This document shows, piece by piece, positions 1-28,687 of a DNA stretch of 28,687 bases (position 1 is the first letter of the stretch; each line of letters starts with the position of its first letter). The notes under the pieces were generated by a model, which ran no database searches, had not been told where the DNA came from, and was given only the letters and a program-made list of their open reading frames with translations. The stretch lies in IMG/VR virus record IMGVR_UViG_3300005563_000087, positions 1-28,687 of that record. The stretch is one strand, 5' to 3'. This stretch comes from a virus. A program made the translations under genes and the position numbers.

Positions 1-1
1 C

Positions 2-397
2 GGCGTCGACATCGATCGCATTCACCGTAAGCGACCCTTTACGCCAACGGAGCACGAGATCCAATGCGCGTATTTCGATTGGGTGCGTCTGCAATATCCA
101 TACTGCAAGCTGATCTACGCAGTACCGAATGGCTCGAGCAAGAGCATGCCTGCGGCGCTCAAATTCAAGCGCGAGGGATTAACGCCTGGAATGCCGGATG
201 TGAACATCGATATTCCGCGTGGCGACTATCACGGTATGCGCATTGAGTTCAAAAGCGCAAAAGGATTCGTGGCCGATACGCAAAAGGTCGCTCATCAGCA
301 GTTGAATGATGCGGGTTATTGGGTGGTTGTCTGTCGCACCACAGAGGCGGCAATCGAGGCCACCAAAGCCTATCTCGGCGAATGGCGGTGGCAGTAG
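2..397 (+). CDS. VRR-NUC domain nuclease (5' end outside window)
   Basis: The frame is open from base 2 with no stop, so the true start lies upstream and the GTG at 83 is internal. The translated region begins PTEHEIQCAYFDW, the usual N-terminal helix of a VRR-NUC protein, and continues with PNGSSK, LTPGMPDVNI and MRIEFKSAKG. The PD in GMPD and the E-x-K of IEFK are the PD-(D/E)xK nuclease residues. The end, LNDAGYWVVVCRTTEAA, fits the C-terminal strand and helix of the fold. Stand-alone VRR-NUC proteins are common in phage replication/recombination blocks and are predicted structure-specific DNA nucleases. The following small ORF starts inside this stop codon (TAGTG), which suggests coupling. 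The family assignment is from motif recognition and is strong; the in-vivo substrate is not known. Confidence 0.88.
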   Translation, partial: GVDIDRIHRKRPFTPTEHEIQCAYFDWVRLQYPYCKLIYAVPNGSSKSMPAALKFKREGLTPGMPDVNIDIPRGDYHGMRIEFKSAKGFVADTQKVAHQQLNDAGYWVVVCRTTEAAIEATKAYLGEWRWQ

Positions 398-528
398 TGG
401 GCAAGCAGCGCGAATACCTGTTCAAAGGGCAATGGAGCACATTGCAGGAGATTCAATTGCATGTCATTTGCTCAATTGAGAGCTTGCGTATTTGGGCCGA
501 TCGCTTGCTGGAGTGGCGCTACCGATGA
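397..528 (+). CDS. Small unknown protein, possibly helix-turn-helix (43 aa)
   Basis: A GTG overlaps the nuclease stop codon by one base and opens a 43-residue frame ending at TGA 526-528. An ATG at 382 in the same frame is an alternative start. The protein reads REYLFKGQWSTLQEI, then IESLRIWADRLLEW. This resembles many short phage proteins in which a W-x-T-L-x-E-I helix is followed by a second helix, as in small DNA-binding regulators. The sequence match is loose, so the HTH reading is only inference. Support for a real gene is the tight coupling on its 5' side and the absence of any other gene in 398-550. The product could be a transcription regulator or simply a linker ORF. Confidence 0.45.
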   Translation: MGKQREYLFKGQWSTLQEIQLHVICSIESLRIWADRLLEWRYR

Positions 529-550
529 ATCAACATTGCAAGGGTTCAAC

Positions 551-946
551 ATGAGTGCAGTGATGGGTATGTCTGAAAATAGAACATTGCGTAATGGCGT
601 ACCCAAGGAAGTGGATTGGCGCTTAGAAGAGTGGGCGCGCTGGCGCGGCAAGGTTGGTCAGGAGATGGGCTGGCCGGCAGAGACGCTACTAGCCCGTATC
701 GTCGAATATGGTCCGCTCGGCGCTGGCTCGGCAGGCAAGCCGCCGATTGAGATGCCAGCACCCGTTGCCGAAATCGACAAGATACTAGCGAAGATGCCCG
801 AAACGCTCAGGCTCGTCATCATCTGCTATTACACCACCTGGCAGCCTTTCCCACTTAAAGCTCGAGACTGCCGCATGAGTACGAGCAAATATCGCAACCG
901 ACTGGAGGCAGCACAGTGGTTTGTCTATGCCCGGCTCACAAATTAA
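551..946 (+). CDS. Putative phage late antiterminator (Q-like)
   Basis: I chose the ATG at 551 over upstream in-frame starts because AAGGG lies about seven bases before it; the product is then 131 aa. An N-terminal half rich in W, R and E (WRLEEWARWRG) is followed by a Pro-rich linker near residues 70-80. A C-terminal helical segment then reads IDKILAKMPETLRLVI, a Tyr-rich turn, and STSKYRNRLEAAQWFV. This last part resembles the sigma region 4-like helix-turn-helix of phage antitermination Q-like proteins, and the size fits. The position, directly before the noncoding gap and the head operon, is where Q genes sit in lambdoid and P22-like phages. It would let RNA polymerase read through terminators into the late genes. 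Assignment rests on general pattern and context, not on a diagnostic motif. Confidence 0.6.
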   Translation: MSAVMGMSENRTLRNGVPKEVDWRLEEWARWRGKVGQEMGWPAETLLARIVEYGPLGAGSAGKPPIEMPAPVAEIDKILAKMPETLRLVIICYYTTWQPFPLKARDCRMSTSKYRNRLEAAQWFVYARLTN

Positions 947-1069
947 CTTGATGTTATGTCTTTTCAGAGCACAATTATTACTGCTGGAATCTATTCACAG
1001 CAGCCACCACCCGCAATGCTATTTAGCGCCACAAATACGTGATAGGCGGCGAAGCGTGGCTTTTATCCA
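947..1069 (+). other. Noncoding gap, probable late-promoter region
   Basis: This is a 123-base gap between the putative antiterminator and the next small gene. It is the only sizeable gap near the start of the late operon, so a Q-controlled late promoter and its pause site would be expected here. A TTGATG at 950-955 followed after 17 bases by ACAATT is the best hexamer pair I can see; the -10 match is poor. No strong hairpin with a T-run is present. The regulatory role is inferred from position only. Confidence 0.35.
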
Positions 1070-1189
1070 ATGACCCAACCCAAGACTGAAACACTGGCTG
1101 ACTTCATCAGCCGAATGCTTAAGCCTGCGAGCAAGCCCGCGCCAAAGCGCCGCACCTTTGCGGAATATCGCAAGCAGAGGAAAGCATGA
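1070..1189 (+). CDS. Small basic unknown protein (39 aa)
   Basis: An ATG at 1070 opens a 39-residue frame that ends in TGA 1187-1189. It overlaps the start of the GroES-like gene as ATGA, a typical coupled junction. The protein has an acidic/hydrophobic N-terminus (TLADFISRML) and a Lys/Arg/Pro-rich tail (PASKPAPKRRTFAEYRKQ). Small proteins with this F-A-E-Y-R-K-x-R ending occur at this position in many phages. No function is known to me. No clear ribosome binding site precedes it, so the call relies on the overlap, the phage-like composition and the lack of any competing frame. Confidence 0.6.
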   Translation: MTQPKTETLADFISRMLKPASKPAPKRRTFAEYRKQRKA

Positions 1190-1587
1190 GCACAAGTGGT
1201 GTGCGCATAGAGCGCAAGCGCAATGATTGGGTGGATGCTGGCGCTACAATTCGCCCATTGCGTGATCGCATCGTGGTCAAACCACTGAACTGGACTCCAA
1301 GCAAAATCATCTTTATTGCAGGTGATGAGCGAAAGCCATTACGCGGTGAGGTTATTGCTGTCGGCCCTGGCGCGTATCAGAAGCGCTACTACAAAGACCT
1401 CAAGGGCGAAACCTACAAGGTAGGCGAGACCGGTCGAGTCATTCCCACGGAAGTGAAAGTGGGAGATGTGGTCGAGCTCGGAGGCCTGGAGCTAAACGGC
1501 TACGACTTCCCGCAGATCGTCATCGGCACGGAGGTGCATGTGATCTGTCAGGAAGCGGATGTCTGCGGAATTGTCGAGCCTCAGTAA
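1186..1587 (+). CDS. Phage-encoded GroES-like co-chaperonin
   Basis: The 133-aa product aligns by eye over its whole core with GroES (cpn10). TIRPLRDRIVVKPL at residues 21-34 matches the conserved first strand. SKIIFIAGD at 39-47 sits where the GroES mobile loop carries its hydrophobic GroEL-binding triplet (IVL in E. coli, here IIF). LRGEVIAVGPG at 52-62, VKVGDVVEL and the final EVHVICQEADVCGIVE match the remaining strands. It is longer than bacterial GroES (about 97 aa): it has about 20 extra N-terminal residues and an extra Tyr/Lys-rich segment of similar size at about 63-83, near the roof loop. It lies just upstream of the terminase and head genes and overlaps both neighbours. It probably caps host GroEL during folding of a phage capsid protein, as T4 gp31 does; that role is inference. 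Confidence 0.88.
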   Translation: MSTSGVRIERKRNDWVDAGATIRPLRDRIVVKPLNWTPSKIIFIAGDERKPLRGEVIAVGPGAYQKRYYKDLKGETYKVGETGRVIPTEVKVGDVVELGGLELNGYDFPQIVIGTEVHVICQEADVCGIVEPQ

Positions 1588-1969
1588 CACGGCAATGGCA
1601 GCTCCCCCGCCCCCCAAAGAAACGCAATGGAAGCCTGGACAGTCAGGCAACCCTGGCGGTCGTCCAGTTGCCGCGCGTACACGACTCACAGCGGCATTCC
1701 TCAACAAGCTTGCCGAAGACTTTGATACGCACGGCAAGAAAGCGATTGAGAATTGCCGCAAAGATAATCCAGCAGCCTACATCAAAGCGATTGCGGCGCT
1801 GTGTCCCAAAGAGATCGAACTGAAGCGGCCCATGGAAGACATGGCGACCGAGGAACTGATTGCAGCCCTTAACGCCCTCACAAGCTATCTCGCTAGCCAA
1901 GGCGATCAAAGCGGAACTGGCGAAGCGGGAAGCCGAGAACAAGCTCTCGAGCTACCAACCGTACAATAA
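1559..1969 (+). CDS. Probable small terminase subunit (DUF5681-like N-terminus)
   Basis: The N-terminus contains WKPGQSGNPGGRP at residues 24-36, the hallmark of DUF5681-type phage proteins usually found directly before large terminase genes. It is followed by helical segments (RTRLTAAFLNKLAEDF, NPAAYIKAIAAL) and an acidic/Gln-rich tail. The start at 1559 is preceded by AGGA five to eight bases away, whereas the later ATG at 1595 has no such site, so 1559 is preferred although it overlaps the GroES-like gene by 29 bases. As a small terminase it would bind the packaging site on phage DNA and regulate the large subunit. The immediate TerL neighbour and the 110-base overlap with it support this. 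No DNA-binding motif can be confirmed by eye. Confidence 0.75.
   Translation: MSAELSSLSNTAMAAPPPPKETQWKPGQSGNPGGRPVAARTRLTAAFLNKLAEDFDTHGKKAIENCRKDNPAAYIKAIAALCPKEIELKRPMEDMATEELIAALNALTSYLASQGDQSGTGEAGSREQALELPTVQ
1850..1854 (+). promoter_or_regulatory. Shine-Dalgarno site that decides the TerL TTG start
   Basis: GAGGA ends five bases before TTG 1860-1862, inside the small terminase gene. The large terminase frame has no ATG ahead of its ATPase motifs, so this site is the main support for the unusual TTG start. Confidence 0.6.
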
Positions 1970-3266
1970 GCAGGACGACTTTCACGCCGCGGGTGCTGAG
2001 TACCGCGAACGCCTGCTAATGGCGGGCAACCAATTAGGCAAGACGCTAGCGGCTGGCTTTGAATATGCGATGCATGCCACGGGTCGTTATCCCGATTGGT
2101 GGAAAGGCAGGCGTTTCGATAAGCCGATCATCGGTTGGATAGCAGGTATCACAGGCGAGTCCACCCGCGATAATCCACAGCGTATTTTGCTGGGTCGTCC
2201 AAATGAGTTCGGCACGGGCGCAATTCCTAAAGATGCGCTGATCGATGTCACCCCTGCGCGTGGTCAGCCTGATCTACAGGACTCGATCACCGTAAGACAT
2301 GCAAGCGGTGGTGTATCGCATATTGGCCTTAAGTCTTACGAGAAAGGCCGTGAGAAGTGGCAGGGCGAGACATTGGACCTTGTGTGGTTCGATGAGGAGC
2401 CGCCCCTTGATGTGTACACCGAAGGTTTAACGCGCACTAATGCGACTGGCGGCATGGTGTTTACGACCTTCACGCCGCTCTTGGGCATGTCCGAAGTCGT
2501 CAAGCGCTTCCTATTGGACAAGGTTCCGGGCACGCACGTGACCCAAATGACGATTGACGATGTAGCGCATTACTCACCGGAACAGCGCACTGCAATCATC
2601 GCGAGCTATCCCGCATTCGAGCGCGATGCCCGCACCAAAGGCATACCGCAGCTCGGTAGTGGCCGAGTCTTCCCGCTTGATGAGGAGGACATCACTTGCA
2701 AGGCGTTCGAGATCCCTGCGCATTGGCCGCAACTCTGCGGCATTGACTTCGGCTGGGATCATCCGAGCGCCGCGGTGCGAATGGCGTGGGATAGAGACAC
2801 CGATGTCCTCTACATCACTGCCACTCATCGGGCTAAAGCACAAACGCCGTTGATGTTTGCAGGCACTGTGAAGCCCTGGGGCGAATGGTTGCCATGGAGC
2901 TGGCCGCACGATGGTTTGCAGCACGATAAGGGCTCAGGCGAGCAGCTAGCGGCTCAATATAGATCTCAGGGATTAAAGCTTATGCCACAGCGTGCAACGT
3001 TTGAAGACGGCACGAATGGCCTTGAGGCTGGCGTAATGGAGATGCTGGATCGCATGAATACTGGGCGCTTGCAGGTGTTTTCTCATCTGCGCGACTGGTT
3101 CGAAGAATTCAATCTGTTTCACAGGAAAGATGGCCTCATAGTGAAATCGAATGACGATCTGCTCTCAGCAACCCGTTATGCCATGATGATGAAGCGATTT
3201 GCGATCGTTAAGCCTGTGAAAGTGCATCGACAGGCGCCGGTGGGCGCTGGCTCGTGGATGACATGA
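1860..3266 (+). CDS. Terminase large subunit (packaging ATPase/nuclease)
   Basis: The 468-aa protein is the phage DNA-packaging motor. MAGNQLGKT at residues 54-62 is Walker A. LDLVWFDEEP at 172-181 is Walker B with the catalytic Glu, and FTTFTP at about 201 fits the coupling motif. LCGIDFGWDHPSAAV near 292-306 carries the first Asp of the RNase H-like nuclease, and the C-terminal DDLLSATRYAMMM is the usual closing helix. The N-terminal segment QPYNKQDDFHAAG is typical for podoviral large terminases and needs to be translated, which favours the TTG start at 1860. The gene overlaps the small terminase by 110 bases and the next ORF by four (ATGA). It works at the portal vertex with the portal protein encoded downstream. 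Confidence 0.93.
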   Translation: MQPLTPSQAISLAKAIKAELAKREAENKLSSYQPYNKQDDFHAAGAEYRERLLMAGNQLGKTLAAGFEYAMHATGRYPDWWKGRRFDKPIIGWIAGITGESTRDNPQRILLGRPNEFGTGAIPKDALIDVTPARGQPDLQDSITVRHASGGVSHIGLKSYEKGREKWQGETLDLVWFDEEPPLDVYTEGLTRTNATGGMVFTTFTPLLGMSEVVKRFLLDKVPGTHVTQMTIDDVAHYSPEQRTAIIASYPAFERDARTKGIPQLGSGRVFPLDEEDITCKAFEIPAHWPQLCGIDFGWDHPSAAVRMAWDRDTDVLYITATHRAKAQTPLMFAGTVKPWGEWLPWSWPHDGLQHDKGSGEQLAAQYRSQGLKLMPQRATFEDGTNGLEAGVMEMLDRMNTGRLQVFSHLRDWFEEFNLFHRKDGLIVKSNDDLLSATRYAMMMKRFAIVKPVKVHRQAPVGAGSWMT

Positions 3267-3568
3267 GCGCGGCTATTATCATCAAGCTCATACTCGACAA
3301 CATTTGTCGTTGGATTGAGGCCAAGGCTGAGTATGTTGAGGGAACTTATTACAGTGCTGTCGCAAAGGCGCGTTGGTTAAACTGGATGAATGTTCCTGGT
3401 AAGAACGGTCGATATTACCAACTGATCATTCGCCTTCCTTCTTACGCATGGGCCTATCGCATCAACACGGATGAGTTCGGCTGGATGCAGAGAGCGATAT
3501 TTTGGCGCAGCTCTAATGCAGCGCATTTTCGCGGCTGGTCAGTTCAAAAGCTGATGCCCTTGTCGTGA
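3263..3568 (+). CDS. Unknown protein between terminase and portal (101 aa)
   Basis: The ATG at 3263 overlaps the terminase stop as ATGA and is preferred over the GTG at 3254. The product starts with an amphipathic/hydrophobic helix (AAIIIKLILDNICRWIEAKAEY) and continues Trp- and Tyr-rich (ARWLNWMNVPG, RYYQLIIRLPSYAWAYR). The stop overlaps the portal start (GTGA). I do not recognise the family. Translational coupling on both sides suggests a head or packaging role, but nothing in the sequence proves it. Confidence 0.65.
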   Translation: MSAAIIIKLILDNICRWIEAKAEYVEGTYYSAVAKARWLNWMNVPGKNGRYYQLIIRLPSYAWAYRINTDEFGWMQRAIFWRSSNAAHFRGWSVQKLMPLS

Positions 3569-5700
3569 GCGAATCGAATCAGTCGATCATTGACGAGTGC
3601 ATGGAACGACTGCGGATTGCGATTGATGCCGAGAGTACGAACCGCCAGAATGCTGTTGACGACATCAAGTTCTCCCTGAACATTGAAGGGAATGAGCAGT
3701 GGGATGATGCGGCCATTCGCTCCCGTGGTCTCAATCGTCCCATGCTCACGATCAATCACACCGACACTTTTGTGCGCCGGGTGTGTAACAACCTGAGGCA
3801 GCAGCGACCGCGTATTAAGGTCCATCCGATCAACGATGGAGCCGACCTAAAGACCGCCGAGGTAATCCAGGGCCTTATTAGGCACATCGAGAACAATAGC
3901 TCGAGCTCTGCTGACCTGGCCTATGACACGGGCGCTGAATGCGCCGTACGTGGCGGCTGGGGCTACTGGCGCGTTTGCACGAAGTATGTCGAGGACCGTT
4001 CCTTCGATCAAGAGATCTATCTGGATGAGATCTCGAATCAATTCACGGTATACATGGACCCCGCTGCGATTAGCCCCGATGGGTCAGATGCTCAATGGGT
4101 TGTCGTGACGGATATGATGAAGATCGATGACGCACGCGGTCAGGGCTATGACAGCGGCATCGAGTTAGCGGGATTGGGAGATGCGCCAGCCGAATGGGTG
4201 AGCCGAAATGGCAGTCAGATCACTCATGTACGCATTGCAGAGTATTTTCGCATTGTGCAAAAGCCTGAGACGCTCTATCAGATGAGCGACGGCAGCACTC
4301 GCTTTGCATCTGATCTGCCATCGGCTGAGAGCATGCAAGCCAGTGGCTATCAAATCGCCACCGATAAGGATGGTAAGCAGATTTCTCGCTCCTCGTTCAA
4401 GCGCAAGGTGGAATGGTTCAAGCTCAACTGCGCAAAGGTTCTTGAGAAAAAGGAGTGGGCGGGAAAATACATTCCGGTCGTTCGATGCGAGGGCCGACGC
4501 CTGAACATCGAAGGCAAGATCATGCGGCAGGGCATGGTGCGTCAGCTCAAAGATCCGGCCCGCATGTACAACTACTGGCGCACGACGGAAACAGAGCGCT
4601 ATGCGCTGGCGCCTAAAGCACCATGGTTGATGGCCGAAGGTCAGGCCGAGGGCTACGAACAAGAATGGGACAGCGCTAACCAGGCGACCTATTCGCGGCT
4701 CACTTATAAGCCCGTCACGGGCACGAATGGCGAGCTATTGCCGCCGCCGCAGAGACAAGCGCCTGTACCGATTGAATCAGGCATGGCAACCGCCGCGCAG
4801 GGTGCGGAGCATGACTTGCTTGCAGTTGCCGGCATGTCGCAAGAGCCTGGCATGGATAAGCAGGGCGAGGTGATCTCGGGCCGCGCAATACGTCAGCGTC
4901 AAGCGATGTCGGATATCAGTCACTTCGATTTCTACGACAACCAGACGCGCTCCATTTGTTTCACTGGCTGCATTCTGTTGGATCTCATTCCAAAGATTTA
5001 CGACACGCAGCGCATGATCCGCATCATCGGCGAGGATGGGTTACCTCAGTCGGCGGTGCTGAATGAAAAGCAGATTGATCCGGTCACGCAGGGGGTCATC
5101 AAGGTCAAGAATGATATCACTGTGGGCTATTACGATGTTGTGATGGATACGGGCCCTGGTTATCAGACTAAACGCCAGGAGGGCTCGGAGACACTGTTGG
5201 GCCTCTTGAGCACTGAATTAGGCAAGAAGATTGCCGCGGTGGCTGATGATGTCGTTGTTAGACAATTGGATGTCAATGGTGCAAGCGATATTGCCGACCG
5301 ATTGGCGGCTGCCAATCCAATGTCGCAGATCGATAAACAATCTGACGTTCCACCGCAAGCGCAAATGCTCATCAAGAGTCTGCAACAGCAGCTCGATCAG
5401 ATGCAGAAACACGCTATGGCGCTCGAACTCGAGCTTAAGACCAAGCAAGGCATTGAGCACGGCTGGATGGCAGTGGAGCGCGAAAAGGCAGGTCTTAAAG
5501 CTAAGACCGATGACGCCAATTCGAAGCGCGACTTCGAAGGCTGGATGCATGAGGTCGAAGTTAATTCGGTCACGAAGCGCGATGTGGCTGAAATACAGGT
5601 CGCAGGCTCATTGCTCAACACTCATGTTGAAGCAGAGCACGACAAACAAGCCGCGAAAGCCCTGATCAATAAGGGCGTCAAGACCGAAACGGTCCAGTAA
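3565..5700 (+). CDS. Portal protein, P22 gp1-like
   Basis: At 711 aa it is close to the P22 portal (725 aa). The N-terminal region LNRPMLTINHTDTFVRRVCNNLRQQRPRI has the N-R-P-x-x-T-x-N-x-x-x-x-x-V-R-x-V-x-N signature of P22-type portals. A GWGYWRV segment at about 130 and VYMDPAAISPDGSDAQWV at about 160 are also family hallmarks. GQAEGYEQEWDSANQ and SGRAIRQRQ near the centre belong to the stem/clip region. The C-terminus is Gln/Lys-rich and probably coiled-coil (QQQLDQMQKHAMALELELK), as in the barrel of P22-like portals. Twelve copies form the DNA channel and dock the terminase. The GTG start overlaps the previous stop by four bases (GTGA). Confidence 0.92.
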   Translation: MSESNQSIIDECMERLRIAIDAESTNRQNAVDDIKFSLNIEGNEQWDDAAIRSRGLNRPMLTINHTDTFVRRVCNNLRQQRPRIKVHPINDGADLKTAEVIQGLIRHIENNSSSSADLAYDTGAECAVRGGWGYWRVCTKYVEDRSFDQEIYLDEISNQFTVYMDPAAISPDGSDAQWVVVTDMMKIDDARGQGYDSGIELAGLGDAPAEWVSRNGSQITHVRIAEYFRIVQKPETLYQMSDGSTRFASDLPSAESMQASGYQIATDKDGKQISRSSFKRKVEWFKLNCAKVLEKKEWAGKYIPVVRCEGRRLNIEGKIMRQGMVRQLKDPARMYNYWRTTETERYALAPKAPWLMAEGQAEGYEQEWDSANQATYSRLTYKPVTGTNGELLPPPQRQAPVPIESGMATAAQGAEHDLLAVAGMSQEPGMDKQGEVISGRAIRQRQAMSDISHFDFYDNQTRSICFTGCILLDLIPKIYDTQRMIRIIGEDGLPQSAVLNEKQIDPVTQGVIKVKNDITVGYYDVVMDTGPGYQTKRQEGSETLLGLLSTELGKKIAAVADDVVVRQLDVNGASDIADRLAAANPMSQIDKQSDVPPQAQMLIKSLQQQLDQMQKHAMALELELKTKQGIEHGWMAVEREKAGLKAKTDDANSKRDFEGWMHEVEVNSVTKRDVAEIQVAGSLLNTHVEAEHDKQAAKALINKGVKTETVQ

Positions 5701-5806
5701 TCACCGATTGAATTTGTAGCGTCTTGCTGGGATGGCATCCAGCGAGATGGAGATCCTATTGCCCGTTACCTGAGCGCGTCAGGGGCTTGTATTCGTGGAG
5801 TAATCC
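5701..5806 (+). other. Noncoding gap with small imperfect hairpin
   Basis: A gap of 106 bases lies between portal and scaffold, unusual in this tightly packed operon. GCTGGGATGGCATCCAGC near 5724 can fold into a seven-pair stem with one bulge, but no T-run follows, so it is not a simple terminator. GGAG seven bases before 5807 serves the scaffold gene. It may hold a processing or weak promoter site; I see no clear one. Confidence 0.4.
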
Positions 5807-6706
5807 ATGGCGATTGAAGTGATAGACCAGAGTGAACTTGCCAATTCGTATTTGAAAGAGAAGGCGGCTGTTGAGCCTGTGCCGATCGTTGGATCGGGAG
5901 AGGATAAGATTGAGGCAGCGCCTAAAGATCCAGAAGTCGATGCTGAAGGCAAGCGCGAGCGAAAGCAGCCGAAGCCGGTTCAACCTCGTATTGATGAACT
6001 CACCCGAAAGGCCAAGGAATCGGATGAGTTTGCTCAGAACGAATACAACCTGCGATTAGCCGCCGAGAAGCGCGCACGTGATCTCGAAGAGCAATTAGCG
6101 CGGGCCAAACCCGTGGAAGCTCCGAAAGAAGACGCGGAACCCAAGCCTGAAGACTTCGAAGATGCGATCAAATACGCAAAGGCACTGACCACCTGGACTG
6201 TCAAACAGGAACGCAAAGCTTGGGAAGCTGAGCAAGCGCAGATTCGATCGAGAGAGGCAGAAAACACACGCGCTCGTGAGTTTCGAGCAGCAGTTGAAAA
6301 ACTAGCTGAAGAGATTCCAGATGCTATCGAGGTGTTAGAAGCCGCCGAATTTCCGGCAGCAGGTCATATTTTGACCGCCATCTCGGAATCAGATCAAAGC
6401 GCACGCTTGGCATATCACTTTGCGACGCATCCTGAAGAGCTTGAGAAGCTAAACAAGCTCTCGCCGATCAAGGCCATTGCGGCCATCGGCAAATTAGAGA
6501 CTCAACTGGAAAAAAAAACCGAAGTGAAGGCGGAAACGCCCGAGCCCAAGGTAAATGGCTCCATTGAGCGCTCCAAAGCCCCAGAACCCATCACCCCGCT
6601 AAGAAATGCCTCCTCTCCCATCGAGAAAGATCCAGGACAACGGACTTTCGAAGAGGAGAAAGCCATCTATTTGGCCGAGCAGGCGCGCAAGCGGGGAGTT
6701 CACTAA
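5807..6706 (+). CDS. Scaffolding protein, P22 gp8-like
   Basis: A 299-aa, very charged protein between portal and coat, with the size and composition of podoviral scaffolding proteins (P22 gp8 is 303 aa). It has low-complexity Pro/Glu/Lys stretches at about 35-60. Long helices follow: LRLAAEKRARDLEEQLARAK near 83-102, then a stretch with KQERKAWEAEQAQIR and EFRAAVEKLAEEI. The last residues, AIYLAEQARKRGVH, are a basic helix like the coat-binding end of P22 scaffold. It would line the procapsid interior and leave before or during packaging. GGAG lies seven bases before the ATG. A run of nine A at 6510-6518 lies in frame near codon 235. Confidence 0.85.
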   Translation: MAIEVIDQSELANSYLKEKAAVEPVPIVGSGEDKIEAAPKDPEVDAEGKRERKQPKPVQPRIDELTRKAKESDEFAQNEYNLRLAAEKRARDLEEQLARAKPVEAPKEDAEPKPEDFEDAIKYAKALTTWTVKQERKAWEAEQAQIRSREAENTRAREFRAAVEKLAEEIPDAIEVLEAAEFPAAGHILTAISESDQSARLAYHFATHPEELEKLNKLSPIKAIAAIGKLETQLEKKTEVKAETPEPKVNGSIERSKAPEPITPLRNASSPIEKDPGQRTFEEEKAIYLAEQARKRGVH

Positions 6707-6728
6707 CACGCATTAGGAATCTCTCACC

Positions 6729-8039
6729 ATGGCTAATACTTTACTGACCACAAGTCAAATTACGAACCGGCACCTTATGGTGCTGCAGAACAAGCTCACA
6801 ACTGCAGGCCAAGTCACGCGCGAATACGACGATCGTTTCGCGGTGGCTGGCGCCAAAATTGGCGCAACCGTCAATGTGCGCAAACCGCCTCGTTATATCG
6901 GTACGACGGGACCTGCGCTGAACGTTGAAGACACGAATGAGACCTTCATTCCTGTCACGCTTACCACGCAGTTCCACGTCGATACGCAGTTCACGACTCA
7001 GGATCTGACGTTGAGCATCGATGAATATCAAGACCGCATCATCATGCCCGCGGAAGCCACTGTTGCGAATAAGATCGATCGCGATGGGCAGGTTACGCTG
7101 TATCAGAATATTGCGAATGCAATTGGCGTTCCTGGTAATGCGCCAACCTCAGCCCTCTCCTTTCTCCAGGCGGGTGCAGTACTCGATAGCGAAGCGGCCC
7201 CGCGTGATGGTCAGCGAGCGATTCTGTTGGACCCCTGGACACAAGCTTCGATGGCGGATGCACTCAAGGGCCTCTTCAATCCACAAGCAGCGGTCGCTGG
7301 CATGTTCCAGAGCGGACTGCTGGGTAAAAATACCCTCGGCCTCGATTGGTATATGGACCAGAACGTGGTCGCTTATACCGTGGGCGCTCAGGGCGGCTCG
7401 CCACAATCAGCATCGGCATCGCCAACACCTGGTCTGGCCTCTGGCTGGGCTTCGCACTATGTGCTGAATACCAAGGGCTGGTCTAACGGCGTCAATGCAT
7501 TGAACGTGGGTGATGTGTTCACCATTGCTGGCGTGTATGCGGTTAACCCGCAAAATCGCGGCGTATGGGGCTCGAATCGTCTGCGTCAGTTCGTTGTATT
7601 GCCGTCCAACGGCGCAACCGCTGCGCAATCGACGACCTATCAGGGCTTGGGTTCGCCTGGCACCTTCACTTCAGGTGCTGGCTTGCTCTCGGTCGATATC
7701 TTCCCGGCGCCGATCTACGGCGGACAGTTCCAGAACGTGTTCGTTGCGGGTGGCGCAGGTATCACAGCCTCCGCAAACATCACCGTGGTCGGTACTGCAG
7801 GCGCTGTGAGTCCGCAGAATATTGTGCTGCATAAGAACAGCTTCACCCTCGCGATGGCTGACTTGTTGATGCCTACGGGCGTGGATATGGCAGCACGTGC
7901 AACCGACAAAAACGGCGGCATGACGATGCGCTTTGTTCGGCAGTACACCATCAACAACGATGCGCTTCCTGCACGTGTCGATGTTCTGTATGGCTGGGCC
8001 CCCCTCTACCCCGAGCTCGCCTGCCGAGTCATGGGCTAA
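6729..8039 (+). CDS. Major capsid (coat) protein, P22 coat-like fold
   Basis: The 436-aa product directly follows the scaffold and is the size of P22 gp5 (430 aa). The N-terminal region, TTSQITNRHLMVLQNKLT and VNVRKPPRYI, is followed by a TTQFHVDTQFTTQDLTLS strand-rich E-loop region and an IDEYQDRIIMPAEATVANKI spine helix. The C-terminus, KNSFTLAMADLLMPTG then MRFVRQYTINNDALP and VLYGWAPLYPELACRV, is the conserved end of the P22 coat/HK97-fold branch. An inserted beta-rich segment at about 245-355 (VGDVFTIAGVYAVNPQN) may correspond to the extra domain of P22 coat. AGGAAT precedes the ATG. It forms the icosahedral shell with the scaffold above. Confidence 0.92.
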   Translation: MANTLLTTSQITNRHLMVLQNKLTTAGQVTREYDDRFAVAGAKIGATVNVRKPPRYIGTTGPALNVEDTNETFIPVTLTTQFHVDTQFTTQDLTLSIDEYQDRIIMPAEATVANKIDRDGQVTLYQNIANAIGVPGNAPTSALSFLQAGAVLDSEAAPRDGQRAILLDPWTQASMADALKGLFNPQAAVAGMFQSGLLGKNTLGLDWYMDQNVVAYTVGAQGGSPQSASASPTPGLASGWASHYVLNTKGWSNGVNALNVGDVFTIAGVYAVNPQNRGVWGSNRLRQFVVLPSNGATAAQSTTYQGLGSPGTFTSGAGLLSVDIFPAPIYGGQFQNVFVAGGAGITASANITVVGTAGAVSPQNIVLHKNSFTLAMADLLMPTGVDMAARATDKNGGMTMRFVRQYTINNDALPARVDVLYGWAPLYPELACRVMG

Positions 8040-8058
8040 TCTTTAGGAGATATCAATC

Positions 8059-8481
8059 ATGGCAAATCCAGGACCGGCCTCGGTTTCGACAGTCAATACC
8101 GAAGCGCCACGTAGTACGCATCAATTCATTCAAACGATTGCGGTGTCAATGACGCCGCTTGCGGTCGCGACCATTACGACTGCGGAACAATCATTCGGAT
8201 CAAATGGCGCATCTCAGGCCACTGCAGCGACCGGCATTCTGGCCGGCGATGTGATCTTAGCGATTAGTCCGCCAAGCATGACTGCAGGCGTCGGTATTTC
8301 CGGGTATCGCGTCGATACGGCGGTTAATGACAAATTCTATGTGCAATTTGTCAATCCAACTGCAGGCTCAGTCACGCCGCCATCAGGTACTTGGTTAATT
8401 ACTGTCGCGCGCTTTATTCAGAGCGCCTCAGTGACGCCGGGCACGTTGTCATCCCTGCCTGCGGCTATTACTAGCAACTAA
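8059..8481 (+). CDS. Head-associated beta protein A (putative decoration)
   Basis: The 140-aa protein has a clear ribosome binding site (TAGGAGAT, eight bases before ATG). It contains TTAEQSFGSNG at 40-50, then GILAGDVILAISPP, AGVGISGYRVD and VQFVNPTAGSVTPPSGTWLITVAR. The same order of motifs is present in the next gene (TTAEQTF, LLVGDFVNV, AGLGIVNARV, VTFSNNTGG), so the two are diverged paralogues. Its position immediately after the coat gene suggests a capsid decoration or stabilising protein. No family name can be given. A strong terminator follows its stop. Confidence 0.72.
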   Translation: MANPGPASVSTVNTEAPRSTHQFIQTIAVSMTPLAVATITTAEQSFGSNGASQATAATGILAGDVILAISPPSMTAGVGISGYRVDTAVNDKFYVQFVNPTAGSVTPPSGTWLITVARFIQSASVTPGTLSSLPAAITSN

Positions 8482-8487
8482 CCACAT

Positions 8488-8512
8488 AGGGGGCTTCGGC
8501 CCCCTTTCTTTT
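8488..8512 (+). terminator. Rho-independent terminator inside the structural operon
   Basis: AGGGGGC and GCCCCCT form a seven-pair stem around a UUCG tetraloop (8488-8505). They are followed by TTTCTTTT to 8512. This is the textbook intrinsic terminator shape. It lies in the 42-base gap between the two paralogous beta-protein genes. Confidence 0.9.
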
Positions 8513-8523
8513 GGAGTGAAAAC

Positions 8524-8850
8524 ATGCCTTCAACTAATGTGGTTCGTGGGAACCTGGTGTTCTCTGCGCTGCTCGGTGTACCACTTTCGCCCGCTTCTGT
8601 TGGTGCAAATACCACGGCGGAGCAAACCTTTACCGTTCGCGGTCTATTGGTTGGTGATTTCGTCAATGTGACGAAGCCAACGACGCAGGCTGGCTTGGGG
8701 ATCGTTAACGCTCGAGTAAGTGCGACCGATACGCTTGCCGTTACCTTCAGCAACAATACTGGCGGTGGCATTGTGCCAACGGCAGGTGAGATTTATCTCG
8801 TGAATGTCGATCGTCCAGAGAACATCACGCTGCCCACTTCTCTGCTCTAA
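8524..8850 (+). CDS. Head-associated beta protein B, paralogue of the preceding gene
   Basis: The 108-aa product has a good ribosome binding site (TTGGAG, eight bases upstream) just after the terminator. Its core (TTAEQTFTVRG at 30-40, LLVGDFVNVTKP, AGLGIVNARVSATD, VTFSNNTGGGIVP) mirrors the preceding 140-aa protein with a shorter loop. Both look like a single beta-sandwich. It could bind the capsid surface together with, or at different sites from, protein A. The stop codon is followed directly by the ATG of the next gene. Decoration is inferred from position only. Confidence 0.7.
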   Translation: MPSTNVVRGNLVFSALLGVPLSPASVGANTTAEQTFTVRGLLVGDFVNVTKPTTQAGLGIVNARVSATDTLAVTFSNNTGGGIVPTAGEIYLVNVDRPENITLPTSLL

Positions 8851-9168
8851 ATGGCAACGCTATACGTGGCTGAATATTCAGCCATTGCGAATGTGCTGCA
8901 TGCTCTGGGCTCAACGCGAATGGCCGGACAGGCACCACAGGAGCCGGTGGTCGCTGAGCAGACGGTTGCGATTGCGGGCTCATCGACGCAAAGCGGTGCT
9001 TTCAATGCATCAACGACATTCATTCGTGTGCATGTTGATGCCATTTGCTCAGTTGCTATAGGAACCAATCCGACGGCAACCACAACAAACAAGCGCCTCG
9101 CCGCCAACCAGACCGAGTATTTCGGCGTGACTTCCGGGCAGAAAATAGCGGTGATTACTAATGTATAA
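8851..9168 (+). CDS. Small virion-associated beta protein (105 aa)
   Basis: The ATG follows the previous stop without a gap. The N-terminus ATLYVAEYSAIA and the core PQEPVVAEQTVAIAG, then FIRVHVDAICSVAIGTNPTAT and NQTEYFGVTSGQKIAVI, match a type of small phage protein often found near coat genes, with alternating beta strands and no charged patches. I know no assigned function; minor head or fibre-associated roles are possible. The gene overlaps the next by eight bases. Confidence 0.7.
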   Translation: MATLYVAEYSAIANVLHALGSTRMAGQAPQEPVVAEQTVAIAGSSTQSGAFNASTTFIRVHVDAICSVAIGTNPTATTTNKRLAANQTEYFGVTSGQKIAVITNV

Positions 9169-9478
9169 GTTTATCGCGTGGCTCAAGTCATTTTGGACTC
9201 GAGCTGAATTCGCCGCTTCTGCAGTCGTTAATCGACCATTGGGTCATCAGACTTTTGTGGTGATCTTGGTCGATGGCCGTGTGGGCGTTTTGGATCATCA
9301 AAAAAGCGATGGCAAGTTTGGCGTTCGTCCGCTTGATGTGAATGGCAACTACATGCCAAATACGAGCACTCATTGGCCGATGGCTGATCGTATTCGCATT
9401 CCCGAGGAATTGGCCTTATCTCCTGATGAGTTCAGACCAGCATTACCAACTGAGATCCCGGCCAGTCTCAGAAGCTAA
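9161..9478 (+). CDS. Unknown structural-operon protein (105 aa)
   Basis: The protein starts with an aromatic/basic helix (MYKFIAWLKSFWTR), has a beta-rich middle (QTFVVILVDGRVGVLDHQK) and a Pro-rich tail (PEELALSPDEFRPALP). It overlaps its upstream neighbour by eight bases and its downstream neighbour by one (TAATG), so it belongs to the operon. I do not recognise a family; the gene order suggests a minor virion or assembly component. Confidence 0.6.
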   Translation: MYKFIAWLKSFWTRAEFAASAVVNRPLGHQTFVVILVDGRVGVLDHQKSDGKFGVRPLDVNGNYMPNTSTHWPMADRIRIPEELALSPDEFRPALPTEIPASLRS

Positions 9479-10560
9479 TGTCAAACATTACGCTTAATGC
9501 CGGTACGGGTGGCGCAACCCTCGGCACTGACACTGTAACGGCGGTCGATTATCAGATCGTCAAGATTGGATTTTCGGTCGCAGGTGCCGCACCTGTTCAG
9601 GTATCAGCATCGAATGCACTACCGGTTGTGCAGACGGGCGCATTGCCTGCGGGTGCCAATGTTATTGGTGGTGTCACGCAGTCAGGGACTTGGGCGGTTA
9701 CGGCCAACATCGGAACAACAGGTACGCTTGCGCTCGATGCGAGTGTCACCGGGCTACAGGTCGCGCAGGGCTCTACGACATCCGGCCAGAAGGGTGGATT
9801 GGCGCTGGGGGCGGTTACCACAGCTGCGCCAACCTATACGACGGCACAAAGTAATCCGCTGTCGCTCACGACGGCTGGCGCGCTGCGAATCGATGGCTCT
9901 GCAGTCACGCAGCCTGTTAGCGGCACGTTCTGGCAGGCGACACAGCCTGTTTCAGGCACGGTAGCTGCAACGCAGTCCGGCGCTTGGTCGCTCTCAGCGA
10001 ATCAATCAGTCAATGTGGCGCAGCTCGCGGGAACGACGACCGACACTAACTCTGGAAACAAGTCTGCAGGCACGCTCAGGGTCGTGCTCGCGACCGATCA
10101 GCCGACCATGTCGAATGGTCAGCCAGCGATTCAGTCTGGCACATGGACGGTACAACCAGGCAATACAGCGAATACGACGCCATGGCTCGTGACTGATACG
10201 CCTGGAACTTCAGGAGGTCTTTCCTTCAGCTATGTGCTTTCGGCGGCAAGTAACAACAAGACGCAGGCCAAGGGCAGCGCTGGTCAATTGTTTACGGTGG
10301 TGGTCACCAACACGAACGCTGCTGCGAGATATCTGAAGATTTTCAATAACACTTCTGCGGGCGTGACGATGGGCACGACCAACGCAGATTTTCAGTTTGT
10401 CATTCCCGGAAATACAGCCGGTGCCGGCATCGCGATCAATATCGATAAGGGGATTGCAATGGGAACCGGCATCACCTATGCAATTACGGCGGGTGTTGCG
10501 CTCAATGACAACACTTCAGTTGCGGCAAACGAAGTCAGTGCGCTGCTAGGTTACAAGTGA
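9478..10560 (+). CDS. Repeat-rich virion protein with C-terminal beta domain
   Basis: The 360-aa product is low in charge and rich in Thr, Ser, Gly and Ala. It has short recurring units such as VTQPVSGTFWQ, ATQPVSGTV, VTQSGTWAV and IQSGTWTV at about 65-230, typical of elongated phage fibre or shaft segments. Residues 250-360 form a separate domain with TNTNAAARYLKIF and VTMGTTNADFQFVI. The same domain makes up all of the 112-aa protein at 14952-15290. The gene starts in a TAATG overlap and ends in a GTGA overlap. It probably forms a virion-surface fibre or spacer; whether it is on the head or the tail is not clear. Confidence 0.65.
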   Translation: MSNITLNAGTGGATLGTDTVTAVDYQIVKIGFSVAGAAPVQVSASNALPVVQTGALPAGANVIGGVTQSGTWAVTANIGTTGTLALDASVTGLQVAQGSTTSGQKGGLALGAVTTAAPTYTTAQSNPLSLTTAGALRIDGSAVTQPVSGTFWQATQPVSGTVAATQSGAWSLSANQSVNVAQLAGTTTDTNSGNKSAGTLRVVLATDQPTMSNGQPAIQSGTWTVQPGNTANTTPWLVTDTPGTSGGLSFSYVLSAASNNKTQAKGSAGQLFTVVVTNTNAAARYLKIFNNTSAGVTMGTTNADFQFVIPGNTAGAGIAINIDKGIAMGTGITYAITAGVALNDNTSVAANEVSALLGYK

Positions 10561-10955
10561 CCATTCAGGCGATTGTCTATAGCGTCGCCACAGGTCGCGT
10601 ACGCCGTGTCATCGATCCAAACGCAATCGTTCCAAATGTAATCGCATTCCTCGCACAAGCTAAGGCTGGCGCTGGCGAGGCCGTGATGGTTTACAACAAG
10701 CAAGGCAGCGGGGCCGATACGCTTGCCGCTTGGCAGTCAGCGGTAACGACGCTCACCGGCAAAACGCCCGCGAATGATCGCTACTGCATCATTGATGCAA
10801 ACAACAACATTATCGGCTCGCTAATCGCTGACCCGTCTTGCGGAGATGCAGTCCCTAATTGCACGCTCGTTGCGCACGCTACCGCAGATCAAACATGGAC
10901 ATTCACGCCACCTAATATCTTCGTGGCACCCGCGACGTTGCCTAAGCCGGTCTAA
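10557..10955 (+). CDS. Unknown virion-operon protein (132 aa)
   Basis: A GTG start overlaps the previous stop (GTGA), and the end overlaps the next gene (TAATG). The protein begins IQAIVYSVATGRVRRVIDP, a strand-turn-strand opening common in phage structural proteins. It continues with a mixed region (GEAVMVYNKQGSGADTLAAWQ, ANDRYCIIDANNNIIGSLI) and a Pro-rich end. It sits between the repeat-rich protein and the glycine-rich protein, so it may connect or chaperone them. No family was recognised. Confidence 0.62.
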   Translation: MTIQAIVYSVATGRVRRVIDPNAIVPNVIAFLAQAKAGAGEAVMVYNKQGSGADTLAAWQSAVTTLTGKTPANDRYCIIDANNNIIGSLIADPSCGDAVPNCTLVAHATADQTWTFTPPNIFVAPATLPKPV

Positions 10956-11776
10956 TGTCCACCACGATATTCATCCTATCGGGGTCGACGTTTACGGCGC
11001 CGGGTGATTGGCCGGGCACTGCCGATACGGTCGAAGTCATCGGTGGTGGTGGCGGCGGCTCAGGTACTACTGCCGCATCGAGCGATGCTTCCGGCGGCGG
11101 CGGCGGCGGCTATAGCAAAGCTCTAACTGTCAGCGCATCCAATGGAGCCACGATTGCCATCGGTGCCGCAGGCACAGGCACCAGCGGAGCCTCGGGCGGC
11201 AATGGTGGAGATACCTGGTTCAATGGCGCGAATCTCGCCGCATCAAGTTGCGGAGCAAAAGGCGGCTCAGGTGCTGCGCTTAATAGCCTGACCGGCGGCG
11301 CGGGTGGCAACAAAACAAGTGGCGTCGGTTCGACAAAGAATTCTGGCGGTGCGGGTGGTGGCTCCAGCGATACCTTAAACGGTGGTGCAGGCGGCGGTGG
11401 CGCTGCTGGATCGCATGGTGATGGCAACGCTGGCGCAACGGGTGGCAACAGCAATAACGGTGCGAACGGCGGCCAGGGCGATGTTACATCGGGCGGCGCA
11501 GGTGGAACTGGCGGCACAGGCGTCGGTGGAACAGGCGGCAACGGAACCGAATGGGATGCGACGCACGGTTCAGGTGGCGGTGGTGCCGGTGGCGGTGGAA
11601 CAGCTGCGGGTGGCCCTGGTGGTAATTACAGCGCAGGCGGCGGCGGTGCTGCATTTGCTGCAGCAAACACTGCCGGCGGCGCCGGTACGCAAGGCATCAT
11701 CGTCATTGTGTATACGCCGGGCGGCGGTGGTGGCTCTACTCAGCAACAACTGATGTTAATGGGAGTGGGCTCGTAA
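10955..11776 (+). CDS. Glycine-rich adhesin-like virion protein
   Basis: This is a 273-aa protein dominated by GG, GGG and GGAGG units from residue 29 to 265. It opens with a short beta segment (TIFILSGSTFTAPGDW, TVEVIGGGG) and closes with GTQGIIVIVYTPGG. This layout matches the glycine-rich domain of phage tail-fibre tips and adhesins, where polyglycine II helices pack together and the loops contact the host. Lengths of glycine runs vary and Asn, Asp, Thr and Lys are found between them, as expected for exposed loops. The reverse strand is open but Pro-rich, which is a shadow. Receptor binding is inferred from this resemblance. Confidence 0.75.
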   Translation: MSTTIFILSGSTFTAPGDWPGTADTVEVIGGGGGGSGTTAASSDASGGGGGGYSKALTVSASNGATIAIGAAGTGTSGASGGNGGDTWFNGANLAASSCGAKGGSGAALNSLTGGAGGNKTSGVGSTKNSGGAGGGSSDTLNGGAGGGGAAGSHGDGNAGATGGNSNNGANGGQGDVTSGGAGGTGGTGVGGTGGNGTEWDATHGSGGGGAGGGGTAAGGPGGNYSAGGGGAAFAAANTAGGAGTQGIIVIVYTPGGGGGSTQQQLMLMGVGS

Positions 11777-11922
11777 TGCTTGCTTGGGTCATGAACATGG
11801 GATTCGCAGCGAGTCAATCTGGCGCTGTTGTATCCACGGCGGTGCCCTTTTATGCGATGGGACTCTCAATGATTCGATTGGGCGGCACAGTGTTTTTAGC
11901 GCTGATCTTACTTACGATATGA
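11776..11922 (+). CDS. Small hydrophobic protein (48 aa)
   Basis: The ATG overlaps the previous stop (TAATG) and the TGA overlaps the next start (ATGA), so the frame fits exactly between two genes. The product is mostly hydrophobic: MLAWVMNMGFAAS, VVSTAVPFYAMGLSMI and a C-terminal VFLALILLTI that could span a membrane. No function is known to me. The perfect fit on both sides is the main evidence that it is translated. Confidence 0.55.
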   Translation: MLAWVMNMGFAASQSGAVVSTAVPFYAMGLSMIRLGGTVFLALILLTI

Positions 11923-12890
11923 CCACAGCTCTTGACATCATTACCAGTGCATTAAAGCGTATCAACTCGTATGCACCTGGTGAGCCGCTTGCCGCTGTCG
12001 ATGCTCAGGATGCACTTGATACGCTTAATGACCTGCTTGAAACCTGGTCGAACGAACACCTGACTGTCTATAACAATAACGAATATGTGCTGCCATTCGT
12101 GGCGGGACAATACCAGTACACCGTTGGAAACTACGTAGGCGGCACGTTTACGGGAACGCTGGCAAGTGGTTCTCCAACCATCTCTGGCGTCACTGTTCCA
12201 TCAGGGGTCGTGCCAAGCGCTACCGCATCGCTTGCAAGCGATGTAACGGCAGCGGCTGGTGTGCCTGCGGGTACTACGATTATTGCAGTGAATTCAGGCG
12301 CCGGCACGGTCACGATGTCGGCAAATGCGTCCGTGACGGTCGCCACTCCGCAGCAGTTCACTTATACGATTCCAGGTAATTTCAAGATTCCACGGCCTTT
12401 GCGTATCACGAATGCGTTCACACGCATTACGACGGGTGGAACTGGCCTTGACTATCCCATGGAGGAGATCAGCAACGACGAATATACGGCGATTGGCTTT
12501 AAGAGCGTCGCAGGGCCATGGCCAACTTGCTTTTATCTCAATGCTGATTTTCCTTTAGCATCGCTCTATTTCTTTCCTAATCCTAGTCAGGCCGGATCGT
12601 TGCACTTATGGTGTGACGATATCTTCTCAAGCTTTGCAACCACTAATACGGCGGTCAGTTTGCCGCAGGGCTATGTACGAGCTCTCAAATGGAATCTCGC
12701 GCTCGAGCTAGCCCCTGAATACAACAGGCCCATTACTCCAGCACTTTCGATGGCTGCCAAGGAAAGCAAGGCGGCGCTTAAGGCATTGAATGCTGTGCCG
12801 ACACCGCAAGCTGCCTTTGATACGCCACGCGGTCGATTCAATGATGCGGGCTGGATTATGCATGGAGGCTTTACAACCAGTGGGCGCTGA
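11919..12890 (+). CDS. Tail accessory / head completion protein, P22 gp4-like
   Basis: The ATG at 11919 is in the ATGA overlap and gives the conserved start TALDIITSALKRINSYAPGE. It is followed by DALDTLNDLLETWSNE, the helical N-terminal signature of the gp4-type tail accessory family. A frame open further upstream (to 11784) is not needed. The body (FKIPRPLRITNAFTRI, EEISNDEYTAIG, YLNADFPLASLYFFPNP, GYVRALKWNLALELAPEYN) is typical. Residues 73-150 are an extra Gly/Thr/Ala beta module (SGSPTISGVTVPSGVVPS, AGTTIIAVNSGAGTVTMS) inserted between the helical part and the rest. Copies assemble under the portal and close the head. The family match is good; the insert is unusual. Confidence 0.82.
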   Translation: MTTALDIITSALKRINSYAPGEPLAAVDAQDALDTLNDLLETWSNEHLTVYNNNEYVLPFVAGQYQYTVGNYVGGTFTGTLASGSPTISGVTVPSGVVPSATASLASDVTAAAGVPAGTTIIAVNSGAGTVTMSANASVTVATPQQFTYTIPGNFKIPRPLRITNAFTRITTGGTGLDYPMEEISNDEYTAIGFKSVAGPWPTCFYLNADFPLASLYFFPNPSQAGSLHLWCDDIFSSFATTNTAVSLPQGYVRALKWNLALELAPEYNRPITPALSMAAKESKAALKALNAVPTPQAAFDTPRGRFNDAGWIMHGGFTTSGR

Positions 12891-14613
12891 CTTTGGTTTT
12901 GTAGGGCAGGCGTATAGCGCGCCTGATATCTACCAAGACCGGCAAGTGTGCGTGAATTGGTATCCGGAAGTGTCACAGTCGCTCAATTCCAAGGGCGAAC
13001 CGCAGGGCGGTGGACCTACCTCGAAAGGCTCGGTGATTGCACTCTTAGGATGTCCTGGGCTATTTACAATCACTACGCTGCTTGCGAATGCGGAAGTGCG
13101 CGGTGCTTGGGTGCTGCCTGGAAATACTCAGGCGATTTTCGTGGCACAGAACAAGTGCTATGTGATGACGGTTACTGTACCTGCGACGCAGACCAGCATT
13201 CCGCAGTTCAGCGTCACGCAAGTGGGAACGCTGCTAACTAACAATGGACAGGTTTGCATTAGGGATAATGGTGCGGGCGGCTACGCCATCATTGTCGATG
13301 GACCCTACTGCTACTACTACCGCATCGCAGGCGCTGGAACCGTCACATATTCGGGCGGCGTCTCGAATACAAGCACCGCGATTACATTCCCGGCCCCGTT
13401 GCCTTCTGGGCTGATTATCTCGCCATCGGTAACATTGACCGATAGTTCGGGATTCATTCCCGGCGGCACGACGCTTACAGCGATCAACTTCAATACCCCG
13501 GGCGCCACGATGTCGGCGGCAGCTACGGGTACGAATGCGAATGACCAGATCACTCTCAATATTCCGCAATTCGGGCAGATCACTGACCCGGGATTCTTAG
13601 GCGCTAACAAGATCGCTTTCATAGATGGTTGGCTGATCTTCAACAAGCCGAATTCACAGACGTTTTATACGTCTACAAATTATGGGATCTGCTTCAATCC
13701 CACGTTCTTTGCGCTCAATGATGGTTCAAGTGACAACTTGATAACGTTGATTGAGAGTAAGCGTGAACTGTGGCTAGTGAGTGAGCGCACTGCTCAGCCA
13801 TGGTATGACGCTGGCGGGACCTTATTTCCGTTCTCGCGTATCGATGGTGCGACGATCCAAGTGGGATGCTCGGCAATCCATACGATCGCGCGCATGGATG
13901 ACGATCTGATCTGGCTGGGCTTCTCGGAGCGCGGTCAGAACGTGATTATTAAGACAAAGGGATATCAGTACGAGACTATTTCCACGCGTGCGATCGAGCA
14001 TGCAATTTCGCAATACCCGCAAGTCTCGGATGCTTTTGCATACACCTATCAGGAAGAGGGTCACGGCTTCTATGTGATTACCTTCCCAACGGCAGATGTC
14101 ACGTGGGTGTATGACGGCTCGACAAAGATGTGGCATCAGCGGCTGTCGTACGATCCCGTGGGTGGCATATATCATCGCCATCGTAGCAATTGCTACGTGA
14201 ACTTCGCCAATGTGCGAATTGTCGGTGATTATCAAAACGGCAATGTCTATGTAATGTCCCGCAACTACTACACAGATGCGGGTCAGCCATTGATTGCGAG
14301 GCGCGTCACGCCCTATGTGTGGGATGGTGGAGCACGCGAACGCATCTCGCACCATTTTTTGCAGATTGAATTTTCCCCTGGTGTTGGCCTTTCATCAGGC
14401 AATGTTCAGGACGTAGATCCATACATCATGCTGTCGTGGATCGATGAGGAAGGGCAAAGCAATCAGCACCAGGTTCCGATTGGCAAGATTGGCCAGGCTC
14501 GTAACCGAGCAATCAAGCGGCGCCTAGGAAAAGCCCGAGCGCGTGCTTATGACGTGAGTATCTCGGCTGCCGTAAATAGAGATGTGGTGGGCGCCACGCT
14601 GGACGCATCATGA
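12862..14613 (+). CDS. Tail hub / DNA-stabilisation protein, P22 gp10-like
   Basis: I use ATG 12862 (583 aa); GTG 12880, 11 bases after GGAGG, is an alternative. It overlaps the gp4-like gene. The N-terminus FVGQAYSAPDIYQDRQVCVNWYPE is typical of gp10-like packaged-DNA stabilisation proteins. The centre (FFALNDGSSDNLITLIESKRELWLVSERTAQPWYDAGG, DDDLIWLGFSERGQNVI) has the repeated blades of this beta-propeller-like family. The C-terminus is basic (NRAIKRRLGKARARAYDVSI). Residues 163-233 form an inserted module (PLPSGLIISPSVTLTDSSG, GGTTLTAINFNTPGATMSA) that matches the one in the gp4-like protein. It would bind below gp4 and plug the channel. Confidence 0.82.
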   Translation: MEALQPVGADFGFVGQAYSAPDIYQDRQVCVNWYPEVSQSLNSKGEPQGGGPTSKGSVIALLGCPGLFTITTLLANAEVRGAWVLPGNTQAIFVAQNKCYVMTVTVPATQTSIPQFSVTQVGTLLTNNGQVCIRDNGAGGYAIIVDGPYCYYYRIAGAGTVTYSGGVSNTSTAITFPAPLPSGLIISPSVTLTDSSGFIPGGTTLTAINFNTPGATMSAAATGTNANDQITLNIPQFGQITDPGFLGANKIAFIDGWLIFNKPNSQTFYTSTNYGICFNPTFFALNDGSSDNLITLIESKRELWLVSERTAQPWYDAGGTLFPFSRIDGATIQVGCSAIHTIARMDDDLIWLGFSERGQNVIIKTKGYQYETISTRAIEHAISQYPQVSDAFAYTYQEEGHGFYVITFPTADVTWVYDGSTKMWHQRLSYDPVGGIYHRHRSNCYVNFANVRIVGDYQNGNVYVMSRNYYTDAGQPLIARRVTPYVWDGGARERISHHFLQIEFSPGVGLSSGNVQDVDPYIMLSWIDEEGQSNQHQVPIGKIGQARNRAIKRRLGKARARAYDVSISAAVNRDVVGATLDAS

Positions 14614-14942
14614 GTTATCGCATCCCGGCGCAGAACATTCCTGTTACATCGAATCCGATGGGAAGTGAGTGGTATCGCTATTTCAGCAAGCAATATTCGC
14701 AGCTGGGAGGTCAGGGCGCTGCACTTAAAGTTGTAACGCCTACTGCTTCCCCGTGTGTGTATCAGGCTCCATCGAATGGCTCGTTGATCGTCTCTGGCGG
14801 AACGGTGAGCCAGATCGCATTCAGTCGCGACGGATCTACTTATTACTCGACAGGACAGACGGCGGGAATGTTTCCAATGTTTTCTCTCGATTACATCAAA
14901 ATCACCTACACGGTCATCCCTACTGTCGTGTTTGCTCCTTAG
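14610..14942 (+). CDS. Small tail-region protein of unknown function (110 aa)
   Basis: ATG 14610 overlaps the gp10-like stop (ATGA). The product is RIPAQNIPVTSNPMGSEWYRYFSKQYSQLG followed by a beta-rich half (GSLIVSGGTVSQIAFSRDG, FPMFSLDYIKITYTVIP). The W-Y-R-Y-F segment near residue 21 is seen in small phage proteins that follow tail hub genes. In P22 the needle gene follows gp10, but this protein lacks the long coiled coil of a needle. A tail-tip or virion-associated role is possible; nothing more can be said. Confidence 0.65.
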   Translation: MSYRIPAQNIPVTSNPMGSEWYRYFSKQYSQLGGQGAALKVVTPTASPCVYQAPSNGSLIVSGGTVSQIAFSRDGSTYYSTGQTAGMFPMFSLDYIKITYTVIPTVVFAP

Positions 14943-14951
14943 AGGAACGCC

Positions 14952-15290
14952 ATGGCTTCCAAGAAATTTCACTTTGTATCAGCGGCGAATACAACTCCGG
15001 TGCAGATCTGTTCTGCAAGCGGCGTTACCATCACCGGTTGGAACCTAAACAACGTCAATGCTGCAGCTCGCTATGTAAAGCTGTATGACTCAGATATTGC
15101 GCCAACGGTTGGAACGACTGTCCCGACTCTCACTATTGTCATTCTCGCAACCAATGGCAAGGAACAGGAATACGCAAGCGGCCCGAGCTTTTCGAAAGGA
15201 TTATGGATAGCTGTGACCAACCTGGCGGCAGATACCGACAACACCGCGCCCGGTGCTGGTGATGTCATTGCGAATATTTTCTTTGAATGA
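14952..15290 (+). CDS. Single beta-domain virion protein (112 aa)
   Basis: AGAGGAAC just before the ATG is a good ribosome binding site. The whole protein corresponds to the last 110 residues of the 360-aa virion protein at 9478-10560. Shared features are NAAARY (residues 36-41 here), the following strand ending in V-x-T or V-T-M with GTT, a central I-V-I or F-V-I strand, and a G-x-x-I/V near the end. It is thus a free copy of that domain, likely a small beta-sandwich. Its partners are unknown. It precedes the sulfotransferase/hydroxylase pair and overlaps it by four bases. Confidence 0.68.
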   Translation: MASKKFHFVSAANTTPVQICSASGVTITGWNLNNVNAAARYVKLYDSDIAPTVGTTVPTLTIVILATNGKEQEYASGPSFSKGLWIAVTNLAADTDNTAPGAGDVIANIFFE

Positions 15291-15802
15291 AGTTTTTCAT
15301 TTTCTCATTGCCGCGCTCAAGAAGCGCGTGGCTGTCTTTGTTTCTATCGAGTGCCGATAGCTTTTGTTTCCATGAACCGCTAGGGGATGAAGTAAGCCTC
15401 GTGGATCGTATGGCCGCGCGTCCCGAACCGGTCGTTGGCGCCATCGATACCGGTGCATATCGCAGCTATGAAGCGGTATTAGAAATGTTGCCGGATGCGC
15501 ACTATTTCATGCTGTATCGAGATCCTGTGGAGATTCAGCGCTCAAGTGACAAGTTCGGCGTAACGTTCGATGCGCGCAAGGAATACGAACGGCTATGCGA
15601 TATCCCTGTAGCTCACACGATCTATGCAAATGGATTAAACGATGTGGATTACCTAGAGTCTCTCTGGGTGGCAATCGTTGGAACTCCATTCGATAGAGAG
15701 CGAGCGGCACTTATGACAGAGATGCATATTGAGCGCGACGTATATAGATATTTCAGCAATCGTCCACATCTTCGGAATCCGCTAAGTGCAAGCTGGAATT
15801 GA
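15287..15802 (+). CDS. Short sulfotransferase-like protein
   Basis: The 171-aa product opens with FFIFSLPRSRSAWLSLFLS (residues 3-21), the 5'-phosphosulfate-binding loop of PAPS-dependent sulfotransferases (typically LPRSGSTWL). YRDPVEIQRSSDKFG at 77-91 matches the 3'-phosphate-binding motif (R-D-P-x-x-x-x-x-S). HEP at 29-31 fits the usual segment after the first helix. It is much shorter than bacterial sulfotransferases (about 250-300 aa), so the acceptor-binding part is minimal or the protein acts with a partner. It starts in an ATGA overlap and overlaps the hydroxylase-like gene by 17 bases. The substrate could be a virion protein or a host surface glycan; neither is shown. Activity is inferred from the two motifs. 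Confidence 0.75.
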   Translation: MKFFIFSLPRSRSAWLSLFLSSADSFCFHEPLGDEVSLVDRMAARPEPVVGAIDTGAYRSYEAVLEMLPDAHYFMLYRDPVEIQRSSDKFGVTFDARKEYERLCDIPVAHTIYANGLNDVDYLESLWVAIVGTPFDRERAALMTEMHIERDVYRYFSNRPHLRNPLSASWN

Positions 15803-16340
15803 GCTTCTGCCCTATCGGTTCGATGTCGAGCCACTAAAAATGGAACTTGATGCTCATCCTGAATTGTGGGATGACTTTGACTTGCGGACGAATCACCCGC
15901 AATCACCGCATCGTGAACTCTCGGATATCTTTGTCCGCTACAACGCTCGCGAGAACTACGCTGGGGATCGGCACGCATTCAACGACGAGCACACGCCTGT
16001 ATGGTGGACATCGGCTGAAGTTTTGCCGAGTGCAAAGCGCATTGCGCTTGAGCTTCAGGAGAAGATCGGCGGAGCGCTCGGAATGGTATTAATCACCAAA
16101 ATCCCAGCGCATACGAAGTGCTATGAGCATATTGATATCGGCTGGCACGCGCGCACCTATCAGAAGTATGCGGTGCAGATTACAGCGGCACAGAAGCAAG
16201 CGTTTCATGTCGAGGGCATTGCTTTATCGGCGCGTCCTGGCTCTGTGTATTGGTTCGATAATTCCAGATTGCATTGGGTCATCAATGATTCGGACGAGGA
16301 TCGCATGACACTTATTATTTGCATTGCAGGAGAGCAGTAA
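15786..16340 (+). CDS. Aspartyl/asparaginyl beta-hydroxylase-like 2-oxoglutarate dioxygenase
   Basis: The 184-aa protein has the layout of the Asp/Asn beta-hydroxylase (Asp_Arg_Hydrox) branch of cupin-fold iron dioxygenases. H115-x-D117 lies in CYEHIDIGWHA, and a second His (H163) in SRLHWVINDSDEDR is followed by R173, a likely 2-oxoglutarate anchor. GSVYWFDN at 152-159 matches the strand before the distal His. The start is GTG 15786, inside the sulfotransferase-like gene; no better start is available. The product probably uses Fe(II), oxygen and 2-oxoglutarate. The target is unknown; coupling to the sulfotransferase-like gene and position among tail genes suggest a shared target made late in infection. 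The stop overlaps the next ATG (TAATG). Confidence 0.78.
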   Translation: MQAGIELLPYRFDVEPLKMELDAHPELWDDFDLRTNHPQSPHRELSDIFVRYNARENYAGDRHAFNDEHTPVWWTSAEVLPSAKRIALELQEKIGGALGMVLITKIPAHTKCYEHIDIGWHARTYQKYAVQITAAQKQAFHVEGIALSARPGSVYWFDNSRLHWVINDSDEDRMTLIICIAGEQ

Positions 16341-17401
16341 TGCCAGTGGGCTGGGTTGCGGCTGGTGCGGCAGTACTAGGTGCAGGCGCATCCATCTATT
16401 CATCTAATCAGGCTGCCAATGCTCAAGAAGGAGCTGCCAATCGGGCTAGCAATACGCAACAGGGAATGTTCAATTACTCTGCCGCGTTACAGCGACCTTT
16501 CGTGGTTCAGGGACAAGCCGCAAGCTCTGCGCTCTCACAATTGCTTGGACTTGGTAATCCCCAGGATTCTGCGCAGAACGCGCAGGTGAATGATTTGTTC
16601 ACTGGCGTCAATGGCGTTCCGACAATGAATCCATCGCTGTATAACAGCGACCCAGCATACAAATATGCATGGGATACAGTGCTGGCGCGGCATCAGCAGC
16701 AGTTCGGGACGGGTTACACATCCCGTTCAGATCCGTCATCGCTTGCCACTCAGCTTGAGCAAGCGATGTCTCAGTACCATCAACAAAACCCAACTTCTAG
16801 TGGTGGTAATACAAATTCCGGCTGGACAATGAGTCCAGATGGAACGATGCATCAAATGCTCACGGCTGGTGGACCAAGCGCCCCATCCGGTACGCCTGGC
16901 GGCGTTTCTGGAACTGGACTCCCAGCCGGTTACTTGACCCAATTATTCGGACCTCAGCAGTTTCTTCAGAACGTAGATCCCGGTTATGGATTCAGATTGC
17001 AGCAGGGTAATACGGCACTCACAAATAGCGCTGCGGCCTCGACCGGCTCGATGTCGGGCGCAGCCATCAAGTCGCTGCTTGGCTACAACCAGGACTATGC
17101 ATCTGGTGAATACAACAACGCGTTCAATCGCTTTGAAACGCAGCAAGGCAATATCTTCCAGCGGCTCTCTGACATCGCCAATCGCGGCCAGAATGCAGCG
17201 GCTGGCGTAGGTCAGCAGGCGGTGAATACTGGCGCGAATATCGGTGCCAACATCGTTGGTGCCGGCAATGCACGCGCGGGTGCTGATGTAGCGACTGGAA
17301 ATGCAATAGGTCAGTTGGGTAGCAATCTTGCGACTTACTCGTATCTGAATCAGATCATGAAACAGCCAACTTCTACAGTAGCTGCAACGGGTAATACCTA
17401 A
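16340..17401 (+). CDS. Ejection / internal virion protein 1 (membrane-interacting N-terminus)
   Basis: ATG 16340 follows AGGAG by seven bases and overlaps the previous stop (TAATG); an earlier in-frame start at 16319 has no support. The product is 353 aa. It begins VGWVAAGAAVLGAGASIYSS, a Gly/Ala-rich hydrophobic segment followed by an Ala/Gln/Asn-rich helix (NQAANAQEGAANRASNTQQG). This is the common start of phage DNA-ejection proteins. Gly/Gln/Ser-rich stretches fill the middle and Ala/Gly repeats (NTGANIGANIVGAGNARAG) the end. It lies first of three such genes in the order of P22 genes 7, 20 and 16, and is likely packaged and injected with the DNA. Confidence 0.75.
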   Translation: MPVGWVAAGAAVLGAGASIYSSNQAANAQEGAANRASNTQQGMFNYSAALQRPFVVQGQAASSALSQLLGLGNPQDSAQNAQVNDLFTGVNGVPTMNPSLYNSDPAYKYAWDTVLARHQQQFGTGYTSRSDPSSLATQLEQAMSQYHQQNPTSSGGNTNSGWTMSPDGTMHQMLTAGGPSAPSGTPGGVSGTGLPAGYLTQLFGPQQFLQNVDPGYGFRLQQGNTALTNSAAASTGSMSGAAIKSLLGYNQDYASGEYNNAFNRFETQQGNIFQRLSDIANRGQNAAAGVGQQAVNTGANIGANIVGAGNARAGADVATGNAIGQLGSNLATYSYLNQIMKQPTSTVAATGNT

Positions 17402-18894
17402 TGCCCATCGACGGCTCTATCCCGCTACAGGCGCATGCTCCGAGCGCTGGCGATACGCTGCAGAATATCTCTTCGCTCCTTGGCATTAAGCGGCAGCAGC
17501 AGGTATTGCAGACTGGACAGTATCAACAGCAAACCGAACAGGCTGGCGCTCAACAGGCACAGCAGGATATGCAGGAGCGAAATGCCGCAACCTCGATTCT
17601 TCAGAATCCTCAGCAATATGGGATCTTGGATGAAAACGGCGTCATTGATCCAGCGAAAGCCATTCCTCTAATCCAGAAGGCTGCACCCAAGACCAACGGT
17701 CTTTATGTTGCGCCTATTATGCAAGGATTTAAGGCGCAGCTTGAAGTAAGTAAGGCCGCGCAAGATCTAAACCGCTCTATGCGGGAGGATGCAAATTCAG
17801 CACTTTCATCGGTGGCAACAAACCAAAAAGCAACCTATGGAGATATCGTTGATGCTGCTGATTTGCTGAAAGAACAGAATCCAAAATCAGCGAAGTTCGT
17901 CGATGCGATGCTGTCGCATTTAAACCCGCAAGAGCCAATGGAGGTGACAAAGCAGAAGCTTATCAGCTTCGGTCGTGTCATTCTGCCGCCATCATCAACT
18001 GTTGGTCCGCAGGGGCTTGCCACGCCGCAAACTGCTAGCATCGACACTGGCGCTTCGATTCAACCTGGTGCGGTTCAGCCTCAAACCGGCGCATTTACTC
18101 CATCAGGATCGCCAATCAAGAAAGAATTGCCACCGCTTACGCCTGGCGTACTTACCGATGCAAATGGTCGCCAATTTAGGCTCGATCCAAACACCAATAC
18201 AGTGGCTCCGATCGGCGAGGGTACATCCCCTAAGCAAACGTCGACCGCGCCGCGCTTTGTGCAAAAGACTGCAGATCAAGAACAAGTCACACATAACATT
18301 GAGAGCGCTCGCCAGGCTGGCGATCAAGTTGGCCTAAACTCGCACATCAACGATCAGTTGTTGAAGCTCTCGAAAGATACGGCGACAGGTCCAGGCACTG
18401 AAACCTGGCACCACGTGATGGGCGCTTTGGGCGCGCCATTCGGCACGAACGCATCGTCTGACTATCAAACGATCGGCGCCTATCTCGATCGCCAAGCGGC
18501 GATCAATGCAACCGCGATGGGACTGCCGAATACCAACGCCGGCATGGCGAGCTCGCAGAGTCTCACCGGCAACACTGGGTACACGCCGAAAGCATTGCAG
18601 ACCAAGATCATATTGGGCGATGCATTAAATACGGCTGCTGGTCAGTTCCGTAAGGGACTGGATAGAGCTGTGGGCGTTGGTTCTAATCAAGATGCTAGCA
18701 AGTATCAAGCCTTCCGGAGCGCATGGGCTGAGAACTTCGACCCGCGTATTTTTATGGTGGAAAATGCGATTAAGCGCGGCGATACAGAGGAGCTTGCCAT
18801 ACTCAAGAAAGATATCGGACCGAAGGCGATGGCAGATCTCAAGAAAAAGAGCGCCAATTTGCGCAAGCTTGAGAATGGCGAGTTGCCAGAATGA
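17401..18894 (+). CDS. Ejection / internal virion protein 2
   Basis: A 497-aa protein starting in a TAATG overlap. The N-terminal part is a Gln-rich helix (LLGIKRQQQVLQTGQYQQQ, QAGAQQAQQDMQERNAA) likely to form a coiled coil. The middle, residues about 195-300, is Pro/Thr-rich and disordered (TPQTASIDTGASIQPG). The C-terminal part is helical (QTKIILGDALNTAAGQFRKG, DASKYQAFRSAWAENFDPRI, TEELAILKKDIGPKAM). Composition, length and order match P22 gp20-like ejection proteins, which pass into the host with the DNA. There is no lysozyme or peptidase motif that I can see. Confidence 0.72.
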   Translation: MPIDGSIPLQAHAPSAGDTLQNISSLLGIKRQQQVLQTGQYQQQTEQAGAQQAQQDMQERNAATSILQNPQQYGILDENGVIDPAKAIPLIQKAAPKTNGLYVAPIMQGFKAQLEVSKAAQDLNRSMREDANSALSSVATNQKATYGDIVDAADLLKEQNPKSAKFVDAMLSHLNPQEPMEVTKQKLISFGRVILPPSSTVGPQGLATPQTASIDTGASIQPGAVQPQTGAFTPSGSPIKKELPPLTPGVLTDANGRQFRLDPNTNTVAPIGEGTSPKQTSTAPRFVQKTADQEQVTHNIESARQAGDQVGLNSHINDQLLKLSKDTATGPGTETWHHVMGALGAPFGTNASSDYQTIGAYLDRQAAINATAMGLPNTNAGMASSQSLTGNTGYTPKALQTKIILGDALNTAAGQFRKGLDRAVGVGSNQDASKYQAFRSAWAENFDPRIFMVENAIKRGDTEELAILKKDIGPKAMADLKKKSANLRKLENGELPE

Positions 18895-20861
18895 GCGATC
18901 CCCGCGAGGACTTCTTCTCTACTGAAGAAGTTCCAGCATCTCGTGATGACTTCTTCGCCGCTCCTCCCGCTCCTGTTGTAGTGGCGAAAACGCTCCCGGA
19001 TGGCCGGCCGTCGACTGGATGGCCCGGTGAAGCTGAGATGGAGCGCACACGCAATCCCACTGATGATGACACACCGATCGGTGCGGCTATTGCGCATGTC
19101 GTCAAAGGCACTGCAGCCGGAATTGTGGGAGGCTATCGAGGACTATATGACCTAGCAACCGGCAAAGGCGCAGAACATGCGGCCAGTGATGTTGAGGCAA
19201 CGCATGATCGTATGGCCTATCGCCCGGCTGGCAGGGCGGCTGAGGTAACAACGAAGGTCCTCGATTCTCCATGGAACCCGCTCAACTGGCCGGATGTCGC
19301 CGGCCAGAAATTGGGCGATGCCTCGGAGAGGTTAGGATTGCCGCCGATTGTCTCAACCGCCGCTCGAGTCGCGCCCGATGCCATTGCGGCTTTCTACGGA
19401 ATGCGCCGCGGCAGTAAGGCCATGCAAGATGAGCCGGCAGCCCCAGTAGAAGAGCCTCTCTATGCTAAGCCTGGCGATGTTCCTGTGCCCGAGACGGCTG
19501 GAGCGCCCAATGCACCCTTCGCTGAACCTGCGATTGCCGAGGCCGGCAGCGCGCTTGATTCAGCCGAGCAATTACGGCGCACGCGTGTATTGCATGAAAT
19601 AGGACTTGATGAGCTTCCGCATAGACAGAGCGCTGTGACTGGTGATCCGCTCGCCGCGGCCACTGACTATGAGCTCACCAAGCTAGACACCGAGCCTGGC
19701 AGATTTGCAAAAGGACTGCTCGATAACGAACGCAATGCCTTGCGCAATTACGCAGCGCAGACCGTGGAGAAAACCGGCGGCATTGCCGGAGATACGCAAA
19801 GTGAAACCATTGCACGCGGTGAATCCGTCACGGGTGCCTTGGAGTCACTCTCGGAAAACTACAATAAGCGTATAGGTGATCTCTATAAGGCCGCAGATCA
19901 GCGCGCTCAGGGAGTTCCTACAGAGCTTAAAAGCTTCCAGGAAATACTCGGCGATGATTCCCTGATGACCAATCAGGACCGTTTAGGGCTACGTTCTGGT
20001 CTCAATGCCTACCTTAAGAAACTTAAGGTGGTTGATGAAAACGGTAATGTGACGGCAAGCATTCAGCAGGCCGAGACCATTCGAAAATATTTAAATGATG
20101 AGTGGTCGCCGCAGAACTCCAAGCTAGTCTCTAAGCTCAAGAATGCATTGGATGATGATGTCACCAAAGATGCGGGCTCTGATATCTATCAATCGGCGCG
20201 TCAGTTGCGTACTGAGCGCGGTGCCACTTTGGATAACCCCAAAGGGATTGCGAGACTCATCGATAGTAGCGGACCGAATGGCATCAATCGCACGGTATCA
20301 TCCGATAAGGTTATGCAAACGCTTGAGACCATGCCGCCAGAGCAACTTGAGCACGTCATGACAACCCTGCGCGGCGTAAAGGGAGAGCTTGAGCCACAAG
20401 CACAAGATGCGCTCTCTGCTATTCAGTCGCACTTTGCGCAACGTCTGCATAACATTGGCGAGAGCCAGCAGACGCAATGGAATAGCAAAGGTGTCAATCA
20501 GTTCCTAAAGGGCAACAGTGCCAGACTCAATGTTGTATTTGCAGATAAGCCGGAATTACTGAATCGGCTCTACACGCTAAATGAAGCTGGAAAATTGCTG
20601 CGCGTACCTGCTGGCTATCCTGGCGCATACGCACAAGCTATAAACCTGAGCAAAACTGGCGCAGTGCCTAGCTATCTGCATCGCGGAATTGCAATGGGTG
20701 GCAGCGCAGTAGGCGGTTGGCTTGGCGGTCCAGGAGGCGCATCGCTAGGAGCGGCGGCGGGAGATGTTGCCGGCGCTCGGATTGCAAAAGGAATGGCTAA
20801 TAAGGCCGCGATGAAAGCTGCTCAATCGCGCGCAGTCATGCCAGAAACGCCGCAGCCTTAA
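18891..20861 (+). CDS. Ejection / internal virion protein 3 (largest)
   Basis: A 656-aa protein, close to P22 gp16 (609 aa) in size and order, starting in an ATGA overlap. It opens with two copies of an acidic DDFF/EDFF element (REDFFSTEEV, RDDFFAAPP), common at the start of large internal virion proteins. A Gly/Ala region (AHVVKGTAAGIVGGYRGLYD) near 70-90 could insert in membranes. Long helical stretches follow. Residues near 605-640 are a Gly/Ala-rich tail (GIAMGGSAVGGWLGGPGG, ASLGAAAGDVAGARIAKG). It is expected to form part of the trans-envelope conduit. No catalytic motif is visible. Confidence 0.75.
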   Translation: MSDPREDFFSTEEVPASRDDFFAAPPAPVVVAKTLPDGRPSTGWPGEAEMERTRNPTDDDTPIGAAIAHVVKGTAAGIVGGYRGLYDLATGKGAEHAASDVEATHDRMAYRPAGRAAEVTTKVLDSPWNPLNWPDVAGQKLGDASERLGLPPIVSTAARVAPDAIAAFYGMRRGSKAMQDEPAAPVEEPLYAKPGDVPVPETAGAPNAPFAEPAIAEAGSALDSAEQLRRTRVLHEIGLDELPHRQSAVTGDPLAAATDYELTKLDTEPGRFAKGLLDNERNALRNYAAQTVEKTGGIAGDTQSETIARGESVTGALESLSENYNKRIGDLYKAADQRAQGVPTELKSFQEILGDDSLMTNQDRLGLRSGLNAYLKKLKVVDENGNVTASIQQAETIRKYLNDEWSPQNSKLVSKLKNALDDDVTKDAGSDIYQSARQLRTERGATLDNPKGIARLIDSSGPNGINRTVSSDKVMQTLETMPPEQLEHVMTTLRGVKGELEPQAQDALSAIQSHFAQRLHNIGESQQTQWNSKGVNQFLKGNSARLNVVFADKPELLNRLYTLNEAGKLLRVPAGYPGAYAQAINLSKTGAVPSYLHRGIAMGGSAVGGWLGGPGGASLGAAAGDVAGARIAKGMANKAAMKAAQSRAVMPETPQP

Positions 20862-20983
20862 ATGTCTCCCATGTCTTTTCTACGAAGTGCTTTCTTTAGA
20901 AAGCGCTTAAAGGCTCGCTTTGGCTCACCGATTCGTCGGGAGACACCGAGCATGTATCCCAGCAGGTAAAGAATTCCGCCCAT
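20858..20983 (-). CDS. Candidate small membrane/basic protein on the reverse strand (41 aa)
   Basis: On the - strand an ATG at 20983 opens a 41-residue frame that fills the gap between the last ejection gene and the first tail fibre gene. It ends four bases inside the upstream gene. The protein has a hydrophobic N-terminus (GGILYLLGYMLGVS) and a Lys/Arg-rich helix (KRAFKRFLKKALRRK), a plausible small membrane-anchored protein. No clear Shine-Dalgarno site precedes it. A 35-aa + strand frame (20862-20969) competes for the same bases. In P22, oppositely oriented regulatory genes lie at this same place, between gene 16 and the tailspike. Confidence 0.4.
   Translation of the reverse strand: MGGILYLLGYMLGVSRRIGEPKRAFKRFLKKALRRKDMGDI
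20885..20908. repeat. Near-perfect inverted repeat (hairpin)
   Basis: AAGTGCTTTC and GAAAGCGCTT pair over ten bases (one G-T) around a TTTA loop. It lies in the gap between ejection and tail fibre genes, inside the candidate reverse-strand ORF. No T-run follows on either strand, so it is not an obvious terminator; a protein-binding site, RNA-processing site or chance structure are the alternatives. Confidence 0.55.
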
Positions 20984-20987
20984 TTAA

Positions 20988-21914
20988 ATGACCACTGAAA
21001 CGCTTGCACCACAACCAAAGTTACGCTTTACCGACAACAACAACAACCCGCTCGTGTCCGGCAAGCTTTTTACCTATCAGGCCGGGTCAACGACAAAGCT
21101 TACAACTTATACAGACTCAACAGGACTGACGCCAAATTCGAACCCAATCGTGTTGGATTATCGAGGCGAATGTAACTGCTGGATTCCGCCTAATACCGCC
21201 TACAAGTTCACGCTATCGCCTTCCACCGACACCGATCCACCGACCAATCCTATATGGACGGTTGACAATCTCGCAAGCTCGCAGCTTATCTCTCTATATG
21301 GTGGCGTCGATACTGGGATCGCTAATGCATATGTAATTACCTTTGCTGCCAACTTTTCTGCCTACACAGATGGAATAGTCATTATTTGGATTCCATCGCA
21401 TACAAATACAAGCGCCTCTACGATCAACGTCAATTCTCTTGGGGCTGTCAGTATTTTGAATGGCGACGGAAGTGCTCTAATTGCTAATGAATTGGTAGCG
21501 AATCAGCCAATACAGATGTTTTATAAAGCAGGTTTTTTCTATCTCCTGACTCCATCGATTACTAAGGGATCATTTGTTGCGACTTCATCTGATTTTACGG
21601 TTTCGGTGAACACCACTGTATTTTGGATTAAGGTTGGAAATATCGTCTTCATGACGGTCGCATTCTTCTCAGGGACGAGCAACAACATTTTCCTCAGTTT
21701 AGGCGGAATCCCTGCATATTTGTTGCCCTTGAGTACATCTGGGGTCATCAGTATTCCATGTCTCACTGATGGTGGGGCAAATCTGTTCTCTGGAGCTGGA
21801 GTACAGATTACGACAACAACAATATCGTTTACCAAGAACTGCAATCCAGGTGGATTCACAAACACTGGAACAAAAGGATTGCCGTTTACAATTTCGTTTT
21901 CATATTCGGTATGA
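20988..21914 (+). CDS. Short tail fibre protein (shares anchor and tip domain with next gene)
   Basis: The 308-aa product begins with a virion-anchor domain of about 190 residues: LRFTDNNNNPLVSGKLFTYQ, then NSNPIVLDYRGECNCWIPPN and [15 protein letters not shown]. The same features in the same order start the following 736-aa protein. The C-terminal 95 residues (FWIKVGNIVFMTVAF, SLGGIPAYLLPLS, GGFTNTGTKGLPFTISFSY) also match the end of that protein ([29 protein letters not shown]). There is no beta-helix between, so this is a fibre without depolymerase. Both would attach to the tail through the same anchor. The stop overlaps the next ATG (ATGA). Confidence 0.78.
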   Translation: MTTETLAPQPKLRFTDNNNNPLVSGKLFTYQAGSTTKLTTYTDSTGLTPNSNPIVLDYRGECNCWIPPNTAYKFTLSPSTDTDPPTNPIWTVDNLASSQLISLYGGVDTGIANAYVITFAANFSAYTDGIVIIWIPSHTNTSASTINVNSLGAVSILNGDGSALIANELVANQPIQMFYKAGFFYLLTPSITKGSFVATSSDFTVSVNTTVFWIKVGNIVFMTVAFFSGTSNNIFLSLGGIPAYLLPLSTSGVISIPCLTDGGANLFSGAGVQITTTTISFTKNCNPGGFTNTGTKGLPFTISFSYSV

Positions 21915-24121
21915 CGATCCTATCGCCGCTCCCTAAACTAGCCTTCCGAGACAACAACAACAACCCAGCCGTCGGCGCGCAACTCTTCACCTACCTATCA
22001 AACACAACGACAAAAGCGACGACCTACAAAGACTCATCTACCTCGAATCCGAACACCAATCCGATTCAACTCGACTATCGAGGCGAATGCGACTGCTGGT
22101 TGATACAGGGTCAGTCCTACACATTTACGCTCGCGCCTGCGAACGATACAGACCCGCCGACAAATCCGATATGGACCGTCAATAACATCAATCCGAGCGC
22201 GATTCTCGCATCCGCGAACTACGCGCCCGATACTGGATCGACGAATGCCTACGCGGTGCTGACCGCGATCTCTGTTCCTGCCTATGTCGATGGACTGCGT
22301 ATTTCGGTCAAGATCGCCAACACGAATACCGGCGCATCAACGCTTAACTACAACACACTAGGCATTAAGAACATCACCCTGCAGAACGGCGCTGCACTCT
22401 CTGGCGGGGAATTACAGGTGGGTGGCGTATATGACTTTGAGTATATCAATCCGAATTTCCAGCTACTGAGTCCTGCACTTCAGCCCACACAAATCAGGAC
22501 CGCCGCCGAGATCGCCGCGGGCGTCACGCCGACGAATTATTACTATCCTGAACTCAACCTGCTTCGCTACTGGAGCGGTAGTGGCAACATTGATACTGCG
22601 CTCTCGCAGATGCTGGACGTGCTCCTAAACAAGAGCGGCGGTGTTGCAACGATCCCGCCTGGTTCGTATTCGCTCGCGGCGACCGTTACCAAATCATTGA
22701 CCACGAGTCCGGGCGCAAATGTCACGACGCTGGGCGCTACGATCTGGGCATATGGTGCAAAGATCTCGTTTGCGGGTTCGGGGTGGGCCATTGAATTCAC
22801 GTCCCCCAATACCTCCTCCGCGTATTACGGACCGCTCCTCACGGTCTATGGGCTCAATATCTACGGCACCGCATCCGGAAGTGGTGGTGTTCGTTGTAGT
22901 GATACGAGCGTTGCCAGATTCATCAATTGCTTCGGGCATAGCTTCACGAGCGGCTCGGCCTTTGGCCTAAGAAATACGGTTTCGTGGTGCGAGAACAATC
23001 ATTTCATTGGCTGCGGCGCGGTGTCCTGCAAGAGCGGCATCAGCTTCACGACTTCAAGCGGTAATAGCTTTGCGCGCACGACAGTCCATGATTTCTACGG
23101 CGCGGGGATTACTGATTACTGGTTCGATGTGGGCGGGGGTTGCTCTGTCTATGACAGTCGCTTTACGCACATTAGCGGCAACAATGGCGCACTAGCAATC
23201 TTTGGACTAGGCGCTGCCGGGTCCGGTGCGGACATGACGGCGACGGTCGTCGATGGTATTAACTGCGAACTGAACTCACTCGTTACGCTCACCTTCACTG
23301 GCTCACTCTCCGGAGGCGCAACTTCTGCGACCTTAACGAGTGTTTGGACGCATCCGACCGGATCTTATACGGTTGCATTCAGTAATGGTGATAGCCGCGT
23401 AGTTACACTCACCAACAACGCAACGACCGCGACTTGGACAGGTGGACTCTCTGGGACCGCTACCTCATCCGCCACAGTACAACAAGGCATCATTCAACTG
23501 CGTGATTACCCACAGAATGCCGGGGTTGAGCGCCGTCCAATTCTCTATAACGTCAGTTCCCAATCAACCTTTACGGGATCAGGGAACATTCCAGTCTGGA
23601 TTAGCAATACAGGCGCAACACTGACGGGACCCGAGTCTGCGCAGCTTCAATCGCTGGCAGTGCAGGCGCCTGTTATCTCACAGGTGGGTCAAAGCCAATT
23701 CTTAGAGGCGAACTATGGTGCGGCTTCGGCACTGCGTAATGTCGCAACGCTCAACAGCGTATTGCAGGGCTCGATCAATATCACCGGTTGTACGGCGGGT
23801 GTTTCTGGTCGTGTGTCGTTCTTTAGAACCGGCAATCTAGCGGGAATGACGGTATTTGATCCGCTCACCGGAACATCGAATACCACAGCCATGACGATGA
23901 CGGGGATTCCGGCTGAATACACACCGACTGCAAATAGAACGGTGGTGTGCTATGTCACGAACAATGGCGCTGTAACGATGGCACTCGCGCAGATTGCATC
24001 CACAGGAACAATCACCTTTTTCTGCGGTACGGCAATCAATGCATTTTCCGCGACTGGCTTTACCAACGCTGGGACCAAGGGTCTGACTGTAGATACCACT
24101 ATTCTTTGGCCTCTCTCATGA
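21911..24121 (+). CDS. Tailspike with predicted beta-helix (possible glycan depolymerase)
   Basis: The 736-aa protein has an anchor (1-190: [53 protein letters not shown]). A linker follows, and from about 235 [20 protein letters not shown], the classic opening of a pectate-lyase-like right-handed beta-helix. Turn-rich Asn/Gly/Ser repeats with Cys/Ile/Phe stacks ([33 protein letters not shown]) run to about 450. A beta module ([19 protein letters not shown]) seen in many phage tailspikes comes next, and a C-terminal domain shared with the preceding fibre closes the protein. It likely trimerises and binds or cleaves host surface polysaccharide. Active-site residues cannot be assigned by eye. 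Confidence 0.82.
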
Positions 24122-24333
24122 ACGGACCAGATACACGCCCTGGCGAGCCAGTGGACTACGAGCGTCTAGATCGCGACGAAATGAAGGACGCCGTTAAGGA
24201 AGCGATCAAAGAATGGCTGAATGAGCGCGCGGCTGATTTCGGCAAGTGGTCGTTACGCTGGATCGGCATGGCGATATTTGCGGGTGCCGTGTACTTGTTT
24301 TTGCTGTCGCATGGCTGGAGGCCGCCGCAGTGA
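24118..24333 (+). CDS. Small C-terminally anchored membrane protein, lysis cassette
   Basis: ATG 24118 overlaps the tailspike stop (ATGA); the in-frame region upstream of it is a tailspike shadow. The 71-aa product is charged and helical at first ([19 protein letters not shown]) and ends in one membrane segment at about 47-64 ([18 protein letters not shown]). Its place directly before the lysozyme gene, overlapping it by four bases (GTGA), suggests holin or antiholin function. The single transmembrane helix near the C-terminus fits a class III-like holin or a holin regulator. The exact role is inference. Confidence 0.68.
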
Positions 24334-24740
24334 ATGTTCAAGATCTGTTGAAGCGTCACGAGGGCGTGCGTCTCAAGCCATACAGGGACACCGTTGGCAA
24401 GCTCACGATCGGCGCCGGGCGGAATCTTGATGATGTCGGTCTGCATCCGAACGAAGTGGATGTGTTGCTGCAGAACGATATCAATATCGCCTGGGACGCG
24501 TGCGCTATCTATCCGTGGTTCCTGAGCCTATCGGATGCGCGTAAGGCGGCCTGCATTGATCTGATGTTCAACATGGGTCCCGGCAAGTTTAGGCAGTTCA
24601 CCAAGTTCATCTCGGCGATGGCCGCCAATAACTGGCAAGACGCTGGAGACGAGCTGGTCGATAGCCTGTGGTATCGACAGGTGGGACAACGTGGTGTGGA
24701 AGTAGTGAATCTTTTGAAGTTCGAGGTATGGCCGACATGA
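24330..24740 (+). CDS. Endolysin, T4-type lysozyme (GH24)
   Basis: With the GTG start at 24330 the protein is 136 aa. Its catalytic residues then fall at Glu11 (KRHEGVRLK), Asp20 (YRDTVGKL) and Thr26 (LTIGAGRNL), the same numbering as T4 lysozyme, which supports that start over longer frames. [39 protein letters not shown] and [18 protein letters not shown] match the C-terminal lobe. It cleaves the glycan backbone of peptidoglycan. No signal or SAR segment is present in this start, so it should need a holin. It overlaps the preceding gene by four bases (GTGA) and the next by four (ATGA). Confidence 0.92.
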
Positions 24741-24937
24741 ACGCACTAAAAGCTTTTTGGCTGAATCATGGGCAGAAGACACTAGCAACCGTCATCGGTC
24801 TGTTGGCAGTCGTTGACCTCTCGGGCATCGCCGATCCTCTTAAGACGCTCATCGGTGCCAAGCCTTTCGCTGCGGTACAGCTCGCCTGCGCGCTGGCGGT
24901 GGGCTATCGAGCACTGCAGGCGAATCAGAAGCCATGA
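24737..24937 (+). CDS. Probable holin (two membrane segments, 66 aa)
   Basis: ATG 24737 overlaps the lysozyme stop (ATGA) and has GAGG ten bases upstream; an earlier ATG at 24728 is possible. The product has two hydrophobic segments, about 14-30 (KTLATVIGLLAVVDLSG) and 43-58 (PFAAVQLACALAVGYR), separated by a short polar turn. It ends in a hydrophilic tail. That is a typical class II holin shape, and the gene sits between lysozyme and spanins. Holin function is predicted from topology and context only. Confidence 0.72.
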   Translation: MNALKAFWLNHGQKTLATVIGLLAVVDLSGIADPLKTLIGAKPFAAVQLACALAVGYRALQANQKP

Positions 24938-25437
24938 ACTTCACGCCCTACACGCTCTATCTGAAGATCGCAGGCTATGCGATCGCCGCTGCGGCATTGG
25001 TTGCCGTCGGCTGGCACTTCGGCTCAATTCACTGGCAGACGCAATACGACGCGCTAGTAGCCGAGAACTGGAAGCAGAGAGCCGAAGGTGAGGCCGCAGC
25101 CAGAAAGGCCGTCGAGGATCAGCTACGCGAAGCCAACGATCGCAACCAACACAATTCTGAGGTGATGAGTGAACTCTTTGCAAAGAATGATCAGACGGCT
25201 ACCGAGCGTGATCTGGCTGTCATTCGCTATCAGCGGCTGTTCTCAGCCGACAAAGCCGACTGCGCCGCCCGTGATCGTGCAGCGAATCAAGCCTCAGGTA
25301 ACGCCAGACCTACTACAGCCAGCGGAACGGAAAGCGATGCAGAGAAAGCAAGAATATTTGCGGATGCGGACGCAGAATGCACCCGCAACGCCGACCGGCT
25401 AGACGCCCTTATTGTCGAGCTCAAGCCGCAGCTTTGA
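24934..25437 (+). CDS. Inner-membrane spanin (Rz-like)
   Basis: The 167-aa product has an N-terminal transmembrane segment (LKIAGYAIAAAALVAVGWHFG, about 10-30). A long periplasmic coiled coil rich in Ala, Glu, Arg and Gln follows (WKQRAEGEAAARKAVEDQL, REANDRNQHNSEVMSEL). This is the Rz i-spanin layout. An Rz1-type lipoprotein is embedded in another frame, which confirms the call. It links with Rz1 to fuse inner and outer membranes in the last step of lysis. It overlaps the holin gene (ATGA). Confidence 0.88.
   Translation: MNFTPYTLYLKIAGYAIAAAALVAVGWHFGSIHWQTQYDALVAENWKQRAEGEAAARKAVEDQLREANDRNQHNSEVMSELFAKNDQTATERDLAVIRYQRLFSADKADCAARDRAANQASGNARPTTASGTESDAEKARIFADADAECTRNADRLDALIVELKPQL
25159..25162 (+). 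promoter_or_regulatory. Shine-Dalgarno site for the embedded Rz1 gene
   Basis: GAGG six bases before GTG 25169, within the Rz coding sequence. It favours the GTG over the ATG at 25187 as Rz1 start. Confidence 0.5.
25169..25402 (+). CDS. Outer-membrane spanin lipoprotein (Rz1-like), nested in Rz
   Basis: This 77-aa frame lies entirely inside the Rz-like gene in a different frame. It has a short basic start (RMIRRLP), a hydrophobic segment (SVIWLSFAISG) and a lipobox I-S-G-C with Cys24 as the lipidation site. A Pro-rich mature part follows (SQPTKPTAPPVIVQRIKPQ), then a charged end. Nested Rz/Rz1 pairs are well known. The mature lipoprotein would sit in the outer membrane and bind the Rz periplasmic tip. 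The alternative start ATG 25187 keeps the signal peptide and lipobox. Confidence 0.85.
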   Translation: MNSLQRMIRRLPSVIWLSFAISGCSQPTKPTAPPVIVQRIKPQVTPDLLQPAERKAMQRKQEYLRMRTQNAPATPTG

Positions 25438-25452
25438 GTGTTGAGTTAGAAC

Positions 25453-25569
25453 TTAATGCCACGGCCAGCGCCAATCGCGAAACTCAACTACGCCTGACAA
25501 ATAATTACCTAGCGCGTTCCCAACGGCAAGCAGCGCAGCAATCCATAGGGCAATCATTAGATATTGCAT
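25453..25569 (-). CDS. Small membrane protein closing the reverse-strand operon (38 aa)
   Basis: On the - strand an ATG at 25569 with AGGGA seven bases upstream opens a 38-residue frame. It has one strongly hydrophobic helix (MQYLMIALWIAALLAVGNAL) and a Trp-rich polar end (FRDWRWPWH). It starts nine bases after the stop of the upstream gene of the same strand, which fits an operon. A 51-aa + strand frame over the same bases has no ATG/GTG start and no binding site. Function unknown. Confidence 0.55.
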   Translation of the reverse strand: MQYLMIALWIAALLAVGNALGNYLSGVVEFRDWRWPWH

Positions 25570-25578
25570 TATTGATCC

Positions 25579-25797
25579 CTAATCTGTGATGGATGCTTTG
25601 CCGCCATCTCCGCCGCCGCCGCAGAAAGACCATTCCACGGCGCTCTGACCGCCTGCGCCGGATGACGGGAATTCGATGGTGGCTCCTGGATATGTCCATC
25701 GGAAAGCTGCCGACCATAACTCCTGTTTTAGGGCGCGCTCATCACCTACGCTCTGTAAAATGCGGCGCACTTCAGCAAGGAATTCTTGGTCATTCAT
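25579..25797 (-). CDS. Unknown phage protein with Gly-rich tail (72 aa)
   Basis: The ATG at 25797 is preceded on the - strand by AGGAG with six bases between, so it is preferred over starts further upstream. The product starts with a helical, charged part (NDQEFLAEVRRILQSVGDER), continues with ELWSAAFRWTYPGATIEF and ends Gly-rich (CGGGGDGGK). I do not recognise a family. It is near the end of a chain of small - strand genes running away from the integrase. Confidence 0.62.
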   Translation of the reverse strand: MNDQEFLAEVRRILQSVGDERALKQELWSAAFRWTYPGATIEFPSSGAGGQSAVEWSFCGGGGDGGKASITD

Positions 25798-25831
25798 GCT
25801 TGGCTCCTGAGTTAGAAGAGAGTCTAAATAG

Positions 25832-26041
25832 TCACGCCTTTGGCCCAGGACCTTCCAATTGAGTTTGATAGCGCAGCAACGGACCGCCATCAATAAACTT
25901 TAACGCTCGCTCGCGCCACTTGTCGCGCTCAGCCTCAAGCTCTGCTATGCGCGCCTGGACGTCTGAGGCGCGATACATCAACTCCCTTCCATGCCCCGGA
26001 TAATCGCACCACTCGCCTGGATGCACATAGATCTTTTCCAT
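25832..26041 (-). CDS. Small coiled-coil phage protein (69 aa)
   Basis: ATG 26041 overlaps the previous stop (TGATG); a GTG one codon earlier is an alternative. The product has a Trp/Tyr/His-rich start (KIYVHPGEWCDYPGHG) and a heptad-like helix (VQARIAELEAERDKWRERAL), then a Pro/Gly-rich end. Short proteins with this kind of helix are frequent in phage early regions. No function is assigned. GAGG lies four bases before the ATG. Confidence 0.6.
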   Translation of the reverse strand: MEKIYVHPGEWCDYPGHGRELMYRASDVQARIAELEAERDKWRERALKFIDGGPLLRYQTQLEGPGPKA

Positions 26042-26241
26042 CACGCCTCATCTCCTGCGCTGGACTGTGACCGCACAAACGCGATCAGCATCGAAGCATC
26101 ATTTCTGCGAATTATTAGCTCTTCGCCTTCCTCCAGTGAGCTGAGGCCTATAGCGCAGTTAGGATTGGCTCGCGCGTAGAATTGAACCTGTCCGTCCACC
26201 ATCCGTACATCGAGCATCGGCGAAATAATTAAGGGCTTCAC
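26041..26241 (-). CDS. Small unknown protein (66 aa)
   Basis: GTG 26241 overlaps the previous stop (GTGA), and the end overlaps the next start (TGATG). The protein appears to be a small beta-rich unit: KPLIISPMLDVRMVDGQVQF, then CAIGLSSLEEGEELIIRRND and a polar tail. I do not recognise the family. The support is coupling on both sides and ordinary composition. Confidence 0.58.
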   Translation of the reverse strand: MKPLIISPMLDVRMVDGQVQFYARANPNCAIGLSSLEEGEELIIRRNDASMLIAFVRSQSSAGDEA

Positions 26242-26453
26242 AAGTTACCTTCTGTGTTGGGAGCTTTTCTCTCTTTGGGGATTTGCCGCTGTAGGTCCAG
26301 CTCTTCAAGGATTCGCTTATGCCTAGCCTCGAAGACTTCGCGATTCCCGAAGTACCAGCCGGCAGTAGCCCCTTGATCACGATCCTGCGCATAGGCGGCT
26401 AGCTGATCTGCCTCCGCGAGAGTGAAGCTGAATAAGTAGCGATTTTCATTCAC
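26238..26453 (-). CDS. Small unknown protein (71 aa)
   Basis: GTG 26453 overlaps the end of the upstream gene and follows GGAG by nine bases. The open frame further upstream lies within that gene and is not needed. The product has RYLFSFTLAEADQLAAYAQD, followed by WYFGNREVFEARHKRILEEL, a combination common in small hypothetical phage proteins, and a basic tail. No biochemical function is known to me. Confidence 0.58.
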   Translation of the reverse strand: MNENRYLFSFTLAEADQLAAYAQDRDQGATAGWYFGNREVFEARHKRILEELDLQRQIPKERKAPNTEGNL

Positions 26454-26658
26454 TGTGATCCGCTCCCGATTTAGACTGCATTCTCTTGCCGGCATGCCTC
26501 TTGGCATCCTTCAAAGCATCCGCGATCGCTTCGTCCTTTGTCTTGCCTGCTCCAGATACCCTGCGGCCGTCCACATCGACGAAGCAATACCAAAGACGGC
26601 CGCTGTTCCACCAGCCGTATGGCTTCAGTTCAGCTGATTGGCTACTAAGGCATTTCAT
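26446..26658 (-). CDS. Small unknown protein with HicB-like beta segment (70 aa)
   Basis: ATG 26658 has AAGG seven bases upstream. The central part WYCFVDVDGRRVSGAGKTKDE and AIADALKDAKRH resembles the strand-strand-helix unit (G-x-G-x-T-x-x-E-A) of HicB-like folds, but no toxin gene is adjacent, so a toxin-antitoxin call is not supported. The start is Ser/Trp-rich (SSQSAELKPYGWWNSGRLW). It follows the HTH-like gene by nine bases. The role is unknown. Confidence 0.58.
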   Translation of the reverse strand: MKCLSSQSAELKPYGWWNSGRLWYCFVDVDGRRVSGAGKTKDEAIADALKDAKRHAGKRMQSKSGADHSE

Positions 26659-26667
26659 AGGTCGCCT

Positions 26668-26856
26668 TCAGCTTTGAACTCGGACTGATTCGGCATACTG
26701 AGCCAGGCGCCAATCGTCGTACACCTTGTCCTCGACAAAGCACCCGATCGGCAGTTCAAGCTCGCCGGTACAATTCTCGCGCCACACAACGCCACGTAGG
26801 CGCTTCATGTCTAGGCCGTACTTTTTGGCTGCTTCGGGGATCGTGAGTGTGTTCAT
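26668..26856 (-). CDS. Small DNA-binding protein, possible excisionase/regulator (62 aa)
   Basis: ATG 26856 has GAGG five bases upstream on the - strand, better than the longer frame. The product starts NTLTIPEAAKKYGLDMKRLR, the typical first two helices of a MerR/AlpA/Xis-type winged helix, and continues VVWRENCTGELELPIG. It is the first gene after the noncoding region next to the integrase. It could be a recombination directionality factor or a transcription regulator of this small operon. The DNA-binding assignment is moderately supported; the exact role is not. Confidence 0.6.
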   Translation of the reverse strand: MNTLTIPEAAKKYGLDMKRLRGVVWRENCTGELELPIGCFVEDKVYDDWRLAQYAESVRVQS

Positions 26857-26914
26857 GATTACCTCTGTCTTTTCAGCAGGATTGATAGCTGGCAATCAAT
26901 AGCTTGGGTGACGA

Positions 26915-26924
26915 TCTGTCTTAT
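26915..26924 (+). repeat. Direct repeat copy 1 (TCTGTCTTAT)
   Basis: Identical to bases 27062-27071; a shorter copy, TCTGTCTT, lies at 26864-26871 over the binding site of the HTH-like gene. These are candidate integrase arm-type sites. Confidence 0.6.
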
Positions 26925-26946
26925 TCGTTGTGCCAACGAAAACGAA

Positions 26947-26962
26947 TGTTTCACGTTGAACA
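26947..26962. promoter_or_regulatory. parS-like palindrome
   Basis: TGTTTCACGTTGAACA differs at one base from the parS-type sequence TGTTTCACGTGGAACA and at two from TGTTTCACGTGAAACA, the family bound by chromosomal ParB. Flanking AA and TT extend the symmetry (AATGTT...AACATT). It could bind host ParB or be an operator or accessory site for integration proteins. Confidence 0.45.
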
Positions 26963-27061
26963 TTGCGCACTTAGCGTAACCTTCCAACCCTGTGTTCGTG
27001 ACAGATTCCACGCATATAAGCACTTGATTTCATTGCAGTCGTAAATTATCGGATTAGACAG

Positions 27062-27071
27062 TCTGTCTTAT
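27062..27071 (+). repeat. Direct repeat copy 2 (TCTGTCTTAT)
   Basis: Identical to bases 26915-26924. It overlaps the integrase stop codon and the right arm of the AGACAG-T-CTGTCT palindrome. Candidate arm-type site for integrase or its helper. Confidence 0.6.
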
Positions 27072-28069
27072 CCGCCTGTCGATTGTGCCACGGAAGGCAA
27101 AGATACACGCACTTCTTGAGTGACAATATAGCCCTGCGTCGTACGCGGATCGGTATGGGCCGCAATGCGCTGGGCAAGCTGAAGCCCATGCTTGCGCTCG
27201 ATGTCGGTGAGGCGCTTGCGGCGGATGTCATGCAGCGTTACGCCTTCCACGCCGGCCGCGGCACACGCCTGCTTGTACTTCCGCATTACTGTGCTGTAGT
27301 CGTATGGCTTGCCGTGGCGAGTGCTGAACACATGCAGTCCCACCACTCGACATCGCAAGTGCTTCAGGCCATCCAAAATAGCCTCCATCTCTTCGCCGCG
27401 GTCGAACACGAGTGCAGCCTTGGTCTTCTGGATTTGCACATGCACGCCATCCTCTTTCACGCACGACCAACGCAGTCCGATCAGGTCGGACTTGCGCAAC
27501 GCAGTCAGGTAGGCCATGCGTAAGAAATACTGCAGCCAGACGGGAGACTTCCCCAGGATGGCGGCCCATTCAGCATCGGTGATGTAGCGCTTGCGCTTAG
27601 CGCGCGGCCCTTTGTCCATGCCGTAGAGCGGATTAGGTCCCGGCATCCAGCCGATGCGAATGCCGTAGTTCAGGACATTCGAGAGTAGACCGACGAGTCG
27701 CTGCGCCGTGACGCGCTTCGGATGCTCGTCGAGCAATCGCGCCGCATGCTGGCCCTGCACTTGATGAGGCTTCATATGTCCAAAGCCTTTGATGAGCTGG
27801 CGCCCCCAAATTTCATAGTTCTTTTGCGTGGCCTTTGCACGCTCCTGCCTTTCGTCCGCCAAGAACTTCTTGATTAGCGCTTCGATGGTGCGGGGCGGTT
27901 CTGCCTTCTTCGCCTCGAGCTTTCCATACTCGACGATCGCATCGGCGTAGGTCTTGCCGATTGGAATGCGCTTTTGCTTTCCATCGACATACGGGCGCCA
28001 GTAGAACGTTCCATTATCGAGAGACATCCTGGGCGGGAGATGCTTGTGCTTACGCCGCAGACGACCCAT
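27068..28069 (-). CDS. int: Tyrosine recombinase, phage integrase
   Basis: The start is ATG 28069, with GGAG six bases upstream; a TTG four codons earlier is unlikely. The 333-aa protein has an N-terminal arm-binding part (TFYWRPYVDGKQKRIPIG), a SAM-like core-binding part (FLADERQERAKATQKNYEIW) and the catalytic domain. R192 in TALRKSDLIGLRW, K215 or K217 in QIQKTKA, H280-x-x-R283 in LHDIRRKR, H305 in AAHTDPRT and the nucleophile Y314 in TQGYIVT are all present, so it should be active. It would catalyse integration at attP/attB and excision with a directionality factor. It overlaps the DUF4224 gene by 20 bases. Confidence 0.94.
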   Translation of the reverse strand: MGRLRRKHKHLPPRMSLDNGTFYWRPYVDGKQKRIPIGKTYADAIVEYGKLEAKKAEPPRTIEALIKKFLADERQERAKATQKNYEIWGRQLIKGFGHMKPHQVQGQHAARLLDEHPKRVTAQRLVGLLSNVLNYGIRIGWMPGPNPLYGMDKGPRAKRKRYITDAEWAAILGKSPVWLQYFLRMAYLTALRKSDLIGLRWSCVKEDGVHVQIQKTKAALVFDRGEEMEAILDGLKHLRCRVVGLHVFSTRHGKPYDYSTVMRKYKQACAAAGVEGVTLHDIRRKRLTDIERKHGLQLAQRIAAHTDPRTTQGYIVTQEVRVSLPSVAQSTGG

Positions 28070-28280
28070 ACATCGCTCCAAAGTTGGGTTCCGGCACGGC
28101 TTCGGTCGGCCGCTCGATTCCCATCTTAGCCTCGACGACCGACCACAGCACTAGGAGCTCGCCCGCACCATTCACATCATGGGGGATGCCGCGATCTTGA
28201 AGATTACGGATCTGAGCCGACAGACGTCGCTTGCCTGTCAGCTTCTCTACTTGCTCATCGGTTAAAAAGTCGTCAGTCAT
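28050..28280 (-). CDS. DUF4224-type protein, possible excisionase
   Basis: The 76-aa product begins DDFLTDEQVEKLTGKRRLSA, continues QIRNLQDRGIPHDVNGAGEL, and is the DUF4224 pattern (L-T-x-x-x-x-x-x-L-T-G, Q-x-x-x-L-x-x-x-G-I-P). Genes of this type usually sit directly upstream of phage integrases, overlapping them as here, and have been suggested to act as excisionases or DNA-binding regulators. No clear ribosome binding site precedes ATG 28280. The role in excision is inference. Confidence 0.75.
   Translation of the reverse strand: MTDDFLTDEQVEKLTGKRRLSAQIRNLQDRGIPHDVNGAGELLVLWSVVEAKMGIERPTEAVPEPNFGAMYGSSAA
28076..28079 (-). promoter_or_regulatory. Shine-Dalgarno site for the integrase start
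   Basis: GGAG on the - strand, six bases before ATG 28069, within the DUF4224 gene; it selects the ATG over the upstream in-frame TTG. Confidence 0.6.
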
Positions 28281-28293
28281 TGTCTGCGATCAA

Positions 28294-28554
28294 CTAAGAC
28301 TTTGACCCACCGACGACACGCAGCTTCGGCTTACCCTTCGCCCTGACCTTTGGCTTCTTCCGGGTGTTCCTACGAATCTCACGCAGGATGGAAGGTATCT
28401 CGATGAAGTTTGGACAGCTCAGCAAACGATTGAGCGTTTTCAGCTCATCGCGAATATCGTAGAGCGCAGCGATCGCTACCTTCTCCCATGTTTCGATATT
28501 CCCTTGGCTGTTCGCCAAATCGAACTCCGCATCTTTGAATCTGCCCTTAGCCAT
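28294..28554 (-). CDS. Unknown phage protein with basic tail (86 aa)
   Basis: ATG 28554 has AGGAAA seven bases upstream on the - strand. The product starts KGRFKDAEFDLANSQGNIE, continues with a helical part (VAIAALYDIRDELKTLNRLL), the segment CPNFIEIPSILREIRRNTRK and a Lys/Arg/Gly-rich tail. This L-x-C-P-N-F-x-x-I-P pattern is found in small hypothetical phage proteins near integrases. The basic tail suggests nucleic-acid contact. Function unknown. Confidence 0.65.
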   Translation of the reverse strand: MAKGRFKDAEFDLANSQGNIETWEKVAIAALYDIRDELKTLNRLLSCPNFIEIPSILREIRRNTRKKPKVRAKGKPKLRVVGGSKS

Positions 28555-28568
28555 TGTGGTTTCCTATT

Positions 28569-28685
28569 TCAGTCAACCAAGATCTCTTGATATTCGGGAC
28601 CTGACTTGAGCCGCGTAACCTCCAAATCATCGAAATCCGTAAAAGGACTGCGATTCAACCAAGAACGATATTTACTCGGCTTCTT
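28569..28685 (-). CDS. Unknown protein, start outside window
   Basis: A - strand frame is open from the right edge and stops with TGA at 28569-28571. The visible C-terminal 38 residues read SKYRSWLNRSPFTDFDDLEV, then RLKSGPEYQEILVD. The other two frames on this strand close within a few codons, so this is probably the end of a real gene whose stop lies 14 bases before the next gene's start. Too little is seen to name it. Confidence 0.55.
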   Translation of the reverse strand, partial: KKPSKYRSWLNRSPFTDFDDLEVTRLKSGPEYQEILVD

Positions 28686-28687
28686 GG

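Follow-up and report, generated by a model that had tools for sequence, protein, structure and literature searches.

The window analysed here is the whole 28,687-nt stretch of IMG/VR virus record IMGVR_UViG_3300005563_000087 (positions 1 to 28,687). Downstream of a gene for a head closure Hc3/tail protein and directly before a series of ejection-type genes, it carries two joined genes, one for a sulfotransferase-like protein (SUL) and one for an Asp_Arg_Hydrox-type oxygenase (HYD), whose coordinates and candidate active-site residues are collected in Table 1. Because the window also encodes a terminase, a portal, a major head protein and an integrase, it is probably a fragment of a temperate P22-like podovirus.

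Table 1. Genes and protein motifs at and around the SUL-HYD locus, in window positions
Feature	Position	Strand	Evidence or conservation
Head closure Hc3/tail protein, upstream edge of the slot	12790-14613	+	PHROG 578, E = 4e-88
112-aa protein, upstream neighbour	14952-15290	+	Not conserved adjoining the pair in other loci
SUL, sulfotransferase-like protein, 171 aa	15287-15802	+	Pfam, PHROG, AlphaFold, PDB fold matches
SUL 5′ phosphosulfate-binding-type loop, P9-R10-S11-R12-S13-A14-W15	15311-15331	+	R10 and W15 invariant in 47 homologues
SUL His29, candidate catalytic base (inferred)	15371-15373	+	Invariant in 47 homologues; in no recruitment pattern
SUL 3′-phosphate-type motif, R78-x7-S86	15518-15544	+	R78 in 26/30 and S86 in 24/30 HYD-paired homologues
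HYD, Asp_Arg_Hydrox-type Fe(II)/2-oxoglutarate oxygenase, 184 aa, GTG start	15786-16340	+	PF05118, AlphaFold, PDB folds
HYD Fe ligands, H115-x-D117	16128-16136	+	Invariant in 59 homologues
HYD Fe ligand, H163	16272-16274	+	≥90% of 59 homologues; 16/16 in smaller alignment
HYD R173, candidate 2-oxoglutarate-binding Arg	16302-16304	+	≥90% of 59 homologues; 16/16 in smaller alignment
gp7-like DNA ejection protein, conserved downstream neighbour	16340-17401	+	PHROG 598 "DNA ejection", E = 2.9e-21; cluster EJ7
Second ejection-type protein (P22 gp20 position)	17401-18894	+	Position; homology to cluster EJ20c
Third ejection-type protein (P22 gp16 position)	18891-20861	+	Position; 36% identity to L034 protein in the same place
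Tyrosine-recombinase-type integrase	27068-28081	-	PHROG 1

The two open reading frames and their junctions were exactly as the initial annotation had given them: the 112-aa reading frame overlaps SUL by 4 bases (ATGA, 15287-15290), SUL overlaps HYD by 17 bases (15786-15802), and HYD overlaps the gp7-like gene by 1 base (TAATG, position 16340). The GTG start of HYD was backed by the aligned N-termini of its homologues and by a similar 16-base overlap in contig L007 (7995-8010). Upstream of the pair the window encodes the head-closure Hc3 protein and two small proteins. No sigma-70-like promoter was found on the + strand between 14400 and 16700, in line with the earlier statement that the pair has no promoter of its own; the - strand held 1 site where chance predicts 2.6, and the pair region has two weak terminator-like sites, no more than chance would give. 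Since no promoter of its own was seen, late expression of the pair with the virion genes is expected.

SUL matched PHROG 10855 (E = 1.8e-10) and Pfam Sulfotransfer_3 at E = 2.2e-4 and 22.0 bits, below the curated cut-off of 27 bits. Among 47 SUL homologues, 14 matched Sulfotransfer_3 at E ≤ 0.01; save one stray match, Pfam matches across the members were to sulfotransferase families only. Searches of solved structures by sequence returned insignificant sulfotransferase matches for SUL and weak cupin matches for HYD, so the fold searches carry the weight for both proteins. An AlphaFold model of SUL made with the 47 homologues (pLDDT 91.6, pTM 0.85) had tyrosylprotein sulfotransferase 1 (TPST1) as its best Foldseek match in the PDB (E 1.2e-5; Z 11.9, rmsd 3.3, 150 residues aligned), and all 11 PDB matches with Foldseek E ≤ 0.001 were tyrosylprotein sulfotransferases (TPSTs). 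TPST topped both fold lists, with polyketide-pathway and bacterial sulfotransferases no more than 1 Z unit away and kinases (guanylate kinase, O-phosphoseryl-tRNA kinase) no more than about 1 Z unit behind.

Both PAPS-type motifs that the initial annotation gave this short protein are present, the 5′ loop (P9 to W15) and R78-x7-S86. The invariant His29 lies at roughly what we take to be, by sequence register and not by coordinates, the position of the TPST catalytic Glu. R78 and S86 are gone from one SUL clade, some of whose members pair with HYD. The first motif was partly a recruitment pattern in the scan with a seven-sequence alignment, while SULs found through HYD were not selected on the motif; that alignment was needed for the scan of IMG/VR contigs, in which a single SUL sequence gave no match. 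The structure-prediction check proposed with the initial annotation therefore did not refute it: the predicted fold of SUL is that of a sulfotransferase. As such, SUL would most likely use PAPS.

HYD scored 28.8 bits against PF05118 (Asp_Arg_Hydrox), above the cut-off of 22.6, and 58 of 59 HYD homologues matched this family at E ≤ 0.01. The AlphaFold model, made from an alignment of the 59 viral homologues, had a pLDDT of 96.6 and a pTM of 0.92 and gave a 2-oxoglutarate (2OG) hydroxylase fold. Its double-stranded beta-helix matched L-proline cis-4- and cis-3-hydroxylases, a nucleoside-antibiotic hydroxylase and AspH (Foldseek E down to 5e-9; Z 14-16, rmsd 2.4-3.1). The proline hydroxylases (Z 15-16) and the antibiotic-pathway hydroxylase are as close to HYD in fold as AspH (Z 14-15); AspH itself lacks the Asp ligand. 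The 2OG hydroxylase signature H-x-D...H reported earlier is intact as H115-x-D117...H163, together with R173, and all four residues are invariant in a 16-member HYD alignment. The lipid A hydroxylase LpxO was rejected as the identity of HYD, the NCBIfam equivalog model giving 14.2 bits vs a cut-off of 500.

The pair recurs. Among IMG/VR contigs, 484 HYD relatives were confirmed as candidates, and SUL directly adjoins HYD in 27 of the best 80 of these 484 loci. With all sources merged and duplicates removed, a SUL-like neighbour was present in at least 37 of 116 HYD loci, so the co-occurrence of the two genes in related phages, on which the original proposal depended, is found in many contigs. 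These locus counts are lower bounds from scans of at most the best 80 loci each, are partly biased by recruitment patterns that favour the HWVINDS and LG-LIT motifs, and come mostly from metagenomic contigs, which are not independent. The pairing, met with again in dozens of further contigs, is far above chance. Annotated phage records were matched by the window's SUL in 25 cases and by its HYD in 4, with none shared among the records examined. HYD loci were also found in bacterial genomes (Variovorax, Paraburkholderia, Cupriavidus, Lysobacter, Undibacterium and others), most of them with recognisable phage tail or ejection neighbours, and a prophage of cultured Lysobacter gilvus HX-5-24 (NZ_WOXT01000001.1, locus L311) carries a hydroxylase (4992-5537), a sulfotransferase-like (5747-6256) and a gp7-like gene (6270-6860) in that order.

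In nearly all loci HYD lies between tail or needle genes and a gp7-like gene. With one profile, a gp7-like ejection gene was detected no more than 2.6 kb downstream in 69 of 100 HYD loci, and most of the rest have other ejection-type clusters downstream. Flanks of 1 kb or more were available for 99 loci, and in 94 of these HYD had a recognisable partner: SUL in 31, a small cupin alone in 41, a cupin with a GNAT acetyltransferase in 1, a 68-aa protein in 19 and a GNAT alone in 2, leaving 5 with none. The corresponding figure for bacterial-genome HYD loci was 20 of 20 with one such partner. In none of the 99 loci were any two of SUL, the small cupin and the 68-aa protein combined; the chance probabilities of no co-occurrence for the three pairs are 2.7e-10, 3e-4 and 6e-6, values that are optimistic because related loci are not independent. 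Members of the slot itself served to build the slot GNAT profile, which does not detect the GNAT of L008. An HNH-like gene (cluster c25) is also inserted in the slot in some contigs, and the gene order is reversed in L062, L063, L065 and L311.

The ejection proteins beside the SUL, cupin and 68-aa variants are homologous (L006/L007, L043 and L047), so the partners change while the surroundings stay; and because the same ejection families occur with SUL, cupin or 68-aa protein, the choice of partner does not follow from the ejection protein. Since the HYD slot takes several alternative partners, the pair is not a fixed two-enzyme pathway; it is one configuration, in which the partner may be SUL, a cupin, the 68-aa protein or a GNAT. 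The slot is best read as a late modification cassette with interchangeable parts, in which one hydroxylase is joined by a single partner that varies.

Several features of the partners were noted in passing. The small cupin of about 120 aa (cluster 3; L009-L018, L061-L107) is the commonest HYD partner, and some of these cupins match PHROGs named "short tail fiber protein" or "tail fiber adhesin", which are probably misnomers. The 68-aa partner (L040:5536-5742 and 12 further contigs) has a conserved core, FDMYFASVxSMQFHPGAGTKEH, and gave no Pfam or PHROG match; at L302:4998-5729 HYD is apparently fused to it.

Trees were built on these short proteins, that of HYD being a quick one. In the HYD tree the SUL-paired rows account for about 10 label changes, at least 2 of them forced by well-supported branches; in the SUL tree the HYD-paired rows fall in several supported clades, with 6 changes, at least 5 of them forced. 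The window's HYD groups with those of L031, L006, L007 and L034 and is 64% identical to the nearest, L031. The SULs of L031 and L006, in contrast, belong to a different supported clade (100/99 vs 100/100) and are about 22% identical to the window's SUL. Judging from these sequences, the hydroxylase was apparently kept while a distant relative took the place of its sulfotransferase-like partner, which argues for a maintained joint function.

SUL also occurs without HYD. Among 80 SUL loci, 38 encode SUL-GNAT fusions of about 355 aa (for example L139:3678-4745, L169:727-1737 and L183:4992-6029, with 35 further contigs) and 12 have a separate adjacent GNAT; in most of these loci, too, an ejection-type gene follows directly. 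In Pseudomonas and Stenotrophomonas siphophages the relatives of SUL have no hydroxylase in their vicinity and are encoded in early or DNA-metabolism regions. In Pseudomonas phages phiH1, Ab18, Epa5, PAJD-1 and relatives the usual annotation of these proteins is hydrolase or nucleotide triphosphate hydrolase; our evidence favours a sulfotransferase-like fold.

Both protein families are already known. HYD resembles the cis-proline hydroxylase/AspH group (PF05118; PDB 1e5r, 4p7w and AspH 6yyu) over the whole fold and in H-x-D...H plus Arg, but differs from solved PF05118 members in its compact 184 aa, its identity of about 11-17% and its podovirus-type slot with a small partner. SUL likewise shares with tyrosylprotein sulfotransferases and Sulfotransfer_3 proteins (PDB 5wrj, 3ap3 and 8w5z) its best fold match and the order of the PAPS-type motifs, 5′ and then 3′, whereas it has only 171 aa vs 270-330 aa in these proteins, is 15-19% identical to them and scores below the Pfam cut-off. 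The same slot, directly before ejection-type genes, holds a single small enzyme, a GNAT, in Pseudomonas phage PfAn1 and Vibrio phage 1.209.O; the PfAn1 GNAT adjoins a hydroxylase of HYD's family. These two phages differ from the window in having acetyltransferase chemistry and no sulfotransferase-like partner.

Slot-like positions are also occupied by P22 gene 14 (DUF2824, PHROG 651), between the tail needle gene 26 and gene 7, and by T7 gene 13 (PF11090), between genes 12 and 14. Comparison of P22 gp14 and T7 gp13 with SUL, HYD and the slot GNATs by hhalign gave probabilities of about 3% or less, the P22 gp14 set being narrow (94-100% identical); a single weak bridge to P22 gp14 was the match of the L008 GNAT to PHROG 651 (E = 2.8e-4). 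Homology of the slot GNATs, P22 gp14 and T7 gp13 was accordingly set aside as unsupported by hhalign, and the parallel is positional only. Cyanophages encode 2OG-Fe(II) oxygenases and asparaginyl beta-hydroxylases (PMC3037559). These are phage-encoded 2OG oxygenases, as is HYD, but they are sporadic auxiliary genes of T4-like myoviruses, and the parts of PMC3037559 consulted report no sulfotransferase pairing or tie to ejection genes. Our literature search returned no work joining phage, virion proteins, post-translational modification, hydroxylation and sulfation, nor the phrase "phage-encoded sulfotransferase", both weak evidence of absence, and no described system with a sulfotransferase-like protein and a hydroxylase. 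Nor did that literature yield a description of a conserved cassette whose partners are exchanged, and by its measure the pair would be the first case of a sulfotransferase and a hydroxylase forming a system within a virion operon.

We tentatively propose that the locus is a late modification cassette in which HYD hydroxylates and SUL most likely sulfates, acting most likely on virion proteins and probably on ejection proteins. Its place in P22-like short-tailed phages is constant, after the tail genes and before the genes for ejection proteins. HYD would use Fe(II) and 2-oxoglutarate to hydroxylate a residue, probably in a protein, and SUL would transfer a group, most likely sulfate from PAPS, within the same process; in other phages the small cupin, the 68-aa protein or the GNAT stands in for SUL. 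Both window proteins would be translated together with the ejection proteins, and their targets, modified before packaging or in its course, would most likely be virion proteins, first of all the ejection proteins whose genes follow directly. An ejection protein is the preferred candidate substrate because of the near-invariant position before ejection genes, the shared operon and the GNAT transferases found in the same place. The closest folds include protein side-chain modifiers (TPST and AspH), with proline hydroxylases ranking equally. The initial annotation had suggested a modification pathway within the structural operon, acting on the fibre, ejection or 112-aa protein or on the host envelope: folds and co-occurrence uphold a cassette built into the operon, though not with a fixed pair of enzymes, and position favours the ejection proteins, the fibre and 112-aa genes not being conserved beside the pair.

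Short-tailed phages inject proteins that form a channel across the bacterial envelope, and to our knowledge little has been learnt of how the virion makes them ready. With a conserved enzyme slot directly before the ejection genes, it becomes a concrete and testable idea that ejection proteins, or the host at that stage, are covalently modified. A stricter two-step version, a protein modification not known from phages, in which HYD would place a hydroxyl on an ejection protein and SUL (elsewhere the GNAT) would cap it with sulfate (or acetyl), strikes us as quite unlikely; if true, it would mean a maturation needed for packaging of the ejection proteins or for formation of the DNA-delivery channel, and P22 gene 14 and T7 gene 13, in the same position, would meet the same need.

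The enzymes could instead modify the host (a lipid, a polysaccharide or a host protein of the infected cell or the lysogen), for example in a superinfection block or a pre-lysis change of the envelope. PF05118 also includes LpxO, glycans are common sulfotransferase substrates, the integrase makes the phage probably temperate, and several slot variants lie in prophages. We consider a host target unlikely in view of the very low score of the LpxO model on HYD, the late expression with virion genes expected when no separate promoter is seen, and a slot fixed beside the ejection genes and not in a separately controlled moron position. It also appears improbable that SUL is another member of a P-loop-like fold, such as a kinase or a nucleotide-binding adaptor, and that HYD alone does the chemistry: the significant Foldseek matches are exclusively to tyrosylprotein sulfotransferases, the Pfam matches across members are to sulfotransferase families with one stray aside, and the window protein keeps both PAPS-type motifs. 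Such an identity would fit the kinases close behind in the fold list, the siphophage relatives in DNA-metabolism regions with their NTP hydrolase annotations, the loss of R78 and S86 in one clade, and the cupin and 68-aa partners, which are unlike sulfotransferases and yet take the same place.

If the slot were an insertion hot spot for unrelated small genes, pairing would reflect recombination with no joint function, and the mosaic partners, the HNH-like c25 insertions and the four contigs with reversed order would be accounted for. However, only a handful of families enter the slot, a partner accompanies HYD in nearly every fully flanked locus, the three main partners are mutually exclusive, SULs of separate clades occur with HYD, and HYD and the 68-aa protein are apparently fused in one contig, all of which makes a hot spot very doubtful. 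The late cassette acting on virion proteins stays our preferred reading.

Other observations concern the rest of the window and related records. The 112-aa protein resembles the C-terminal part of a 360-aa protein encoded at 9478-10560 (33% identity over 85 residues, E = 2e-5), and the shared piece is perhaps a repeated virion-type domain. The tandem fibre-like genes at 20988-21914 and 21911-24121 resemble each other in their N-terminal domain (43% over 253 residues) and again in a piece at the C-terminus, which suggests a duplication with the middle exchanged. The window has a gene for a GroES-like (Cpn10) protein close to the terminase (1186-1587), and in related contigs another Cpn10 gene lies upstream of the HYD slot (L042:1390-1680). 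Limnohabitans phage DC33 (PQ492659.1, L002) is listed under Inoviridae, a label that looks wrong, the 39-kb record being podovirus-like with a hydroxylase and a GNAT.
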